Shown here one piece after another: positions 1 to 64,000 of a DNA stretch of 64,000 bases. Where the stretch lies: positions 804,902 through 868,901 of the forward strand of contig NZ_LMNI01000001.1 in NCBI RefSeq assembly GCF_001422925.1, in the 5' to 3' direction. The number at the start of each line of letters is the position of its first letter. Position 1 is the first letter of the stretch. Position numbers and translations under genes: made by a program. The DNA is from Microbacterium sp. Leaf288 (lineage in GTDB: Bacteria > Actinomycetota > Actinomycetes > Actinomycetales > Microbacteriaceae). Below the pieces are notes generated by a model. That model searched no databases, was not told the DNA's origin, and worked only from the letters and a program-made list of their open reading frames with translations.

Positions 1-1
1 C

Positions 2-397
2 GCGATCGGGTGGGCGCGGGTCCTCGCGCGCGCTCCGCTCGCCCCTCTGACGACCGAGTCGTGGGGCGGCCGCGTGCTCGCGCTCCTCGGGTCCACAGAG
101 GGCGCTTCCGTGTCGATCGTCGCCGCCGCGCAGCCGGGCGCGCCGATTCCCGGCCGCGTGCGGATCACCACGATGGCCCCGACGCGCGTGGAGATCGACG
201 CCGATCTCGAGACCGTCGCCTGCGTCACGGATGCCGCGGGTCGCGGCATCCTTCCCGCGCTCTTCGAGAGCCCCGAGCGCGTCGCGCTGCGCCGCGCGAT
301 CGCGGCGGTCCGCGCGGGCGAGCCGCCGTCCGATCTCGCGGATCTGCGCCATGACACAGCGCTCGCGGCCGCGCTCCTCGCCGCGCCGACGGCATAA
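2..397 (+). CDS. C-terminal part of an unrecognised protein (cut by window edge)
   Basis: An open frame runs from the window edge to a TAA stop at 395-397, giving the last 131 residues of a protein whose start is outside the window. The visible part is rich in Ala, Arg and Val and has no membrane segment, cysteine cluster or family signature that I recognise. The stretch reading TDAAGRG is weakly reminiscent of sensor domains but is not enough for a call. A gap of about 105 bp separates it from the dioxygenase gene, so it need not belong to the catabolic cluster. Confidence 0.55.
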   Translation, partial: AIGWARVLARAPLAPLTTESWGGRVLALLGSTEGASVSIVAAAQPGAPIPGRVRITTMAPTRVEIDADLETVACVTDAAGRGILPALFESPERVALRRAIAAVRAGEPPSDLADLRHDTALAAALLAAPTA

Positions 398-503
398 ACG
401 TCGGTGATCTGAGGGATAGCCGATATGGGATTCCTCGATATGCCCGAGTTCGGCGAAAGTGGTTGACGGGATCACCCCGATGACTCACCGAAAGGGATCG
501 AAG
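398..503 (+). promoter_or_regulatory. Upstream region of the catabolic operon with a CGATATG direct repeat
   Basis: This gap should hold the promoter of the operon starting at 504. CGATATG occurs at 421-427 and 436-442, a 15-bp period, and a TTGACG hexamer sits at 463-468 without a convincing -10 at the right distance. The repeat could be an activator site, but that is inference. The dioxygenase has a good ribosome binding site, AAAGGGA at 491-497. Confidence 0.3.
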
Positions 504-1523
504 ATGATCAAGCTTCTGTCGCATCTGTCGTATGTGGCCATCACGTCGCCGGATGTCGAAGCATCCGTCGACTTCTACGTGAAGCAGGTCGGCCTCACCG
601 TCGTCGACCGCGTCGACGGCGCCGTCTACCTCCGCTGCTGGGGCGACTACTACGCCTACTCGGTCGTGGTCGTGCCGGGCGACGAGCCGGGTCTCGTGAC
701 CGCCGCGTGGCGCACGTCGAGCCCCGAGGCGCTCGAGGAGGCCGCCAAGCGCGTCGAGGCCGCCGGCATCCAGGGCGAGTGGATCGACGTCCACAAGATC
801 GGCCGTGCCTATCAGTTCACCGGCCCGTGGGGCCACACGCTGACCCTGCACTGGGACGTCACGCGCCACCACGACACCGAGGGCGACGCCGCGTCGATCT
901 ACCCCGACCGCCCGTCGCGCCGCAGCAAGGTCGCGGGCGCCCCGCGCCAGCTCGACCACGTCACGATCGCGACGAGCGACGTCGACGCCTTCGTCCAGTG
1001 GTACGTCGACGTGCTCGGCTTCCGCTTCATGGCGCGCACGCAGCTCGACGAGGCGCCGATCTCGGTGTTCTCGGTGCTCACGACGAACGAGAAGTCGCAC
1101 GACCTCGGCGTCGTGCTCGATGGCTCGACCCGCGCCGGCCGCGTGAACCACTACGCCTTCTGGGTCGACACCCGCGAGGAGCTGCTCATCGCCGCCGACG
1201 TGCTCGGCGAGAACGGCTACCCGATCGAGTACGGCCCGTCGATCCACGGCATCGGCGAGCAGAACTTCCTCTACTACCGCGAGCCCTCGAGCCTGCGTAT
1301 CGAGCTCAACACCGGCGGCTACCGCAACTACGTGCCCGACTGGGAGGCCAACACGTGGAAGCCGTCGCAGGGGTCGAACAACTTCTACCGCAACAGCGCC
1401 ATGCCGATGTCGATGACGGAGTCCTTCCCGCCCGCCGACGGTCCGTCGGCGACGGAGGAGGGCGTTCCGGATGAGATCAAGGACGCCCTGCTGAACCCGT
1501 ACGCCAAGCACGGCCAGGGCTGA
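504..1523 (+). CDS. Extradiol ring-cleavage dioxygenase (VOC family, catechol 2,3-dioxygenase type)
   Basis: The 339-residue protein has two VOC modules, the layout of type I extradiol dioxygenases that open catechols next to the two hydroxyls using Fe(II) and O2. The catalytic C-terminal module carries the expected 2-His-1-carboxylate metal triad, visible as H152 (LDHVTIATSD), H216 (VNHYAFW) and E267 (LRIELNTGG). ATG at 504 is chosen over an in-frame ATG at 459 because a purine-rich ribosome binding site lies just before it and residues 6-15 already begin the first VOC strand. It heads a run of FAH hydrolases, a flavin monooxygenase and a decarboxylase, so ring opening of a hydroxylated aromatic intermediate is the likely job. 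The exact substrate cannot be read from sequence. Confidence 0.88.
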   Translation: MIKLLSHLSYVAITSPDVEASVDFYVKQVGLTVVDRVDGAVYLRCWGDYYAYSVVVVPGDEPGLVTAAWRTSSPEALEEAAKRVEAAGIQGEWIDVHKIGRAYQFTGPWGHTLTLHWDVTRHHDTEGDAASIYPDRPSRRSKVAGAPRQLDHVTIATSDVDAFVQWYVDVLGFRFMARTQLDEAPISVFSVLTTNEKSHDLGVVLDGSTRAGRVNHYAFWVDTREELLIAADVLGENGYPIEYGPSIHGIGEQNFLYYREPSSLRIELNTGGYRNYVPDWEANTWKPSQGSNNFYRNSAMPMSMTESFPPADGPSATEEGVPDEIKDALLNPYAKHGQG

Positions 1524-1530
1524 CAGGCTC

Positions 1531-1565
1531 GAGGGTGGGGATGCCGCGGAGGCGTCCCCACCCTC
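1531..1565 (+). terminator. Intra-operon hairpin after the dioxygenase gene
   Basis: A perfect 11-bp inverted repeat (GAGGGTGGGGA at 1531-1541 and TCCCCACCCTC at 1555-1565) encloses a 13-nt loop, 7 nt after the dioxygenase stop. There is no T-run. It could be a partial terminator or an RNA-stabilising element that sets the dioxygenase dose above that of the downstream genes, which start at 1600. Confidence 0.55.
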
Positions 1566-1599
1566 GCACCACGTTCCGAACCACGGATCTGGAGAGAAC

Positions 1600-2571
1600 A
1601 TGACGACGTCGTCACACGGACTGACCGCCCCTTTCGCCCTCGCGCGCTTCCGCGACGGCGATTCCGTGCGTCTCGGGCTCGTCGCCGGCGACCGCATCCG
1701 CGCGGTCTCGGATGACGAGCTCGGCGCCGCCGGCCTCAACGCCTTCCTGGCGCATCCCGATTGGGACCGCCTCCGCGCGCTCGCCGCAGAACAAGGGGGG
1801 TGGATGCCGCTGGCCGACGTCGTGCTCACCGCACCGGTCGAGCCCCGCCAAGTGGTGCAGGCGGGCGCGAACTATCGCGAGCACGTCATCGAGCTGGTCG
1901 TTGCCGGCCTCACGCAGGACCCCTCCCGCTCGCCCGAGGAGGCCCGCGAGTTCGCGGCCAAGATGATGGACGACCGCCGTGCGAACGGCGAGCCGTACTT
2001 CTTCCTCGGCCTGCCCACTGTCGTCGTCGGCGACGACGTGCCGCTCGTGCTGCCCGGCTACAGCGAGGTGCACGACTGGGAGCTGGAGCTCGCCGTCGTG
2101 ATCGGCACCGAGGCGTTCCGCGTCTCCCGCGAGGACGCACTGAATCACGTCGCGGGCTACACGATCGTCAACGACGTCACGACGCGCGACCTCGTCTTCC
2201 GCAAGGACATGAAGGAGATCGGCACCGACTGGTTCCGCTCCAAGAACGCCCCCGGCTTCCTTCCGACCGGTCCCTTCCTGGTGCCGGCGCCCTTCGTGGC
2301 GGGGGAGGACCTCACGGTGCGACTCGATCTCAACGGCGACACGATGCAGAACGGATCGACGAGCGACCTCCTCTTCGACATCCCGGCGCTCATCTCCGCC
2401 GCGTCGCAGACGACGGCGCTGCTGCCCGGCGATCTGCTGCTCACCGGAAGCCCTCCCGGGAACGGCCAGCACTGGAAGAGGTTCCTGCGTGACGGCGACG
2501 TCATGACGGGATCCATCTCGGGCCTCGGCACGCAGGTGGTCCGCTGCCTCGCGGAAGGACCGGCGGTATGA
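1600..2571 (+). CDS. Fumarylacetoacetate hydrolase (FAH) family protein
   Basis: This 323-residue protein has the FAH fold: an N-terminal cap to about residue 80, then the catalytic domain with the acidic metal-binding pattern in HDWELELAVVIG and VNDVTTRDL and a C-terminal LTGSPPGNG segment. FAH members hydrolyse or hydrate carbon-carbon bonds of 1,3-diketo or enol acids, which fits downstream processing of a meta-cleavage product. The start at 1600 follows GGAGAG at 1591-1596. Its stop overlaps the next start (ATGA at 2568-2571), showing coupled translation. It is one of four FAH paralogues in the island, and its individual step is not assignable. Confidence 0.85.
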   Translation: MTTSSHGLTAPFALARFRDGDSVRLGLVAGDRIRAVSDDELGAAGLNAFLAHPDWDRLRALAAEQGGWMPLADVVLTAPVEPRQVVQAGANYREHVIELVVAGLTQDPSRSPEEAREFAAKMMDDRRANGEPYFFLGLPTVVVGDDVPLVLPGYSEVHDWELELAVVIGTEAFRVSREDALNHVAGYTIVNDVTTRDLVFRKDMKEIGTDWFRSKNAPGFLPTGPFLVPAPFVAGEDLTVRLDLNGDTMQNGSTSDLLFDIPALISAASQTTALLPGDLLLTGSPPGNGQHWKRFLRDGDVMTGSISGLGTQVVRCLAEGPAV

Positions 2572-3566
2572 GCGCGCCGAGCGAGAACCCCGCCGACCTC
2601 GACCGCAACGACCCCGAGGCCGAGATCGCCGCGCGCGCCGAGGCGTTCCGCAACTGGGGCCGCTGGGGTGAGGACGACGTGCTCGGCACGCTCAACTTCA
2701 TCGATGCCGCCAAGCGGGTCGAGGCCGCCGCCCTCGTGCAGGACGGCGAGGTGATCTCGCTCGCGCAGGCGTTCGACACGAACGGCCCGCAGAAGGGGTG
2801 GCGCCGGCGCACCAATCCGGTGCACACGATGACCGACACCGGCACCGACGCCGAGCGCGGCAACCAGGGCTTCCCGCACGGCATCGGCGGCGCCGACGAC
2901 GTGATCGCGATGCCGCTGCAGTGCTCCACCCAGTGGGACGGGCTCGGGCACATCTTCGACCACGGCAACGCCTGGAACGGCCGGCGTGCGGGCGACGTCG
3001 TCACGAGCGACGGCGACCTCGTCACGGGGATCGAGCACGCGGCATCCGTCATCGTCTCGCGGGGGGTGCTGATCGACGTGGGCCGCCATCTCGCGCCCGA
3101 CACCGGCGAACTCGCCGACGGCTACGCGATCACCGTCGCCGACATCGAGGCGACCATCGCCGCGCAGGGCGCGTCGAGCCGCGTCGGCCGCGGCGACATC
3201 GTGCTGGTGCGCACCGGCCAGTACGCCCGCACGCGGCGCGACGGCTGGGGCGAGTACGCCGGCGGACCCGCGCCGGGGCTGTCGCTCACCACGGCAGGGT
3301 GGCTGCACCGCACCGAGATCGCCGCGATCGCCACCGACACGTGGGGCTTCGAGGTGCGGCCCAACGAGTTCGACGCACCCGCGTTCCAGCCGCTGCACCA
3401 GGTCGTGATCCCGAACATGGGACTCACGATCGGCGAGATGTGGAATCTCGACGCCCTCGCCGACGCGTGTGCGGCACGCGGGCGCTGGGACTTCCTGCTG
3501 TCGGCGGCGCCGCTGCCGATCACGGGGGCGGTCGGCTCGCCGATCAACCCCGTCGCGATTCTCTAA
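2568..3566 (+). CDS. Cyclase-family metal-dependent hydrolase
   Basis: The 332-residue protein belongs to the cyclase/kynurenine-formamidase-like family, whose members hydrolyse amides, esters or lactones using a metal site. The usual family box appears in modified form as STQWDGLGHIFDHG near residues 122-135, with Gln where many members have His. The gene overlaps the preceding FAH by 4 bp and lies 34 bp before the flavin monooxygenase. In this setting it may open a lactone or ester formed after ring cleavage, but that is inference. No signal peptide is present, so it acts in the cytoplasm. Confidence 0.82.
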   Translation: MSAPSENPADLDRNDPEAEIAARAEAFRNWGRWGEDDVLGTLNFIDAAKRVEAAALVQDGEVISLAQAFDTNGPQKGWRRRTNPVHTMTDTGTDAERGNQGFPHGIGGADDVIAMPLQCSTQWDGLGHIFDHGNAWNGRRAGDVVTSDGDLVTGIEHAASVIVSRGVLIDVGRHLAPDTGELADGYAITVADIEATIAAQGASSRVGRGDIVLVRTGQYARTRRDGWGEYAGGPAPGLSLTTAGWLHRTEIAAIATDTWGFEVRPNEFDAPAFQPLHQVVIPNMGLTIGEMWNLDALADACAARGRWDFLLSAAPLPITGAVGSPINPVAIL

Positions 3567-3600
3567 TCCCCCCCGAAGACAAGAACAGAGAGGTTCTGAC

Positions 3601-4734
3601 ATGACCGCAGTGAACAAGGTCGCGATCGCCGGAAGCGGCGTCAGCGGACTCGCCGCCGCCATCCAGCTCGCCAAGGCCGGCGTCGAGGTCGACGTCTTCG
3701 AGGCGAAGCCCGAGCTCAGTGCGCTCGGGTCCGGCATCTCGCTGCAGGGCAATGCCCTGCGCGTGTTCGACGCGCTCGGCGCGTGGGACGACATCCGCGC
3801 CGCCGGCTACCCCTTCGAGGGACTCAACCTGCGCGCTCCCGGGCCGGGTGCGCCGATCGTCGCCGAGCTTCCCGACGTCAAGACCGGCGGACCCGACTAC
3901 CCGGCGGCGATGGGGATGCCGCGGCCTGCACTCGCCCGCATCCTCCTCGACCACGCGCAGAAGGCGGGCGCGAACGTCCGCTTCGGAACCAAGGTCACGG
4001 GCCTCGAGCAGAGCGGCGACGGGGTCGAGGTCTTCGTCGACGGCGCCTCCGCCGGCTCGTACGACCTGCTGATCGGCGCCGACGGCCTGAACTCCGCCGT
4101 CCGCGGGCTCATCGGCATCGAGACCAAGCCCGAGCCGACCGGCATGGGCATCTGGCGCTCGTTCGTCTCGCGGCCCGCCGAGGTCGTCCGCAGCGAGCTG
4201 TACTACGGAGGCCCGGTCTACATCGCCGGCTACACCCCGACGGGCGACGACACGATGTACGCGTTCCTCGTCGAGAAGGCGCAGGACCGCTTCGACGTCT
4301 CCGACGAGGACGCCACCCGCGTCATGCTCGAGGAGTCCCGCGCCTACGACGGCCCCTGGAACTCGATCCGCGCCGACCTCGAGGGCGGTGCGCACGCGAA
4401 CTACACGTGGTTCACGAAGCACATCGTCGAGGGGGCGTGGAACCGCGGCCGCGTCGTCCTCATCGGGGACGCCGCGCACTCTTGCCCTCCGACGATCGCG
4501 CAGGGCGCGGCGCAGGGCCTCGAGGACGCGCTGGTGCTCACCGAGCTGCTGGCCGGCCGCGATGCGGTCGACGCGGCGCTGTGGGACGAGTTCCACGCGC
4601 GTCGGCTGCCGCGGGCCACGGCCGTGGTGGAGGCATCCGTCCAGCTCGGCCAGTGGCAGCTGGACGGCGTCCGGGACGCGGACGTCGCGGGCCTCATGTT
4701 CGGCATCGCGCACCAGATGGCGGTTCCCGCATGA
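3601..4734 (+). CDS. Class A FAD-dependent aromatic monooxygenase
   Basis: This 377-residue protein has the three motifs of single-component NAD(P)H flavoprotein hydroxylases such as salicylate or 3-hydroxybenzoate hydroxylase: GSGVSG at residues 11-16, the DG motif in IGADGLNS at D161, and the GD motif LIGDAAHSCPP at D290. Such enzymes hydroxylate a phenolic ring and prepare it for extradiol cleavage, matching the dioxygenase at 504. An AGAGAGG ribosome binding site precedes ATG 3601. The stop overlaps the next start (ATGA at 4731). Candidate substrates include hydroxybenzoates or a flavonoid A ring, and sequence alone does not decide. Confidence 0.87.
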   Translation: MTAVNKVAIAGSGVSGLAAAIQLAKAGVEVDVFEAKPELSALGSGISLQGNALRVFDALGAWDDIRAAGYPFEGLNLRAPGPGAPIVAELPDVKTGGPDYPAAMGMPRPALARILLDHAQKAGANVRFGTKVTGLEQSGDGVEVFVDGASAGSYDLLIGADGLNSAVRGLIGIETKPEPTGMGIWRSFVSRPAEVVRSELYYGGPVYIAGYTPTGDDTMYAFLVEKAQDRFDVSDEDATRVMLEESRAYDGPWNSIRADLEGGAHANYTWFTKHIVEGAWNRGRVVLIGDAAHSCPPTIAQGAAQGLEDALVLTELLAGRDAVDAALWDEFHARRLPRATAVVEASVQLGQWQLDGVRDADVAGLMFGIAHQMAVPA

Positions 4735-5771
4735 CCGAGCTCATTTCGGTCAGCGGCGACCAGATGCCGGTTGTCGACGTCCACGCACACCTGCTGCTGC
4801 CGGCGCTGCACGCCGAGGTCGAGCGCCGCGCGCCTGAGGAAGTGGCCGCGGCCGCCGACCTCGAGCGCCGGCGCAACGGCGTCGAGAGCCTGCAGGCGTC
4901 GGGCGCCATGATCGGCGCCCGCATACCGAAGCTCACCGACGTGCACGCCCGGCTCGCCGCGATGGATGAGCAGGGGGTCGACCGGCAGTGGGTCAGCGTG
5001 TCGCCGAACCACTTCTACCCGTGGGCGAACGAGGGGTTGTCGGGCTGGATCGCGGGGGAGACGAACCGGCTCATCGCCGAGCACGTCGCCCAGGCGCCCG
5101 ACCGCCTCGTCGGCCTCGGCGTCGTGCCCTTGCAGCACCCGGCGCACCTCGTCGAGTACCTCGACGACGCCGTGCTCGGCCGCGGTCTCGCGGGCGTCGA
5201 GATCTCGTCGTTCGCCGGTGATGTCGAGCTCTCGGACGAACGTCTCGAGCCGTTCTGGGCGCGCGCCGCCGAGCTCGGCTGCGTGATCTTCCTGCACCCG
5301 TTCGGCTGCAGCCTCGACGAGCGCCTCGACCGGTTCTACCTCTCCAACACGGTCGGGCAGCCGACCGAGAACGCCGTTGCTCTCTCGCACCTCATCTTCG
5401 CCGGAGTGCTCGACCGGCATCCGGGGCTCAAGATCGTCGTCGCGCACGGCGGGGGCTACCTGCCGTTCGCCATCGGGCGCTCTGACCGCGCGTGGCGCGT
5501 GCGCCCCGAGGCGCAGCGCTGCGCGCACGAACCGTCGAGCTACCTGAAGAAGCTGTGGTTCGACACCGTCGTCCACGACCCCATCGCCGTGCGCCACCTC
5601 GTCGAGGTCGCCGGGGGCTCGCGCGTCGTGCTCGGCAGCGACTTCCCGTTCGACATGGGGCTCGACGACCCGGTCGCCTTCGTGCGCTCGGCCGATCTTC
5701 CGGCCGAGATCACCGACCGCATCCTCGCCGGCAATGCCGCGGAGCTGCTGCGCACGAAGGTCTCCGCATGA
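4731..5771 (+). CDS. ACMSD-like amidohydrolase (probable aromatic acid decarboxylase)
   Basis: The 346-residue protein is an amidohydrolase-2 family TIM barrel of the ACMSD / gamma-resorcylate decarboxylase group. The metal-site pattern is complete: HxH at H18/H20 (VDVHAHL), H189 (FLHPF), H239 (VAHGGG) and D304 (GSDFPFD). Relatives remove CO2 from hydroxybenzoates or from carboxylated semialdehydes. Between a ring hydroxylase and an FAH hydrolase this role would fit, either before or after ring opening. Four-base overlaps with both neighbours indicate one translationally coupled operon. Confidence 0.84.
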   Translation: MTELISVSGDQMPVVDVHAHLLLPALHAEVERRAPEEVAAAADLERRRNGVESLQASGAMIGARIPKLTDVHARLAAMDEQGVDRQWVSVSPNHFYPWANEGLSGWIAGETNRLIAEHVAQAPDRLVGLGVVPLQHPAHLVEYLDDAVLGRGLAGVEISSFAGDVELSDERLEPFWARAAELGCVIFLHPFGCSLDERLDRFYLSNTVGQPTENAVALSHLIFAGVLDRHPGLKIVVAHGGGYLPFAIGRSDRAWRVRPEAQRCAHEPSSYLKKLWFDTVVHDPIAVRHLVEVAGGSRVVLGSDFPFDMGLDDPVAFVRSADLPAEITDRILAGNAAELLRTKVSA

Positions 5772-6736
5772 GGATCGCCCGCTGGACCGACGGCGCCGGC
5801 ATCGGCGAGGGGTTCGTCGTCGGCGATCGCGTCGTCCCGTTCCCCGACGGCCAGACGGTCGCCGACATCCTCGCCGGGGGAGTGGATGCTGCGCACGCAG
5901 CGTTCGGCCGGGTGAAGGGTGAGCCCGGCACAGCGCTCGCCGACGTGCGCCTGCTGGCGCCGGTGGTCCCGGCCTCCGTCCGTGATTTCGTCGCCTTCGA
6001 GGAGCACGTCGAGGGCGTGAGCGCGTCGGTCGACGGCAAGAGCGAGGTCGTGCCCGAGTGGTACCAGGCGCCGACGTTCTACTTCACGAACCCGCACACG
6101 ATCCTCGGCCCGGACGAGCCCGTCGCCCCTCCGGTCACCGAACGGCTCGACTTCGAGCTGGAGGTCGCCGTCGTCGTCGGCAACGCGCCCGGGGTCGGCG
6201 CGGCGAACCTGACGGCGGGGGAGGCGGCCTCCCGCATCTTCGGGTACACGATCATGAACGACTGGTCGGCCCGCGACATCCAATCCCGCGAGATGAAGGT
6301 GCGACTGGGGCCGGCGAAGGGCAAGGACTTCGGCACCAGCCTCGGCCCGTGGATCGTGACGGCCGACGAGCTGGAGCAGTACGTCGACGCCGACGGCTTC
6401 CTCGCGATCCGCGCCGAGGTGCGCATCAACGGCGAGCTCGTCGGCGAGGACCTCGTGTCGAACATGGGCTGGCCGTTCCCCGAGCTCGTCGCGTACGCGT
6501 CGCGCAACTCCCGGGTCGTGCCGGGGGACGTGTTCGGCAGCGGCACGGTCGGAAACGGCGGATGCCTCGGCGAGCTGTGGGGCCGGGGCTCGACGATCCC
6601 GTCCCTGCGCGAGGGCGACGAGGTGCGCATGACCGTCGAGGGCATCGGCGAGCTCGTCGGGACCGTGGGCGCGGCAGCGGCGGCGCCGGCGTTGCCCGCT
6701 GCGCGCCCCCGCCCCCGCGCGAGGCGGCGCTTCTGA
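5768..6736 (+). CDS. FAH family hydrolase, second copy
   Basis: This 322-residue FAH member shows the family metal-binding acids in ERLDFELEVAVVVG and NDWSARDIQ, with TFYFTNPHTILGPDE matching the substrate-pocket region of acylpyruvate or fumarylacetoacetate hydrolases. It closes the first operon. Its last 20 residues are a low-complexity Arg/Pro tail that looks dispensable. The final base of its TGA stop is also the first base of the operator-like palindrome at 6736-6764, so operon end and the next promoter are packed together. Confidence 0.85.
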   Translation: MRIARWTDGAGIGEGFVVGDRVVPFPDGQTVADILAGGVDAAHAAFGRVKGEPGTALADVRLLAPVVPASVRDFVAFEEHVEGVSASVDGKSEVVPEWYQAPTFYFTNPHTILGPDEPVAPPVTERLDFELEVAVVVGNAPGVGAANLTAGEAASRIFGYTIMNDWSARDIQSREMKVRLGPAKGKDFGTSLGPWIVTADELEQYVDADGFLAIRAEVRINGELVGEDLVSNMGWPFPELVAYASRNSRVVPGDVFGSGTVGNGGCLGELWGRGSTIPSLREGDEVRMTVEGIGELVGTVGAAAAAPALPAARPRPRARRRF

Positions 6737-6764
6737 TTCTTTAGTTGTTTTGCGACTAAAGAAT
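6736..6764. promoter_or_regulatory. Perfect 10-bp inverted repeat, likely repressor operator
   Basis: ATTCTTTAGT at 6736-6745 is repeated inverted as ACTAAAGAAT at 6755-6764 with a 9-bp spacer. It is AT-rich in a region of about 70% GC and covers the -35 hexamer of the promoter at 6745-6773. This looks like the binding site of a dimeric repressor (TetR or MarR type). No such regulator gene is in the window. Confidence 0.65.
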
Positions 6765-6773
6765 GGCTAGAAT
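6745..6773 (+). promoter_or_regulatory. Sigma-70-type promoter of the MFS-GMC-PhzB unit
   Basis: TTGTTT at 6745-6750 and TAGAAT at 6768-6773 are separated by exactly 17 bp. The operator palindrome covers the -35. The predicted transcript has a leader of about 95-100 nt before the MFS start. Confidence 0.6.
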
Positions 6774-6787
6774 CGACAGTGACGTCG

Positions 6788-6840
6788 GGGCCTACGGAGG
6801 CCCGTTCCCTGCGGCGAAGCCGCCCAGGGGCACACCCCGT
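6788..6840 (+). ncRNA. Structured 5' leader with three consecutive hairpins
   Basis: Downstream of the promoter lie three short stems in tandem: GGGCCT/AGGCCC around an ACGG loop (6788-6803), GCGGC/GCCGC around GAA (6811-6823), and GGGG/CCCC around CACA (6827-6838). They could form a cis-acting regulatory leader for the efflux pump. The ACGG loop resembles one half of a guanidine-II element, but the second stem lacks the required loop, so no class is assigned. Confidence 0.3.
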
Positions 6841-6876
6841 CGCGTCGATCGCCCGGTCGTACGGGCCAGAACGCGT

Positions 6877-8370
6877 ATGAGCATGTCACCGTGGAGGCTT
6901 CGCCTCCTGATCGTCTCCCTCCTGACGGTCGCGATCCTCGGAGCCCTCGACCACACGATCGTGTCGACGTCCCTCGCGACCGTCGCAGGAGAACTCGGAG
7001 CCCTCGCCCAGATGGGGTGGGTCGTCGTGGGCTACACGCTGGCGAGCACCGTGCTGCTGCCGGTCCTCGGAAAGCTGGGCGATGCGGTGGGGCCGCGCGC
7101 CGTGTTCCTGGTGTCGCTGGTGCTGTTCCTCGTCGCGTCGCTCGCGTGCGGCTTCGCGCAGGACATGCCGCAGCTCATCGGCGCGCGCGTCGTGCAGGGC
7201 ATGAGCTCGGCGGGGCTGCACCTGATGTCGCAGACCATCGTCGCCCGCGTGACCACCCCCCGCGAGCGGCCGCGGTATCTCGCGCTGATCGGCGCCGCCT
7301 TCCCCGTCGCGATCCTCATCGGCCCTGTGCTCGGCGGCCTCATCACGGACTACTGGGGCTGGCAGTGGGTGTTCTGGATCAACATCCCGTTTGGCGTCGC
7401 CGCGCTCCTGCTCGCCCTCGTCGCCGTGCCCCGTCTGCCGGGCTTCGGCCGGCGTCGGTTCGATGTCGGCGGCTCCGTCTCGTTCGCGATCGCGATGGTC
7501 GCTCTGGTGCTCGCCGTGACGTGGGTCGGCGATCCCGTGCTGGCTGCAGCATCCGTCGTCGCCTTCGTCGTGGCGGGCATGGCGTTCGCCGCGTTCTTCC
7601 TCATCGAGCTGCGGGCGCCCGAACCCCTGGTTCCCCTGCGGCTCTTCGCCGACCGCACCATCGCGGTGGGCACGGTGCTGTCGGCCATCATCGGCATCGG
7701 GCTGTTCTCGATCACCGCGTATCTGCCGACGTACTTCCAGATGGCCTACCGCACGAGCGCGACGGTGTCGGGTCTCGTGCCGATCGCGACCGTGTTCGGC
7801 ATGCTGGTGTCGAACCTCGCGACCGGGTGGCTCGTCAGCCGCACCGGGCACTACCGCGTCTACTGCATCGTGGGCACCGCGCTGAGCGCCGCCGGGCTGT
7901 TCGTCATGTCGGTCCTCCCGGTGGGCTTGCCGCTGTGGGTGCCGATGATCGTCATGGCCGTCGTCGGCGTCGGCACCGGCGCCTTCATGAGTCTCGTCAT
8001 CGCGGTCGTGCAGAGCGCCGCGCCGCGTCGCGACACCGGCAGCATGACGGCCACCGTGAACCTCGTGCGCCAGGTCGGCTCGACCGTCGCGACCGCGATC
8101 ATCGGCGGAGTCATCGGCTTCGGCGTCGCGGCACTGCTCCCATCGTCGCTCGATGCGGCGACGCTGACACCGCAGTTCGTGCACGACGCCTCCGCCGCGG
8201 TGCAGGGCCAGGTCGCCGGGATCTACAGCGGCATCTTCACTCCCGTGTTCGCGGCTCTCGCCGTCACCTACGCCGTCGGCGTCGTCGCCGCGGTGCTCCT
8301 TCCCGCCGGTCGCCTCTCGGACGAGTCCGAGCCCGCACCGGCACCCAGTTCCGAACCCCTCACCGCGTGA
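6877..8370 (+). CDS. MFS transporter, DHA2 (EmrB/QacA-like) family
   Basis: The 497-residue protein has about 14 predicted membrane helices and the DHA2 signature in helix 1 (GALDHTIVSTSLATVAGELG, residues about 23-42), followed by GKLGDAVGPR as the motif-A loop. These are drug/H+ antiporters, and in catabolic clusters they often export or import aromatic compounds. ATG 6877 is preferred over upstream ATG 6763, because 6763 lies inside the operator and the intervening 38 residues are Arg/Pro-rich and not membrane-like. ATG 6883 is an equal alternative. It begins the second forward unit and is followed 17 bp later by the GMC gene. Confidence 0.85.
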   Translation: MSMSPWRLRLLIVSLLTVAILGALDHTIVSTSLATVAGELGALAQMGWVVVGYTLASTVLLPVLGKLGDAVGPRAVFLVSLVLFLVASLACGFAQDMPQLIGARVVQGMSSAGLHLMSQTIVARVTTPRERPRYLALIGAAFPVAILIGPVLGGLITDYWGWQWVFWINIPFGVAALLLALVAVPRLPGFGRRRFDVGGSVSFAIAMVALVLAVTWVGDPVLAAASVVAFVVAGMAFAAFFLIELRAPEPLVPLRLFADRTIAVGTVLSAIIGIGLFSITAYLPTYFQMAYRTSATVSGLVPIATVFGMLVSNLATGWLVSRTGHYRVYCIVGTALSAAGLFVMSVLPVGLPLWVPMIVMAVVGVGTGAFMSLVIAVVQSAAPRRDTGSMTATVNLVRQVGSTVATAIIGGVIGFGVAALLPSSLDAATLTPQFVHDASAAVQGQVAGIYSGIFTPVFAALAVTYAVGVVAAVLLPAGRLSDESEPAPAPSSEPLTA

Positions 8371-8387
8371 CCAGAAGAGGTACCCCC

Positions 8388-9983
8388 ATGTCTTCCACCC
8401 CCACCGTCGCTGTCGTCGGCTCCGGCCCGATCGGCTCCGCGTACGCCCGCGTCATCCTCGAGGCGAGCCCTGACGCCCGCGTCGTGATGTTCGAGGCCGG
8501 CCCGCAGCTCACCGCCGTTCCCGGTGAAAGCGTGCGCAACATCGCCGACCCCGACGAGAAGGCCCGTGCTCGCGAGATGTCGCAGGGGCCGCAGTCTGGC
8601 GCCTTCCGCGAGAGTCTGGGCATCCCCGCCGGTGTCGTCGTCGAGGGGATGTTCACGGCCCGGCAGGGGACGCACCTGCTCGACTTCGGCGGGCCGGGAT
8701 CCGCGCACGCCGCCACCTTCCCCGCGGCGGCGGCCGCGACGAACGTCGGCGGCCAGGGCGCGCACTGGACCTGCGCGATACCGCGTCCGGCCTTCAGTGA
8801 GAAGGTCGACTTCATCGGCGACGCCGAGTGGGAGGACCTGATCTCGACGGCCGAGGGACTGCTGCACGCGCAGCAGGCGGCGTTCGCCGATTCGGCCATC
8901 GGAACGGCGATCCGCTCGCTCCTGAACGACGAGTTCGGCGCCGAGCTGCCCGCCGGCTACGGCGTGGGCACCCTGCCGGTCGCCGGAGATCCGCAGCCCG
9001 ACGGCTCCATGGTGTGGGCCGGTGCGAACACGGTGCTGGGACCCCTCATCGAGGCCGGCACCCCCGAGTCGGCGCGGTTCGAGCTGCGCGACCTCACGCT
9101 GGTGCGGCGCATCGAGACCGAGGACGGCGTGGCCACCGGAGTCACGATCGAGGATCTCCGCACGAAAGAGGTCTCGTTCTTCCCGGCCGATGTCGTCGTC
9201 GTGGCCGCCGACGCGTTCCGCTCTCCGCAGCTGCTCTGGGTCAGCGGCATCCGTCCCCGCGCCCTCGGGCGCTACCTCACCGAGCACCACGTCGTCATCA
9301 CGACGGTGGCCCTCGACGAGGAGCGCATGAGCGCGCGCATCACGGACGAGGAGTTCACGGCCGAGCTCGCCCGACGCGCCCAGAACGCGGCCGACCCGGT
9401 CGCGGCCGTCAACCGGATCCCGTTCTCCGAGCCGGGGCACCCCTTCTCGCTCCAGGTCATGTACGCCGAGAACCCGCCCTTCCAGCTCGACCCCTCGCAC
9501 CCCGCCGCGGGGAACCGCTGGGGCTACGTGAACATGGGTTACGGCGTGCGCAAGCACCCGCGCGTCGAGGACGGCGTCACCTTCGACGACAGCGAGCTCG
9601 ACTACCGCGGCTTTCCCAACATGACGATCGAGTACGCGCTGACGGATGCCGAGCAGCCCGAGCTCGACGAGGCCACCGCGCGCGTGCGTCGGGCCGGCGC
9701 CGCCCTCGGCGCCTTCGTCGCCGAGCCGCGGCTGCTGCCCAACGGCTCGAGCCTGCACTACATGGGCACCCTGCGGATGGGACCGTCCGACGACGGCACG
9801 TCGGTCGCGGATCCGTACTCGCGGGTCTGGGGCTACGACAACCTCGTCGTCGGCGGGAACGCCCTGATCCCGACGGCCAACACCATGAACCCGACGCTCA
9901 TGAGCGTTGCGATCGCCGTCCGCGGTGCCCGCAAGCTCGTCGAGCAGCTGGATGCCGCGCGGGTCGAGCAGGTCGCCCGATGA
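8388..9983 (+). CDS. GMC oxidoreductase, pyranose-oxidase / C-glycoside 3-oxidase type
   Basis: The 531-residue flavoprotein starts with a Rossmann motif (VVGSGPIGSAYAR, residues 9-21) typical of pyranose 2-oxidases. GGQGAHWTCA places H126 where those enzymes carry the flavin-linking histidine. The C-terminal pair H457 (HYMGTLRMG) and N501 (TMNPTL) matches the catalytic His/Asn of GMC sugar oxidases with the expected spacing. Relatives oxidise free sugars or the glucose of plant glycosides at C2 or C3. Actinobacterial homologues oxidise C-glycosides before cleavage of the C-C bond. No partner C-deglycosidase is visible here. An AGAAGAGG ribosome binding site precedes ATG 8388, and the stop overlaps the next start (ATGA). 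The glycoside role is inferred from family and context. Confidence 0.82.
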   Translation: MSSTPTVAVVGSGPIGSAYARVILEASPDARVVMFEAGPQLTAVPGESVRNIADPDEKARAREMSQGPQSGAFRESLGIPAGVVVEGMFTARQGTHLLDFGGPGSAHAATFPAAAAATNVGGQGAHWTCAIPRPAFSEKVDFIGDAEWEDLISTAEGLLHAQQAAFADSAIGTAIRSLLNDEFGAELPAGYGVGTLPVAGDPQPDGSMVWAGANTVLGPLIEAGTPESARFELRDLTLVRRIETEDGVATGVTIEDLRTKEVSFFPADVVVVAADAFRSPQLLWVSGIRPRALGRYLTEHHVVITTVALDEERMSARITDEEFTAELARRAQNAADPVAAVNRIPFSEPGHPFSLQVMYAENPPFQLDPSHPAAGNRWGYVNMGYGVRKHPRVEDGVTFDDSELDYRGFPNMTIEYALTDAEQPELDEATARVRRAGAALGAFVAEPRLLPNGSSLHYMGTLRMGPSDDGTSVADPYSRVWGYDNLVVGGNALIPTANTMNPTLMSVAIAVRGARKLVEQLDAARVEQVAR

Positions 9984-10435
9984 CCGGGGGAGATGCCGCA
10001 CTTCGCGCAGGCAATCGCGCGGTGGTCGAGGCGTTCTTCACCTCGAACCTCGGCAATCCGGCCGAGCGGATCGCGCTGTGGCACCCGGACGGGGTGAAGG
10101 AGCTGCCGTTCGCGCCGTCCGAGCTGCCCAAGACGCGGTGGGAGGGCCGCGACGACATCGTCGCCAACACGCACGCGAACGCCGGCATGTTCGAGAACGT
10201 CGTCCACACCGACCTCGTGATCCACGACTGCGTCGACCCCGGGCTGTTCTTCGTGACGAGTCGGATGGTCGACGAGGCTCGGTTCCTCGGTGAGCCCTAC
10301 CCGCAGTCGTTCGTGCACCTGATCCGCGTGCAGGACGGCGCGGTGATCCTGCAGCAGGAGTTCTTCGACTCGGAGATCCTCGCGGGCGCCGAGCGCGCAG
10401 CGCGGGCGAAGGGCCGCACGCCCCTCGGGTCGTGA
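9980..10435 (+). CDS. PhzA/PhzB-like (SnoaL/NTF2-fold) protein
   Basis: This 151-residue single-domain protein has an NTF2-like cone-fold pattern. DGVKELPFAP near residues 36-45, DPGLFFV near 87-93 and the closing QEFFDSEIL resemble PhzA/PhzB-type proteins, which bind small ring compounds. It is translationally coupled to the sugar oxidase (ATGA at 9980), so it probably acts on that enzyme's product or substrate. It is not the TIM-barrel or small beta partner known from C-deglycosidases. Calling it a new accessory of such oxidation would be speculation. Confidence 0.72.
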   Translation: MTGGDAALRAGNRAVVEAFFTSNLGNPAERIALWHPDGVKELPFAPSELPKTRWEGRDDIVANTHANAGMFENVVHTDLVIHDCVDPGLFFVTSRMVDEARFLGEPYPQSFVHLIRVQDGAVILQQEFFDSEILAGAERAARAKGRTPLGS

Positions 10436-10451
10436 CGCGGGCGCTTGCCCT

Positions 10452-10533
10452 GCAGAACTCCACTGATCTGGTCGGTCAGCGGGTGAGGAACCGCTCCCTC
10501 GGCTGCCGCAGCCTCGAATCCGTGGAGTTCTGC
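10452..10533. repeat. 12-bp inverted repeat between convergent genes
   Basis: GCAGAACTCCAC at 10452-10463 is perfectly inverted at 10522-10533 (GTGGAGTTCTGC), enclosing 58 nt that can fold further. It fills the whole gap between the convergent PhzB-like and SDR genes, so it may terminate both transcripts or be a dispersed palindromic element. Confidence 0.55.
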
Positions 10534-10540
10534 GGGTGGG

Positions 10541-11308
10541 TCAGGACCCCGCGATGCGGTCGGCCATGAACTTGGCCCCGGCCGACGACGTCGCACCGCC
10601 GTCGACGGGGATCTCCGCTCCGGTGAGATACGACGCGGCGTCCGACAGCAGGAACGCGACCGCCTCAGCGACCTCGTCCGCCCGCCCGAGGCGGTCGAGC
10701 GGCGTCAGGGCGAGCTGCGCCGCGCGCATCGCCTCGGGCGCGTTCGCGGTCATCGGCGTCTCGATGAAGCCGGGGTGAACGACGTTGACACGGATGCCGC
10801 GCGCCCCGAGCTCCGTCGCCGCGACGTGGGTGAGACCGCGAAGCCCCCACTTCGACGTCGTGTACGCCACGGGGTAGTGCGCGTTGAGCGCGGCCGACGA
10901 GCCGATGTTGACGATCGACGAGCCGGTCCCCATCAGCGGCGCGAGCGCCTGGATGCCGAGCATCGGGCCTGTGAGGTTGACCGCGAGCACCCGGTCCCAG
11001 TCCGCACGATCGACCGTGCCGAGCCGGGCGCGATGGGTGATGCCGGCGTTGTTCACGAGGCCGCGGAGAGGTTCGCCGTCGAGGAGTTCCGTGAGGGACG
11101 CGGCGAACGCGGCCCAGTCGCGCTCGTCCGACACGTCGAGCCGCCGGTACTCGACGCCCGAAGTGGCGGCGGTGGCGGCACCCGTCACATCCGTGGCGAT
11201 GACGCGCGCTCCCGCTTCCGCCAGCACGCGCGCCTCCGCCGCACCCTGGCCGCCTCCCGCCCCGGTCACGACGATCGTGCGTCCCTCGAGGCCCGGATAC
11301 CTGGTCAT
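10541..11308 (-). CDS. Short-chain dehydrogenase/reductase (SDR)
   Basis: This 255-residue classical SDR has the cofactor motif TGAGGGQG near residues 14-21, NNAG near 87-90, the catalytic Ser in NIGSSAAL and YTTSK as the YxxxK pair. The C-terminal IPVDGG segment is typical of sugar or alcohol oxidising members. ATG 11308 is chosen because TAGCGT on the reverse strand (11316-11321) lies 7 nt upstream, as in other leaderless genes here, and longer starts add unrelated residues. The gene is oriented against the island operons. It may oxidise a sugar or alcohol released by the neighbouring glycosidase. Confidence 0.85.
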   Translation of the reverse strand: MTRYPGLEGRTIVVTGAGGGQGAAEARVLAEAGARVIATDVTGAATAATSGVEYRRLDVSDERDWAAFAASLTELLDGEPLRGLVNNAGITHRARLGTVDRADWDRVLAVNLTGPMLGIQALAPLMGTGSSIVNIGSSAALNAHYPVAYTTSKWGLRGLTHVAATELGARGIRVNVVHPGFIETPMTANAPEAMRAAQLALTPLDRLGRADEVAEAVAFLLSDAASYLTGAEIPVDGGATSSAGAKFMADRIAGS

Positions 11309-11315
11309 GGACGCG

Positions 11316-11321
11316 ACGCTA
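11316..11321 (-). promoter_or_regulatory. Leaderless -10 element of the SDR gene
   Basis: On the reverse strand TAGCGT is followed after 7 nt by the ATG at 11308. No ribosome binding site is present. The layout matches the other leaderless genes listed. Confidence 0.45.
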
Positions 11322-11426
11322 GACCACCGCCCGGCCGGCGGGAACCGGCATCCGCTGATGCTGCGCATCGGAATCGCCGAACCCGCGCCGGCGCCCGACG
11401 GCGGCACCCTCATCTCGGACTGAGGA

Positions 11427-12671
11427 TCACGCCTCCGGGCGATATCGAGCCACCAGCTGCCGGTAGACATCCGCGCTCGGCTTCTCGGTGCGTGCGAAGG
11501 TCTCGGGATCCACCTCGTGCAGACCGAGCCTCGGGCCGTAGCCGAAGATCCACTCGAAGTTGTCCATGAGTGTCCAGTGGCAGTACCCGATCACGGGGAC
11601 GCCGTCGGAGATCGCCTGAGCGAGGCCCTCGAGCGACGGCTCGATGAAGTCGGCACGGATGCTGTCATCCGGCGTGCTGACGCCGTGCTCGCTGACGAGC
11701 ACCGGGACGCCGGCCACGGCGTAGGCGTATTCGACGGCGCCGCGCAGCGAGTCGGGGTCGACCGTCGTGCCCATGCCGTTGAGCACGGCGCCCTCCGGCG
11801 CGGGCAGCAGTCCCTCGGGTCCGTAGACCAGGCGCTCGTAGTTCTGCACGCCGACGAAGTCGTCGTCGGCGGCCAGTCGCAGCCAGTAGTCGTAGACCTC
11901 TGCCCGCTTGCGGTCGCGGACGGCTTCGCCGCCGGGGACGGCGACGTCGTCGCACATCGCGAGCGAGAGACCGACCGGCAGGTCGGCGCGACGCTCCTTG
12001 ATGGCGGCCTTCGCCGCGGTGTGGGCCGCCGTTATGCCGGCGCGCATCCCGGCGAAGTCCTCACGGGTCATGACGTTGCCGGCCCGGTATCTCTCCACGC
12101 CGGCGGCTTCGGATGCGGCTGCCAGCGTCGCGCGTTCGAGGTCGGCCACGAAGGAGGGAAGGTCCGCCCACGTCAGCATCTCGGGCAGATCCGGCTCGTT
12201 GAAGGTCACACCGAGCTCGATGCGGTCGCCGAAGCGGTCCATCACGACGCCGCAGTAGCGGGCGAAGAGCTCCGGCGCCTCGGGGTCCAGCCACGCCCCG
12301 CGGCCCGCGAACCAGTGCGGCGACGTGAAGTGGTTGAACGTCACGATCGGCGCGAGGCCGCGGGCGCGGCATCCGTCCACGATCGCCTCGTAGTGATCGA
12401 GCGCCTCGGACGAGAACTCGCCTTCAACAGGTTCGACGCGGGCCCATTCGACCGAGAAGCGATAGGCGTTGAGCCCCAGGCCGGCGACGATGTCGAGGTC
12501 GGACTCCCACAGCTCCCAGCCGTTGGTCGCCTTGCCCGAGCGTGCCTGGAAGACGGTCGGCGTCACGTTCTCGAGGAACCACGTGTCGCTGGTGACGTTG
12601 TCGCCCTCGTTCTGATGGCCGGCGGTGGCGACTCCCCAGAGGAAGTCGGCGGGGAAGGATGCTGCGGGCAT
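11427..12671 (-). CDS. GH1 family beta-glycosidase
   Basis: The 414-residue protein covers a complete GH1 barrel. The acid/base Glu is E159 in TFNEPD. The nucleophile is E328 in VSEHGVSTPDD, where most family members have TENG or SENG, so the residue after the nucleophile is His. The N-terminal FLWGVATAGHQNEG matches the glycone-binding box. It has no signal peptide and acts in the cytoplasm, consistent with uptake of intact glycosides by the divergent ABC transporter. GAGAGGA precedes the ATG. The promoter carries the proposed IclR-type box directly beside its -10. Confidence 0.88.
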   Translation of the reverse strand: MPAASFPADFLWGVATAGHQNEGDNVTSDTWFLENVTPTVFQARSGKATNGWELWESDLDIVAGLGLNAYRFSVEWARVEPVEGEFSSEALDHYEAIVDGCRARGLAPIVTFNHFTSPHWFAGRGAWLDPEAPELFARYCGVVMDRFGDRIELGVTFNEPDLPEMLTWADLPSFVADLERATLAAASEAAGVERYRAGNVMTREDFAGMRAGITAAHTAAKAAIKERRADLPVGLSLAMCDDVAVPGGEAVRDRKRAEVYDYWLRLAADDDFVGVQNYERLVYGPEGLLPAPEGAVLNGMGTTVDPDSLRGAVEYAYAVAGVPVLVSEHGVSTPDDSIRADFIEPSLEGLAQAISDGVPVIGYCHWTLMDNFEWIFGYGPRLGLHEVDPETFARTEKPSADVYRQLVARYRPEA

Positions 12672-12711
12672 GAGTGGTCCTCTCTGAACTCTCGTTCATC
12701 ATGCACGAATT

Positions 12712-12736
12712 ATTCATTCTACGAAAGCTCATTTCA
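12712..12736. promoter_or_regulatory. IclR-type operator box, copy 1 (GH1/ABC intergenic region)
   Basis: This 25-bp box matches 19 of 25 positions of the box at 23341-23365, with core ACGAAAG-N4-TTTCA (12721-12736). On the reverse strand it overlaps a TAGAAT -10 (12716-12721) for the GH1 gene, so binding would block that promoter. Assignment to the IclR protein at 21895 rests on the second copy lying in that gene's own promoter region. Confidence 0.6.
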
Positions 12737-12764
12737 TCAGATGCAGCGAGAGGAAGAACCATCG

Positions 12765-12779
12765 TTAGGCTGCGGCTAA
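12765..12779. promoter_or_regulatory. LysR-type T-N11-A box, copy 1
   Basis: TTAGGCTGCGGCTAA, flanked by CG on both sides of the extended dyad, matches 12 of 15 positions of the perfect palindrome in front of the lysR gene (19435-19449). It lies between the GH1 and substrate-binding-protein genes, where a LysR activator of the transporter operon would bind. Confidence 0.6.
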
Positions 12780-12905
12780 CGAATCCCAGCGGAATCCGAA
12801 TGGCCAAACCGCCCGTGGATCGTCACTCTTGACCGAAAGATCGCATCCCGAATCGCGATCACGACACCGAAGTCCGCAGCAGCACACCGATCACAGGAGA
12901 TCAGG

Positions 12906-14471
12906 ATGTCCCGACTCATCACAGCACGCGGCGCCGCCGTCATTGCGGCCGTCGCCGTATCAGCCCTCGCACTGGCGGGCTGCAGCGGCGCAGGCGATCC
13001 CAGCCAGACCGGCGGTGCAGCCGACACGTCGAAGCTCGTCATCGGCCTCGACTCCGACCAGGCCGCGCTCGGGTACGACCCGGTCCGCTACGGCAGCGGC
13101 CAGCGCTTCTTCTTCGAGGGGATCTACGACTCGCTGTTCCTGCTCGACGAGGACGGCCAGGTGGTCCCCGATCTCGTCACGTCGTTCGAGTACAACGAGG
13201 ACAACACGCAGCTCACGCTCGACCTCGACACCAGCGCGACCTTCGACGACGGCACGGCGCTGAGCGCCGAACTCGTGAAGGAGAACCTCGACGCGCGCGG
13301 CAACCCGGACCTCTCGGCCTACAACGGCTTCGCGACCGGCGGGCAGAACGAGATCTCGGAGGTCACGGTCGTCGACGACGACACCGTGACGCTCACCTTC
13401 GCGTCGGCGCAGCCCGGCTTCGAGGCGAACCTCGTGCTGCCCGCAGGGGCGATCGTCGGGCCGACGGGCGCCGCCGACCGCTCCACGCTCGACACGACGC
13501 CGGACGGCTCGGGACCCCTCACCGTCGACGAGGAAGCCACAGTGAAGGGCAACTCCTACCTGCTCGTCAAGAAGGAAGGCAGCGACGCGGCCGCGGACTA
13601 TCCCTTCGACTCCTACGAGTTCCGCCCCGTCCTCGACCCGCAGGCTCGCGTCAACGCGGTGATCTCGGGCGAGGTCGACCTGGCCTACATCACGGCCGAC
13701 ACGCAGGCGCAGGTCGAGTCCGCGGGTGTCGGGCTCGTCGCCAACGGCGGAACCGTGCAGAACATCATCGCCTTCGACAAGACCGGTGCCCTCGGAGAGC
13801 AGTGGGCCGACCCGCGTGTGTACCAGGCGCTCTCGATGGCGATCGACCGCGAGGCGTTCGTCGAGGCGATCCACCCGGGCGAACTGCCGACGGCGAACGC
13901 GCTGCCCGCCGACAACCCGGGCTACCTGCCCGAGCTCGACGAGGAGTACGCCTACGACCCGGACGCCGCCAAGGAGCTCCTCGCCGAGGCGGGCTACCCG
14001 GACGGCTTCGACTTCACCTTCACCATCTCCTCCGCCAGCCAGCGCGACCTCGAGGCGCTGCAGCCCTACTGGGAGGCGATCGGGGTCAACATGACGCTGA
14101 AGAACGCCGCGTCGACCGAGGAGATCTTCGCCGTCGTGCAGACCGAGCCGCTCGGCGGGCCGATCCCGCTGACGTGGACCAACCCGCTCGGCAACGTCTT
14201 CGGGGTGCTGTTCGGCTTTGCGAACTTCCACGGCGCGGACAACCCCGAGATCAAGGCCGCCGCCGGCGCATACGGTGCGGCGACGGGCGACGAAGCGGCG
14301 CAGACCGCGGCCCTCAAGGACCTCAACCGCGCGATCGTCGACTCGGGATGGCTCATCCCGCTGTTCGAGCAGCTGGCGCCGTGGGCGTACAACGCGAAGA
14401 AGGTCGCCGAGCCGACGTTCCCGGGCGCCGAGGCCTTCCCGATCCTGGCCTCCATCCAGCCCGCATCCTGA
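12906..14471 (+). CDS. ABC transporter substrate-binding lipoprotein (family 5)
   Basis: The 521-residue protein has a lipoprotein signal with lipobox LALAGC (Cys26), followed by an SBP_bac_5 domain of the peptide/nickel/oligosaccharide group. It captures the solute outside the membrane and passes it to the permeases encoded next. AGGAG at 12896-12900 supports ATG 12906. The family does not fix the ligand. Because the gene is divergent from a cytoplasmic GH1 glycosidase and shares its control region, a glycoside or oligosaccharide is more likely than a peptide. Confidence 0.88.
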   Translation: MSRLITARGAAVIAAVAVSALALAGCSGAGDPSQTGGAADTSKLVIGLDSDQAALGYDPVRYGSGQRFFFEGIYDSLFLLDEDGQVVPDLVTSFEYNEDNTQLTLDLDTSATFDDGTALSAELVKENLDARGNPDLSAYNGFATGGQNEISEVTVVDDDTVTLTFASAQPGFEANLVLPAGAIVGPTGAADRSTLDTTPDGSGPLTVDEEATVKGNSYLLVKKEGSDAAADYPFDSYEFRPVLDPQARVNAVISGEVDLAYITADTQAQVESAGVGLVANGGTVQNIIAFDKTGALGEQWADPRVYQALSMAIDREAFVEAIHPGELPTANALPADNPGYLPELDEEYAYDPDAAKELLAEAGYPDGFDFTFTISSASQRDLEALQPYWEAIGVNMTLKNAASTEEIFAVVQTEPLGGPIPLTWTNPLGNVFGVLFGFANFHGADNPEIKAAAGAYGAATGDEAAQTAALKDLNRAIVDSGWLIPLFEQLAPWAYNAKKVAEPTFPGAEAFPILASIQPAS

Positions 14472-14528
14472 TCCGACGGCGGTGCCGGCGACCCGCGTCG
14501 TCGGCACCGCCCGTCAGGGAGAGTTCTG

Positions 14529-15470
14529 ATGCTCATCTTCATCCTGAAGCGCGTCGCCTGGGGCATCGCGACACTGCTGATCGCATCGTGGATCGCGTTC
14601 ATGCTCGTCCACCTCTCGGGCTCGACGCCCGGCGGCGTCGCCCTCGGGCAGTCGGCCACGCCCGAGCAGGTGGCGGCGTACAACGAGTCGATCGGCTGGT
14701 ACGACCCCTGGATCCAGCAGTACCTCGCCTGGGTCGCGCAGGTGCTGCAGGGCAACCTCGGCACGTCCCTCATCGACGGGCGTCCCATCGGCCCCGACAT
14801 CGCCAAGCGGCTCCCTGTGACCGCGGCGCTCGCCGTCTTCGGAACCCTTGTGGCCGCCCTCATCGGCATCGTCGTGGGCGTCATCGCGGCGGTGCGCCGC
14901 GGAGCGGTCGACAAGGCCATCACGGCGGCCTCCGGCATCCTGCTCTCCGTCCCGGCCTTCTGGGTCGGAGTCCTGCTCGTCTACGTCTTCGCCGTCCAGC
15001 TGCGGCTGCTCCCCGCGACCGGTTTCGTGCCGTTCGCGAGCGACCCGGCCGCGTGGGCGCGCTCCCTCGTGCTGCCCGTCCTCACGATCGCGATCACGTC
15101 GGCCGCCGGCATCGCCCGGCAGACGCGGGCCTCGATGTCGGAGTCGCTCGCGCAGGAGCACATCCGCACCCTCCGCGCCGTCGGAACCCCGACGAACCGC
15201 ATCATCTACGTCCACGCGCTGCGCGGAGCAAGCCTCCCGATCCTCGCGAGCGTGGCCGTCATGTTCATCGTCCTGTTCAGCGGCTCGGTGGTCATCGAGG
15301 TGCTCTTCGCCCTGCCCGGCATCGGTCAGGCCATGCAGAGCGCCGTCGGCTCCGCCGACCTCCCGTTCGTGCAGGCGCTCGTGCTCGTCGCGACCCTCGT
15401 GGTCGTGATCGTGAACGTCGCGCTGGAACTCCTCAACCGGACCCTCGACCCGAAGCTGCGTGCCTCATGA
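14529..15470 (+). CDS. ABC transporter permease (DppB type)
   Basis: This 313-residue integral membrane subunit has about six helices and the family's cytoplasmic EAA-type loop near residues 200-225 (QEHIRTLRAVGTPTNRI). GGGAGAG precedes the ATG. Its stop overlaps the start of the next subunit (ATGA at 15467). It forms the channel with the permease half of the following fusion protein. Confidence 0.88.
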   Translation: MLIFILKRVAWGIATLLIASWIAFMLVHLSGSTPGGVALGQSATPEQVAAYNESIGWYDPWIQQYLAWVAQVLQGNLGTSLIDGRPIGPDIAKRLPVTAALAVFGTLVAALIGIVVGVIAAVRRGAVDKAITAASGILLSVPAFWVGVLLVYVFAVQLRLLPATGFVPFASDPAAWARSLVLPVLTIAITSAAGIARQTRASMSESLAQEHIRTLRAVGTPTNRIIYVHALRGASLPILASVAVMFIVLFSGSVVIEVLFALPGIGQAMQSAVGSADLPFVQALVLVATLVVVIVNVALELLNRTLDPKLRAS

Positions 15471-17638
15471 CCGTCTCGACGACCTCGATCGTCCGCCCCC
15501 GCCGCTCGGAGCGGAAGCTGCGCCTGCGCGTGCTGCGCTCGCCGGCCGCCGTCATCTCGATCATCTGGCTCGTCGGGCTCGTTCTCGCGTCGCTCACCTC
15601 GCCGCTGTGGCTGCGGTACGGCCCGCTCGAGCAGGACCTCTCCGTCGTGCTCCAGGGCCCCTCGCTCGCACACCTCCTCGGCACGGACGAGCTGGGCCGC
15701 GACATCCTCTCGCGTCTGGTGACCGCCGCCGCCCCGACGATCTTCATCGGACTCGTGGTGCCGATCGTCGCGGTGCTGGTCACGATCCCCATCACGCTCT
15801 GGGCGGCTCGGAGCCGGCGCGGTGAAGGGGCGATGAACCAGGTCAGCGAGATCGTCCTGTCGCTGCCCGGAACCGTCATCATCCTCGCCTTCATCGCGGC
15901 GGTCGGCACCAACATGCCGCTCGTCATGGCGGCGTTCGGGCTGCTGCTCTTCGGGGCGATGTACAAGATCTTCTTCGGCCAGGCGAAGTCGCTGCACACG
16001 CAGCTCTACGTCGAGGCGGCCGCGATCGACGGCGTGCGGCCGATGCGGGCGAGCATCCGCCATGTGCTGCCGAACATGTCGACGACCGTCATCGTGCAGT
16101 TCGTCCTGCTCTTCGGCGTCGGCATCGGGATGCAGGCCGCCCTCGCGTTCATCGGACTCGGACCTCAGCCGCCCGAGCCCACCTGGGGCGGCATGATCCA
16201 GACCGCGTCGCGCTTCATCTTCCAGCAGCCCTGGATGATGGTGCCGACCGGCGGCATCCTCGCGCTCACGCTCATCGCCGCCAACTCCCTCGCGGACGTG
16301 CTCGCAGGCGGCACCGCCGTTCCGCCCCCGCTCGTCGCCCTCCGTCGCCGCCTGCGACGCGCGCCCGCGACCGAGGTCGCCGCGTCCGCCGTCGCCGACG
16401 ATCTCCCCGTCGTGGGGCTGGCGGACGATGCCGCCCCCGAATCCCTCGACATGATCGCGGATGCCTCGTACCCGGGGTCGAACGCCGACCCGCTGCGCGA
16501 CGCGCAAGCGCAGGTCGACGTCATCGCCCTCGGCGCACTGCCCGCCGACGCGGTGTCGAGACCCACCTCCGGGCCGGCGTCGCCGGGCGCCTCGACGAGC
16601 CGCGAGCAGCTCGCGAACGACGATCACGGGCTGGTCGTCGAGGACCTCGTGATCGGTGTCGACGGCGGCCCCGCCCTCGTGACCGGCGTCTCGATGCGGG
16701 TCCGCCCGGGCACCGTCATGGGGCTCGTCGGCGAATCGGGGTGCGGCAAGAGCGTGACGTCCTACGCGCTGCTGGGTCTGCTCGCGCCGGGACTCTCGGT
16801 GCGCTCGGGTCGCATCGGCTGGCGGGGCGCCGATCTCGCGGGAGCCGCCGAGAAGACCCTCCAGAGGGTGCGCGGCCACGAGATCGCCTTCATCTCGCAG
16901 GAGCCGACGCGAGCGCTCGATCCCATGTTCACGGTCGGCGCGCAGCTCGCAGCCGCGATCCGGCGCCTGCGCGGCGTCGGACGGGCCGAGGCCAAGCGCA
17001 TCGCCTCTCAGCTGCTCACCGACGTCGGCATCGTCGATCCGCCGCGCGTGCTGAAGAGCTATCCGCACCAGATATCGGGCGGCATGGCGCAGCGCGTCGC
17101 GATCGCCCTCGCCCTGAGCGGCACGCCGAGTCTGCTCGTCGCCGACGAGCCCACGACGGCGCTCGACGTCACGATCCAGGCCGAGATCCTGGCGCTGCTG
17201 CGCGGGCTCATCGCGGAACGCGGGATGTCGATCATCATCGTGACCCACGACCTCGGTGTCGTCGCCGACATCTGCGACGACGTGTCGGTCATGTACGCGG
17301 GCGAGATCGTCGAGACCGGCACCGTGCGCGACGTGCTGCTGCGGCCCGAGCACCCGTACACCATGGCACTGCTCGCGGCCGATCCGCACGCGATCCTCGA
17401 TCTCGAAGGGACCGCGCGCCTCGCGTCGATCCCCGGTCAGGTGCCGCTGCCGGGTTCGTGGACGACCGGGTGCCGCTTCGCCGAGCGCTGCCGCTTCGCG
17501 CGCGACGAGTGCCTCGTGACGGTGCCGCTCGACCCGCGCGCCCAGGGCGAAGGCGGAGTCCGCTGCGTCCGGCGAGACGACGTGCAGGGTCGCCAGGACG
17601 AATGGCGGCTGCCCGTGACGACAGGAGCAGGACGATGA
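15467..17638 (+). CDS. ABC permease (DppC type) fused to an ABC ATPase (DppD type)
   Basis: The 723-residue protein joins two subunits. Residues about 25-285 are a DppC-like permease with an EAA loop ([20 protein letters not shown]). A variable Ala/Asp-rich linker follows to about residue 385. The rest is an ABC ATPase with Walker A GESGCGKS, signature ISGGMAQR, Walker B LLVADEPT and the H-loop VTHD. The C-terminal Cys-containing segment is the oligopeptide-transporter extension. Such fusions are known in Actinobacteria and force 1:1 stoichiometry. The start is the ATGA overlap with the upstream permease. A long upstream open extension in this frame is not coding. Confidence 0.88.
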
Positions 17639-18504
17639 GTGCCCCAGACACGGTTTCCGTCGGCGCGCAGGGCACGGATGCGCCGCTGCTCGAGGTGCGC
17701 AACCTCGTCGTGCGCTACGGCAAGAAGGGACCGGCCGCGGTCGACGACGTCTCGTTCGCGATCGCCCGCGGTGAGACGCTCGGGCTCGTCGGCGAGTCCG
17801 GTTCGGGAAAGACGACGATCGGCCGGGCGATCCTCGGCCTGCAGCCGGTGAGCGACGGGCAGATCCTCTTCGAGGGGCGCGACATCACGCACGCCAGCGT
17901 CGCCGAACGTCGTGCGTTGCAGGGGGACCTTCGCGCGGTGTTCCAAGACCCGTTCTCGTCGCTCAACCCGCGCCGGGTGATCGGCGACGCCCTCACGGAG
18001 CCGCTCCGCGTCGCCGGTGTCGCCCGCGAGGAGCGGGAGCGCCGCGCGAATGAGGTCCTCGCGTCGGTGGGGCTTCCCGCCGGCTCGTACGACCGGTACC
18101 CGCGCCAGTTCTCCGGCGGGCAGCGGCAGCGGATCGCGATCGCGCGGGCACTCGTGACGGATCCGCGCCTGGTCGTGTGCGACGAGGCGGTGAGCGCGCT
18201 CGATCTGTCGACGCAGGCGCAGGTGCTGAACCTCCTCGCCGAGCTGCGTGCCGGCGCCGATCTCGGCTACCTCTTCATCGCCCACGACATGGCGGTCGTC
18301 GAGTTCCTCGCCCAGCGGGTCGTCGTGCTCTATCGCGGAAAGGTCATGGAGCAGGGAGCCACGGTCGACGTCATCCGCAGCCCGCAGAGCGAGTACACGC
18401 GTGTGCTCATGGCAGCCTCGCCCGTGCCGGATCCCGACGAGCAGGCCCGCCGCCGCGAGGTCTGGCAGAGGCTGCGGGCGCAGGCGAAGGCGGCGGTCGG
18501 CTGA
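17635..18504 (+). CDS. ABC transporter ATP-binding protein (DppF type)
   Basis: The 289-residue ATPase has Walker A GESGSGKT, signature FSGGQRQR, Walker B LVVCDEAV and the H-loop IAHD. It pairs with the ATPase half of the fusion to power import. AGGAG lies at 17623-17627, and the start overlaps the fusion stop (ATGA at 17635). It ends the four-gene transporter operon, which meets the lysR gene tail to tail with a 9-bp gap. Confidence 0.87.
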   Translation: MSAPDTVSVGAQGTDAPLLEVRNLVVRYGKKGPAAVDDVSFAIARGETLGLVGESGSGKTTIGRAILGLQPVSDGQILFEGRDITHASVAERRALQGDLRAVFQDPFSSLNPRRVIGDALTEPLRVAGVAREERERRANEVLASVGLPAGSYDRYPRQFSGGQRQRIAIARALVTDPRLVVCDEAVSALDLSTQAQVLNLLAELRAGADLGYLFIAHDMAVVEFLAQRVVVLYRGKVMEQGATVDVIRSPQSEYTRVLMAASPVPDPDEQARRREVWQRLRAQAKAAVG

Positions 18505-18513
18505 CCCGGCGGG

Positions 18514-19425
18514 TCAGTGGAGCGTCGCATCGACGAGCGGCGAGAGCTCCTGCGCCGTCTCGCGGAACGTCCTGACCATCGGGTTCGGCGAATCGCTGAG
18601 GCTGCACAGCACGATCGTGGCCGGCTCGATGTCGGAGATCGGCACGAACGCGAGCTCGTCGCGGCGGTACTGGCGTGAAGCGGACTGCCCCGCGATGTTC
18701 ACCCCCGCCCCGGCTGCGACCAGCTCGAAGAGCCCGTCGACGCTGTCGGCCGTCGGGCCGCGGCGGGGTCGCGTCCCGTCCGGGCGGGGGTCGACGATCC
18801 ACCAGTTCACGACCTCGGGAACCCCGCGGGCGACCGCCACGAACACCTCGTCGTTGGTCTCCACGATGGTGACCGACTCTCGTCCGGCGAGGGCGTGACC
18901 GGCGGGGACGACGAGCACCCGCGGCTCGCGCCACAGCGGCTCCACACGGATCCGAGGCGGCAGCACCATCGGCGACGGCGCGAACACGACATCGACCCGC
19001 CCGGCTTCGAGTTCCGAGGCCACGTCGAAGAAGCCGAGCCGCCGCATCTCGATCCGCGCCGTCGGGATCGCCTGCATCGTCGCGGCGATCGCGGCGGTGG
19101 TCAGCGCGCCCGCGCCTGCGGCGACGACGCCGACGCGCAGGAGCGGCGTGTGCTGATCGCGGCGCACCGACTGCGCCCAGGCGAGGAGCTGATCGTGGTC
19201 GTCCTGCACACGACGGGCGAGAGGCAGCAGGTCGCGCCCGTAGCCGGTGAGCTCGACTTTGCGAGGACTTCGATCGAACAGCTTGACGCCGAGCTGCTGC
19301 TCGAGGCGGCTGATCTGCTGGCTCAGCGACGGAGGGGTGATGCTGAGGCGCTCAGCGGCGCGACCGAAGTGCAGCTCCTCGGCGAGCACGCAGAAATACC
19401 GGATCACGTGGATGGGCACGTCCAT
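18514..19425 (-). CDS. LysR-family transcriptional regulator
   Basis: This 303-residue protein has the N-terminal LysR winged helix (residues 1-60, with HFGRAAERLSITPPSLSQQISRLEQQLG) and a C-terminal co-inducer domain from about residue 90. It lies between the transporter operon and the divergent cupin-hydrolase operon, the normal place for a LysR activator of its neighbours. A reverse-strand TAAGAT -10 (19432-19437) is 6 nt before ATG 19425, so its message is probably leaderless. The T-N11-A box overlaps that -10, which points to autorepression. Confidence 0.9.
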   Translation of the reverse strand: MDVPIHVIRYFCVLAEELHFGRAAERLSITPPSLSQQISRLEQQLGVKLFDRSPRKVELTGYGRDLLPLARRVQDDHDQLLAWAQSVRRDQHTPLLRVGVVAAGAGALTTAAIAATMQAIPTARIEMRRLGFFDVASELEAGRVDVVFAPSPMVLPPRIRVEPLWREPRVLVVPAGHALAGRESVTIVETNDEVFVAVARGVPEVVNWWIVDPRPDGTRPRRGPTADSVDGLFELVAAGAGVNIAGQSASRQYRRDELAFVPISDIEPATIVLCSLSDSPNPMVRTFRETAQELSPLVDATLH

Positions 19426-19434
19426 GCTCGGATC

Positions 19435-19449
19435 TTAGCCTCAGGCTAA
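19435..19449. promoter_or_regulatory. LysR T-N11-A box, copy 2 (perfect palindrome)
   Basis: TTAGCCTCAGGCTAA has perfect 7-bp arms around one central base and starts 10 bp upstream of the lysR ATG, overlapping its -10. It is about 130 bp upstream of the divergent cupin gene. The related copy at 12765 indicates a shared regulon. Confidence 0.7.
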
Positions 19450-19580
19450 CGCCGGGTAGGGATGTCGAACTTCCTCAGGGTGCGGAACCTCGTGAGACTT
19501 GAGGCATCTGGAACGGTCGATCGGAATGGCCCGATGTTCCCGTCTGCCTAACGGCACCACTGTCTTACATGGAGGTAAGC

Positions 19581-20126
19581 ATGACCACTTTCGCCGCTGA
19601 CGACCCCGACAAGGTCGCGTTCGCCGGAATCCTGCCCGCGGCCCCGAAGCCTTACGTGATCGGCAACGGGCAGGGTGAGAAGTCGCTCGTCTTCGACCAG
19701 CTCTTCGAGATCCTGGTCTCGGGAGACGAGACGGACGACCAGTACGGCGCGTGGACGATGAAGGCGCGTCAGGGGGACCGCATCCCCGCCCACACGCACC
19801 TCGAGACCCACGAGTTCTTCTACGTCGTCGACGGCGAGATCTCGGTGTGGATGGACGACCAGGCGGACTACCACAGCAAGACCACGCTCACCACGGGCGA
19901 CTTCGCGTTCGTGCCGGCGAACATCGTCCATGCGTTCAAGATCGAGAACACCACGACGGTGTTCGGCGCCGGCACGGCGGGCTTCGAGCGGTTCTTCCAC
20001 GCGATCGGCCAGAAGACCGACCTCGATGAGCCTCAGGGTGTGTACGTACCGGACTTCTCGATCATGCGCGCCGCGGGCGAGAAGTACGCCACGATCTTCA
20101 TGCCCGAGTTCCGGTTCCGCGACTGA
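19581..20126 (+). CDS. Quercetinase-like monocupin dioxygenase
   Basis: The 181-residue single cupin has a complete motif 1 (G65, H71, H73, E78 in GDRIPAHTHLETHEFF) and motif 2 with H117 (VPANIVHAF), giving the 3-His-1-Glu metal site. Length, the N-terminal KPYVIGNGQGEK stretch and the FERFFHAIG segment resemble the Streptomyces monocupin quercetinase QueD, which opens the C ring of flavonols and releases CO. A GGAGGT ribosome binding site at 19571 fixes the start at 19581. It leads an operon with two alpha/beta hydrolases that could cleave the resulting depside ester. Substrate identity is inference. Confidence 0.78.
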   Translation: MTTFAADDPDKVAFAGILPAAPKPYVIGNGQGEKSLVFDQLFEILVSGDETDDQYGAWTMKARQGDRIPAHTHLETHEFFYVVDGEISVWMDDQADYHSKTTLTTGDFAFVPANIVHAFKIENTTTVFGAGTAGFERFFHAIGQKTDLDEPQGVYVPDFSIMRAAGEKYATIFMPEFRFRD

Positions 20127-20133
20127 CGCACCC

Positions 20134-20916
20134 GTGTCCTCGCTCTTCGAGGTCGACGTCGCCCAGACCGAGGGATTCCGGCCGCTGTCGCTCGACCTGC
20201 GCACCCCCGAGACCGCAGGCGCGCCCCTCGTCGTGTTCCTGCACGGCGGGGGGTGGCTGCGCGGCAGCCGCAAGGTCTTCACCCCCGGCATCAGCGTCGC
20301 CGATTCGTTCGACCGCATCGTCGCCGCGGGCTTCGCGATCGCGTCGGTCGAGTATCGGCTGAGCGGCGAGGCGCGCTTCCCCGCACAGCTGGACGACGTG
20401 GATGCCGCGATCACGTGGTTGCAGGACCACGCGGCCGAGTGCGGCGTGGATGCCTCGCGCACGGCGCTGTGGGGAGTCTCGGCGGGCGCGACGCTCGCCG
20501 CGCTCACGGGGCTCCGCCGCCGTGACGTGCGCGGCGTCGTGGACTGGTTCGGTCCCGCCGACCTCTTCACGATGGCTGAACACGACATGGGCGATCCGCC
20601 CGAGAAGACCCGTGAGGCTCGCTGGATCGGCGGACCCGCCGCAGAGCAACCCGAGGTCGCACGCCGTGCGAGTCCCGCCCACCAGGTGCACGCCGGCGCT
20701 CCGCCGTTCCACATCGCGCACGGCACCGCCGACGAGCACGTGCCGTTCTCGCAGAGCGAGGCGCTCGCCGAGGCACTCCGAGTCGTCGGAGCCGATGTCG
20801 ACTTCCACACCGTTGCGGGCGGAAAGCACTTCTGGCAGGGGCTCGACGACCCGTCCACGGTGTTCGACGCCGCGATCGACTTCTGCTCGCGCGTCACACA
20901 TTCACAAGGAGACTGA
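20134..20916 (+). CDS. Alpha/beta hydrolase (esterase-like)
   Basis: This 260-residue alpha/beta hydrolase has the oxyanion-hole HGGG (residues 37-40), nucleophile S116 in GVSAG, D200 in GTADEHVPF and H232 in GGKHFW, a full catalytic triad. The GTG at 20134 lies 7 nt after the cupin stop with no strong ribosome binding site, which suggests coupling. No signal peptide is present. In context it may hydrolyse an ester product of the cupin dioxygenase. Confidence 0.82.
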   Translation: MSSLFEVDVAQTEGFRPLSLDLRTPETAGAPLVVFLHGGGWLRGSRKVFTPGISVADSFDRIVAAGFAIASVEYRLSGEARFPAQLDDVDAAITWLQDHAAECGVDASRTALWGVSAGATLAALTGLRRRDVRGVVDWFGPADLFTMAEHDMGDPPEKTREARWIGGPAAEQPEVARRASPAHQVHAGAPPFHIAHGTADEHVPFSQSEALAEALRVVGADVDFHTVAGGKHFWQGLDDPSTVFDAAIDFCSRVTHSQGD

Positions 20917-20917
20917 A

Positions 20918-20986
20918 GTGACAGACCCCACTCGCGACGAAGGCTTCCACCTCGCATCACCTGAGCCCTTCGGTGCATGCCGATGA
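20918..20986 (+). CDS. 22-residue leader peptide coupled to the next hydrolase
   Basis: A strong AAGGAG (20906-20911) precedes GTG 20918, which opens a 22-codon frame ending in TGA at 20984-20986. That stop overlaps ATG 20983 of the next gene (ATGA). The downstream gene has no ribosome binding site of its own, so ribosomes finishing this peptide probably restart there. Alternatively this is the true N-terminus of the hydrolase shifted out of frame by one indel. I recognise no motif in the peptide. Confidence 0.5.
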   Translation: MTDPTRDEGFHLASPEPFGACR

Positions 20987-21873
20987 TGACCGAGATCCAC
21001 GACGTCGCGCTCTCCGCTGGCGGTTTCGACTTCCGCGTGCGCGTGTACCCCGCTGTCGAGCCCAACGGCTCGCTGCTGGTCTGGCTGCACGGAGGTGCGT
21101 TCATGTTCGGCGACCTCGAGATGCCGGAGGCCGACCAGGTCGGACGGCGGCTGAGCGAGACCGGAACCATCGTGGTGTCGGTCGACTACACGCTTGCGCC
21201 GCTCGACGCCCTGGAAGGTCTCGCCCCGCCAGACCCGGACGCAGGCCTGCCCACGCCGGAGCAGCTGCGGGCGGAGGCCGACTCCGCCCGCCCTCGCGCC
21301 CGGTTCCCGGTCGCCGGACTGCAGACCGTCGCCGCCTTCGACTGGGCCGTTGCGAACGCCCGCACGTACGGCGCCGACCCCGAGCGGGTGTCGCTGGGCG
21401 GTGCAAGCGCCGGTGCCAACCTGTCGGCCGGCGCCGCGATGCGACTGCGTGATCGCGGCACGACGGCCCCCCGCATCCTCGCGCTCGTGTACCCGTCGCT
21501 GCACGACGGCATACTGCCTCCGAACGACGAGACGGCCGGGCTCCTGCGGGACGTTCCGCCGTCGCGGCTGTTCACGCCCGAGACCCGCGCCGCGATCAAC
21601 CGCAACTACCTGCCCGACGGCAGCGACCCCGACGGCTACGCATTCCCGGGCGGCCATGACGTCGCAGGCCTGCCCGAGGTGCTGATGGTCAACGCCGAGC
21701 TCGACAGCCTGCGCCCCTCTGGCGAGGCGTTCGCGGCGGAACTGGCGGCGGCAAGTGTCGATGTCCGCGTGGTGCGCGAGCGGGGTGCGATGCACGGCTA
21801 CCTGAACGAGATCGGCCACCCGGCCGCCGAGCGCACACTGGTGCTCATCGGGAATGCCGTCGCGGCGCGCTGA
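20983..21873 (+). CDS. Alpha/beta hydrolase (HSL / acetyl-esterase family)
   Basis: The 296-residue protein has the hormone-sensitive-lipase family HGG box (residues 36-38 in WLHGGAF), nucleophile S142 in GGASAGAN, D241 in AELDSLRPSG and H271 in GAMHGY. Family members hydrolyse short acyl or aryl esters. It is the third gene of the cupin operon and seems to be translated by coupling to the 22-residue leader frame. In-frame ATGs at 20977, 20983 and 20986 are all possible starts, and 20983 is chosen for the ATGA overlap. Confidence 0.82.
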   Translation: MMTEIHDVALSAGGFDFRVRVYPAVEPNGSLLVWLHGGAFMFGDLEMPEADQVGRRLSETGTIVVSVDYTLAPLDALEGLAPPDPDAGLPTPEQLRAEADSARPRARFPVAGLQTVAAFDWAVANARTYGADPERVSLGGASAGANLSAGAAMRLRDRGTTAPRILALVYPSLHDGILPPNDETAGLLRDVPPSRLFTPETRAAINRNYLPDGSDPDGYAFPGGHDVAGLPEVLMVNAELDSLRPSGEAFAAELAAASVDVRVVRERGAMHGYLNEIGHPAAERTLVLIGNAVAAR

Positions 21874-21894
21874 GCCGGCGTCGTCCCGGACGAG

Positions 21895-22704
21895 TCACGT
21901 GGCGCGCAGGAGCCTCGAGATGTCGTCCGCCGTCGCCCGCAGGCGATCGAGGATCGGTCCACGCAGCGAGGCGAGATCATGACGCTGCGTCGACACCGCG
22001 ATGTTGATCGCGGCGGCGGGCTTGGAGGCATCCCGTCCGAATACGGGCACCGAGACCGAGCGCAAGCCGGCCGCGACCTCCTGGTCCTGCAGCGAATAGC
22101 CCTGTTCGCGGATGACGGCCAGGCGCTCGCGCAGCTCGTCGAGCGACGTCGCGGCGTTGGGTCCGGCATCCGTCCCGAACTCGTGAGCAGCAAGGGCCGC
22201 GGTGAGCTCTGCGTCGCTCAGATAGGCCAGCAGGAGCTTGCCCATCGAGGTGTAGGCGGCAGGCAGCGTCGACCCGACCTGGATGTTCGCGGTGACGAGG
22301 TCCGAGTTGCGCAGACGTGCGAGGTACAGCACCTGATCGCCGACGAGCACGCCGAGGTTGACGGTCTCGCCGGACTCCTCGGCGAGGTGGCGCAGCGGCT
22401 GCTCGCTGAGCTGGACGAGGCTCGACCCGCGCAGCGCGGCCGAGCCCAGCAGCAGCACGGCGACACCCGGACGGATCGCGCCGTCCGCCAGGCGCTCGAG
22501 GTAACCGCCCTCTTCGAGGGTCGCCACCACGCGGAAGGCCGTCGGCATCGGGATGCCGGTGCGCTCGCTGATGTCGCGGAGCTTGAGCGACGTGACGGAC
22601 TCGTCGAAGAGCCGCAGGACGTCGAGCCCTTTCGCGAGTGCCTCGATGCGATAGCGGCTCGGCGACTTCTCGGCGGACTCGCTCGGGGTCTCTTCGGCTT
22701 TCAT
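21895..22704 (-). CDS. IclR-family transcriptional regulator
   Basis: The 269-residue protein has the IclR winged helix (residues about 18-75, with LRDISERTGIPMPTAFRVVATLEEGGYL) and a C-terminal effector domain (AYTSMGKLLLAYL, then SVPVFGRD). IclR proteins commonly control aromatic-acid and sugar-acid catabolism. It follows the carboxymuconolactone-decarboxylase-like gene by 39 bp on the same strand, so the two are probably cotranscribed from the divergent promoter near 23340, where the 25-bp box lies. Confidence 0.9.
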   Translation of the reverse strand: MKAEETPSESAEKSPSRYRIEALAKGLDVLRLFDESVTSLKLRDISERTGIPMPTAFRVVATLEEGGYLERLADGAIRPGVAVLLLGSAALRGSSLVQLSEQPLRHLAEESGETVNLGVLVGDQVLYLARLRNSDLVTANIQVGSTLPAAYTSMGKLLLAYLSDAELTAALAAHEFGTDAGPNAATSLDELRERLAVIREQGYSLQDQEVAAGLRSVSVPVFGRDASKPAAAINIAVSTQRHDLASLRGPILDRLRATADDISRLLRAT

Positions 22705-22743
22705 CGTGTGAAACCGTATCTCTCGGTCCGGAGGCGTGCAATC

Positions 22744-23301
22744 TCAGCCGTCGACGCGGAACACGCGCAGCTGCAGGGCGAGGGTGGCGTAGTAGCCCAC
22801 GAGCGTCGTGAGCTCGAACACGACGGCTGCGCCGAGGGCGACGGATGCCGCGTCCCACAGTCCGTCGTCGAGATCGCCGCCGACCAGCTGGAGGGTGACG
22901 GCGGCGACGAGACCTTCGTCGCCCTCGAAGGGCGTGATGTCGCCCGCCCGCAACGCGGCCAGCTCGGCGTCGCCGAGGCCCGCAGCGGCGCCCACCGCCT
23001 CGTGGGCTTCTCGCTCGAAGGTGCTGTCCCAGTGGGCCGCGACCAGCAGGATCGCGAGCTCGCGCGCGCGATCGGTGAGCGCACCCCGGTAACGGATGAC
23101 GGACCCGACGTGCTGGAGCGCGCCGCCCAGGTCGGGCGCGAGCAGAAGGGCGTTGAAGGGGCCGCGCAGCGAACCATCCGGCCTGGTCAGGGCGAAGTGC
23201 TGCGGACCCTGGGCGCGCGGCCCGCCGGCGATCGCCCCGTACAGGTCGGCCTGTGCGGGGGAGAGCTCCTCGGGGCGGAGCGGGGGAACGCGGGGCGGCA
23301 T
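22744..23301 (-). CDS. Carboxymuconolactone decarboxylase (CMD/AhpD-fold) family protein
   Basis: The 185-residue all-helical protein matches the CMD family, with a DRARELAILLVAAHWDSTFEREAHEAVGAAAGL segment (about 78-110) where the catalytic region lies. It lacks the CxxC pair of AhpD peroxidase partners, so a decarboxylase or lactone-acting role is more likely than peroxide reduction. GGAGGAG precedes the ATG. It is first in an operon with the iclR gene and divergent from the SDR-FAH-rhamnosidase operon. Confidence 0.78.
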   Translation of the reverse strand: MPPRVPPLRPEELSPAQADLYGAIAGGPRAQGPQHFALTRPDGSLRGPFNALLLAPDLGGALQHVGSVIRYRGALTDRARELAILLVAAHWDSTFEREAHEAVGAAAGLGDAELAALRAGDITPFEGDEGLVAAVTLQLVGGDLDDGLWDAASVALGAAVVFELTTLVGYYATLALQLRVFRVDG

Positions 23302-23314
23302 CTGTCTCCTCCAT

Positions 23315-23343
23315 TTGACGAATCGCTGGGATCAGCCTACATT
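23315..23343 (+). promoter_or_regulatory. Promoter of the SDR-SDR-FAH-FAH-GH78 operon
   Basis: TTGACG (23315-23320) and TACATT (23338-23343) are 17 bp apart. The predicted start, near 23350, falls inside the IclR-type box, ideal for repression. On the reverse strand TAGGCT (23334-23339) can serve the CMD-iclR operon. Confidence 0.65.
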
Positions 23344-23365
23344 CAATCAACGAAAGTCGCTTTCA
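23341..23365. promoter_or_regulatory. IclR-type operator box, copy 2
   Basis: The 25-bp box carries the symmetric core GAAAG-TCG-CTTTC inside ACGAAAG-N4-TTTCA (23350-23365). It overlaps the transcription start of the forward operon and the -35 area of the reverse CMD-iclR promoter, so one site can control both, including iclR itself. It matches the box at 12712-12736 at 19 of 25 positions. Confidence 0.65.
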
Positions 23366-23393
23366 CCCAATGAACTCGATTGCGAGAGACGTC

Positions 23394-24176
23394 ATGGCAG
23401 ACACCCTCCAGGCCGCGAAGGCCGCATGGCTCGGACTCGAGGGCGCGCGCGTGCTCGTCGCCGGAGCCGGCGGGATCGGCGGAGCGTGCGCGCTCGCGTA
23501 CGCCGAGGCCGGGGCATCCGTCGCGGTCGTCGACCGCGATCAGCGCGCGCTGGACGCGATCGGCGCCGACCTCGATGCCACGGGGGCGAGGTACGCGCTC
23601 CACCATGCCGACCTCACCGAGCACGGCGCGGGGGAGCGGGTCGTGGCCGACGTCGTCGAAGAGCTGGGCGGCCTGGACGTGCTGCTCCATGCCGTCGGCA
23701 TCAACGACCGGCGTCCGATCCTCGAGTTCACCGAGGACGAGTGGGACCACATCCTGCGGGTCAACCTGTCGTCCCTCTTCGGGCTGGCGCAGGCAGCCGG
23801 CCGGCACATGGTCGCGCAGGGCCACGGCCGCGTGCTCGCGCTGTCGAGCGTCTCCGGACTGCTGGCCCACCACTCCCACGGGCCCTACGCGGCCTCGAAG
23901 GGCGGGATCAACCAGCTCCTGCGGGTCATGGCGCGCGAGTGGGCCGCGTCGGGCGTCACGGTGAACGCCCTGGCGCCGGGCTACATCGAGACGCCGCTCA
24001 CCGCGGGAGAGCTCGCCAAGCCCGGCAAGCGCAAGGATCTCGAGAACCTCGTCCCTGCCGGCCGTCTCGGCACGCCCGACGAGCTCACCGGCCCCGCGCT
24101 CTTCCTGTCCTCACGGCATGCCGGGTTCGTCACCGGCCATGTCATGTACATCGACGGCGGACGCACGCTCGTCTGA
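23394..24176 (+). CDS. SDR family oxidoreductase
   Basis: The 260-residue classical SDR has a GAGGIGG cofactor motif near residues 23-29, the catalytic Ser in LSSVSG, YAASK as YxxxK and a closing YIDGG. It resembles sugar-acid dehydrogenases such as gluconate 5-dehydrogenase or 2-keto-3-deoxy-acid dehydrogenases. ATG 23394 with GAGAG upstream is preferred over in-frame ATG 23370, which is only about 20 nt from the predicted transcription start and has no ribosome binding site. It is first in the rhamnosidase operon and so may oxidise rhamnose or a derived acid. Confidence 0.82.
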   Translation: MADTLQAAKAAWLGLEGARVLVAGAGGIGGACALAYAEAGASVAVVDRDQRALDAIGADLDATGARYALHHADLTEHGAGERVVADVVEELGGLDVLLHAVGINDRRPILEFTEDEWDHILRVNLSSLFGLAQAAGRHMVAQGHGRVLALSSVSGLLAHHSHGPYAASKGGINQLLRVMAREWAASGVTVNALAPGYIETPLTAGELAKPGKRKDLENLVPAGRLGTPDELTGPALFLSSRHAGFVTGHVMYIDGGRTLV

Positions 24177-24201
24177 GCGCGCTCGACGATTGGAGAACCC
24201 G

Positions 24202-24993
24202 ATGACCGACCCCACCCCGCAGATCTTCCCGCGCTTCGCCGGCAAGACCGTGCTCGTCACCGGTGCCGGCACCGGCTTCGGCGCCGAGATCGCCGTCCGC
24301 GCCGCGCAGGAGGGCGCGAAGGTCGCCGTCCACTACCGCTCGTCGAAGGCGGGCGCCGAAGCGACGCTGCAGCGCATCCGCGAGGCCGGCAGCGACGGCA
24401 TCCTCGTCCAGGCCGACATCGGCTCCTGGGAGCAGATCAAGCGCATGGCCGACGAGGTGTGGGCGGCGTTCGGCACCCTGGACGTGCTCGTCAACAACGT
24501 CGGCGACGTCTCGAGCGAGCAGATGAACTGGGACGAGCTCACGCAGGAGGCCCTCGACGCGGTCATCGACATCGACGTCAAGGGGACGCTCCTCATGACG
24601 CACGAGTTCGGTGAGCGGATGCTGGCACAGGGCCACGGCAGCATCGTGCAGGTCGGCTCGACCGTGATCGTGCGCGGCTCGGCGCGGGCACCGCAGTACG
24701 CCGCGGCGAAGTACGCGATCCTCGGCATCACGAAGTCCTACGCCAAGGCGTTCGCCCCCGCGGTGCGCGTCAACACCTTCGCGCCCGGCTTCATGGAGAC
24801 CGAGCGGCTGCTGAACCGCGAGGACTGGAAGAACGGCCGCCGCGAGGTGCTGCTGTCGCAGACGCCGATGGGCGTCATCCCGCCGCCCGAGTTCGTCACC
24901 GGGGCGTGCCTGTGGCTCGCGACCGACGAGGCGGCCCACCTGACCGGCGGCTACATGCTCGCCGACGGCGGATTCAACATGGTCGGCGCCTGA
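24202..24993 (+). CDS. SDR family oxidoreductase, second copy
   Basis: The 263-residue SDR has TGAGTGFG at about 20-27, NNVG at about 97-100, the catalytic Ser in QVGST and YAAAK as YxxxK, with LADGG near the end. TTGGAGAA precedes the ATG. Two SDRs followed by two FAH enzymes match the enzyme types of the non-phosphorylative deoxysugar route (sugar dehydrogenase, 2-keto-3-deoxy-acid dehydrogenase, diketo-acid hydrolase), but lactonase and dehydratase genes are absent here. Confidence 0.83.
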   Translation: MTDPTPQIFPRFAGKTVLVTGAGTGFGAEIAVRAAQEGAKVAVHYRSSKAGAEATLQRIREAGSDGILVQADIGSWEQIKRMADEVWAAFGTLDVLVNNVGDVSSEQMNWDELTQEALDAVIDIDVKGTLLMTHEFGERMLAQGHGSIVQVGSTVIVRGSARAPQYAAAKYAILGITKSYAKAFAPAVRVNTFAPGFMETERLLNREDWKNGRREVLLSQTPMGVIPPPEFVTGACLWLATDEAAHLTGGYMLADGGFNMVGA

Positions 24994-25024
24994 GCGCCCG
25001 CCCGACATCTAGGAGACAGAACCC

Positions 25025-25900
25025 ATGAAGCTCATCACCTTCGACGGCGGACGCGTCGGCCGGCTGGAACTCGAGGAAGGCGTCGTGATCGAGCTCGACG
25101 TCCCCTCGACCCGCGAGTACTTCGAGCGGGGCGGCCAGGTCACCGAGACCGGCGAGCGCCTCGCGTACGCCGACGTGAAGCTCGAGGCGCCCATCCGCCC
25201 CAAGAAGTTCTTCCACACCGCGGGCAACTTCGCCGACCATCACAACGAGCTCGAGGCCGTCAACTGGTCGCACCCCGTTCACAAGGGCATCGTGTTCTTC
25301 CAGAACGTCGACGCGATCATCGGCCCCGACGACGACATCGTCTACCCGGACCACCTCACGAAGGAGATGGACTACGAGCTCGAGCTCGCCATCATCATCG
25401 GCAAGTCGGGCAAGTTCTTCGGACCCGACGAGGCCGACGACTACATCGCGGGCTTCACCGTGTTCAACGACATCTCGGCGCGCGACATCCAGCGCAAGGA
25501 GATGGAGTCGGGCGTCTTCTCGTTCTCGAAGGCGATCGACACGTTCTGCCCCATCGGCCCGTGGATCGTCACGCGCGACGAGGTGCCCGACATGCACGAG
25601 CTGCCGATGCAGCTGCGTGTGAACGGTGAGGTGCGCCAGCAGGGCAACACGAACCAGACCCGCATCAAGTTCCCGCACCTGGTGGCCTACCACTCGCCGC
25701 AGATCTACAGCGCCGGCGACATCATCACCACCGGCACGATCTCGGGCGTCGCGGCCATCCAGGACAACCCGTTCGACTTCTACCTGAAGCCCGGCGACCA
25801 GATCGAGGCCGAGATCACCGGCATCGGGACGCTGCGCAACAAGGTCATCAGCTGGGAGGACCGCTACGGCGAGCCCGCCCCGCAGCGAGTCGACTGGTGA
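25025..25900 (+). CDS. FAH family hydrolase, third copy
   Basis: The 291-residue FAH protein shows the metal-site acids in MDYELELAIIIG and NDISARDIQRKEM, and CPIGPWIVTRDEVPD as in 2,4-diketo-acid or acylpyruvate hydrolases. AGGAGA precedes the ATG. Its stop overlaps the next start (GTGA at 25897). It may split a diketo acid into pyruvate and a second product. Confidence 0.85.
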   Translation: MKLITFDGGRVGRLELEEGVVIELDVPSTREYFERGGQVTETGERLAYADVKLEAPIRPKKFFHTAGNFADHHNELEAVNWSHPVHKGIVFFQNVDAIIGPDDDIVYPDHLTKEMDYELELAIIIGKSGKFFGPDEADDYIAGFTVFNDISARDIQRKEMESGVFSFSKAIDTFCPIGPWIVTRDEVPDMHELPMQLRVNGEVRQQGNTNQTRIKFPHLVAYHSPQIYSAGDIITTGTISGVAAIQDNPFDFYLKPGDQIEAEITGIGTLRNKVISWEDRYGEPAPQRVDW

Positions 25901-26748
25901 GGCTCGCGAACCTCGCCGGTCGCGCGGTCGTCGTCACCGGCGACCGCGCGGTCGACGTCGAGCAGGCATCGGACGGTCGCTTCGGTTCGGACCCCCAGGC
26001 GCTGTTCGACGACTGGCAGGCCTTCGCGGAGTGGGCGTCGGCGGTTCCGGATGCTGCGGCCGCAGCATCCATCGCCTTCGAGGCGACCCGACTCGGCGCG
26101 CCGGTGCCTCGCCCGCGGCAGGTGTTCGCGATCGGGTTGAACTACGCCGAGCACGCCGCCGAGGCGGGGTACCCGCCGGATGAGATGCCGGTGACGTTCA
26201 CGAAGTTCCCGTCGTCGATCGTCGGCCCGGAGGCCGTCGTGGAGCTGCCCGAGGGCAACGTCGACTGGGAGGTCGAGCTCGTCGTGGTGATCGGCCGTGA
26301 GGCGCATCGCATCGACCGGGAGCACGCGTGGGATCACGTCGCGGGGCTCACGATCGGCCAGGACCTGTCGGAGCGGGTCACGCAGCTGCAGGGCTCGGCG
26401 CCGCAGTTCAGCCTCGGCAAATCCTTTCCCGGCTTCGGCCCGACCGGGCCGTGGCTCGTGACACCGGACGAGTTCGCCGACCGCGACGACCTCGCCATCT
26501 CGTGCACGCTGTCGGGCGAGGGCATGCAGGCCTCGCGCACCTCGATGATGCTGTACGACGTGCCCGAGCTGCTGATGCGGCTGTCGGCGGTGTGCCCGCT
26601 GCTCCCGGGCGACATCATCTTCTCGGGCACGCCGTCGGGCATCGGCAACCGCCGCACCCCGCCCCGGTTCATCAGGCCCGACGATGTGCTCGTGAGCGAG
26701 ATCGAGGGCATCGGCACCCTCACCACGCACTTCACGTCTGCGCCCTGA
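25897..26748 (+). CDS. FAH family hydrolase, fourth copy
   Basis: The 283-residue protein starts at a GTG inside the preceding stop. It has the short-N-terminus FAH layout with FAIGLNYAEHAAE, DWEVELVVVIG, GQDLSERVTQLQG and SLGKSFPGFGPTGPW. That pattern is shared with 2,4-diketo-3-deoxy-sugar-acid hydrolases and ureidoglycolate-lyase-like enzymes. Adjacent third and fourth copies differ clearly, so they probably act on different steps rather than being a recent duplication. Confidence 0.85.
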   Translation: MRLANLAGRAVVVTGDRAVDVEQASDGRFGSDPQALFDDWQAFAEWASAVPDAAAAASIAFEATRLGAPVPRPRQVFAIGLNYAEHAAEAGYPPDEMPVTFTKFPSSIVGPEAVVELPEGNVDWEVELVVVIGREAHRIDREHAWDHVAGLTIGQDLSERVTQLQGSAPQFSLGKSFPGFGPTGPWLVTPDEFADRDDLAISCTLSGEGMQASRTSMMLYDVPELLMRLSAVCPLLPGDIIFSGTPSGIGNRRTPPRFIRPDDVLVSEIEGIGTLTTHFTSAP

Positions 26749-26753
26749 CCCAC

Positions 26754-26782
26754 CCGGTCGCTGAGCCCGTCGAAGCGCCCGG
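26754..26782. repeat. Short dispersed repeat with GGTCGCTGAG and GTCGAAGCG blocks
   Basis: The gap before the rhamnosidase gene holds CCGGTCGCTGAG followed by CCCGTCGAAGCGCCCGG. It resembles the CCGGTCGTTGAGCG...AGTCGAAACGC elements at 34847 and 38489, so it may be a degenerate member of that family. Confidence 0.4.
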
Positions 26783-26800
26783 CACCTTCTGCGAGGACAC

Positions 26801-29524
26801 ATGACACCGTATGACCTGCGCGTCGAACACCTCCGCGCCCCGATCGCCCTCGGGGCGCGGCAGCCCCGCCTCTCGTGGCTCGTCGACCACGCGCGCGCGG
26901 CGTGCGAGCTGGAGGTGTCGACCGGGGGCAGGCTCGTCTGGGCGAGCGGCGAGATCGAGAAGGCGGATGCCGCTCCCGCCCTCTACGCGGGCGAAGCGCT
27001 GACCTCGAACACCGTCTACGAATGGCGCGTGCGCAGTCGTCCGTCGGGCGGCGAATGGTCGGACTGGGCCACCTCGACGTTCGAGACGTCGCTGCTGGAT
27101 GCCTCCGACTGGGTCGCGCCCTGGATCGAGCCCGGGCAGCGGGACGCGGTCATCGAGCGGTGGAGCATCGTCGACTGGATCCGCGGACTCGGCCCCGACT
27201 CGCCGCCCGAAGAGCGCCTGCGGCCCCCGCGGCTGCTGCGGCAGGCGTTCGAGATCGGTCCCGGCGTCGTGCGGGCGCGGCTGTTCGCGACCGCTCGCGG
27301 CGTGTACTCCGCGTCCGTCAATGGCCGGCGCGCGGACGACCAGGTGCTCGCGCCCGGGTTCGACAGCTACGAGCACCGCATCTCGTTCGCGTCGTCCGAC
27401 GTGACGGCGGCGCTCGTCGAGGGCGAGAACGTCCTCGGGCTGGCGCTGGCCGACGGCTGGTGGGCCGGCCGGCTGGGCCTCACGGGCTCGAGCGCGCAGT
27501 TCGGCACGCGCACGTCGGCGATCTGGCAGCTGCACGTCGACTACGCCGATGGCACGACCCAGCTCGTGACCTCCGGCGCCGATGTGCGCAGCGCGCCCGG
27601 GCCGTGGGCGTACGCCGATCTGTTCGTCGGCGAGAGCTTCGATCGCCGCGCGGTGCCGTCGGGCTGGGACCGCCCCGGATTCGACGACGGCGGATGGATG
27701 CCGGTGGCCGAGGTCGGCACCGATCACGCCGTTCTGGTGCCGTTCCGCGGCGAGCCGGTACGCCGGGTGCTCGAGGTGCGCCCGGTCGCGCTCGTCGAGA
27801 CCGCGCAGGGCACGATCGTGGACTTCGGCCAGGTGCTCGTCGGTCGCGTGCGGGTGCGTCTGCGCGACATGACCGCTGGTCACCGCGTCACGATCGAGCA
27901 CACCGAGACGCTCGCGGCCGACGGCTCGTGGTTCGCCAACATCGTCGGCATCAACAAGGAGCAGACGGACGTCTTCGTCTCGGCCGGCGGAGCGGACGAG
28001 TGGGAGCCCGAGTTCACGTTCCACGGCTTCCGGTACGCGCGCATCAGCGGTTCGACCGCGCCGCTCGAGCCGGACGACGTCGTCGCCGTGGTGCTCGCGA
28101 GCGATCTGGAGCAGACCGGCGCGTTCGCGGCATCCGATCCCCGCCTCGACCGCCTGCACCAGAACGTCGTGTGGAGCCAGCGCGGCAACTTCCTGTCGGT
28201 GCCGACCGACTGCCCGCAGCGCGAGCGCGCGGGCTGGACCGGCGACATCCAGGCGTTCGCCGGCGCGGCGACGAACAACGCGCAGGTGCTGCCGTTCCTC
28301 GAGCGGTGGCTCGACAACCTGCGGGCCGACCAGCTGCCGGACGGCCGCATCCCGATCTTCTCGCCGCGCTCGCCGTTCGACGCGGAGGCCGCGGCGAACG
28401 CGCAGGGCATCGGCTCGATCGTGGCCGCGGCCGGATGGAGCGACGCGATCGCCATCGTGCCGTGGACCCTCTACGAGCGCACCGGCGACGTCCGCGTGCT
28501 CGAGGAGAACTTCGACGCGATGCTCCGGTGGATCGAGTACCAACGCCGCACTGCGGCGGCGGAGCTGCCCACGTCGCTCGCGGGCGTGGACCTCGCCGAG
28601 GCGCGCATCCGCGCGCAGGCGCTGCTCTACAACACCGGCTCGCACTTCGGCGACTGGCTGACGCCGAGCACGATGGAGGGGCTGCCGACCCACGAAGCCA
28701 TCGGCATCGCGCCGGCCCTCACCAGCGAGTACCTCGCTCCGATGTTCCAGGCGAACACGCTCACGATCGCCGCTCAAGCGGCAGAAGTGCTCGGACGACC
28801 CACGGATGCCGCCGACCTCGCCGAGCGGGCAGCTCGGGTGCGTGCCGCCTTCGCCGCCGAGTACGTCGACGCCGACGGCGACCTGCCGGTGCGCCTCCAG
28901 GGTGTCTACGTCGTCGCGCTCGCGTTCGACATGGTGCCTGCCGGGCTGCGCGCCCGCACGACCGCGCGGCTCGTCGAACTCGTCCACGAGCGAGGCGACC
29001 GGCTCGACACCGGCTTCCTCTCGACGCCGTACCTGCTCGATGTGCTGTGCGATCACGGTCACCCCGAACTCGCCCGCACCCTGCTGTGGCAGTCCGAGAT
29101 GCCGTCGTGGCTCTACGAGGTCGACAACGGCGCGACGACCATCTGGGAGACGTGGGATGCGATCGCGCCGGACGGTTCGATCCGCCCGATGTCGTTCAAC
29201 CACTACGCGCCGGGGAGCGTCGACGACTGGCTCTATCGCCGGGTCGCCGGCATCCGCTCCACCTCGCCCGGCTATCGCACCGCCGTCATCCAGCCGGACT
29301 TCGATGCCGGGGTCGGCCAGGTGCGCGCGCACGTCGGCACGCCCTACGGGCGGCTCGGCGTGGAGTGGGCGGTCGCCGCGGGTGCGGCATCCGTGACCGT
29401 CGACGTGCCGCACGGCGTGACCGCCCGGCTGGCGACGCCTGCAGGAGAGATCGCGTTGGAGCCCGGGCGCACGCGCCACACGCTGCCTACCGGACGCCCC
29501 GCATCAGCTTCAGCACCGGCTTGA
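26801..29524 (+). CDS. GH78 alpha-L-rhamnosidase
   Basis: The 907-residue protein has the full bacterial GH78 layout: N-terminal beta domains (1-430), an (alpha/alpha)6 barrel (about 440-800) and a C-terminal beta domain. The catalytic acid region is PTDCPQRERAGWTGD with E475, and the base region is GATTIWETWDAI with E783. It lacks a signal peptide, so rhamnosides must be imported first. Substrates may be rutin-type flavonoid rhamnosides or rhamnogalacturonan fragments. It ends the operon at 23394-29524, and its last 38 bp overlap the 3' end of the convergent transporter gene. Confidence 0.9.
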   Translation: MTPYDLRVEHLRAPIALGARQPRLSWLVDHARAACELEVSTGGRLVWASGEIEKADAAPALYAGEALTSNTVYEWRVRSRPSGGEWSDWATSTFETSLLDASDWVAPWIEPGQRDAVIERWSIVDWIRGLGPDSPPEERLRPPRLLRQAFEIGPGVVRARLFATARGVYSASVNGRRADDQVLAPGFDSYEHRISFASSDVTAALVEGENVLGLALADGWWAGRLGLTGSSAQFGTRTSAIWQLHVDYADGTTQLVTSGADVRSAPGPWAYADLFVGESFDRRAVPSGWDRPGFDDGGWMPVAEVGTDHAVLVPFRGEPVRRVLEVRPVALVETAQGTIVDFGQVLVGRVRVRLRDMTAGHRVTIEHTETLAADGSWFANIVGINKEQTDVFVSAGGADEWEPEFTFHGFRYARISGSTAPLEPDDVVAVVLASDLEQTGAFAASDPRLDRLHQNVVWSQRGNFLSVPTDCPQRERAGWTGDIQAFAGAATNNAQVLPFLERWLDNLRADQLPDGRIPIFSPRSPFDAEAAANAQGIGSIVAAAGWSDAIAIVPWTLYERTGDVRVLEENFDAMLRWIEYQRRTAAAELPTSLAGVDLAEARIRAQALLYNTGSHFGDWLTPSTMEGLPTHEAIGIAPALTSEYLAPMFQANTLTIAAQAAEVLGRPTDAADLAERAARVRAAFAAEYVDADGDLPVRLQGVYVVALAFDMVPAGLRARTTARLVELVHERGDRLDTGFLSTPYLLDVLCDHGHPELARTLLWQSEMPSWLYEVDNGATTIWETWDAIAPDGSIRPMSFNHYAPGSVDDWLYRRVAGIRSTSPGYRTAVIQPDFDAGVGQVRAHVGTPYGRLGVEWAVAAGAASVTVDVPHGVTARLATPAGEIALEPGRTRHTLPTGRPASASAPA

Positions 29525-31106
29525 CCGCGGCGAGCAGCGCGAGGCCCAGCACGATCGCGATGCCGCCGAGGATCGTGAAGTAGGGGATCTCGTTCTCGGG
29601 GTCGTAGAACTGGGCCAGCCAGCCGGCGATCGCGGTGCCGAGCGCGATCGAGAGGAAGTACAGCGCCACCATCTGCGTGTGGAAGCGCTCGGGCGCGAGC
29701 TTCGTCGTCACCGAGAGCCCCGGCGGGGAGATGAACAGCTCGGCGATGGTGAACACGAAGAGGATCATCACGATCGCCAGCAGCGGTGTCGAGTTCGGGG
29801 CGCCGTTCGCCCACGGCAGGAACAGCAGGAACGCGAGGCCCATGATCATCGCGCCGAGCGAGAACTTCACGGGCGCCGACGGGGCGCGGTCGCCGAGCTT
29901 CGTCCAGATGGCGGCGAAGACGCCCGACAGGATGATGACGAAGATCGGGTTGATGGAGTTCACCCACGACACCGGCATCTCCCAGCCGAAGATCGTACGG
30001 TCGAGCTGCTTGTCGGAGTAGATGGTCAGCACCGTGAACTGCTGCTGGTACAACGACCAGAAGCCGACGTTCACGACGAACAGCGGGATGAACCCGATGA
30101 CGCGCGAGCGGTCGTCGCCGCTGATCGCCCGCGACGAGATGATCACGCAGAAGTAGGCGATGGCAGCCGCAAGCGTGACGAGGATCACGACGCCGGCGAG
30201 GTTGTCGGCGCGGATCACCCCCGTGAGCACGAGCACGACTATGAGCAGCAGCCCTGCGATGCCGATGCCGATCATCATGCCCCGGCGGTTCGAGGGGAGC
30301 GGGTTCGCGACCACCCGTGACGACGCCGGCAGCTGCTTGCGTCCGAACGAGTACTGGATGAGGCCGATGGCCATGCCGATCGCCGCGACCCCGAAGCCCC
30401 AGTGGAACCCGACGTTGCTCTGCAGGAACCCGGTCACGATCGGGCCGAGGAACGCGCCGAGGTTGATGCCGAGATAGAAGAGGGAGAACCCCGCGTCGCG
30501 GCGCGGATCCTTCGGGGTGTACAGCGTGCCGACGACGGCGGTCGCGTTGGCCTTCAGCCCGCCCGAGCCGACGGCGACGAGGATGAGGCCGACGCCGAGC
30601 CCCCACACGCTCGGGAGCAGGGCGAGGGCGATGTGCCCCGCCATGATGACCCACGCGCTGAAGAACAGAACGCGCTCCGAGCCGAGCAGGCGGTCCGCCA
30701 CCCAGGCGCCGAGGATCGTCGAGAGGTACACGGTGCCGCCGTAGGCGCCGACGATGCCGGTCGCCGTCGCCTCCGGGATGCCCAGGCCCCCGTCGGCGAC
30801 GGAGTAGTACATGTAGATGAGCAGGATGCCCTGCATGCCGTAGAAGCTGAACCGCTCCCACATCTCCACGCCGAAGATGTGCGCGAGGGCCCAGGGCTGC
30901 CCGAAGAACCGGGTGTCGTGGTCGGCGCCGTCTTCCGGGGCGGTGGTTCCGGCGGCGTCGGTGCCGCTCCTCGCTGCGACCGTGCCGGTTCGGGTGGCGT
31001 CCGCCGCGGCGGTGGCCCCGTCGGGCGGGCCGACCGGCACCTGTTCGGGCTTGCGATCGCCCCGCGCCGCGTCGTCCCCCTGAAAGCCCTGATCACGCCC
31101 GTCCAT
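29487..31106 (-). CDS. POT/PTR2-family proton-coupled oligopeptide transporter
   Basis: The 539-residue protein has about 14 membrane helices after an unusually long, Ala/Thr/Asp-rich cytoplasmic N-terminus of about 65 residues. EMWERFSFYG is the POT ExxERF motif and FSLFYLGINLGAFLGP the PTR2 signature. It imports di- and tripeptides with protons. GGGAGCAGG precedes the ATG. It converges on and overlaps the rhamnosidase gene by 38 bp. Confidence 0.88.
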   Translation of the reverse strand: MDGRDQGFQGDDAARGDRKPEQVPVGPPDGATAAADATRTGTVAARSGTDAAGTTAPEDGADHDTRFFGQPWALAHIFGVEMWERFSFYGMQGILLIYMYYSVADGGLGIPEATATGIVGAYGGTVYLSTILGAWVADRLLGSERVLFFSAWVIMAGHIALALLPSVWGLGVGLILVAVGSGGLKANATAVVGTLYTPKDPRRDAGFSLFYLGINLGAFLGPIVTGFLQSNVGFHWGFGVAAIGMAIGLIQYSFGRKQLPASSRVVANPLPSNRRGMMIGIGIAGLLLIVVLVLTGVIRADNLAGVVILVTLAAAIAYFCVIISSRAISGDDRSRVIGFIPLFVVNVGFWSLYQQQFTVLTIYSDKQLDRTIFGWEMPVSWVNSINPIFVIILSGVFAAIWTKLGDRAPSAPVKFSLGAMIMGLAFLLFLPWANGAPNSTPLLAIVMILFVFTIAELFISPPGLSVTTKLAPERFHTQMVALYFLSIALGTAIAGWLAQFYDPENEIPYFTILGGIAIVLGLALLAAVKPVLKLMRGVR

Positions 31107-31217
31107 CGCCTGCTCCCGTCGCCCCGGTTGACGTCAGGCTAGCGACGGGGTGCGCGGGCGCGATAGCCCTGGGGCGAACGCCCTAGTCTGAGCGGGGGCT
31201 CACAGAACGGCGCGCAC

Positions 31218-32507
31218 ATGCGGATCGGCATCATCGGCGGCGGCGCCGCGGGACTTGCGGCCGCGTGGCTGCTCGAGCACGACCACGATGTCACGCTGTT
31301 CGAGAAGGACGACCGGCTCGGCGGCCACGCGCACACCGTCGACGTCGAGGTCGACGGCCAGGCGCTCCGCATCGACGCCGGGTTCCAGTTCTTCGCGCGC
31401 AGCGCCGCCTACGCGACGTTCAACCGGCTGCTCGACGAGCTCGAGGTGCCGCGCACGACGTACCCGGCGACCCTGACGGTATCGCGCCGCGACGGCACCC
31501 GGCCCGTCGCGATGCCACCGATCCGGCGCGGCCGGCCGGTGTGGGCGTCGCTCACGCCGCGCGCGATCGTCCACCTCGTGCGCTTCCGCGTGTTCCTGTC
31601 GGGGCTGCCGGCGTTCCTCGCCGAGCACGACACGACCGTGACGATCGCCGAGTACGTCGAGCGCGAGCGGCTGCCGAAGGCGTTCGTCGACGACTTCCTC
31701 TTCCCGCTGCTGCTCGCGTTCTGGTGCGTCGACCTCGCCGACTTCCGCCGGTTCGCCGCGTACAACGCGCTGTACTACCTGGGAGCGAACCTTCCGCGGG
31801 GCCTGACGCCGCCCGAGCAGAGCGAGATCCCGGGCGGGCTCCGCGCCTACGTCGACGCCCTCGTCGCCTCACTCGAGCGCGCGCACCTGCGCACCGGCGC
31901 TCCGGTCGATTCCGTCACACGGGATGCCGACGGCACGCTGCTCGTCGAGGCGGCCGGGGCGCAGCATCCGTTCGACCATCTCGTGCTCGCGTGCGACGCA
32001 CGCACGGCGCACGACCTGCTCGCGCCGCTGACGGAGCTCGCCGAGCTCACGGCGCAGCTGGCGCGCTTCGGATACTTCGACACGACGATCGCCATTCACG
32101 GCGACCGGCGGCTGATGCCGCACGACGAGCGCGCGTGGTCGGTCGTGAACGTGCGGACGGATGCTGCGCACAGCTCGCTGTCGATCTGGAGCCCCTCGCG
32201 CGGGGTCGACGTCTTCAAGAGCTGGGTGACGTACGACGATGAGCTGCCGCAGCCGCTCTACGCGACTGCGACCTACCGGCACGGCCTCATCGACACCGAG
32301 TACTTCGACGCGCAGCGACGGCTGCGCCCGCTGCAGGGGCGGCACGGCGTCTCGCTCGCGGGGCTCTACACCGCCGACGCCGACTCGCACGAGAGCGCGA
32401 TCCTCTCGGCGGTCGCCGTCGCCGAGCGGCTCGCGCCGGACTCCCCGAGGCTCGCGCGGTTGACCCCCGTGCCCGCCCGGGGCGCTGAGCGGTCGTTCCT
32501 CAGCTGA
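31218..32507 (+). CDS. FAD/NAD(P)-binding amine-oxidase-like protein (COG2907 type)
   Basis: The 429-residue protein starts with the FAD Rossmann motif IGGGAAGLAAAWLL and the following E (FEKDDRLGGHAHTV), then an amine-oxidase-like fold ending in LAGLYTADADSHESAILSA. In other genomes this group sits beside cyclopropane-fatty-acid synthase genes, which are absent here. A TAGTCT -10 lies near 31183. The TGA stop falls inside the first of a series of palindromes. Confidence 0.8.
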   Translation: MRIGIIGGGAAGLAAAWLLEHDHDVTLFEKDDRLGGHAHTVDVEVDGQALRIDAGFQFFARSAAYATFNRLLDELEVPRTTYPATLTVSRRDGTRPVAMPPIRRGRPVWASLTPRAIVHLVRFRVFLSGLPAFLAEHDTTVTIAEYVERERLPKAFVDDFLFPLLLAFWCVDLADFRRFAAYNALYYLGANLPRGLTPPEQSEIPGGLRAYVDALVASLERAHLRTGAPVDSVTRDADGTLLVEAAGAQHPFDHLVLACDARTAHDLLAPLTELAELTAQLARFGYFDTTIAIHGDRRLMPHDERAWSVVNVRTDAAHSSLSIWSPSRGVDVFKSWVTYDDELPQPLYATATYRHGLIDTEYFDAQRRLRPLQGRHGVSLAGLYTADADSHESAILSAVAVAERLAPDSPRLARLTPVPARGAERSFLS

Positions 32508-32635
32508 GGGCCTTCGACCTCGGTCCTCAGCTGAGGACCTGCGCCGAGTTGAGGAGCGTTCGGGCGGGTTCGCTCCGCATCTCGGCTCAGGTCCTCATTT
32601 GAGGACGAGGTGCTGCTCCTCAGCTGAGAAGCAGC
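32497..32635. repeat. Cluster of CTCAGCTGAG-type palindromes
   Basis: The gap between two convergent genes holds five related sites: TCCTCAGCTGAGG (32497-32509, containing the upstream stop), GGTCCTCAGCTGAGGACC (32522-32539, a perfect 18-mer), a half-site TTGAGGA near 32549, GTCCTCATTTGAGGAC (32591-32606) and a 24-bp palindrome with one mismatch centred on CTCAGCTGAG (32612-32635). They may act as a bidirectional terminator or be a repeat family. Confidence 0.7.
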
Positions 32636-32642
32636 GCGATAG

Positions 32643-34085
32643 TCACTCCGGGAGGGACGGATGCCGCTCCTGGGGCGCGTGGTGGCGAGGGATGAACAGT
32701 GCGACGAGCAGCGCGACGAGCGCGGCCCCGCCGCCGAGCAGGAACGAGATGTGGAACGCCGCCGGATCTGGCACCGGCACGCCGTCGACCTCGACCGCGA
32801 AGGTCGCGAGCACCGCGCCGATCACGGCCGCGGCGGTGCTGGTGCCGAGCGAGCGGAACAGCGCGTTGAGGCCGTTCGACGCGCCCGTCTCGGACTGCGG
32901 CACCGAGCGCATGATGAGCATCGGCATCGCCGCGTAGCCGAAGCCGATGCCGAAGCCGATGCCGATGTTCGCCACGAGGATCTGCCACACCTCGCTCGCG
33001 AACAGGAGGGTGAACCCGTAGGTGATGACGAGCGCGATGGCGCCGACGACGAGGAGCAGCTTGGGCCCGACCGTGCGCGCGAGCTGCCCCGAGAAGGGCG
33101 AGAGCACCATCATCACGAGACCTGCCGGCATCACGATGAGGCTCGCGGCCACGAGCGACAGGCCGAACCCGCCTGCCGCGGTCGGCAGTTCGAGCATCTG
33201 CGGGTAGATCACGTTCGACGCGAACAGCGAGAAGCCGAACGCGATCGAGGCGAGGTTGGTGAGCAGCACAGGGCGCCGCGCCGCGACGCGGAGGTCGAGC
33301 AGCGGGTCCGCGATGCGCAGTTCGTACCAGCCCCACAGCAGCAGCACGGCGAGGCCGCCGAGGCCGCAGGCGAGCACCACGGGGGAGGTCCAGCCCCACT
33401 CGTTGCCTCGCGACACCGCGAGCAGCACGCCGACGAGTCCGACGGCGAGGCCGGCCGCGCCGAGGTAGTCGAACTTCCCGCCCGTGCGCAGGGCGCTCAC
33501 CGGCACGATCCACAGCACGAGGGCGAAGACGATCACGCCGAGGCCGGCGGCGACCCAGAACAGCACGTGCCAGTCGCTGCGCTCGGTGATGAAGGCGCTG
33601 ATCGGAAGCCCCAGTGCACCGCCGACGCCGAGCGTGGCACTGATGAGGGCGATGGCGGAGTCGACCCGGTCTTCGTGCAGCACGTCGCGCAGGATCGAGA
33701 TGCCGAGGGGGATCACGCCGGTCACGGCGCCCTGCAGCGTGCGCCCGATGATGACACCGACGATGCCGGGGGAGGCGGCGGCGATCACCGATCCGACGAC
33801 CAGCAGTGCCAGCAGCACGAGCACGATGCGGCGCTTGCCGTACATGTCGCCGAGACGTCCGGCGATCGGGGTCATCACCGCGGCCGCGAGAAGGGTCGAG
33901 GTCACGACCCACGCGGTGTCGTCGCGGCTCGCGTTCAGGAGCTCGGGCAGCTTCGACTGGATGGGCACGACCAGCGTGAACATGAACGACGACGCGAGCC
34001 CCGCGATCGCCAGGACCGCCACGATGGCGCCCTGGCGAGGCATCCGGGTGAGTCTTCTTCTCGCGTCCTCGTCACCTGTGCCCAT
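32643..34085 (-). CDS. MFS transporter, DHA2-like multidrug efflux
   Basis: The 480-residue protein has about 14 helices with GRLGDMYGKRR as the motif-A loop after helix 2 and repeated Gly-rich helices (GIGFGIGFG). It is a probable proton-driven drug exporter with unknown substrate. The reverse-strand TAGCCT -10 (34092-34097) is 6 nt upstream of the ATG and there is no ribosome binding site, so its message is likely leaderless. It is divergent from the GNAT gene by 55 bp. Confidence 0.87.
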   Translation of the reverse strand: MGTGDEDARRRLTRMPRQGAIVAVLAIAGLASSFMFTLVVPIQSKLPELLNASRDDTAWVVTSTLLAAAVMTPIAGRLGDMYGKRRIVLVLLALLVVGSVIAAASPGIVGVIIGRTLQGAVTGVIPLGISILRDVLHEDRVDSAIALISATLGVGGALGLPISAFITERSDWHVLFWVAAGLGVIVFALVLWIVPVSALRTGGKFDYLGAAGLAVGLVGVLLAVSRGNEWGWTSPVVLACGLGGLAVLLLWGWYELRIADPLLDLRVAARRPVLLTNLASIAFGFSLFASNVIYPQMLELPTAAGGFGLSLVAASLIVMPAGLVMMVLSPFSGQLARTVGPKLLLVVGAIALVITYGFTLLFASEVWQILVANIGIGFGIGFGYAAMPMLIMRSVPQSETGASNGLNALFRSLGTSTAAAVIGAVLATFAVEVDGVPVPDPAAFHISFLLGGGAALVALLVALFIPRHHAPQERHPSLPE

Positions 34086-34091
34086 CAGTTC

Positions 34092-34097
34092 AGGCTA
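34092..34097 (-). promoter_or_regulatory. Leaderless -10 of the DHA2 transporter gene
   Basis: Reverse-strand TAGCCT is followed by 6 nt and the ATG at 34085. Confidence 0.5.
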
Positions 34098-34140
34098 TCT
34101 GGGCTCTGAGCGCCGGGCTCCGCGGGTGCAGACTTAGCTC

Positions 34141-34857
34141 ATGCCCGAGACCGCGACGCCGCCCGGCATCGACATCCGCTTCCTCGACACGGTCGAAGAG
34201 GTCCACCGCGCCTCCGAGGTGCTCGCCGAGGTGTGGGGCGGCGACCGGGGCGGCATGCCGCCGAACCTGCTGCGCGCCCTCGCCCACGCCGGCAACTACG
34301 CCGTCGGCCTGTACGACGAGGAGCGCCTGGTCGGGGCGTCCGTCGCGTTCTTCGCGGAGCCCGCCGCGCGCTCGATGCACAGCCACATCACCGGCGTGCT
34401 CCCCGACCACCAGTCGCAGGGGCTCGGCCGCGTGCTCAAGCGGCACCAGCAGGAGTGGGCGCTCGCCCGAGGCGTCGGCCACATCACGTGGACGTTCGAC
34501 CCGCTCGTCGCGCGCAACGCCCACTTCAACCTGCGCGTGCTCGGCACGCGGGTCACCGAATACCTCGTGAACCACTACGGCCCGATGGACGACGGCGTCA
34601 ACCGCGGCGACGAGACCGACCGCATCATGGTGTCGTGGGCGCTCGCCGCGCCGCCCGTGCCCACCCCCGAGGACGAGCGCGTGGTCGCCTCGGTCGAGAT
34701 CCCGCACGACATCGAGATCCTCCGCCGCGAGACGCCGGTGGATGCCGCGGTCTGGCGCGCACACGTGCGCGAGCAGCTCGTCGGGCACCTGGCCGAAGGC
34801 CTCGTCATCGGAGGCTTCGACGACGCGCGGGGGTACCTGCTCGTTCCCGGTCGTTGA
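34141..34857 (+). CDS. GNAT-fold acetyltransferase-like protein (COG3375 type)
   Basis: The 238-residue protein has a GNAT core with the acetyl-CoA loop HQSQGLGRVLK near residues 91-101, preceded by SHITGVLPDH. The C-terminal third lacks catalytic motifs I can name. Relatives are often encoded beside N-acylamino-acid racemase/MenC genes, and such a gene lies at 36337. A weak CAGACT -10 lies 6 nt before the ATG. The stop codon lies inside the repeat element at 34847-34892. Confidence 0.78.
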   Translation: MPETATPPGIDIRFLDTVEEVHRASEVLAEVWGGDRGGMPPNLLRALAHAGNYAVGLYDEERLVGASVAFFAEPAARSMHSHITGVLPDHQSQGLGRVLKRHQQEWALARGVGHITWTFDPLVARNAHFNLRVLGTRVTEYLVNHYGPMDDGVNRGDETDRIMVSWALAAPPVPTPEDERVVASVEIPHDIEILRRETPVDAAVWRAHVREQLVGHLAEGLVIGGFDDARGYLLVPGR

Positions 34858-34948
34858 GCGGAGGGCGCTCTGGCGCGCGAAGTCGAAACGCGATGCGTGT
34901 TCGAGAAGGCCCCACGCGTTTCGACTCTCACGCTCGCTCAACGACCGG
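34847..34948. repeat. Inverted pair of CCGGTCGTTGAGCG / AGTCGAAACGCG elements
   Basis: One element runs forward at 34847-34892 (CCGGTCGTTGAGCG ... AGTCGAAACGCG) and a second runs inverted at 34914-34948, so the whole can fold into a long hairpin. The spacer part GCGCTCTGGCGCGCGAAG is also present in the copy at 38532. These are dispersed palindromic elements, and the first supplies the stop codon of the GNAT gene. Confidence 0.7.
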
Positions 34949-34989
34949 AATTCGTCGATGAGTGGCAGTCCGCGCGGATGCTGCGCCCC

Positions 34990-34995
34990 TAGGCT
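34990..34995 (+). promoter_or_regulatory. Leaderless -10 of the cyclase gene at 35003
   Basis: TAGGCT is followed by 7 nt and the ATG, with no ribosome binding site. Confidence 0.5.
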
Positions 34996-35002
34996 GACCG
35001 GC

Positions 35003-35920
35003 ATGCCCGAGTACCGCGCCCACTTCGACTTCGACATCCGCTTCGCCAACGGCGGCGGCCTCGCCGGCACGGGGTTCCGGCTGGACCTCCCGAGCGCGGA
35101 TGCGACCGAGGACGAGATCGCCCGGCTGCTGATCGCCCACCTCGGGCTGGCACTCGTCGACGAGGTGGAGCTGCGGGGCCTGCGCATCCTCGAGGAGCCG
35201 CACCGCGGCAGCAGGGGAGTGGATGCCGCGTCCCCGGCCGCCGGCGAGACGCGGGTGGTCGATCTCAGCCACCCGATCCGCGCCGGGCTCGTCACCTACC
35301 CCGGCCTTCCCGCGCCCACGATCACGCCCCACCTCACGCGCGAGGATTCGCGCGCCCGCTACGCGCCGGGGACGGAGTTCGCGATGGACGTCATCCACAT
35401 GATCGGCAACACCGGCACCTACCTCGATTCGCCGTTCCACCGATACGCCGACGGCAGTGACCTGGCGGGTCTCGAGCTGTCGTCGCTCGTCGGCCTGCGC
35501 GCCGAGGTGTTCCACCTCGAGGACGCGTGGGAGGCCGCGCGCCGAGGCATCCGTTCCGCCACGCTCGCCGATCGTGACGTGCGCGGCGCCGCCGTGCTGC
35601 TGCACACCGGGTGGGACCGCTGGTTCGGGCAGCCGGAGTACGGAGCCGGGGCGCCGTTCCTCACGGGCGAGGCTGCGCAGTGGCTCATCGACGCCGGGGC
35701 GGTGCTCGTCGGCATCGACTCGGTGAACATCGACGACACCGAGTCGGGCGGCGAGCGGCCCGCGCACTCGCTGCTGCTCGGCGCCGGCGTGCACGTCGTC
35801 GAGCACCTGACGAACCTCGGCTCGGTGCCGCCGCGCGGCGCGCGGTTCACCGCGGCGCCGCCCGCGGTCGAGGGGTTCGGCACCTTCCCCGTGCGCGCCT
35901 TCGCCGAGCTCCCTGCCTGA
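35003..35920 (+). CDS. Cyclase-family hydrolase with an N-terminal extension
   Basis: The 305-residue protein has a roughly 70-residue N-terminal domain of unknown role, then a kynurenine-formamidase-like cyclase domain (VDLSHPIRAGLVTYPG from about residue 86). The family metal box HxGTHxDxPxH reads here HMIGNTGTYLDSPFH, with Tyr in place of one metal-binding His. Activity may therefore be altered. It stands alone and is transcribed from a leaderless promoter. It is only distantly like the cyclase at 2568. Confidence 0.8.
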   Translation: MPEYRAHFDFDIRFANGGGLAGTGFRLDLPSADATEDEIARLLIAHLGLALVDEVELRGLRILEEPHRGSRGVDAASPAAGETRVVDLSHPIRAGLVTYPGLPAPTITPHLTREDSRARYAPGTEFAMDVIHMIGNTGTYLDSPFHRYADGSDLAGLELSSLVGLRAEVFHLEDAWEAARRGIRSATLADRDVRGAAVLLHTGWDRWFGQPEYGAGAPFLTGEAAQWLIDAGAVLVGIDSVNIDDTESGGERPAHSLLLGAGVHVVEHLTNLGSVPPRGARFTAAPPAVEGFGTFPVRAFAELPA

Positions 35921-35985
35921 CCGCGGACTTTTCGCGGAGCCGCCGGCGCGCCCGGGAGATCATCACCGATGTCGGAACCCCCTCG

Positions 35986-35991
35986 TACCGT
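35986..35991 (+). promoter_or_regulatory. Leaderless -10 of the small ORF at 35998
   Basis: TACCGT is followed by 6 nt and the ATG, the same spacing as in the other leaderless genes, which supports the small gene being real. Confidence 0.4.
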
Positions 35992-35997
35992 GGGGTC

Positions 35998-36297
35998 ATG
36001 GACGGGTACGCAGGTGTACCGATCAGTTCGTTCGCCGATCAGTCGGCCCACGAAGAGCTGGCCCTCGCGACGCGGCGGGTGATGTATCAGCACCGTCCCG
36101 AGCATCTCCTCTTCTACGAACGAGGAGGAACCATGCGCGAGCACATCGAGACCCTGATCGTCGCTATGAGCGACGCGCTGCGGGGAACGGCGCACCACAC
36201 GGCGCCGGCAGAACCGCGTCGCCGGCGGCCGCGGGTCGCCCGGTCCACGTACGTCCCGGTCCTCCGGGACGCCGCGACTGCGCGCTTCGCGCACTGA
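35998..36297 (+). CDS. Small protein of unknown function
   Basis: A 99-residue frame with a leaderless-type promoter. The N-terminal half (SFADQSAHEELALATRRVM) is predicted helical and the C-terminal half is Arg/Pro-rich and basic. There is no membrane segment or known motif. It lies between the cyclase and menC-like genes, both of which have their own promoters. I do not recognise a family. Confidence 0.5.
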   Translation: MDGYAGVPISSFADQSAHEELALATRRVMYQHRPEHLLFYERGGTMREHIETLIVAMSDALRGTAHHTAPAEPRRRRPRVARSTYVPVLRDAATARFAH

Positions 36298-36324
36298 CCG
36301 CCTCGCTCCGTCGCCGGCCGGGCG

Positions 36325-36330
36325 TACGCT
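36325..36330 (+). promoter_or_regulatory. Leaderless -10 of the MenC-like gene
   Basis: TACGCT is followed by 6 nt and ATG 36337. Confidence 0.45.
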
Positions 36331-36336
36331 GAGCGC

Positions 36337-37470
36337 ATGCCCATCGCCCGGCCGGCGGCATCCGTCGCCCTCGAAGGATTCGAGCTGCGGGTGCTGCACC
36401 TGCCGCTCGTCGCCCCGTTCACCACGTCGTTCGGCACCGAGACGGTGCGTGAGGTCATCGTCGTGCGGGCGCTCACCACTGACGGCGACGGCTGGGGCGA
36501 GGTCGTCACGCAGGCCGATCCGCTGTACTCGAGCGAGTACACCCAGGGCGCGTGGGACGTCGCGCTGCGCTTCCTCGCGCCGGCGCTCCTCGACCGGGAG
36601 CGCCTTGCACCCGAGGAGGTCGCGAGCGTGCTCGAGCCTTTCAAGGGCCACCGCATGGCCAAGGCCGGACTCGAGCTCGCCGTGCTCGATGCGGCGCTGC
36701 GCGCCGAGGGACGCAGCTTCGCCGAGTACGCCGGGGCGGTGCGCGACCGTGTGCCGAGCGGGGTGTCGGTCGGCATCCAGCGCGATCCCGCGGCGCTCGT
36801 CGAGACCGTGCGCGGCTACCTCGACGAGGGCTACGTGCGCATCAAGATCAAGATCAAGCCCGGCCGCGACGTCGGCGACACGGCCGCCGTGCGCGATGCG
36901 TTCGGCGCGATCCCGCTGCAGGTCGACGCGAACTCCGCCTTCACGATGGCGGATGCCGACACCCTCGCCGAGCTCGACCGCTTCGACCTGCTCCTCATCG
37001 AGCAGCCGCTGCAGGAGGACGACCTCGTCGACCACGCGACGCTCGCTCGGCGCCTGCGCACCCCCGTATGCCTCGACGAGTCCATCGTGTCCGACAAGGC
37101 GGCCGCCGACGCGCTCGCGCTGGGCTCGGCATCCGTCATCAACATCAAGGCCGGCAGGGTCGGCGGCTACCTCGAAGCGGTCAAGATCCACGATCGCTGC
37201 CTCGCGGCCGGGGTGCCGGTGTGGTGCGGCGGCATGCTCGAGACCGGCATCGGCCGTGCCGCCAATGCGGCCCTCGCGGCGCTCCCGGGCTTCACGCTGC
37301 CAGGCGACGTCTCGGCCTCGAGCCGCTTCTACACGCGCGACATCGTCACCGAGCCCGCCGTGCTCGAAGACGGGCATGTGCGGGTGCCGATCGGCCACGG
37401 CCTCGGCGTCGACATCGACCCGGTGGCGCTCGAGGACTTCACCGTCGCCCGCGAGACGCTGACGCGGTGA
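36337..37470 (+). CDS. menC: o-Succinylbenzoate synthase / N-acylamino-acid racemase (enolase superfamily)
   Basis: The 377-residue protein has the muconate-lactonising-enzyme subgroup layout. The KxK catalytic lysine lies in IKIKIKPG near residue 170, the metal ligands are in QVDANSAF, LIEQPL and CLDES, and the second lysine is in INIKAGRVGG. Members act as o-succinylbenzoate synthase in menaquinone synthesis, as N-succinylamino-acid racemase, or both. Other men genes are not nearby, and a COG3375-type GNAT gene 1.5 kb upstream is the companion often seen with racemases. The choice between the two is open. Confidence 0.83.
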   Translation: MPIARPAASVALEGFELRVLHLPLVAPFTTSFGTETVREVIVVRALTTDGDGWGEVVTQADPLYSSEYTQGAWDVALRFLAPALLDRERLAPEEVASVLEPFKGHRMAKAGLELAVLDAALRAEGRSFAEYAGAVRDRVPSGVSVGIQRDPAALVETVRGYLDEGYVRIKIKIKPGRDVGDTAAVRDAFGAIPLQVDANSAFTMADADTLAELDRFDLLLIEQPLQEDDLVDHATLARRLRTPVCLDESIVSDKAAADALALGSASVINIKAGRVGGYLEAVKIHDRCLAAGVPVWCGGMLETGIGRAANAALAALPGFTLPGDVSASSRFYTRDIVTEPAVLEDGHVRVPIGHGLGVDIDPVALEDFTVARETLTR

Positions 37471-37578
37471 CCATCGCGGAGTATCGTGCAGCGGCCACGG
37501 AGTGCGGAACTCCTCAGAATCGGTGAGCGGATGCCGCGACACAGCGGAGACACCAGGAGATCGGGAGACCGCGGCAGG

Positions 37579-38463
37579 ATGCGTTCCCGGCATGATCGCG
37601 GGCGCGGAGCGCTCTCGCTGGCGGTCGCCGGAGTCCTGGCCTTCGGCGGCTGCGCGGCCACGCCAGGCACCGATCCCCTCGCACAGCCGACGGTTCCCGC
37701 CGGGGTGAGCGTCGAGCTCGCGCAGCTGCGCGCCGACGTCGCGCCGCGGCAGGCGCAGGTGCGGGTGGTGAACCGATCCGCCGAGCAGCTCGTGATCGGC
37801 GACGTGCGGGTGCAGGACGCTCGCTTCGACGGCCCGGCGACGAGGGTCGTGGCGGGGCGCACCAGCACGGTCCGCGCCGGCGGTGGAGTCGACATCCGCG
37901 TGCAGCTTCCGCCGGTCTCGTGCGGGGCGTCCGACGAGGGGCAGCCGGTCGTCGTGCTCGAGGTCATCGAGGAGTCGGGCACACACGAGATCGAAGCAGC
38001 CGCGACCGACCCGCTGGGATTCGTCGCCCCACTCCACGCCCGCGAGTGCCTGCGCGAGCGACTGGCGGATGCCGCGACCCTCGCCTTCACAGGGTTCCAG
38101 GCGTCCGCCCCCGGCGAGCCGGCCGCACTCGAGCTGACCGTCACCCCGGCCGGTGGCGCCGCCGCCACGATCGCGGGCGTGCAGGGCACGAACCTCCTCG
38201 ACTTCGGATCTGCCACCGTGGACGGGGCGTTCCCGCTCGACCTCGAGGTCGCCGAGGGTGAGGAGACGCCGATCGTCATCACGCTGCCGATCGTGCCGTT
38301 CCGCTGCGACCCGCACGCCGTGCAAGAGGACAAGCGCGGCACGATCTTCGACGTGCGCGTCGAGGTGGCGGGGGAGCCCGGCGAGATCGAGCTGTTCGTC
38401 GGCGATGAGCTGCGCGGCCGGATCCTGTCGTGGGTCGCGGCCTGGTGCGGATTCGGCGGCTGA
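37579..38463 (+). CDS. Putative lipoprotein of unknown function
   Basis: The 294-residue protein begins with a basic region, a hydrophobic stretch and a lipobox-like FGGC (near residue 21), followed by beta-rich sequence containing four further cysteines (near SCGASDEG, RECLRER, RCDPH and WCGFGG) that could form two disulfides on the cell surface. ATG 37579 with GGGAGACC upstream places the signal at the N-terminus. Upstream ATGs at 37486 and 37531 are possible but add an Arg-rich tail. No family is recognised. Confidence 0.68.
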   Translation: MRSRHDRGRGALSLAVAGVLAFGGCAATPGTDPLAQPTVPAGVSVELAQLRADVAPRQAQVRVVNRSAEQLVIGDVRVQDARFDGPATRVVAGRTSTVRAGGGVDIRVQLPPVSCGASDEGQPVVVLEVIEESGTHEIEAAATDPLGFVAPLHARECLRERLADAATLAFTGFQASAPGEPAALELTVTPAGGAAATIAGVQGTNLLDFGSATVDGAFPLDLEVAEGEETPIVITLPIVPFRCDPHAVQEDKRGTIFDVRVEVAGEPGEIELFVGDELRGRILSWVAAWCGFGG

Positions 38464-38488
38464 GCTCAGAGTCGTCGCCGCGTTCGGG

Positions 38489-38578
38489 GCGTTTCGACTC
38501 GCAAGCTCGCTCAACGACCGGAACCTGAGTATCGGTCGTTGAGCGAAGCGCGCTCTGGCGCGCGAAGTCGAATCGCCC
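38489..38578. repeat. Second inverted pair of the CCGGTCGTTGAGCG elements
   Basis: An inverted element (38489-38521) is followed by a forward element (38532-38578), the opposite arrangement to 34847-34948. Shared blocks are CGGTCGTTGAGCG, GCGCTCTGGCGCGCGAAGTC and the terminal GTCGAA. It lies between convergent genes and may also terminate transcription. Confidence 0.7.
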
Positions 38579-38644
38579 GGGGCCCGGCGCAGACACGAAG
38601 CGGCCGGCCGCCCGAAGACGACCGGCCGCAACGCCTGAGTCGGG

Positions 38645-41600
38645 CTACCTCACCGTGACCGTGATCGCCTGGGAGCTGGTGGCTCCGGCGGCGTTCGCGA
38701 ACTCGGCGACGTAGGTGTACGTGCCGGGCGCGCGTCCCGCGACGGCGGTCTTCGCCTGCTGCGCGTTCGGGGAGGCGGCGGTGAGCGACTGCTCGTCGAT
38801 CACCACACCGTTCTCGAACAGGCGGTAGGCGGTGCCGTTGGTGCCCCACCACAGATTGGCGGTGACGGTGTAGTTGCCGTCCTTGTCCCAGTTGTCGTGG
38901 GAGAGGACGGGCGCGGCGGGCGCGGCGTCCTTCACCTTCACCGTGACCGAGGTGGTCGAGGTGGTGCCCTTCGCGTTGATGAGCTCGCCGGTGTACACGT
39001 AGGTGCCGTTGGGCTTGCCCGACACGTCGACGGTCGACAGCTGCGCCTTCGGCGAGTTCGCGTCGAGCAGCTTCGTCGAGATGAGGGTGCCGTTCTCGTA
39101 CAGCTTGTACACCGCGCCGTTGACCCCCGACCAGAGGTTCATCGACACCGTGAACGTGCCGTCGTGCAGCCCGTCCTCCCAGCCGGAGTTCGTCGACAGC
39201 ACACCGCGACCGGGCTTGGCGGCGGCGCCTTCGTCGTCGAACACCAGCAGCTGCACCGACGCGGCGGTGACGAGGCCGTCGTGGTTGACCGCGTTCACCG
39301 TCAAGGTGTGCGGGCCGACGAGGTCCGTCAGCGCGATGACCTGACCCGGCGCGACCGGCGCGCCGTCGAACGCGATGTCGAGGTTTCGCACGCCCGACTC
39401 GGGGTCGTCCGCGCTCACCCCCACCGTGAACGTCGCCGTGCTCGGCAGCAGCGTGCCGTCCGCGGGCAGCCCCGACAGCACCGGTGCGGTGGTGTCCGTC
39501 GCTCCCGAAGGGTCACCGGTGACCGCGATGCGCGGTGCCGGCGGGGTGGTCATCCCGTCGCCCAGGAAGAACGACGTCTGCGGCGGCTGGTTGTAGCCGG
39601 TGTTCTGCCACGCGACCGACAGGCGGTAGACCGGGTCGTGCATCAGCGTGCGGATGCGCAGGTCGGTCTCGTCGGTGGTCGAGTAGATCCGCAGCTCGCT
39701 CGAGTCCGCCGAGCGCCACGCGATCTCCTCCCGCCAGTCGCCGAACAGGTCGGCCTGCAGGTTGGGCGTGCCCTTCGTCGAGTTGTTCGAGCGGGCGCCG
39801 TCGGCCTTCACGATCACGTCGGCGGACTCGGTCTCCCAGTTCCACTTGGCGATCGTCGGCACGCCCTGCGACGTGGTCGCATTCCAGTCGTGGTCGACGA
39901 TCTCGCGGAGCGGGTCGCCGTCGAACCAGGCGAGGAAGTTCGCCGCGGGGATCTTCTCGGCGATGAGCTCGCCCGTGGACGACTTCAGCTGCCCGACGGG
40001 CGAGTTCCACGCGGCGTCGCCGCCGATGGCCCAGCCCTCGGCCCCTTCGTAACGGGGATCGATGTCGCCGGATGCCGCGCGGCCGGTGTCCTTCACCGCG
40101 GGGATCGACCACAGCACCTCGCCCGTGCGGGCGTCGCGCATGGTCGCGCCGAGGTTGCCCGAGTTGCCCATGTCCTCGTGGGCCGCGAAGACCTCGAGGC
40201 CCGGGTTCGAGGGGACGAGATCCGACACGTGGATCGCGTCGCCGTGGCCGAGTCCGGTCGAGTAGAGGAGCTGCCCGTCGTCGTCGACAGTGGCCGAGCC
40301 GTAGACGATCTCGTCCTTGGCGTCGCCGTCCACGTCGGCCACCGACAGGTTGTGGTTGCCCATCCCGTAGAAGCCCTCGTTGCCGTCTTCGTTCGAGTCG
40401 AGCACCCACCGCTCGGTGAGCTGCGAGCCGTCGAAGTCGTACGCCGCCATCACCGCGCGGGTGTAGTACCCGCGGCTGAAGACCGCGCTCGGGTGCTCGC
40501 CGTCGAGGTAGGCCGTCGCCGCGAGGAACCGGTCCACCCGGTTGCCGTAGGCGTCGCCCCAGGCTCCGACGTCGCCGCGGGCGGGCACGTAGTCCACCGT
40601 GTCGATCGCGGCTCCGGTCAGGCCGTCGAACACCGTGAGGTACTCGGGGCCTGTGAGCACGTAGCCCGAGCTGTTGCGGTAGTCGGCGCTGGCGTTGCCG
40701 ATCGGCTGGCCGATGCCGTCGATCGTGCCGTCGCCGGTCTTCATCATGACCTCGGCACGTCCGTCGCCGTCGTAGTCGTACACCTGGAACTGCGTGTAGT
40801 GCGCGCCGGCCCGGATGTTCACGCCCAGGTCGATGCGCCACAGCCGCGTGCCGTCGAGCCGGTAGGCGTCGAGGTACACGTTGCCGGTGTACCCGGCCTG
40901 CGAGTTGTCCTTCGCGTTGGACGGGTCCCACTTCACCAGCAGCTCGTACTGGCCGTCGCCGTCCACGTCGCCCACGCTCGTGTCGTTCGCGGAGTACGTG
41001 TACGGCTGGCCGTCCTTGCTGTAGGCGTCGGCCGGCTTGTCGAGCGGGACCGACCGGTACGCGCCGGCCTGCACCCCGAACGGGTCCGTCTCGGTCGTCT
41101 CGACGCCGTCCAGCACCTTGGTGATGAAGTAGACGGATGCTGCGGCCCCGGCCTCGTCGAGATAGTTCGTCGAGTCCGTGATCGGCGCCGAAGTGACCCG
41201 CTTCCCGTCACGGTAGACGTGGAAGGCCACGCTGTCGGGATCGGTGCCGAGCATGCGCCACGACACCAGGTTCCCGGCATCCGTCTTCACCGCCGCCGGA
41301 GCGCGGTCGAGGTACTCTGCCTGCCGCTGCAGCACCGTCACCGCCTCGGTGCCGAGCTGCGCCGACGCGGCGCCGGCGCCGCCCGCGTTCACCGCGACCA
41401 CCGTGTAGAAGTACGGGATCGTGGTGAGCACGTCGGTGTCGGTGTAGCGGCTCGCGTCGGCCACGCCGATCAGCTCGCCGCGCTCGCCCTCGACCTCGGA
41501 GCGGAACACCAGGTAGTACAGCGCGCCCAGCGGCTGTGCCCAGGAGAACTCCACCGCTCGCTTGTCGATGCTCTCGACGGAGAGCCCCGACGGGGCCGCG

Positions 41601-44600
41601 GGCGGTGTCACGTCGGCGTCGACGAACGAGACCTCGGCCGTGGCCGACGGCACCGACTCGAGCTGCGTCTGGTCGACCGCGGTCACGTGGTACGCGTAGT
41701 CGAGCCCGACGCGAGCCGTCGTGTCGACGAACTCGGGCTCGCTCACCGCCGCGACGAGCACGGCCTTGGCGTCGAACGGCGACTGCCGGTAGACGTTCCA
41801 CGTGAGGCCCGGCTCGGCGTCCCACGCCAGCGAGACGCTGGGCGCTGCCGGGTCGGCGTTCACGTCGGTCACCTCGAGGCCGGTGGGTCCGAGCAGGATC
41901 GGCGTGATCTCCAGGCCGTTGAGGCGCGTGCCCGCCGCGGCGCCGTACGCCTCGACGTTGAGCTGCCCGTCGGTGACGAGGTACGGTCCGCGCAGAGTCG
42001 AGTTGACGCTGCCGGTGCCGGCGTTGCCGGTGCCCGCCTCCTTGCCTTCGATGCGGAAGCTCGTGCGCGTCGACCCGATCCAGTCGCCCGAGTAGGTCTT
42101 CACCGAGTACGTGCCGTTCGGGACGTCCAGGGCGAAGGTCGAGCTGTCGCCCGGGAGCACGAAGTCGCGCACCAGGTCGTTCGAGCCGGTCGCGGCGCCG
42201 CGGTCACGGCCGGCGTTCGCGGCCAGGGTGTTGAGGAAGCCGTACCCGCGCTCGGCCGTGTAGGCCGTGTTCGGGTTCACTTCGGTGTAGCCCGCCATCA
42301 GGGGGTTGCCCGCCAGCTGGAAGTCGTACTTGTACACCGCCTGCTTCGTGGTGAAGGTCACGGCGGCGCTCGGCGCGGACTCTCCGCGGCCGTTCACCGC
42401 GACGACGCGGTACCGGTAGCCGGTGCCCTCGGCGAGACCCTGCACGATCGAGCTCGTCTGCGTCACCATGCCCACGAGCGTCCACTCGGGCGCCGTGTCG
42501 GCCACCGCCTGACGGTAGATCTTGTAGATGTCGGCAGTCGGCGAGGCATCCCACTGGAGCGTCGCGCCGCCGTTGCTGATCGCGCCGGCCACGACGTTCT
42601 GCGGAGCCGCGGGAACGTCGGCGGGCGGTGCGATGTCGGAGACCTTCGCCGCGAGCGGCGAGTCCAGTCCCGCGACATCCTGCGCGATGAGCCGGGCCAT
42701 CTGGATCGCGCCGTACTCCTGGAAGTGGGTGTCGTCGACGATGCCGGCGGGCCGGTTCGCGAAGATGCCCGGATCGACGTGCAGGAACACGGCCTTCGCC
42801 GCCTCCGGCCCGATCTCGTTCAGGTACGCGCGGCTGGATGCCGACAGGTCGACGAGCAGCACGTCCTCCTCGGCGGCGAGCTCCTTCATCTTGTCGACGT
42901 ACTCGGGGAAGCTCACGTTGAAGATGCCGGTGGCCGCGTCGAAGCTCCGCCGCGAGACCGGCGTGACGAGGATCGGCGTCGCGCCGCGCTGACGCGCGCC
43001 GTCGACGTAGACCCGCAGGTACTCCTTGTAGTCCGCGGGGCTCGCGTAGCGGTCGTCGACGCCCTGGGTCGCGTCGTTGTGCCCGAACTGCACGAACAGA
43101 TAGTCGCCGGGACGGATGCTGCGCAGCACCTCGTCGAGACGACCCTGGGTGATGAAGTTCTTCGACGAGCGGCCGCCGATCGCGTGGTTGGCGAAGGCGA
43201 CGTCGTCGGCGAAGAACCGGTCGATCATCTGGCCCCAGCCGGCCTGCGGCGCGTAGGCGATCGGGTCGTAGGTCTGCACGGTCGAGTCGCCGGTGATGAA
43301 GGCCGTCGAGAGGGCCCCGGCGACACGTGCCGGGAGGCGCGTGATCGTCAGCGCGTTGACGGCGGGGGCGTCGCCCGCGAACTGCAGCGTCAGCGTGCCG
43401 TCGACGAGCGCGATCGTGAACGACATGTCGAGGAACGCGCCCGCGGCCTGCGGGTTCGCCAGCACCTTGGCGATGCTCTCGGCCATCACGGTGGTCGTGG
43501 TCGCCGCCTGGGCGTCGCCCGAGACCAGGCGCACGGAGTAGTCGCCGGCGCCGAGGTCGACCTCGAAGGTCGAACCGGCCGCGGCGACGAAGTCGCCCCG
43601 CAGCGCGTCGGAGCCGCCGCGGTCGACGTCGGGCGTCGCCGAGGTGGGCGCGGTCGAGAAGCCGTAGCCCCACTCCGGGTTGTACGCCGTCGCCGACGTC
43701 ACCGGCAGTGCACCGTCGGCCACCTGACCCGGGCCGAAGTCGAACGTAACGACGTCACCGGCCGGAAGCGGCGCCGGCGCGGTGTAGACGTTCGAGGTGA
43801 CGGGTGCCGAGGCCGGCGACGAGCCCGCCTGGTTGCGGGCGGTGACGCGGTAGGTCCACTGCTGCGCCGTGTCGGCAGCATCCGTGTATCCGGGCGTCGT
43901 GACCGTCGTCAGCACGGAGAAGACGCCATCGGCGCCGGCGCGCTCGACGACGTACTCGTCGCCGTTCGCGACGGCCGACCACGACAGCGCGACCGCGTCG
44001 CGGGTGACCTGCGCCACGGCGAGGTCGGCCGGCGCCACCGGCGCGACGAGCTCGGGGACGATGCCCGAGCGCACCTCGGCCGACAGGGCGGAGGCCACGC
44101 CGTCGTCGTCCACGGCGACGACCGCGTAGGCGTACGAAGCGCCCTCGGCGACCGAGGCGTCGCTGTAGGAGGGGGCGGTGGTCTCGGCGATCTGCGCGAA
44201 TTCGCCCGTGGTGTCGTTCACGACGTCGGCGCGGAGCACCTGGTACTTCGTCGCGCCGTCGACGGCGGTCCACGCGAGGTCGACGCCGTTCCAGGCGACA
44301 CGGGTCGTGGCGAGGCCGGTCGGGGCGTCGGGAACGATCGGCGCGACGACGAGACCGTTGACGAAGGCACCGAGACCCGACCCGGTGAAGCCCACCGTGA
44401 GCTGGCCGTCGGTGACGGCGGTGGTGAACGTCGCGGTCGTGTTGAGCCCGCGCGCCGAGGTCAGGCGGGTCTGGGCCACGCCCTCGAGCGTCACGGTGGC
44501 GTTGGTTCCGGATGCCGAGCTCAACCCGTCGCCGATGGTCACGGTGACCTCGTAATCGCCCTCGGGCAGGCCGTCGAGCTGGAAGCCCCAGTTCGTGCCG

Positions 44601-44965
44601 GCGACGAAGTCGTCCTCCATCGGGCCCGCGGGGGAGCCGTCGGTGCTGCGGTCGCGGTCGAACAGCGTGACGCCGTCGGGCACGGTGATGCCCCAGCCCG
44701 CCTCAGCGGTGTACAGCGATGTCGTGCGCACCTGCTGCCAGCCTTCGGCGACCGCGCTCGTCGCGGTTCCGAAGTCGAAGCGCCATGCTCCGTCGTCGGC
44801 CGGGGGGAGCAGGGCCGCGGCGGGGGTCGCGGTGATGAGGGCTGCGACCACGGCGGTGGCGCCGGCGATCGCGGTGAGTCGAAGCCCGCGGCGAGGTGCG
44901 CGGGCCGCGGGGGCGTGTTCTGCGGGTCGCGTCGCGCCGTCGGCGCGTGCGGACACGTGGGGCAC
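38645..44965 (-). CDS. Multidomain secreted rhamnogalacturonan acetylesterase (CE12) - lyase (PL11)
   Basis: The 2106-residue exported protein starts at a GTG preceded by a perfect AGGAGG. After a signal peptide (about 1-55) come a malectin-like domain (60-205), fibronectin-III modules, a second malectin-like domain (405-545), then a CE12 esterase (about 550-765) with [17 protein letters not shown] and the DxxH motif DDTH. A third malectin-like domain and more fibronectin-III modules lead to a PL11 rhamnogalacturonan lyase (about 1205-1805), with Ca-type DVDGDG and DYDGDG loops. An Ig-like segment and two tandem C-terminal repeats (about 1925-2106) follow. It should deacetylate and cleave the rhamnogalacturonan-I backbone of pectin outside the cell. 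No sortase anchor is seen. Confidence 0.92.
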
Positions 44966-45144
44966 GGTTCCTCCTGTTGTCAGCATCGGCAAAGGATGAC
45001 GGCGCACGCCGCGGCATCGCGGCATCCATCGTCGTGAACCGGGCGCGTACGGACTCGAGCCCTGTCCGGTGGATCGCAGCTGGGGCCGCGGTCCGGTTTT
45101 GTTGTCCACCGCGCGGAAAGCGTATTCCGATCGCGGTCGCTCGC

Positions 45145-45193
45145 AGTCTGGCACGGGCGCCCGCGATGAGGCAAGAACTTTGTGAAACGTTTT
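45145..45193 (-). promoter_or_regulatory. Promoter and LacI-like operator of the rhamnogalacturonan enzyme gene
   Basis: On the reverse strand TTGCCT (45169-45174) and CAGACT (45145-45150) are 18 bp apart. Just upstream, AAACGTTT (45186-45193) within TGAAACGTTTTT resembles the LacI/GalR consensus TGAAACGTTTCA at 10 of 12 positions. A carbohydrate-responsive LacI-family repressor could act here, although none is encoded in the window. Confidence 0.45.
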
Positions 45194-45330
45194 TACGATG
45201 TGACCTGCGGCCTTGCGCCCGGGCGCCCCGGTGTCCTAGGGTTCCCGGCGAGCGCTTTCCCAAACCCCCGTCGCCGACGCGTATACGGACCGTGTCGGCG
45301 GCGGGCTCAGTGTGCCTTCGCGACCCGAGG

Positions 45331-45397
45331 TTTGGGTCGCGTTCTTGTCGTTCGGGGCGCACGTGCTGCGCCCCGAACGGACGAAACGCGCCCCAAA
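45331..45397. repeat. Imperfect 31-bp inverted repeat
   Basis: TTTGGG-CGCGTT...GTTCGGGGCGCA (45331-45361) pairs with TGCGCCCCGAAC...AACGCG-CCCAAA (45367-45397) around a 5-nt loop. It is not coding and is not obviously related to the other repeat families in the window. Confidence 0.6.
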
Positions 45398-45427
45398 CCC
45401 GCGGCGCGGCGTACGAGCGGCCCTGCG

Positions 45428-45433
45428 TAGGCT
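45428..45433 (+). promoter_or_regulatory. Leaderless -10 of the alpha-hydroxy-acid oxidase gene
   Basis: TAGGCT is followed by 7 nt and ATG 45441. Confidence 0.5.
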
Positions 45434-45440
45434 GGGCCGC

Positions 45441-46775
45441 ATGGCTCAGCGAAGCGCCGCACCTGCCGACCCCGCCGCGTCGCGCGGCATCTCGCGCCGG
45501 ACGCAGTCCGACATCTATCGCGCCGGCATCAGCGGCACGCGGCCGCGCGTGCCGGTCGACACCGAGGCGCTCGAGGCCGCCGCCCGCAAGGCGCTGAGCG
45601 CCGAGGCGTTCGCCTACATCGCCGGGGGAGCAGGGGCCGAGCGCACCGTCGCCGCGAACCGCGCCGCCTTCGGCCGCTGGCAGGTGTGGCCGCGGACGCT
45701 GCGGGACGTATCGTCGCGCGACCTGTCGATCGACCTCTTCGGCGTGCGGCGGCCCACGCCGCTCCTGCTCGCTCCGCTCGGGGTCATGGAGATGGCCCAC
45801 GCCGACGCCGACCTCGCGGTGGCGCGGGCGGCGGCCTCGCTCGGCGTCCCGTACACGCTGTCGAACCAGGCCTCCTTCCCGATGGAGGCGGTGGCGGATG
45901 CCGCACCCGACGGCTCGCGGCTGTTCCAGCTGTACTGGTCGGCGTCCGACGAGCTCAACGCGTCGCTGCTGCGCCGGGCCGAGGCATCCGGATGCGAAGC
46001 CGTCGTCGTGACGCTCGACACCCACCTCCTCGGATGGCGCACGCGCGATCTCGACCTGGCCTACCTTCCCTTCACGCGCGCGATGGGGATCGCTCAGTAC
46101 ACCAGCGACCCCGTCTTCCAGCAACTGGTGCGGGAGCGGTCGCGGGGAGCGGATGCTGCCGCCGACGCCGCGCCGCCGGTCAAGGTCACCCCGAAAGCCG
46201 TCGCGGCCGGGGTGCGGATCGCGCGCAAGGGAGCGGCCCTCACGGGCACGAACAGCGTGCGGGAGAACCTGCGCTCGCCGCTGCCGCGCGCCGCGGTGGA
46301 GACGTTCCTCGACGTGTTCTCGACGCCGGCGCTCACGTGGGACCACCTGGCGAAGGCCCGGCAGTGGACGTCGCTGCCGATCATCCTGAAAGGCATCGTG
46401 CACCCCGACGACGCGATCCGGGCGCTCGACGCCGGTGTCGACGGCATCTGGATCTCGAACCACGGCGGCCGCCAGATCGACCAGTCCGTGCCGACCCTCG
46501 AGGTGCTGCCCACGATCGCCGAGCGCGTCGCCGGGCGGGTGCCGATCGTCTTCGACTCGGGCGTGCGGCAGGGCTCCGACGTGTTCATCGCGCTCGCGCT
46601 CGGGGCGACGGCGGTCGCGCTCGGGCGCCCCTACTCCTACGGCCTCGGGATCGCCGGCGAGGCTGGTGTGCACGAGGTGGTGCGCAACGTGCTCGCCGAA
46701 CTCGACATCACGCTGGGGCTGTCGGGACACACCTCCATCGCCGAGATCGGGCGCGACGCGCTGCGGGAGGCGTGA
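45441..46775 (+). CDS. FMN-dependent alpha-hydroxy-acid oxidase (lactate 2-monooxygenase-like)
   Basis: The 444-residue protein is a full FMN TIM-barrel hydroxy-acid oxidase. The catalytic His is H341 in ISNHGGRQID, K317 in IILKG contacts the flavin, and the barrel closes with FDSGVRQGSDVFIALALGA. Its longer loop region (about 215-265) and overall length are closer to lactate 2-monooxygenase than to short glycolate oxidases. It oxidises an L-2-hydroxy acid such as lactate. Upstream start codons extend into the 45331 palindrome and are rejected. Confidence 0.87.
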   Translation: MAQRSAAPADPAASRGISRRTQSDIYRAGISGTRPRVPVDTEALEAAARKALSAEAFAYIAGGAGAERTVAANRAAFGRWQVWPRTLRDVSSRDLSIDLFGVRRPTPLLLAPLGVMEMAHADADLAVARAAASLGVPYTLSNQASFPMEAVADAAPDGSRLFQLYWSASDELNASLLRRAEASGCEAVVVTLDTHLLGWRTRDLDLAYLPFTRAMGIAQYTSDPVFQQLVRERSRGADAAADAAPPVKVTPKAVAAGVRIARKGAALTGTNSVRENLRSPLPRAAVETFLDVFSTPALTWDHLAKARQWTSLPIILKGIVHPDDAIRALDAGVDGIWISNHGGRQIDQSVPTLEVLPTIAERVAGRVPIVFDSGVRQGSDVFIALALGATAVALGRPYSYGLGIAGEAGVHEVVRNVLAELDITLGLSGHTSIAEIGRDALREA

Positions 46776-46935
46776 CGCCCCCGTCACCGCGGCTCACCGC
46801 CCTCGGTGAAGCCGAAGATGGGCGTCGCCCCGGCGAGTTCGCCGGCCGTCGTCGGCGCGTCCACGCGACCAGGGCATGCCGCGTCTGCGCGGCCGGCGAG
46901 GCGCCGCCCGTCTGTGCGCCCGCGGCCGGGAGCCT

Positions 46936-46941
46936 TAGGCT
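46936..46941 (+). promoter_or_regulatory. Leaderless -10 of the VWA lipoprotein gene
   Basis: TAGGCT is followed by 6 nt and ATG 46948. Confidence 0.5.
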
Positions 46942-46947
46942 TCTGAC

Positions 46948-48807
46948 ATGCCCGCACGAAGCCGGCGCTCGCCCGCCGACAGCTCGCCCCTCGCCTGGAT
47001 CCGACCGCGTCTGCTCGCGGGCACGGCGGTGCTGATCGGCTCGGCCATCGCGCTGACCGGCTGCTTCGGCGCCGACCCCGTGGTCGAGGAGTCGGGCGGC
47101 GGCGATTTCGCGGACGACGGCTGCACGAGCGTCGTCGTGGCGACCTCGTCCGAGAAGGTCAACATGCTGGACGCGCTGGCCGACGCCTTCAAGGGCTCGT
47201 CGCAGCACGAGCAGCTCGCCGAGTGCGCGACCGTGCATCCGATCAATGTCTCGTCGGGTGACGCGACCCGGTTCCTCACGGCGGGTGGCGACTGGCCCGA
47301 CGACGACACGCGCCGCTGGCCCACGATGTGGTCGCCCGCGTCGACGGTGTGGACCGATCGGGTCGCGGCCGCAGCATCCGCTTCCCTCGTCGGCGAGCCC
47401 GAGTCGTTCACGCACACGCCGGTCGTCTTCGGCGTGCCCGAGACGATGGCGAAGGCGCTCGGCTATCCGGCGTCGCCGATCGGCATCGCCGACTTCGAGG
47501 CGCTCTGCCAGGACCCCGCGGGCTGGGCGAGCGTCGGCAAGCCGCTGTGGGGCTCGTTCAAGATCTCGAAGACGAACCCCAATACGTCGACGACCGGGCT
47601 CTCGGCGATCCTGATGCAGTCGTACGAGGCATCCGGCAAGAGCGCCGACCTCACGGCTGCCGACGTGGCCGCCGCGGCCGAGTTCTCGCGCGTGTTCGAG
47701 GAGTGCGTGATCCATTACGGCGACACCACCGGCAAGGTGCTGACGCGGCTCTACGACGAGACGCAGAACGGCGCCGGCGGCTCGGGGTACGTGTCGGCGG
47801 TGGCGCTCGAAGAGACCTCGCTGCTCAACTACAACCAGGGCAACCCCGACTCGCACACGGTGCAGCCGGGTGAGACGCTGACGCCTCCGAAGGAGAAGCT
47901 GGTGGCCGTGTACCCGTCGGGCGGCTCGATGTGGTCCGACAACCCGATCACCGTGCTCGGCGCCGACTGGGTGACGCCCGAGCAGGCCGAGGCGGGCGCG
48001 GCGTTCGCCGCCTTCCTGCAGACCGACGCGGCGCAGAAGATCCTGCCCGAATACGGCTTCCGCCCGCTGGATGCCTCGGCGCCGCTGGGCGACCTCTTCA
48101 CGGCCGAGTACGGCGTCGATCCCGCCGGCCCTGCGGTCACGCTGCCGAAGCCGGCCGTCGACGTGGTGTCGGCCGCGATCGACCAGTGGACCCAGATCCG
48201 CAAGCCCTCGTCGGTGCTCGAGGTGATCGACATCTCCGGCTCGATGGACGAGGCGATCGGCGACGGCCGCTCGAAGCTCGACGGCGCGATCGAGGGCGCG
48301 CAGGCGACCCTCGGCCACTTCCGCTCGTCCGACGAGGTCGGGGTGTGGGCGTTCACCACCGGCGTCGAGTCGGAGGCCGGGAAGAACATCGTCGTGCTGC
48401 GCGATGTGGAGCCGCTGGCATCCGACCGTGAGTCCGTGGACTCGTCGCTCGACGACCTGCGCTTCGCCCATCGCGACGGCACCCCGCTGTACGACGCGAT
48501 CGCCGCGGCTTACGACGAGATGGTCGCGCGGGCACAGCCGGGGCGCATCAACGCGATCGTGCTGCTGTCGGACGGCCAGGACACCGACTCCGAGATCTCG
48601 CTCGACTCGCTCGTCGCGAAGATCGGCGCCGCGTCGAAGGAGGGCGGCGACGACGCGCCGGTGCGCATCTTCCCGATCGCGTACGGCGAAGGCGCCGACA
48701 CGGGCGCTCTGCAGCGCATCGCCGAGGCGACCGGCGGCCAGTGGTTCGACGCGTCCGACGCCGCGAAGATCGACCTCGTCTTCGCGTCCGTGATCAACAA
48801 CTTCTGA
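46948..48807 (+). CDS. Lipoprotein with a substrate-binding-like domain and a C-terminal VWA domain
   Basis: The 619-residue protein has a lipobox (IALTGC, Cys39), a periplasmic-binding-protein-like domain (about 60-400) and a von Willebrand A domain (about 420-619) with the metal-adhesion motif DISGSM at D428. There is no permease or ATPase gene, so it is not a usual transporter subunit. Binding an extracellular ligand or protein through the VWA site is likely. The next gene begins 11 bp downstream and encodes a membrane partner. Confidence 0.82.
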   Translation: MPARSRRSPADSSPLAWIRPRLLAGTAVLIGSAIALTGCFGADPVVEESGGGDFADDGCTSVVVATSSEKVNMLDALADAFKGSSQHEQLAECATVHPINVSSGDATRFLTAGGDWPDDDTRRWPTMWSPASTVWTDRVAAAASASLVGEPESFTHTPVVFGVPETMAKALGYPASPIGIADFEALCQDPAGWASVGKPLWGSFKISKTNPNTSTTGLSAILMQSYEASGKSADLTAADVAAAAEFSRVFEECVIHYGDTTGKVLTRLYDETQNGAGGSGYVSAVALEETSLLNYNQGNPDSHTVQPGETLTPPKEKLVAVYPSGGSMWSDNPITVLGADWVTPEQAEAGAAFAAFLQTDAAQKILPEYGFRPLDASAPLGDLFTAEYGVDPAGPAVTLPKPAVDVVSAAIDQWTQIRKPSSVLEVIDISGSMDEAIGDGRSKLDGAIEGAQATLGHFRSSDEVGVWAFTTGVESEAGKNIVVLRDVEPLASDRESVDSSLDDLRFAHRDGTPLYDAIAAAYDEMVARAQPGRINAIVLLSDGQDTDSEISLDSLVAKIGAASKEGGDDAPVRIFPIAYGEGADTGALQRIAEATGGQWFDASDAAKIDLVFASVINNF

Positions 48808-48818
48808 ACGGCGGACGG

Positions 48819-49862
48819 ATGCTGACGCTCGCTGACGCCGAGGGGTACATCGACGAGGCGGCCACAGCCCTCGCGCAGGGCAACGTGTACGTCTCGCCGG
48901 AGATCTCCGACTCGGCGGCGCTCGCGGCGAAGCTGGATCAGCAGATCGGCGACTCGTCGGTGGCCGTCGCCGTGTTCTCGTCGAACGCCGCACTGGAGGG
49001 CTCAAGCACCGAGATCCTGCGGGACCTGGCCGCGCCGGCAGACCCCGGGGTGCCGACCTATGACACCGTCATCGTTGCGGTGGGCGGGGATCTGGTCGCC
49101 GGGTCGAACGTGCTCCCCAAAGGCGAGGCGATGCGGATCGCGAACGAGGCTGAGGCATCGGCTGGTTCCCTGGACGCCGCGCTCACTGAGACCGTGCAGC
49201 GCGTTGTCGCCGCGACCCCCGCTGACTCGGGCCAGACCGGCGGCGTGGACGGAGGCCTCATCGTCGGCGGCGCGCTGGGCCTCGTCGTGCTCGTCGCGGC
49301 CGGCGGCGCGCTCTGGGCGGTGCTCCGCCGGCGCGGTCGAGGCGGCGCCGCCGGCCACCACGCCCCGCTTCCCGACACCGTGCGCCCGCTCGTCGGGAGA
49401 CTGCGGGCACTGAGCGGCGAGTACGCGGCGGCCGGGGCATCCGGAAATCGCGATGCCACCGACGTCGCGACAGAGATCGTGACCGTCGCGAACAACACGA
49501 CGGAGCTCTTCGACCGCCTCGGCCGCAAGGGCGACGAGGGCCAGCGGGCCACGGCAGCGGTCGAGTACGGCGAGACGCTGCGCAAGCTCACGGCGGCGCT
49601 CGACCGCGACTATCTGCTCGACATCCTGCAGCACCCCGACCTGTGGGACGACCCGGTCGATCGGGTCCGCGAGGTGCGCACTGCGCTGACGTCGTTCTCG
49701 ACCGAGCTCGTCGAGAACATCAAGCAGGTCAACGCCCGCCGGGGCCTCCACTTCCAGGTGTCGCTCGACGGGCTCATCGGCCGCCGCAAGGAGCTCCAGG
49801 AGTGGGACCGCGCGTTCGAGCGCGCGGATGGAGACGCCGGTCCCTCGTCGCACGACGACTAG
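48819..49862 (+). CDS. Single-pass membrane protein, partner of the VWA lipoprotein
   Basis: The 347-residue protein has an N-terminal extracytoplasmic domain of about 140 residues that loosely resembles TPM-type domains, one membrane helix (about 150-173), an Arg-rich stop-transfer segment and a helical cytoplasmic domain of about 165 residues. No signal peptide precedes the first domain, so topology is uncertain. It is probably cotranscribed with the VWA lipoprotein. I do not recognise a specific function. The TAG stop is part of a TAGAAT -10 element for the next gene. Confidence 0.68.
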   Translation: MLTLADAEGYIDEAATALAQGNVYVSPEISDSAALAAKLDQQIGDSSVAVAVFSSNAALEGSSTEILRDLAAPADPGVPTYDTVIVAVGGDLVAGSNVLPKGEAMRIANEAEASAGSLDAALTETVQRVVAATPADSGQTGGVDGGLIVGGALGLVVLVAAGGALWAVLRRRGRGGAAGHHAPLPDTVRPLVGRLRALSGEYAAAGASGNRDATDVATEIVTVANNTTELFDRLGRKGDEGQRATAAVEYGETLRKLTAALDRDYLLDILQHPDLWDDPVDRVREVRTALTSFSTELVENIKQVNARRGLHFQVSLDGLIGRRKELQEWDRAFERADGDAGPSSHDD

Positions 49863-49865
49863 AAT
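49860..49865 (+). promoter_or_regulatory. Candidate -10 of glyS overlapping the upstream stop codon
   Basis: TAGAAT includes the upstream TAG stop. Transcription from about 49872 would give a 60-nt leader before GTG 49932, which has TTGGAG at 49920-49925. Confidence 0.4.
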
Positions 49866-49931
49866 CGACGGATGCCGCGGTCAGCGGCTTCTCGCACTTT
49901 CGTGCATCCCCTCCCGACCATTGGAGCCACC

Positions 49932-51317
49932 GTGGCCGAGCAGTCTCGCCTCGACAAAGTCATCGCCCTCGCCCGTCACCGCGGGTTCGTGTTCCAAGCG
50001 GGTGAGATCTACGGCGGATCCCGGTCGGCATGGGACTACGGCCCCCTCGGCACGGAGCTCAAGGAGAACATCCGTCGCCAGTGGTGGCAGACGTTCGTGC
50101 GCGGCCGGGGCGACATGGTCGGCCTCGACTCGTCGATCATCCTGCCCAAGCGCGTGTGGGAGGCATCCGGTCACGTCGCGACCTTCACCGATCCGCTGGT
50201 CGAGTGCCTGCAGTGCCACAAGCGCTTCCGCGCCGACAACCTCATCGAGGACTTCGAGGCCCGCAAGGGCCGCCCGGCGGAGAACGGCCTCGCCGACATC
50301 CCCTGCCCCAACTGCGGCACGAAGGGCCAGTACACCGAGCCCAAGGCGTTCTCGGGCCTGGTGAAGACCTACCTCGGCGTCGTCGACGACGAGTCGGGCC
50401 TGCATTTCCTGCGCCCCGAGACCGCGCAGGGCATCTTCGTGAACTTCTCGAACGTGCTCACCGCGAGCCGCAAGAAGCCGCCGTTCGGCATCGGCCAGGT
50501 CGGCAAGGCGTTCCGCAACGAGATCACACCCGGAAACTTCATCTTCCGCACGCGCGAGTTCGAGCAGATGGAGATCGAGTACTTCGTGCCGCCCGCCGAG
50601 GCGCAGGAGTGGTTCGAGCACTGGGTCGACGAGTGCTGGGACTGGTTCATCGGGCTCGGCATCGACCCCGACAACATGCGCCGGTTCGACGTGCCCGAAG
50701 AGGACCGCGCCCACTATTCCGACGGCACCATCGACGTCGAGTACCGCTTCGGCTTCGCCGGCAAGGAGTGGGGCGAGCTCATGGGCGTCGCCAACCGCAC
50801 CGACTACGACCTGAGCTCGCACTCGGAGGCGTCGGGCCAGTCGCTGACCTACTTCGACCAGGCCTCGGGCGAGAAGTACATCCCGTACGTCATCGAGCCC
50901 TCGTTCGGACTCACCCGCGCGATGATGGCCTTCCTCGTCGACGCGTATCACGAGGAGGAGGCGCCGAACGCGAAGGGCGGCACCGACACCCGCACGGTGC
51001 TCAAGCTCGACCCGCGCCTGGCGCCCGTGAAGGTCGCGGTGCTCCCGCTGTCGCGCAACGAGCAGCTCTCGCCGATCGCCCGCGAGGTCGCCGAGACCCT
51101 CCGAGGTGACTGGAACATCGACTTCGACGACGCCGGCGCGATCGGCCGCCGCTATCGTCGCCAGGACGAGATCGGCACGCCGTTCTGCGTCACGGTCGAC
51201 TTCGACTCGCTCGACGACCGCGCCGTCACCGTGCGCGACCGCGACACGATGGGCCAGGAGCGCGTTCCGCTCGACGCCCTGCACGACTACCTCGCGGAGC
51301 GCCTCAAGGGCGCCTGA
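49932..51317 (+). CDS. glyS: Glycyl-tRNA synthetase (homodimeric, class II)
   Basis: The 461-residue protein is the single-chain alpha2 glycyl-tRNA synthetase. It has the N-terminal [23 protein letters not shown] segment, a zinc-type insertion with CLQC and CPNC pairs (about residues 92-128), motif 2 around [21 protein letters not shown], motif 3 near [11 protein letters not shown], and a C-terminal anticodon-binding domain. GTG 49932 with TTGGAG upstream is chosen, because the ATG at 49872 would add 20 residues outside the conserved start. It charges tRNA-Gly and is essential. Confidence 0.95.
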
Positions 51318-51330
51318 CCCGCAGGACCAT

Positions 51331-51361
51331 GGATGCCTCGACCCGCCGGGTCGAGGCATCC
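51331..51361 (+). terminator. Strong hairpin terminator after glyS
   Basis: A perfect 14-bp stem (GGATGCCTCGACCC / GGGTCGAGGCATCC) with a 3-nt loop lies 13 nt after the glyS stop. There is no T-run, as is common in GC-rich Actinobacteria. Confidence 0.8.
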
Positions 51362-51528
51362 GTCGTCTGAGGGCGCCCGGGTCGGGCGTCCAGCGTCGTC
51401 CGGGGGCGCGGGGTTCGCGCGGTCGATTCCGGCGTCCGCGGTCGTTCGGGGCGGGCGCGGATGCCGATTCGGGCAGCGCGAGCGATCGGGCTCGCGCCAG
51501 CGGCCTATCCCCGAGCGTGGTCGGTGCC

Positions 51529-51534
51529 TAACCT
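51529..51534 (+). promoter_or_regulatory. Leaderless -10 of the SDR gene at 51541
   Basis: TAACCT is followed by 6 nt and ATG 51541. Confidence 0.45.
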
Positions 51535-51540
51535 GCTGAC

Positions 51541-52323
51541 ATGACCAGGGACTACCGCGGAACCACCGCGCTCATCACCGGCGCGAGCTCGGGCCTGGGG
51601 GCCGAATACGCGACGCAGTTCGCCGCGCGCGGCGCCGACGTCGTCCTCGTCGCCCGCCGCGAGGACCGACTGCGCGAGCTCGCCGATCGCCTCGTTCGTG
51701 ATCACGGCGTGCGGGCGACGCCGATCGCCCTCGACCTCACGCGGCCGGATGCCGCCGTGGTGCTCCGGCGCGAGCTCGACGAGCGGGGCATCCGCGTGCA
51801 GAGCCTCGTCAACAACGCCGGGTTCGGCATGAAGGGGTCGTTCGCACAGGCGGATGCCGCGCGCATCGGCGAGATGGTGCAGGTCAACGTCTCGGCGCTC
51901 GTGGCTATCACGCGCGAGGTGCTTCCCGAGATGGTCGCCGACGGCCGCGGTGCGCTCATCGGCATTGCGAGCACCGGCGCCTACCAGCCCTGCCCGAGCA
52001 TGGCGGTCTACGGCGCGACCAAGGCCTTCGTGCTGAGCTTCACCGAGGCACTCGCATACGAGACGAAGGGGTCGGGGCTGGGTGTGATCGCGATGAGCCC
52101 GGGTGCGACGCGCACCGAGTTCTTCGACGTCACCGGCGCCGATGCCGCGATCGACCGCTTCAAGACGCCGGCGCAGGTCGTCGCGCTGACCCTTCGCAAG
52201 CTCGACCGTGACGACGTCCCGCCGAGCGTGGTCTCCGGCCGTGCCAACGCGCTGAGCGCGTGGGCGGCGGGGGTGATGCCGCGCCGTCTCACCCTCGCGG
52301 TCAGCGGCCGCGTGCTCAAGTAG
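51541..52323 (+). CDS. SDR family oxidoreductase (DltE-like)
   Basis: The 260-residue classical SDR has TGASSGLG at about 13-20, NNAGFG at about 92-97, the catalytic Ser in GIASTGAY and YGATK as YxxxK, with a hydrophobic C-terminus (AAGVMPRRLTLAVSGRVLK) that may touch the membrane. The substrate is unknown. The gene stands alone between the glyS terminator and the flotillin terminator. Confidence 0.82.
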   Translation: MTRDYRGTTALITGASSGLGAEYATQFAARGADVVLVARREDRLRELADRLVRDHGVRATPIALDLTRPDAAVVLRRELDERGIRVQSLVNNAGFGMKGSFAQADAARIGEMVQVNVSALVAITREVLPEMVADGRGALIGIASTGAYQPCPSMAVYGATKAFVLSFTEALAYETKGSGLGVIAMSPGATRTEFFDVTGADAAIDRFKTPAQVVALTLRKLDRDDVPPSVVSGRANALSAWAAGVMPRRLTLAVSGRVLK

Positions 52324-52486
52324 TCGCCGGCGCGCGGCATCCGTCGCCTTCCTCTCAGCGCTGGATGCCGTTCTCAGGACCGATGCGGCGCGCGGCGGGA
52401 GTATGCCCGTGTTGTTGCCCTGCCGGGCCCGTTGGTCCTGCACACGGTAAGAGGGTCGACTGCACCGGAGCAGGCCGGAACGACGA

Positions 52487-52516
52487 AGCGCCCGGCCCCT
52501 CGCGGGACCGGGCGCT
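52487..52516. terminator. Hairpin between the SDR and flotillin genes
   Basis: AGCGCCCGG (52487-52495) pairs with CCGGGCGCT (52508-52516), and the loop holds a further CCC/GGG stem. It sits 16 bp past the end of the reverse flotillin gene and could terminate it, or act in both directions. Confidence 0.65.
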
Positions 52517-52531
52517 GTGCGACAGAAGGGG

Positions 52532-54046
52532 TCAGCCGCCGATCGCGGCGGCGGCATCCTTCGCGGCGTTCTTCGCAGCCGCGCCGGCGTCGCCCGCGGC
52601 GGACAGCGCGTCGGCCCCGGCGGTCTTCACCGCGAAGGCCTGCAGCAGCGTGGTGAGGTCGAGACCGGTGAGGCCCTTCACGACCTCGGTGCCCTCGCCG
52701 AGCACGCGTCCGACGGTCTTCGTCATCTCGGATGCGCCGTCGGTCGAGACGACGGTGAGCTTGTCGATCGAGGCGATCGGCTCGGCCGCGGCCCGTACGA
52801 TCTCGGGCAGGCGCGAGATGATCTCCTGTGCGAGCGCGGCCTCGCCGTACTTCTGCAGCGCGAGCGCCTTCGCGTCGGTCGAGGCGGCCTCGGCGAGGCC
52901 TTCGGCCTGGATCGCCGAGGCGCGGGCCTCACCCTCGGCCTTGATGCCGGCTGCGAGGGCGACCTGCTTGTCGCGCTCGGCCTCACCCGAGAAGCGCACC
53001 GCGGTCGCGGCGGCTTCAGCGTCCTGCACGGCGGCGACCTTGTTCGCCTCGGCGATCTTGGTGCGCTTGTAGGCGTCGGCCTCGGTCGCGGCGTTGGCCG
53101 CGTCACGGAGGGCCGTCGCGCGCTGCACCTCGGCGTAGGCCTGCGCCTCGGCGGGCTTGCGGATCTCGATGTCGAGGCGCTCCTGCGTCACGAGCGCCTG
53201 CTCGGTGAGGGCCTCGCGCTCCTGCACGGCGACGAGCTTGTCCTGCTCGGCGGTGGCGAGCTGGCCGGAAGCCTGCGCTTCGGCGTTCGCGCGGTCGGTC
53301 TCGGCCTTGATCGTGGCCTGCTTGAGGGCGAGAGCCTTCTGGCGCTCGGCGATCTGCTCCGACGCCTCGATGCGCGCGAACTCGCTGGCGCGGGATGCCT
53401 CGGCCTCGCTGATCTCGGCGACCTGGCGGGCGCGGGCGGCCTCGGCACGGCCGAGGTTGGCGAGGTAGTCGCTGCCGGGGGTGGAGATGTCGCTGATGTT
53501 GAGGAGGTCGACCTGCAGGCCCTGCTCGACGAGGTCGGCCTTGGTCTCGGCGACGACGCGGTCGGAGAGGCTCTTGCGGTCGGAGATGATCTGCTCGATC
53601 GTCATGTCGCCGACGATCGAGCGCAGCGAGCCTTCGAGCGACTCCTTGATGATCTCGGTGAGGAGGTCCTGCTGCGAGAGGAAGCGCTGTGCGGCGCGGC
53701 GCACCCCGTCCTCCGTGCCCGAGACCTTGAAGTTGATCGAGGCCTTGATCGCGATCTTGATGCGGTTCTTGTCGACGCCCTCGACGGTGATGCCGATCTG
53801 GCGCTGCTCGAGCGAGATCGAGAAGCCCTGCTGCAGGATCGGCCACACGAACGTGCGACCGCCGATCACGACGCGCTGGCCGCTGCCGGTCTCGCCGGGC
53901 GCCGGGCGGCCGGCCCCGCGTCCGACGATCACCAGCGCCTCGTTCGGAGGGACGCGGCGGATGCGCCGCGCGATGAAGGTGATCAGCCCGAGCACCGCCA
54001 CGATGAGGGCGACGACCGCGATGATCTGGATGAGTTCGTTCGTCAT
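52532..54046 (-). CDS. Flotillin / SPFH-domain membrane scaffold protein
   Basis: The 504-residue protein has an N-terminal membrane anchor (about 5-27), an SPFH domain (about 30-210) and a long Ala/Glu-rich coiled coil with many short repeats (about 210-400), as in YuaG/FloT flotillins. It organises membrane microdomains. The upstream NfeD-like gene on the same strand is its usual partner. GAGAAAGG precedes the ATG. Confidence 0.92.
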   Translation of the reverse strand: MTNELIQIIAVVALIVAVLGLITFIARRIRRVPPNEALVIVGRGAGRPAPGETGSGQRVVIGGRTFVWPILQQGFSISLEQRQIGITVEGVDKNRIKIAIKASINFKVSGTEDGVRRAAQRFLSQQDLLTEIIKESLEGSLRSIVGDMTIEQIISDRKSLSDRVVAETKADLVEQGLQVDLLNISDISTPGSDYLANLGRAEAARARQVAEISEAEASRASEFARIEASEQIAERQKALALKQATIKAETDRANAEAQASGQLATAEQDKLVAVQEREALTEQALVTQERLDIEIRKPAEAQAYAEVQRATALRDAANAATEADAYKRTKIAEANKVAAVQDAEAAATAVRFSGEAERDKQVALAAGIKAEGEARASAIQAEGLAEAASTDAKALALQKYGEAALAQEIISRLPEIVRAAAEPIASIDKLTVVSTDGASEMTKTVGRVLGEGTEVVKGLTGLDLTTLLQAFAVKTAGADALSAAGDAGAAAKNAAKDAAAAIGG

Positions 54047-54107
54047 GGACGACCTTTCTCGTGGGATGCCGCGACCCGGGGTTCCCGACCCGGACCGCGG
54101 TGGGGAT

Positions 54108-54575
54108 CTACTCCGCGACGACCTTGACGCGGGTGCCGGTGTGCTCGATGACGCGCACGCGCACGCCCTCGGCGATGGTGTCGTCCGCGTAGGCGAGGCG
54201 GCGCTCGACCTCGTGGGGACCGTCGAGGCTGACCTCGCCGCCGGCCGGGGAGACCGTCGAGCGCGTGACGCCCGACAGGCCGAGCGCCGATGCCGGCACG
54301 CCGTCCGAGCTCTTGGTCAGCCGCTTCACGAAGAGCACGGCGATGACGTAGGCGATGATCGCCAGCACTGCGGCGAGAACGTACGCCCAGAGCGTGTCGA
54401 GGCCGTTCGTCGTGGTGAGGGCGCCGGATGCCCCGAACACCACGGCCGCGATCCCCAGAGCGGTGCCCGAGATGGCGCCGTCGCCGATGTCGAAGTGGTC
54501 GAAGATGTCGCCGACGATGAGCGAGATCAGCAGCACGGCGAGGCCGACGCCTCCGACGATCAGGAAGGGCAGCAC
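54108..54575 (-). CDS. NfeD-like membrane protein
   Basis: The 155-residue protein has three predicted helices (about 5-22, 35-55, 63-84) and a C-terminal OB-fold domain (about 95-155, GVSGVTRSTVSPAGGEVSLDG-like pattern in split form), the short NfeD1b type. It starts at GTG 54575 with GCAGGAGA upstream. Paired with flotillin 61 bp downstream, it likely acts in membrane organisation. Confidence 0.87.
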   Translation of the reverse strand: MLPFLIVGGVGLAVLLISLIVGDIFDHFDIGDGAISGTALGIAAVVFGASGALTTTNGLDTLWAYVLAAVLAIIAYVIAVLFVKRLTKSSDGVPASALGLSGVTRSTVSPAGGEVSLDGPHEVERRLAYADDTIAEGVRVRVIEHTGTRVKVVAE

Positions 54576-54793
54576 GGTGTCTCCTGCAAGGGTGCGGTGC
54601 GGGCGGGTCCTTCCACCCTAGCCAGCGGTTGGGACCCGGTGTCCAATCCTGGGACCGGATGTGGAAAACGCGCTCCGCGGGCGTGCTGTCGAGGCATCCG
54701 TCCCCGTCGACGGCACGATGACAGCGCCGTGACAGCGGGACGCCAGAGGGGACAGCGGGCTGACGGTGCGAATCCCGCGACCCGATCGGGCGG

Positions 54794-55216
54794 TCAGTCC
54801 GTGACGGTGTAGGTCGTGTCGCCGGTCTCGCCGGCGAGCACGCGGCGGTAGTCCTCGGCGACGATCTCGCGGAGCACGCCGGCATCGACCGCGTCGAGGT
54901 CCTTGATGTACAGGCAGCTGACGCCGGTCTCGTGCGGGCCCAGATCCGCGAGCCGCTCGCCGTGCGCGGCGGTGCGCAGCGTGTACACCGTCGTGGATTC
55001 GCGCCGCGGCGAGAACGCCGCGATCGGTGCGTCGCCCTCGCCGCCGGCCGCCGAGCGGTAGTGGCATGAGCCGAACCCGATGATGGTGCCCCAGAGCTCG
55101 GGCTCGCGACCCGTCACCTCGCGCAGGAGATCGATCATCCGGGCGGCATCGCGCTGACGCTTCGCGGGCCGCACCGCGGCGACGAACTCGTCGACGTCCC
55201 CACCGGTCTTCTTCAT
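54794..55216 (-). CDS. DUF1801-domain protein
   Basis: The 140-residue single-domain protein has WGTIIGFGSCHYRS, a pattern typical of DUF1801/YdhG-like proteins of unknown biochemical role. GGGAGGCGG precedes the ATG. It follows the HhH-GPD gene by 13 bp and is probably cotranscribed. Confidence 0.8.
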   Translation of the reverse strand: MKKTGGDVDEFVAAVRPAKRQRDAARMIDLLREVTGREPELWGTIIGFGSCHYRSAAGGEGDAPIAAFSPRRESTTVYTLRTAAHGERLADLGPHETGVSCLYIKDLDAVDAGVLREIVAEDYRRVLAGETGDTTYTVTD

Positions 55217-55229
55217 CGCCGCCTCCCGG

Positions 55230-55814
55230 TCAGCCCTTGGCCGCGGCCTTCATCGCGCGCTTGTGCTCGCGCACCTTCGTCAGGGACTCCGGCGAGACGA
55301 TGTCGGCGACGCTGCGGAACGACCCCTCGTCGCCGTACGAGCCGGCCGCCTCGCGCCAGCCGGCACCGGTGTAGCCGTACTGCTTGCCGAGGAGAGCCAG
55401 GAAGATCTTCGCCTTCTGCTCGCCGAAGCCCGGCAGGGCCTTCAGCCGCTTCAGTACGGTCGGCCCGTCCGGTGCTTCGGCGGGATCCGCGGCCGGGCGG
55501 GCCCAGATCGCCGACGCGTCGCCGCCCCAGTCCTGCTCGACCGCCGCGCAGAGCGCCTGCACGCGTGCTGCCATCGAGCCCGGGAACCGGTGGACCGCCG
55601 GCGTCGCCTTGAAGAGCTCCGTGAACGCCTCGGGGTCGAAGCTCGCGAGCGCCGCGGCATCCAGCGTCCCCGCGCGCTCGGAGATCTTGAGCGGTCCGGC
55701 GAATGCCGTCTCCATCGCGACCTGCTGGTCGAGCAGCATGCCGATCAGCAGGGCGAGCGGGTCGTCGGTGAGCAGGCGGTCGGCGGCGTCGTCGCCCGTG
55801 ATGTGGAGCGTCAT
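55230..55814 (-). CDS. HhH-GPD-type base-excision repair protein
   Basis: The 194-residue helical protein has a helix-hairpin-helix GPD motif (LKALPGFGEQKAKIFLALLGKQYG, about 120-143) and an N-terminal DPLALLIGMLLDQQVAME segment as in small DNA glycosylases. It probably excises damaged bases. The start at 55814 is the first Met before the conserved core. No iron-sulfur cluster cysteines are present. Confidence 0.82.
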   Translation of the reverse strand: MTLHITGDDAADRLLTDDPLALLIGMLLDQQVAMETAFAGPLKISERAGTLDAAALASFDPEAFTELFKATPAVHRFPGSMAARVQALCAAVEQDWGGDASAIWARPAADPAEAPDGPTVLKRLKALPGFGEQKAKIFLALLGKQYGYTGAGWREAAGSYGDEGSFRSVADIVSPESLTKVREHKRAMKAAAKG

Positions 55815-55876
55815 GCGGCCCAGTCTCCCACCGCCCGCCCCTGCCGGCACAGTTCGCGGATGGGAGGATGGATGCC

Positions 55877-57418
55877 GTGACCATCCCCACGCCCGCTCCC
55901 GACGCCGGCGGGTCGCCTGCACCCTCCGGGCACGAGGGCCCCGCCTCCGAGCCGTTCCAGGAACTCGTCGAGCACGCGCGCGAGACGCATGTGGTCGTCA
56001 TCGGCGGCGGCATCGCCGGGCTCGTCGCGGCGTGGGAGTGCGCCAAGGTCGGCATGGCGGTGACGCTGGTGGAGGCATCCGATCGCCTCGGCGGCACGAT
56101 CGGGTCCGCCCGCATCGCGGGGCTCGAGCTCGAGACCGGTGTGACCTGCTGGTCGACCCGCGGCGGCACCGTGCGCGGACTCGTCGACGACGTGCTGCCG
56201 GATGCCGCGATCGTGCGCCCGCGCGACGACCGCGAGTGGATCGCGGGCCTGCCGAAGGGTGCCGCGGCGCCGCTGCCCGCCGAGCAGGTGCTCGGAATCC
56301 CCGCCAACCCGTGGGACGAGAGCGTGCGCCGGATCATCGGATGGGGCGGCACGTGGCGCGCGTACGTCGATCGCCTGCGTCCCCCGCTCACGATCGGCGC
56401 CCAGCGCAGCCTCGGCCGGCTCGTCGACGGCCGCATGGGCGACATGGTCCTGGATCGCCTGGTGGCACCGCTCACCATCGACCGCTTCGGCCTCGACCCC
56501 GTCGACGTCGACGTCGAGGTCGCCGCCCCGGGACTCAGCAACGCGCTCACCCGCACCGGGTGGCTCGGCGGTGCGGTCGCCGACGTACGCGTCGATGCCC
56601 CGAGCGCCTCGATCGAGGGACTGGACGGTGGGATGCCGCAGCTCACCGCCGCGCTCGCCGAGAGGCTCGCCGAGCGCGAGGTCGCCATCCACACCGGAGC
56701 GCTGGCGACGGGTGTCGTCCGCAGCGACGGACGCTGGACGGTGGAACTCGCGACGATCGCGCCCGACGGTGCGGTCGCCGCACCGGACCGGCTGCACGCC
56801 GATGCGGTCATCGTCGCGACCGACGAGACCACGGCGCGTGCGCTCCTCGCCGCCGCGCTCGGCAGCCCCGCGTTCGCCGACGTCGCCGCCGCAGGCATCG
56901 CCCGCGACGTCGTGACGCTCGTCGTGGACGCGCCAGAGCTCGACGCTGCGCCGCGCGGCGCTCACGTCCACGCCGTCCCGGGCGCTTCGCGCGCGACCGG
57001 CCTCGTCCATGAGACCGCTCGGTGGGAGTGGCTGGCGCGGGACGCGGGCGCTGGGCGCCACGTCCTGCGCGTCGCCTTCGGCGCCCCGGGGATCGCTCCG
57101 GCGACCGAGGGACTGTCCGACGCCGACGCGGCGGTGATGGCCGTGGCCGAGGCATCCGTCCTCCTCGGGGTGCAGCTCGACGAGGGCCGGATCGCCGGCG
57201 CGCGCCGCGACGCGTACACCCTCGTTCCTCCCGCATCGGCCCTCGGCCGACGTGAGCGCACCGACGCCGCCCGAGCCGCGATCAGCCGCGCACCGGGGCT
57301 CGCCGCGGTCGGCGCGTGGCTGTCGGGAAGCGGCCTCGCACAGGTCGTCGCCGACGCTCAGGACGAGGCCGACCGCCTTCGCCGCAGGGCTCTGTGGGGT
57401 GCCGAGGCAGCAGAGTGA
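55877..57418 (+). CDS. hemY: HemY/CgoX-like (copro)protoporphyrinogen oxidase
   Basis: The protein of about 513 residues has a FAD motif (VVIGGGIAGLVAAWE, near 40) followed by VEASDRLGGTIGSARIAGLELETGV, the substrate-side domain and a C-terminal SGSGLAQVVADAQDEA segment, as in HemY-type oxidases that aromatise coproporphyrinogen or protoporphyrinogen. In Actinobacteria the coproporphyrin-dependent route is usual. GTG 55877 is chosen because GGGAGG ends only at 55867, too close for the ATG at 55868. hemD lies 1.4 kb downstream beyond three small genes. Confidence 0.83.
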   Translation: MTIPTPAPDAGGSPAPSGHEGPASEPFQELVEHARETHVVVIGGGIAGLVAAWECAKVGMAVTLVEASDRLGGTIGSARIAGLELETGVTCWSTRGGTVRGLVDDVLPDAAIVRPRDDREWIAGLPKGAAAPLPAEQVLGIPANPWDESVRRIIGWGGTWRAYVDRLRPPLTIGAQRSLGRLVDGRMGDMVLDRLVAPLTIDRFGLDPVDVDVEVAAPGLSNALTRTGWLGGAVADVRVDAPSASIEGLDGGMPQLTAALAERLAEREVAIHTGALATGVVRSDGRWTVELATIAPDGAVAAPDRLHADAVIVATDETTARALLAAALGSPAFADVAAAGIARDVVTLVVDAPELDAAPRGAHVHAVPGASRATGLVHETARWEWLARDAGAGRHVLRVAFGAPGIAPATEGLSDADAAVMAVAEASVLLGVQLDEGRIAGARRDAYTLVPPASALGRRERTDAARAAISRAPGLAAVGAWLSGSGLAQVVADAQDEADRLRRRALWGAEAAE

Positions 57419-57516
57419 ACCCTCCGCCCGAGCCCCTGTCAAGGGTGGATGCCGGAATCGGCATACAGGGCTACCCTGGGAAGGTCGTCAGGTCACACCG
57501 AGCGTGAGGAGACCTC

Positions 57517-57906
57517 ATGAAGGGCAAGGCAGGACTGGTCATCGGACTTGCGATCGGGTATGTGCTCGGTACGCGCGCGGGTCGTGAACGCTACGAGCAG
57601 ATCAAGACGCAATGGCTGAAGGTGTGGAACACGGAGCCTGTGCAGAGCCAGGTCGGCAAGGTCAAGGACTTCGCCAAGTCGCAGGCGATGGCGCTGCCGT
57701 CGACGCTGTGGGAGTCGGCTGTGAAGGTCACGCAGGCCGCCGGCTCGAAGGGCACCGCCGGGCAGAAGCTCGACGCGGCCATCAAGGTCGGCAAGGACTC
57801 GGCCGATGACGTCGGCACGGCGGCGCAGACCTCGGCGAAGGCTGTGAAGGACGCCGTCGAGGACGCCGTCGACGACGCTTCCGAGAACGGTCGCGGCGGG
57901 GCTTGA
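57517..57906 (+). CDS. YtxH-like small membrane-associated protein
   Basis: The 129-residue protein has an N-terminal Gly-rich membrane helix (AGLVIGLAIGYVLGTRAGRERYEQI), typical of YtxH-like proteins, then an amphipathic Ala/Lys/Asp-rich tail. TGAGGAG precedes the ATG. It begins a three-gene unit of small envelope proteins. Precise function is unknown, and a stress-related role is assumed for the group. Confidence 0.78.
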   Translation: MKGKAGLVIGLAIGYVLGTRAGRERYEQIKTQWLKVWNTEPVQSQVGKVKDFAKSQAMALPSTLWESAVKVTQAAGSKGTAGQKLDAAIKVGKDSADDVGTAAQTSAKAVKDAVEDAVDDASENGRGGA

Positions 57907-57907
57907 C

Positions 57908-58312
57908 GTGATGACCACCCCCCGCGGCTTCCGCGACCGCGCGGACGACAGCCTGCTCACCCTGCTGGGTGAGATCCCGGAGCTCGTCCGCAACCTCGTC
58001 ATCGCGGAGATCGACGCCGCGAAGGCCTGGCTCGCCAAGACCGCGAAAGACGGCGGATGGGGAGCCCTGTGGGTCTTCGCCGCGCTGTTCGTGCTGTTCT
58101 GGTCGGTCCCGGTGTTCGGCACGTTCGTGATCGCGGGATTGTCGTCGTGGTGGCCCGTGTGGCTGTCGGCGCTCGTCGTGTTCTTCGCGATGCTGGTCGT
58201 CACCGCCGTGTTCGCGTTCATCGGCGTCCTCTACTTCCGCCGGATCGGCGAGCGCCGCAACCCGGTCCAATCGATCGCCCTGGATGTGAAGGAGGTGCGC
58301 GATGAGCTCTGA
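57908..58312 (+). CDS. Actinobacterial Holin-X / phage holin superfamily III-like protein
   Basis: The 134-residue protein has an amphipathic N-terminus (LLTLLGEIPELVRNLVIAEIDAAKAWL) and two membrane helices (about 52-75 and 83-110). It matches the Holin-X type found in chromosomes next to DUF3618 genes and is not evidence of a prophage. It starts at GTG 57908, or ATG 57911, directly after the previous stop. Confidence 0.78.
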   Translation: MMTTPRGFRDRADDSLLTLLGEIPELVRNLVIAEIDAAKAWLAKTAKDGGWGALWVFAALFVLFWSVPVFGTFVIAGLSSWWPVWLSALVVFFAMLVVTAVFAFIGVLYFRRIGERRNPVQSIALDVKEVRDEL

Positions 58313-58601
58313 CGCGCCCGTGCCGCTGTCGAAGAACTCCGTCGCGCTGCCTCGAACCGCCGTACCCCTCGGCATCGGCGACCCTGTCGAGCAGGCCAGG
58401 ACCGAGCTCAAGGCGGCGCTCGCCGCCATCGAGGAGAAGGCGAACGTCCCCCGCCGGGTCGAACGCGTCCTCGACGAGCGGATCGAGCAGGCCCGCGCGT
58501 TCAATCGCCGCAACCCCGCGCTCACCGCCGTCGCGGTCATCGCGGGCGCCGCCGCGATCGGCGCGGCGGTCTGGGGCTTCGTCCGCCTCTATACGCGCTG
58601 A
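58302..58601 (+). CDS. DUF3618-domain protein
   Basis: The 99-residue protein has a charged helical N-terminus (PVEQARTELKAALAAIEEKANVPRRVERVLDERI) and one C-terminal membrane helix (about 73-95). It overlaps the Holin-X gene by 11 bp, with GGAGGT at 58291 inside that gene. This pairing is common in Actinobacteria. The role is unknown. Confidence 0.8.
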   Translation: MSSDAPVPLSKNSVALPRTAVPLGIGDPVEQARTELKAALAAIEEKANVPRRVERVLDERIEQARAFNRRNPALTAVAVIAGAAAIGAAVWGFVRLYTR

Positions 58602-58658
58602 TCCCGCCCGGATTCCCGCTCTCCACACCGCCGAGGCAACGCCTCGCGCGATCGGGGG

Positions 58659-58740
58659 TATGCTCGGGAGGCAAGGCAGTGCAATGATGCGTTAGCTGCC
58701 GATCGCGCGAACCCGATTCGAATCGCGCATCGGCTGCCTC
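58659..58740 (+). ncRNA. Structured leader upstream of hemD
   Basis: A TATGCT -10 (58659-58664) is followed by a nested structure: P1 GAGGCA/TGCCTC (58668-58673 with 58735-58740), P2 GGCAG/CTGCC (58675-58679 with 58696-58700) and P3 GCCGATcGCGCG / CGCGCATCGGC (58698-58709 with 58724-58734). P2 and P3 share 58698-58700, so they are mutually exclusive. This is a candidate regulatory leader of hemD or a small RNA. No known class is assigned. Confidence 0.4.
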
Positions 58741-58788
58741 GATCTTTCCTGGGCGGCCGACTGAGCATCATCGAGAGTCGACCCCCCT

Positions 58789-59637
58789 ATGAATTCCGCC
58801 GCAGCACAGCAGCAGTCCGTCAAACCTCTGACCGGCTGGCGCGTTCTCGTGCCCCGTGGCGGCCCCTGGGGCGACGGCGTCGCAGCGACTCTCCGCCGTC
58901 AGGGCGCGATCCCGGTGATCGCCCCGCTCATCAACTTCGCCCCCACGAACGACCAGGCGTCGCTCGACCAGGCGCTCGCCGACCTCGCCGCCGGCAAGTT
59001 CGAGTGGCTCACGGTCACGAGCGCGACGACGGTCGACGTCCTCTACGCCTACCGCGCGGTCGTCCCGGCGACGACGAAGGTCGCCGCCGTGGGCGAGACC
59101 ACAGCTGCCGCGCTCCTCGCCGTCGGCTATCGCGTCGACCTCGTCCCCGAGCGCGACAACTCCGCAGCCGGCATGGCGGAGCAGCTCATCGGCCTCGAGC
59201 CCGAAGCGCGCGACATCCTCACCCTCCGCAGCGAGATCGCGAAGCCGGTCCTCACCCGCATGCTCACCGAGGCCGGGCACCGCGTCCGGAGCGTCGTCGC
59301 GTACCGCACGGTCGGGGTCCCCGTCACCGAGCGCATCGCCGAGGACGTCCACTCCGGCCGCATCAATGCGATCCTCGTGACCAGCGGCTCGGTCGCGCAG
59401 CAGGTGCACGAGCAGTTCCCCGAGATCCCCGACACCACGCTGATCGCTGCGATCGGCCCACGCACCGCCAAGGACGCGCGCCGCGCGGGCCTCGACGTGG
59501 ATGTCGTGGCCGATGCGCAGACCGTCGATGCCCTCATCGACGCCGTCGGCAAGTTCTCCCTCCCTCACGCGGCCGACGAGTTCGCCCCGAAGACCGGCAT
59601 GATTCCGCGTCTCGGCGGCATCGACACCCGGAACTGA
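58789..59637 (+). CDS. hemD: Uroporphyrinogen-III synthase
   Basis: The 282-residue protein has the two-lobed HemD pattern: WRVLVPRGGPWGDGVAATLRRQGA at the start, VTSATTVDVLY near 77-87, VAAVGETTAAAL near 97-108 and VTSGSVAQQVHEQF followed by AAIGPRTAKDARRAGL in the second half. It cyclises hydroxymethylbilane. It is 7 bp upstream of fbiA, so heme and F420 genes seem to share a transcript. Only weak GAGAG lies upstream of the ATG. Confidence 0.86.
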   Translation: MNSAAAQQQSVKPLTGWRVLVPRGGPWGDGVAATLRRQGAIPVIAPLINFAPTNDQASLDQALADLAAGKFEWLTVTSATTVDVLYAYRAVVPATTKVAAVGETTAAALLAVGYRVDLVPERDNSAAGMAEQLIGLEPEARDILTLRSEIAKPVLTRMLTEAGHRVRSVVAYRTVGVPVTERIAEDVHSGRINAILVTSGSVAQQVHEQFPEIPDTTLIAAIGPRTAKDARRAGLDVDVVADAQTVDALIDAVGKFSLPHAADEFAPKTGMIPRLGGIDTRN

Positions 59638-59644
59638 CCCGCCC

Positions 59645-60628
59645 GTGACCGGCACGCCCCGCATCGTCGTGCTCGCGGGCGGAGTCGGCGGCTCCCGCTT
59701 CGTCCTCGGGGTCCGTGGCGCGCTGCGCGCCCGCGGCATCGACGACACCGCCGCCGCGCTGACGGTCGTGGTCAACACCGGCGATGACATCTGGCTCTCC
59801 GGCGTGCGCCTGCAGCCCGACGTGGATTCGATCACCTATGCGCTCGCCGGTGTCAACGACGCCGAGCGCGGCTGGGGCCGGCAGGGCGACAGCGAGCGCG
59901 TCAATCACGAACTGCAGGAGTGGGGTGCCGGCTGGCCGTGGTTCACCCTCGGCGACCTCGACCTCGGCACGCATCTCGCCCGCACCGGCTGGCTGCGCGA
60001 GGGGCTCACGCCGACCGACGTGCTCGAGCGCATGTCGCACCGCTGGGACCTCGGCGCGCGCCTGCTGCCGATGACCGACAGCGAGGTCGACACCGTCGTG
60101 GTGCTCGCCGACGGCACGCGCCTGCACTTCCAGGAGTGGTGGACCCGGCACCGCGCGACCCTCGCGCCCGAGCGGTTCGAGAACCCGGGCATCGACGGGG
60201 CGATCGCCGGCCCCGGCGTCGCGGAGGCGATCGCCGAGGCGGACGCCGTGCTGCTGGCGCCCTCCAACCCGGTGGTGTCGATCGGCCCGATCCTCGCCGT
60301 GCCGGGCGTGCGCGAGGCGGTGCGTGCGACGCGGGCCCCTGTCGTCGGGGTCTCGCCGATCATCGGCGGCAAGGTCGTGCGCGGCATGGCCGACGTGTGC
60401 CTGGCCGCGATCGGCGTCGAGACCTCTGCGACGGCGGTCGCGGGCCTGTACGGCGCCCGCGAAAGCGGCGGGCTGCTCGACGCGTGGCTCCTCGCCGAGG
60501 AGGACGAGGCCGTCGCCGACGAGGTCGCGGGGCTCGGCATCCGTCCTCTCGTCCGACCGCTCTGGATGACGGATGCTGCGCGCCAGACCGCTCTCGGCGA
60601 GGCGGCGCTCACCGCCGCCGGAGTGTGA
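59645..60628 (+). CDS. fbiA: F420 biosynthesis transferase FbiA (CofD family)
   Basis: The 327-residue protein starts at GTG with IVVLAGGVGGSRF (GGVGGSR at 12-18) and NTGDDIWLSG near 44-53, the CofD substrate-binding motifs. In Actinobacteria it transfers the phosphoenolpyruvyl moiety from EPPG to Fo to form dehydro-F420-0. fbiB and fbiC are not in the window, and fbiD is 1.4 kb downstream on the other strand. It is followed at once by a TSUP transporter gene. Confidence 0.9.
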   Translation: MTGTPRIVVLAGGVGGSRFVLGVRGALRARGIDDTAAALTVVVNTGDDIWLSGVRLQPDVDSITYALAGVNDAERGWGRQGDSERVNHELQEWGAGWPWFTLGDLDLGTHLARTGWLREGLTPTDVLERMSHRWDLGARLLPMTDSEVDTVVVLADGTRLHFQEWWTRHRATLAPERFENPGIDGAIAGPGVAEAIAEADAVLLAPSNPVVSIGPILAVPGVREAVRATRAPVVGVSPIIGGKVVRGMADVCLAAIGVETSATAVAGLYGARESGGLLDAWLLAEEDEAVADEVAGLGIRPLVRPLWMTDAARQTALGEAALTAAGV

Positions 60629-60630
60629 GC

Positions 60631-61374
60631 GTGCCCGAACTCGCGTGGTGGGCGTGGGCGCTGCTCGGCCTCGGAGCCGTCGTCGTGGGCCTGTCGAAGA
60701 CCGCCGTGCCCGGCGCGGGGACGATCGCCGTCGCCATCTTCGCGGCCGTGCTCCCGGCGAAGCAGTCGACCGGCGTCCTGCTCCTGCTGCTGATCGTCGC
60801 CGACATCTTCGCCGTGACCATGTACCGCCGGCACGCGGACTGGCGCACCCTGATCAAGCTCGCCCCCGCGGTCGTGGTGGGCGTGCTGCTGGGCGTCGTC
60901 TTCCTGTGGTTCGCCGACGACGTGTGGGTGAAGAAATCGATCGGCGTGATCCTGCTGGCCGTCATCGCCATCACGCTGCTGCGGCGCCGGTTCGCCTCCG
61001 GCGTCGAGGCGGGCGGCTCGCACCGCGTCGCCGCAGCGACCTACGGCACCCTCGGCGGCTTCACCACGATGGTCGCGAACGCCGCCGGACCCGTGATGTC
61101 GATGTACTTCCTCGCGGCCCGCTTCGAGGTGAAGGCGTTCCTCGGCACGGCGGCCTGGTTCTTCGCGATCGTGAACCTGTTCAAGGTGCCGTTCTCGATC
61201 GGCATCGGCATCATCACGGTGCCGGGGATCCTCATCGACCTCGTGCTCGTGCCACTCGTCGTCGCCGCGGCGTTCCTCGGAAGGTGGCTCGCCGATCGCA
61301 TGCCGCAGTCCGTCTTCGAGAAGCTCGTGATCGCCTTCACGATCGTCGGCGCGGTCTACCTGCTGATCGTCTGA
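60631..61374 (+). CDS. TSUP (TauE/SafE) family membrane transporter
   Basis: The 247-residue protein has about eight helices with the TSUP start LGLGAVVVGLSKTAVPGAGTIAV and the repeat motif GGFTTMVANAAGPVMSMYF. These proteins move sulfur-containing or organic anions. GTG 60631 has GGAG at 60620-60623. GTG 60625, which overlaps the fbiA stop, is an alternative. It ends the hemD-fbiA operon, and its substrate is unknown. Confidence 0.83.
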   Translation: MPELAWWAWALLGLGAVVVGLSKTAVPGAGTIAVAIFAAVLPAKQSTGVLLLLLIVADIFAVTMYRRHADWRTLIKLAPAVVVGVLLGVVFLWFADDVWVKKSIGVILLAVIAITLLRRRFASGVEAGGSHRVAAATYGTLGGFTTMVANAAGPVMSMYFLAARFEVKAFLGTAAWFFAIVNLFKVPFSIGIGIITVPGILIDLVLVPLVVAAAFLGRWLADRMPQSVFEKLVIAFTIVGAVYLLIV

Positions 61375-61384
61375 CCCGCCGCGC

Positions 61385-61816
61385 TCATCCCCACGGGGAG
61401 GGGCGGTCGTTGTCGCGCGTGCTGTCGTCGGGGAGGCGCGGGAGCTCGGTTCCGCTGGCGCGGAGGCACAGCCACCGCAGCTGCTCGGGGCTGTCGGGCG
61501 TCGCCCGCCACGTGCGCCACACGCCCTGACCCACCCGCACGACGGTGCCGGGGCCGACGTCGACGATGTCGTCGTCGAGGCCCATCTGCCCCCGGCCGGC
61601 GAGGAAGACGTACAGCTCCTCGACACGGGCGTGCGAGTGCCAGTAGCCGGCCTGCTCACCCGGCTCGAACGCGTTCGCGGTCATGCCGATGTACTGCATC
61701 GTCATGTCGTGGTCGACGACGCGGCGTCCGTCGCGCGACTTCTCGGGCGTGAACCCGCCGTAGTGCGCCCGCCACTCGTCGAGCCCGCCCATCTCCAGCA
61801 CCTGGTAGTCGCTCAT
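61385..61816 (-). CDS. Cupin-domain protein
   Basis: The 143-residue single cupin has ANAFEPGEQAGYWHSHARVEELYVFLAGRGQMGLDDD (about 46-83), which is motif 1 with HSH and the following Glu, and VGPGTVVRVGQGVWRTWR as motif 2 without the usual His. It may bind a sugar or act as a regulator. The reverse-strand TAGCCT (61823-61828) is 6 nt before the ATG, so the message is likely leaderless. Confidence 0.8.
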   Translation of the reverse strand: MSDYQVLEMGGLDEWRAHYGGFTPEKSRDGRRVVDHDMTMQYIGMTANAFEPGEQAGYWHSHARVEELYVFLAGRGQMGLDDDIVDVGPGTVVRVGQGVWRTWRATPDSPEQLRWLCLRASGTELPRLPDDSTRDNDRPSPWG

Positions 61817-61833
61817 CGGGCCAGGCTAGCTGT

Positions 61834-61949
61834 GCCGGCGGGGTCGGGTCGGCCGGTGCGGTCGCCTCAGGCACGCGTTGCGACTGGACAGGCCGACTGT
61901 GCCCCGCGGATCGCGAGGCGACGCCGGCGGGGTCGGCCGGTGCGGTCGC
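61834..61949. repeat. Two direct repeats, GCCGGCGGGGTCGG...CCGGTGCGGTCGC
   Basis: Copies at 61834-61865 and 61923-61949 differ by a 5-bp insertion (GTCGG) in the first. They lie between the cupin and fbiD genes and have no obvious role. Confidence 0.5.
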
Positions 61950-61974
61950 TTCCGGACGGGCCGGTGACCGGAAG
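61949..61974 (-). terminator. Possible terminator of the fgd-fbiD operon
   Basis: CTTCCGG (61949-61955) and CCGGAAG (61968-61974) form a 7-bp stem about 50 nt past the reverse fbiD stop. There is no T-run. Confidence 0.35.
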
Positions 61975-62023
61975 GGCCGACTCGGCGGGCGCTACGGTGC
62001 CCGAGGGGACGGATGCCGCGGCC

Positions 62024-62749
62024 TCAGCGCGCGAGAAGGGCCGCCGTGCGCGGGCCCAGACCCAGCATGCGCGCGGCGTCGAGCTGGTCGGCGGTGTCGA
62101 CGTCGCGGCGGAGGGTCGAGGCATCCGGAATCGGAAGGGCCACGCACCCCCGCGCGACGTGCCGCGCGAACGAGCCGTCGCCGAAGGACGACTCCCACGG
62201 GGTGCCCGGCCCCGCGGTCACCAGCGTCGAGCCGGTGCCCTCCGCGTCGGGAACGACAGCGCGGGGGAGGGATGCTGCGGCCCGCAGCGCGTCCGCGAGG
62301 TCGGCGGGCTGCAGCGCCGGAAGGTCTCCGAGGAGGGCGGCGCGCGGCATCCGTCCGTCCGGATCGATCGCCGCGACGCCCGCCGCCACCGCGGCGTCGA
62401 GCCCGCGCGCGTCGCCTTCGGGGACGAACCGCAGCGCCGGGATCATCGCGGCCTCACGAGCGAGGGCGGCGTCGTCGGTCACCACCACGACCTGCGCGAC
62501 GAGATCGCACGCGGTCGCCGCAGCGAGCGTGTCGAGCGCGATGGCTCGGGCGAGATCCGCGCGCCCCACGCCGTCGACGTCGAGCCGCGACTTCGCGCGG
62601 GCCGACGGCTTGACCGGCACCACGACGACCCAGCGCGGCGACGGCGACTCCTCGGGTTCCGCGCCGGACGGGCTGGAAGAGGTCGAACTCAGCGGTGGCG
62701 TCGCTGACTCCGAGGAGTTGCGGCGGCGCCGGCCGAACAGCGGGGTCAC
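62024..62749 (-). CDS. fbiD: Phosphoenolpyruvate guanylyltransferase FbiD (CofC family)
   Basis: The 241-residue protein begins at a GTG overlapping the fgd stop. After a roughly 38-residue Ser/Pro-rich tail it shows WVVVVPVKPSARAKSRL, the CofC nucleotidyltransferase start, then VVVVTDDAALARE and LLGDLPALQPADL. In Actinobacteria it makes EPPG, the donor used by FbiA. Its place directly after an F420-dependent dehydrogenase gene supports the call. Confidence 0.88.
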   Translation of the reverse strand: MTPLFGRRRRNSSESATPPLSSTSSSPSGAEPEESPSPRWVVVVPVKPSARAKSRLDVDGVGRADLARAIALDTLAAATACDLVAQVVVVTDDAALAREAAMIPALRFVPEGDARGLDAAVAAGVAAIDPDGRMPRAALLGDLPALQPADLADALRAAASLPRAVVPDAEGTGSTLVTAGPGTPWESSFGDGSFARHVARGCVALPIPDASTLRRDVDTADQLDAARMLGLGPRTAALLAR

Positions 62750-63756
62750 GCGTACTTCGCGCGCAGGCGCGGCAGGATCTCTTCGCCGTACATCCGCAGG
62801 AAGGCGCCCTGGTCGTGGCCCGGGTCGTGGAAGACGAGGTGGCGGAAGCCGAGGCCGATGTACCAGCCGATGCGCTCGACGTGCTCGTCGGGGTCGTCCG
62901 ACACGATGAACCGCGACGCCGCGCGCTCGATCGGCAGCGCCTCGCCGAGCCGCTGCATCTCGATGGGGTCGTCGATGCCCATCTTCTCCTCGGGCGTGAG
63001 CGCCAGGGGCGCCCAGAAGCGGGTCTTCTCCTTCGCGGCCTCGATGGTCTCGTCGAGCGAGACCTTGATCTCCATCAGCGTGTCGATCGCGTCGGCCGGT
63101 CGGCCGGCCTTCTCGAGTCCCTCGTGCAGCGCCGGCAGCAGCGTGTCGGTGTACAGCTCGCGCTTCTTGCCCGACGTCGTGATGAAGCCGTCGGCGATGC
63201 GGCCGGCGAGGCGCGTCGCGGCGGGGCCGGCGGCACCGATGTAGATCGGCACGGGCTCGGGGAGCTTGTCGTAGATCGTGATGTTGCGGGCCGTGTAGTA
63301 CGTGCCGTCGAAGTTGACGCGGTCCTCCGACCACAGCCGGCGGATGAGGCCGATGGCCTCCTTGAGGCGCTGGAACCGCTCCGGCGGATCGGGCCATGTG
63401 ATGCCGAGGTTCGCCTCGTTGAGCGCCTCGCCGGTGCCGACGCCGAGGATCACGCGCCCCGGGTACATCACGCCGAGCGTCGCGAAGTCCTGGGCGACGA
63501 CCGTCGGGTTGTAGCGGAACGTCGGCGTGAGCACGGACGTGCCGATGAGCACGCGCGAGGTCTTCGCGCCGAGCGCGCCGAGCCACGGGACGGACGCGGG
63601 GGCATGCCCGCCGTCGTGCAGCCACGGCTGCAGGTGGTCCGAGATGAACACCGAGTCGAACCCGGCCTCCTCGGCCTGGATCGCGTAGTCGAGCAGCTCG
63701 GCCGGGCCGAACTGCTCGGCGGAGGCCTTGTAGCCGAAGCGCAGAGGAACGGTCAT
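62746..63756 (-). CDS. fgd: F420-dependent glucose-6-phosphate dehydrogenase (luciferase-like fold)
   Basis: The 336-residue protein has the LLM F420-binding pattern: FGYKASAEQFGPAELLDYAIQAEEAGFDSVFISDHLQPW, GTSVLTPTFRYNPTVVAQDFATLG, GVGTGEALNE and IYIGAAGPAATRLAG. Length and motifs agree with Fgd1, which oxidises glucose 6-phosphate and supplies reduced F420. It overlaps both neighbours by 4 bp (ATGA at 63753-63756, GTGA at 62746-62749). Confidence 0.9.
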   Translation of the reverse strand: MTVPLRFGYKASAEQFGPAELLDYAIQAEEAGFDSVFISDHLQPWLHDGGHAPASVPWLGALGAKTSRVLIGTSVLTPTFRYNPTVVAQDFATLGVMYPGRVILGVGTGEALNEANLGITWPDPPERFQRLKEAIGLIRRLWSEDRVNFDGTYYTARNITIYDKLPEPVPIYIGAAGPAATRLAGRIADGFITTSGKKRELYTDTLLPALHEGLEKAGRPADAIDTLMEIKVSLDETIEAAKEKTRFWAPLALTPEEKMGIDDPIEMQRLGEALPIERAASRFIVSDDPDEHVERIGWYIGLGFRHLVFHDPGHDQGAFLRMYGEEILPRLRAKYA

Positions 63757-64000
63757 GCGGGTATCCCTTCGATGGCGGGTGCAGGCAGGAACTCGGAGCC
63801 GTCGGCGCGGGCGAGTCGCTCCCGGAAGGCGTCGACGGTGCCCGGCCAGAGCAGGGCGAGCCGCCCCGAGCGCTCGTCGACGTACCAGTTGCGGCAGCCG
63901 CCGGTCATCCAGCGGGTGGATGCCGCAGCCCGGGCGATCTCGTCGGTGTAGGTGCGCTCGGCCTCGGGGTCGACGCGCAGCACCCGGCCGCCACGCGCGT
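63753..64000 (-). CDS. C-terminal end of a flavin-containing (Baeyer-Villiger-type) monooxygenase
   Basis: The visible 82 residues, cut at the window edge, include GCRNWYVDERSGRLALLWPGTVDAFRERLA, the typical end of Baeyer-Villiger and flavin monooxygenases. The flavin and NADPH motifs would be outside the window. Its stop overlaps the fgd start (ATGA), so it belongs to the same operon. Confidence 0.75.
   Translation of the reverse strand, partial: ARGGRVLRVDPEAERTYTDEIARAAASTRWMTGGCRNWYVDERSGRLALLWPGTVDAFRERLARADGSEFLPAPAIEGIPA

Follow-up and report, generated by a model that had tools for sequence, protein, structure and literature searches.

Does the small gene that directly follows a flavoenzyme oxidase gene in Microbacterium sp. 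Leaf288 encode a new lyase for the oxidase product, or does another enzyme take that step? We addressed this question in a 64,000-nucleotide stretch of the genome (the window; C1:804902-868901 of a 4.75-Mb assembly), in which the stop of the oxidase gene OX2 (8388..9983, plus strand, 531 amino acids) and the start of the second gene, NTF2 (9980..10435, plus strand, 151 amino acids), share a 4-bp ATGA overlap. An earlier note on this DNA had proposed that OX2 is probably an active sugar or C-glycoside oxidase and that its NTF2-fold, PhzB-like neighbour, found where known oxidases of this kind are paired with a C-deglycosidase, may be a new type of lyase or carrier. Genes were called with a simple codon-usage script, which was retrained for loci L100 and L094 and placed the NTF2 start at 10022.

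A clade II oxidase and its relation to MPOx

Matches to PDB and NCBIfam entries, an alignment and a tree place OX2 among the GMC flavoenzymes, as an actinobacterial pyranose/C-glycoside oxidase of clade II (MPOx-like). The top matches in a PDB sequence search were 8qve (pyranose oxidase), 7dve (CarA) and 7qf8 (PsG3Ox), at E ~1e-100, and choline or cellobiose enzymes scored far below them. This ranking rules out a choline- or cholesterol-oxidase relation: the best matches are pyranose/C-glycoside oxidases rather than the choline and cholesterol enzymes that the earlier note had considered as an alternative grouping. A fungal-type pyranose oxidase is also ruled out, by the substrate loop and by a score of 172.5 bits against NCBIfam TIGR02462 (pyranose oxidase), below the curated cut-off of 544.9.

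The catalytic residues are present where they had first been read, with H126 in AHWTC, H457 in SSLHYMG and N501 in NTMNPT, and they share alignment columns with H127, H440 and N484 of PsG3Ox. Across 46 OX2 rows (which include three repeats of a genome, one Arthrobacter and one Agromyces), the catalytic His and Asn (H440 and N484 columns) were kept in every row, and the R94, H127, T129 and Q340 columns were likewise conserved throughout. The K55 column was R and the Q297 column, possibly misaligned, was V in 46/46 rows. According to PMC10807413, bacterial enzymes outside clade IV have His at the Q297 column and the clade II flavin motif is printed GAWH where the OX2 sequence reads GAHW, so that the Q297 column may be aligned differently there. 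Values of pN/pS of 0.35-0.45 (three pairs) indicate that OX2 evolves as coding sequence. With its catalytic columns intact and its closest PDB matches at E ~1e-100, OX2 is predicted to be an active pyranose/C-glycoside oxidase, as first proposed. In a tree that used 31 of 59 rows, gave long-branch warnings and did not have the MPOx sequence itself among its rows, OX2 formed a single group with support of 100/100, apart from CarA, PsG3Ox, 8qve and four further rows. OX2 is thus a new member of a known, recently characterized oxidase clade.

Within clade II, OX2 looks like an ortholog of MPOx, judged from the loop and numbering printed for that enzyme. MPOx (WP_134352214.1), from Microbacterium sp. 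3H14, is described in PMC11673046 as the first characterized clade II member, and the OX2 substrate loop, 362-NPPFQL-367, has the same letters and numbering. The loop is variable within OX2 (NPPFQL in 10/46 rows); that of the Arthrobacter row reads SETTPFPMDP, matching the clade II consensus loop printed in PMC10807413. The two enzymes also share a genus, and each genome holds a second, CarA-type (clade IV) oxidase. According to PMC11673046, the second enzyme of strain 3H14 is 40% identical to MPOx; in the window genome, the CarA-type paralog (C1:790832-792331, 42% identity) lies ~21 kb upstream of OX2. With the clade IV enzymes CarA/MtCarA (7dve) and PsG3Ox (7qf8), OX2 shares the family, the catalytic His and Asn and the AHWT motif; however, the clade IV loop is ASPVxL or similar and is accompanied by K55 and Q297, whereas OX2 has NPPFQL, R and V (the alignment of the V column being doubtful).

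The same paper also bears on the substrate. Traits expected of an MPOx-type enzyme are activity on phlorizin and aspalathin, a monomeric state and non-covalent FAD. MPOx has kcat/Km values (per M per s) of 8100 for phlorizin, 220 for aspalathin and 7.1 for glucose, and its activity on mangiferin, puerarin, homoorientin, carminic acid and the other glycosides tested is negligible. Mangiferin, puerarin, orientin and glucose were the assay substrates suggested in the earlier note, and most of these are probably the wrong choice for OX2, given that MPOx has negligible activity on mangiferin, puerarin and homoorientin and weak activity on glucose. The MPOx authors leave its physiological role open between defence and the breakdown and use of phlorizin.

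Ring-cleavage and deglycosidase genes around OX2

Upstream of OX2, all on the plus strand, lie genes that family matches and conserved gene order identify as a ring-cleavage operon. EDO, an extradiol (catechol 2,3-type) dioxygenase (504..1523), is followed by the fumarylacetoacetate-hydrolase family protein FAH1 (1600..2571), a cyclase-family protein (2568..3566), the FAD-binding monooxygenase FMO (3601..4734), an Amidohydro_2 family protein (4731..5771) and a second fumarylacetoacetate-hydrolase family protein, FAH2 (5768..6736). An MFS transporter gene (6877..8370 from the script-called start, with 6763 also possible) stands directly upstream of OX2. The order EDO-FAH1-cyclase-FMO-amidohydrolase-FAH2-MFS-OX2 is conserved at Microbacterium loci. 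We defined OX2-positive genomes by an ortholog of at least 70% identity, which gave 45 genomes (41 with full-length and 4 with fragmentary genes), and read gene order in 43 of them, leaving out the contig-end fragments of G055 and G104. The transporter was the constant neighbour, directly upstream of OX2 at 41/43 loci; in G044 the contig ends before OX2, and the OX2 piece of G132 sits on a 3.6-kb contig with an IclR-like gene upstream. Within the stretches read, which mostly covered ~9 kb either side of OX2 (genes farther off count as missing), EDO and FMO were found at 39 of the 43 loci, FAH1 and the amidohydrolase at 38, the cyclase and FAH2 at 37, and NTF2 at 4. In M. barkeri, G100 and Agromyces, OX2 does not have the ring-cleavage genes as immediate neighbours; EDO lies elsewhere in these genomes.

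A super-locus with this EDO-to-OX2 order and car-type genes was also seen in another genus, on the 1.0-Mb plasmid of Arthrobacter sp. StoSoilB13 (L100); NTF2 was absent among the genes called in 41.6 kb of this super-locus. Elsewhere in the window, a cupin (19569-20126) is near quercetin 2,3-dioxygenases (PDB yxaG, E 7e-35; QueD, E 5e-29) and could be an enzyme that cleaves the flavonol C-ring. A GH1-family protein (11427-12671) and a bacterial alpha-L-rhamnosidase (26801-29524) would suit hydrolytic removal of O-linked sugars, and a minus-strand open reading frame of ~2068 amino acids spans 38645-44851.

Upstream of the window lie genes for CarA, CarB, CarC, a second CarC and CarB, a SnoaL_4 protein, Gfo/Idh/MocA proteins and ThuA. 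CarB and CarC of this genome pass the Pfam cut-offs. A TIM-barrel protein from the same region matches the solved 2-hydroxy-3-keto-glucal hydratase 8ro4 (E 1e-35), although 2zds, labelled a 'putative DNA-binding protein', is its top PDB match (E 1e-154). Closer to OX2, ~3 kb upstream of the window and ~11 kb upstream of the oxidase gene, a divergent CarB/CarC-like fusion of 479 amino acids (L030:1567-3006) has CGDB (C-glycoside deglycosidase beta subunit) and TIM-barrel matches that are both below the Pfam cut-offs. A 433-amino-acid fusion of CGDB with an AP_endonuc_2 TIM barrel (C1:774069-775364), ~38 kb from OX2, is very close to the solved 8qrz/8un2 (E 7e-242); a search of open PMC papers with 8qrz and 8un2 as terms found no paper naming either. 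The presence of CarB-CarC and this fusion in the same genome region undercuts the contrast from which we started, that of an NTF2-fold protein instead of a deglycosidase.

The genome survey leads to the same conclusion. When 198 genomes of the genus were searched with the Agromyces fusion as query, 43 had relatives, 39 of them at 78-88% identity and four (G038, G091, G094 and G100) at 51-55%. These 43 were all OX2-positive (43/45), as against 0/153 OX2-negative Microbacterium genomes (Fisher p ~1e-41, for genomes that are related and hence non-independent), and the two OX2-positive genomes without a relative were G044 (88% complete) and G132 (72% complete). CGDB/TIM deglycosidases are the common partner of OX2, and replacement of a C-deglycosidase by NTF2, which is missing from 41/45 OX2-positive genomes, is not supported. 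As the super-locus including CarA tends to move as a block, co-occurrence cannot single out the deglycosidase of OX2, and position beside OX2 says more. CGDB/TIM-type genes directly follow OX2 in G100 and Agromyces ramosus; they are near OX2 in M. barkeri, with NTF2 between, and in G094, after a 133-amino-acid gene; and in the poor assembly of G091 the 51% relative is beside a broken OX2. The window genome has a copy of the Agromyces block (the fusion at 88%, a second CGDB/TIM fusion at 82%, an alpha/beta hydrolase and a GH43-type protein at 78%), which lies 38 kb from OX2 and does not have NTF2 inside it.

Two further observations concern related genes. The SnoaL_4 protein, a second NTF2-fold protein (260 amino acids, L029:14969-15751), is encoded between the second CarC and the second CarB; the clusters of the Arthrobacter plasmid, G062, G047 and G038 also hold a relative (next to the CarB/CarC-like fusion in G038), and G099 and G083 lack one at the corresponding place. 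M. trichothecenolyticum has a third oxidase of the family (L110:5753-8614, G062:C9), 57% identical to CarA and 38% to OX2, with a separate CarB/CarC-like pair behind it.

A rare NTF2-fold gene linked to OX2

NTF2 is recognized by Pfam matches, orthologs and a structure model. Its matches to SnoaL_2 (28.0 against a cut-off of 27) and PHZA_PHZB (PF03284; 25.6 against a gathering threshold of 24) were both narrow, in keeping with the PhzB-like label first given to this neighbour; a Pfam scan at E <=0.001 returned only these two families, and neither of the deglycosidase domains PF19906 and PF01261. Its pN/pS of 0.15-0.44 (six pairs of four sequences) indicates that it evolves as coding sequence, and mean column identity was 88% over five orthologs. 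The model, built from five close sequences, has a mean pLDDT of 70 with residues 27-57 below 50. Its best structural matches were PhzA/B and PhzB2 (Foldseek E 2e-7; Z 12.2-13.1 over 133-135 residues, rmsd 2.8-3.6). Lower in the ranking came isomerases, cyclases, dehydratases and epoxide hydrolases that share this fold; PA3332 (1z1s) was the best sequence match, and engineered digoxigenin binders were among the PDB matches. Relative to PhzA/B of Burkholderia cepacia R18194 (3b4o and others), to which its identity is 17-25%, NTF2 keeps the E140 column as E127 and R41 as R30 but has N63 at the H73 column and N67 at the S77 column (HMMER alignment). We take E140 and H73 to be the catalytic residues of PhzA/B. 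NTF2 is thus PhzA/B-like in fold and, with N63 at the H73 column, probably not PhzA/B by function. No other phenazine family was found among 30 window proteins scanned.

The gene is rare. Only 5/198 genomes of the genus had a match, which rules out a general partnership of NTF2 with the oxidase, and one of the five was a weak 29% hit in G086, where the gene calls of the surrounding 18 kb included no oxidase. The remaining four are among the 45 OX2-positive genomes, and a scan of genome contigs, with four loci, adds Agromyces ramosus. No further ortholog emerged from surveys of the phylum (7/396 matches at E <=1e-8, of which the strongest after that of the window itself had 2.6e-12), of the family (2/398 matches, the second of which, in G784, is a tandem pair fused into one gene, with E 1.3e-29) or of plasmids (four records, all matches at <=34% identity). 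The tandem gene of G784 (L094:8878-9774), which the gene caller missed and which was taken from the listing of open reading frames, encodes a 298-amino-acid protein of two fused NTF2 domains behind ABC-transporter genes; both domains match the NTF2 profile, the second more strongly.

Over the 198 genomes, the association of NTF2 with OX2 was modest (Fisher p 0.002). Where NTF2 occurs, it lies within three genes of OX2 in 5/5 genomes, from two genera and in three arrangements: same-strand and directly behind OX2 in the window, M. trichothecenolyticum and M. ureisolvens; convergent to OX2 in M. barkeri; and third after OX2, behind two CGDB/TIM fusions, in Agromyces ramosus. The linkage on which the original proposal depended is thus conserved, and recurrence in three arrangements together with the conservation seen in pN/pS speaks for a real link between NTF2 and the OX2 pathway, although the cases are few. 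The rarity of the gene (4/45) could instead mean that NTF2 is a bystander carried with the cluster, and the digoxigenin binders among its matches would fit a binding protein without catalysis in the pathway; but the same neighbour recurs across two genera, and its sequence is conserved at the pN/pS and column identity given above, and we regard either of these roles as rather unlikely.

If NTF2 belongs to the pathway, what would it do there? It seems very unlikely to act on the OX2 product as its cognate lyase, a beta-eliminase that replaces CarBC in these species, a reading that follows the suggestion in the earlier note of a new type of lyase acting on the 3-keto product. Its same-strand position directly after OX2 in three genomes would suit such a role, NTF2 folds include isomerases and dehydratases, and the CGDB/TIM fusion of the window genome is ~38 kb off; but CGDB/TIM-type genes are present in all four NTF2-bearing Microbacterium genomes and in Agromyces ramosus, those of Agromyces and M. 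barkeri lie beside OX2 together with NTF2, and most OX2-positive genomes do without NTF2. It is possible, if doubtful, that NTF2 works on the aglycone side, with a ring-cleavage or ring-opened product as its substrate instead of the sugar or keto-glycoside. In the window it stands at the end of the ring-cleavage operon, and its fold matches include many polyketide cyclases or isomerases that act on ring compounds. EDO was moreover found in 5/5 genomes searched, M. barkeri and Agromyces included, which weakens the case for NTF2 being independent of the ring-cleavage operon; yet in those two EDO is away from OX2, and NTF2 stays beside the oxidase. Because NTF2 keeps its place near OX2 even where the ring-cleavage genes are elsewhere, we lean slightly, and only tentatively, towards a role on the sugar or keto-glycoside side of the pathway.

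A proposed pathway and known systems

OX2, as a clade II oxidase and likely MPOx ortholog, probably functions in a pathway for breakdown of phenolic glucosides, each reaction step of which we infer. The MFS transporter would import a phenolic glucoside, and OX2 would oxidize the glucose of the imported compounds, probably of dihydrochalcone type, with O2 as acceptor; the substrate class and the acceptor are extrapolated from MPOx, and the C3 position from the family. Beta-elimination by the CGDB/TIM-barrel deglycosidases, whose genes lie 19-38 kb upstream, would cleave the keto-glycoside. The resulting sugar fragment would be hydrated by the protein related to 2-hydroxy-3-keto-glucal hydratase and then reduced by Gfo/Idh/MocA enzymes, while the A-ring of the aglycone would be hydroxylated and cleaved by the FMO/extradiol dioxygenase/FAH operon. 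NTF2 may be a species-restricted accessory of this pathway and not its deglycosidase: a small acid-base enzyme of isomerase, tautomerase or dehydratase type, in which E127 is the candidate catalyst and whose substrate would be a keto-sugar or keto-glycoside intermediate. It could conceivably catalyse an undescribed step, for example isomerization or dehydration of a 3-keto-glycoside or of 2-hydroxy-3-keto-glucal, recruited in a few Microbacterium and Agromyces species. A search of the open PMC literature found no paper in which an NTF2 or SnoaL protein appears together with C-glycoside enzymes.

Two things stand out from this analysis, the genomic setting that clade II oxidases conserve and a single rare accessory gene. 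These oxidases sit at the end of an aromatic ring-cleavage operon (39/43 Microbacterium loci) and share one super-locus with CarABC and other deglycosidases, a setting that suggests breakdown of entire phenolic glucosides for catabolism, and NTF2 provides a specific candidate for an extra step.

Parts of this scheme have counterparts in known systems. The usual partners of such oxidases are the deglycosidases DgpB/DgpC, DfgB and its partner, CarB/CarC and 8qrz/8un2; enzymes of this kind are present upstream of the window, but these known CGDB/TIM-barrel proteins differ from NTF2, the product of the gene that directly follows OX2 here. In PMC10628242, AtOGE beta-eliminates 3-keto-phlorizin, and hydration and reduction of the sugar fragment belong to the same pathway; AtOGE is unrelated in sequence to the CGDB/TIM deglycosidases, although the beta-elimination step is of the same type. 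On the aglycone side, the fde and ifc pathways for the flavonoid A-ring, as presented in PMC11303751 and PMC11069340, combine a FAD monooxygenase with a glyoxalase-type extradiol dioxygenase, and the window operon is alike in kind, by gene make-up rather than by sequence comparison.
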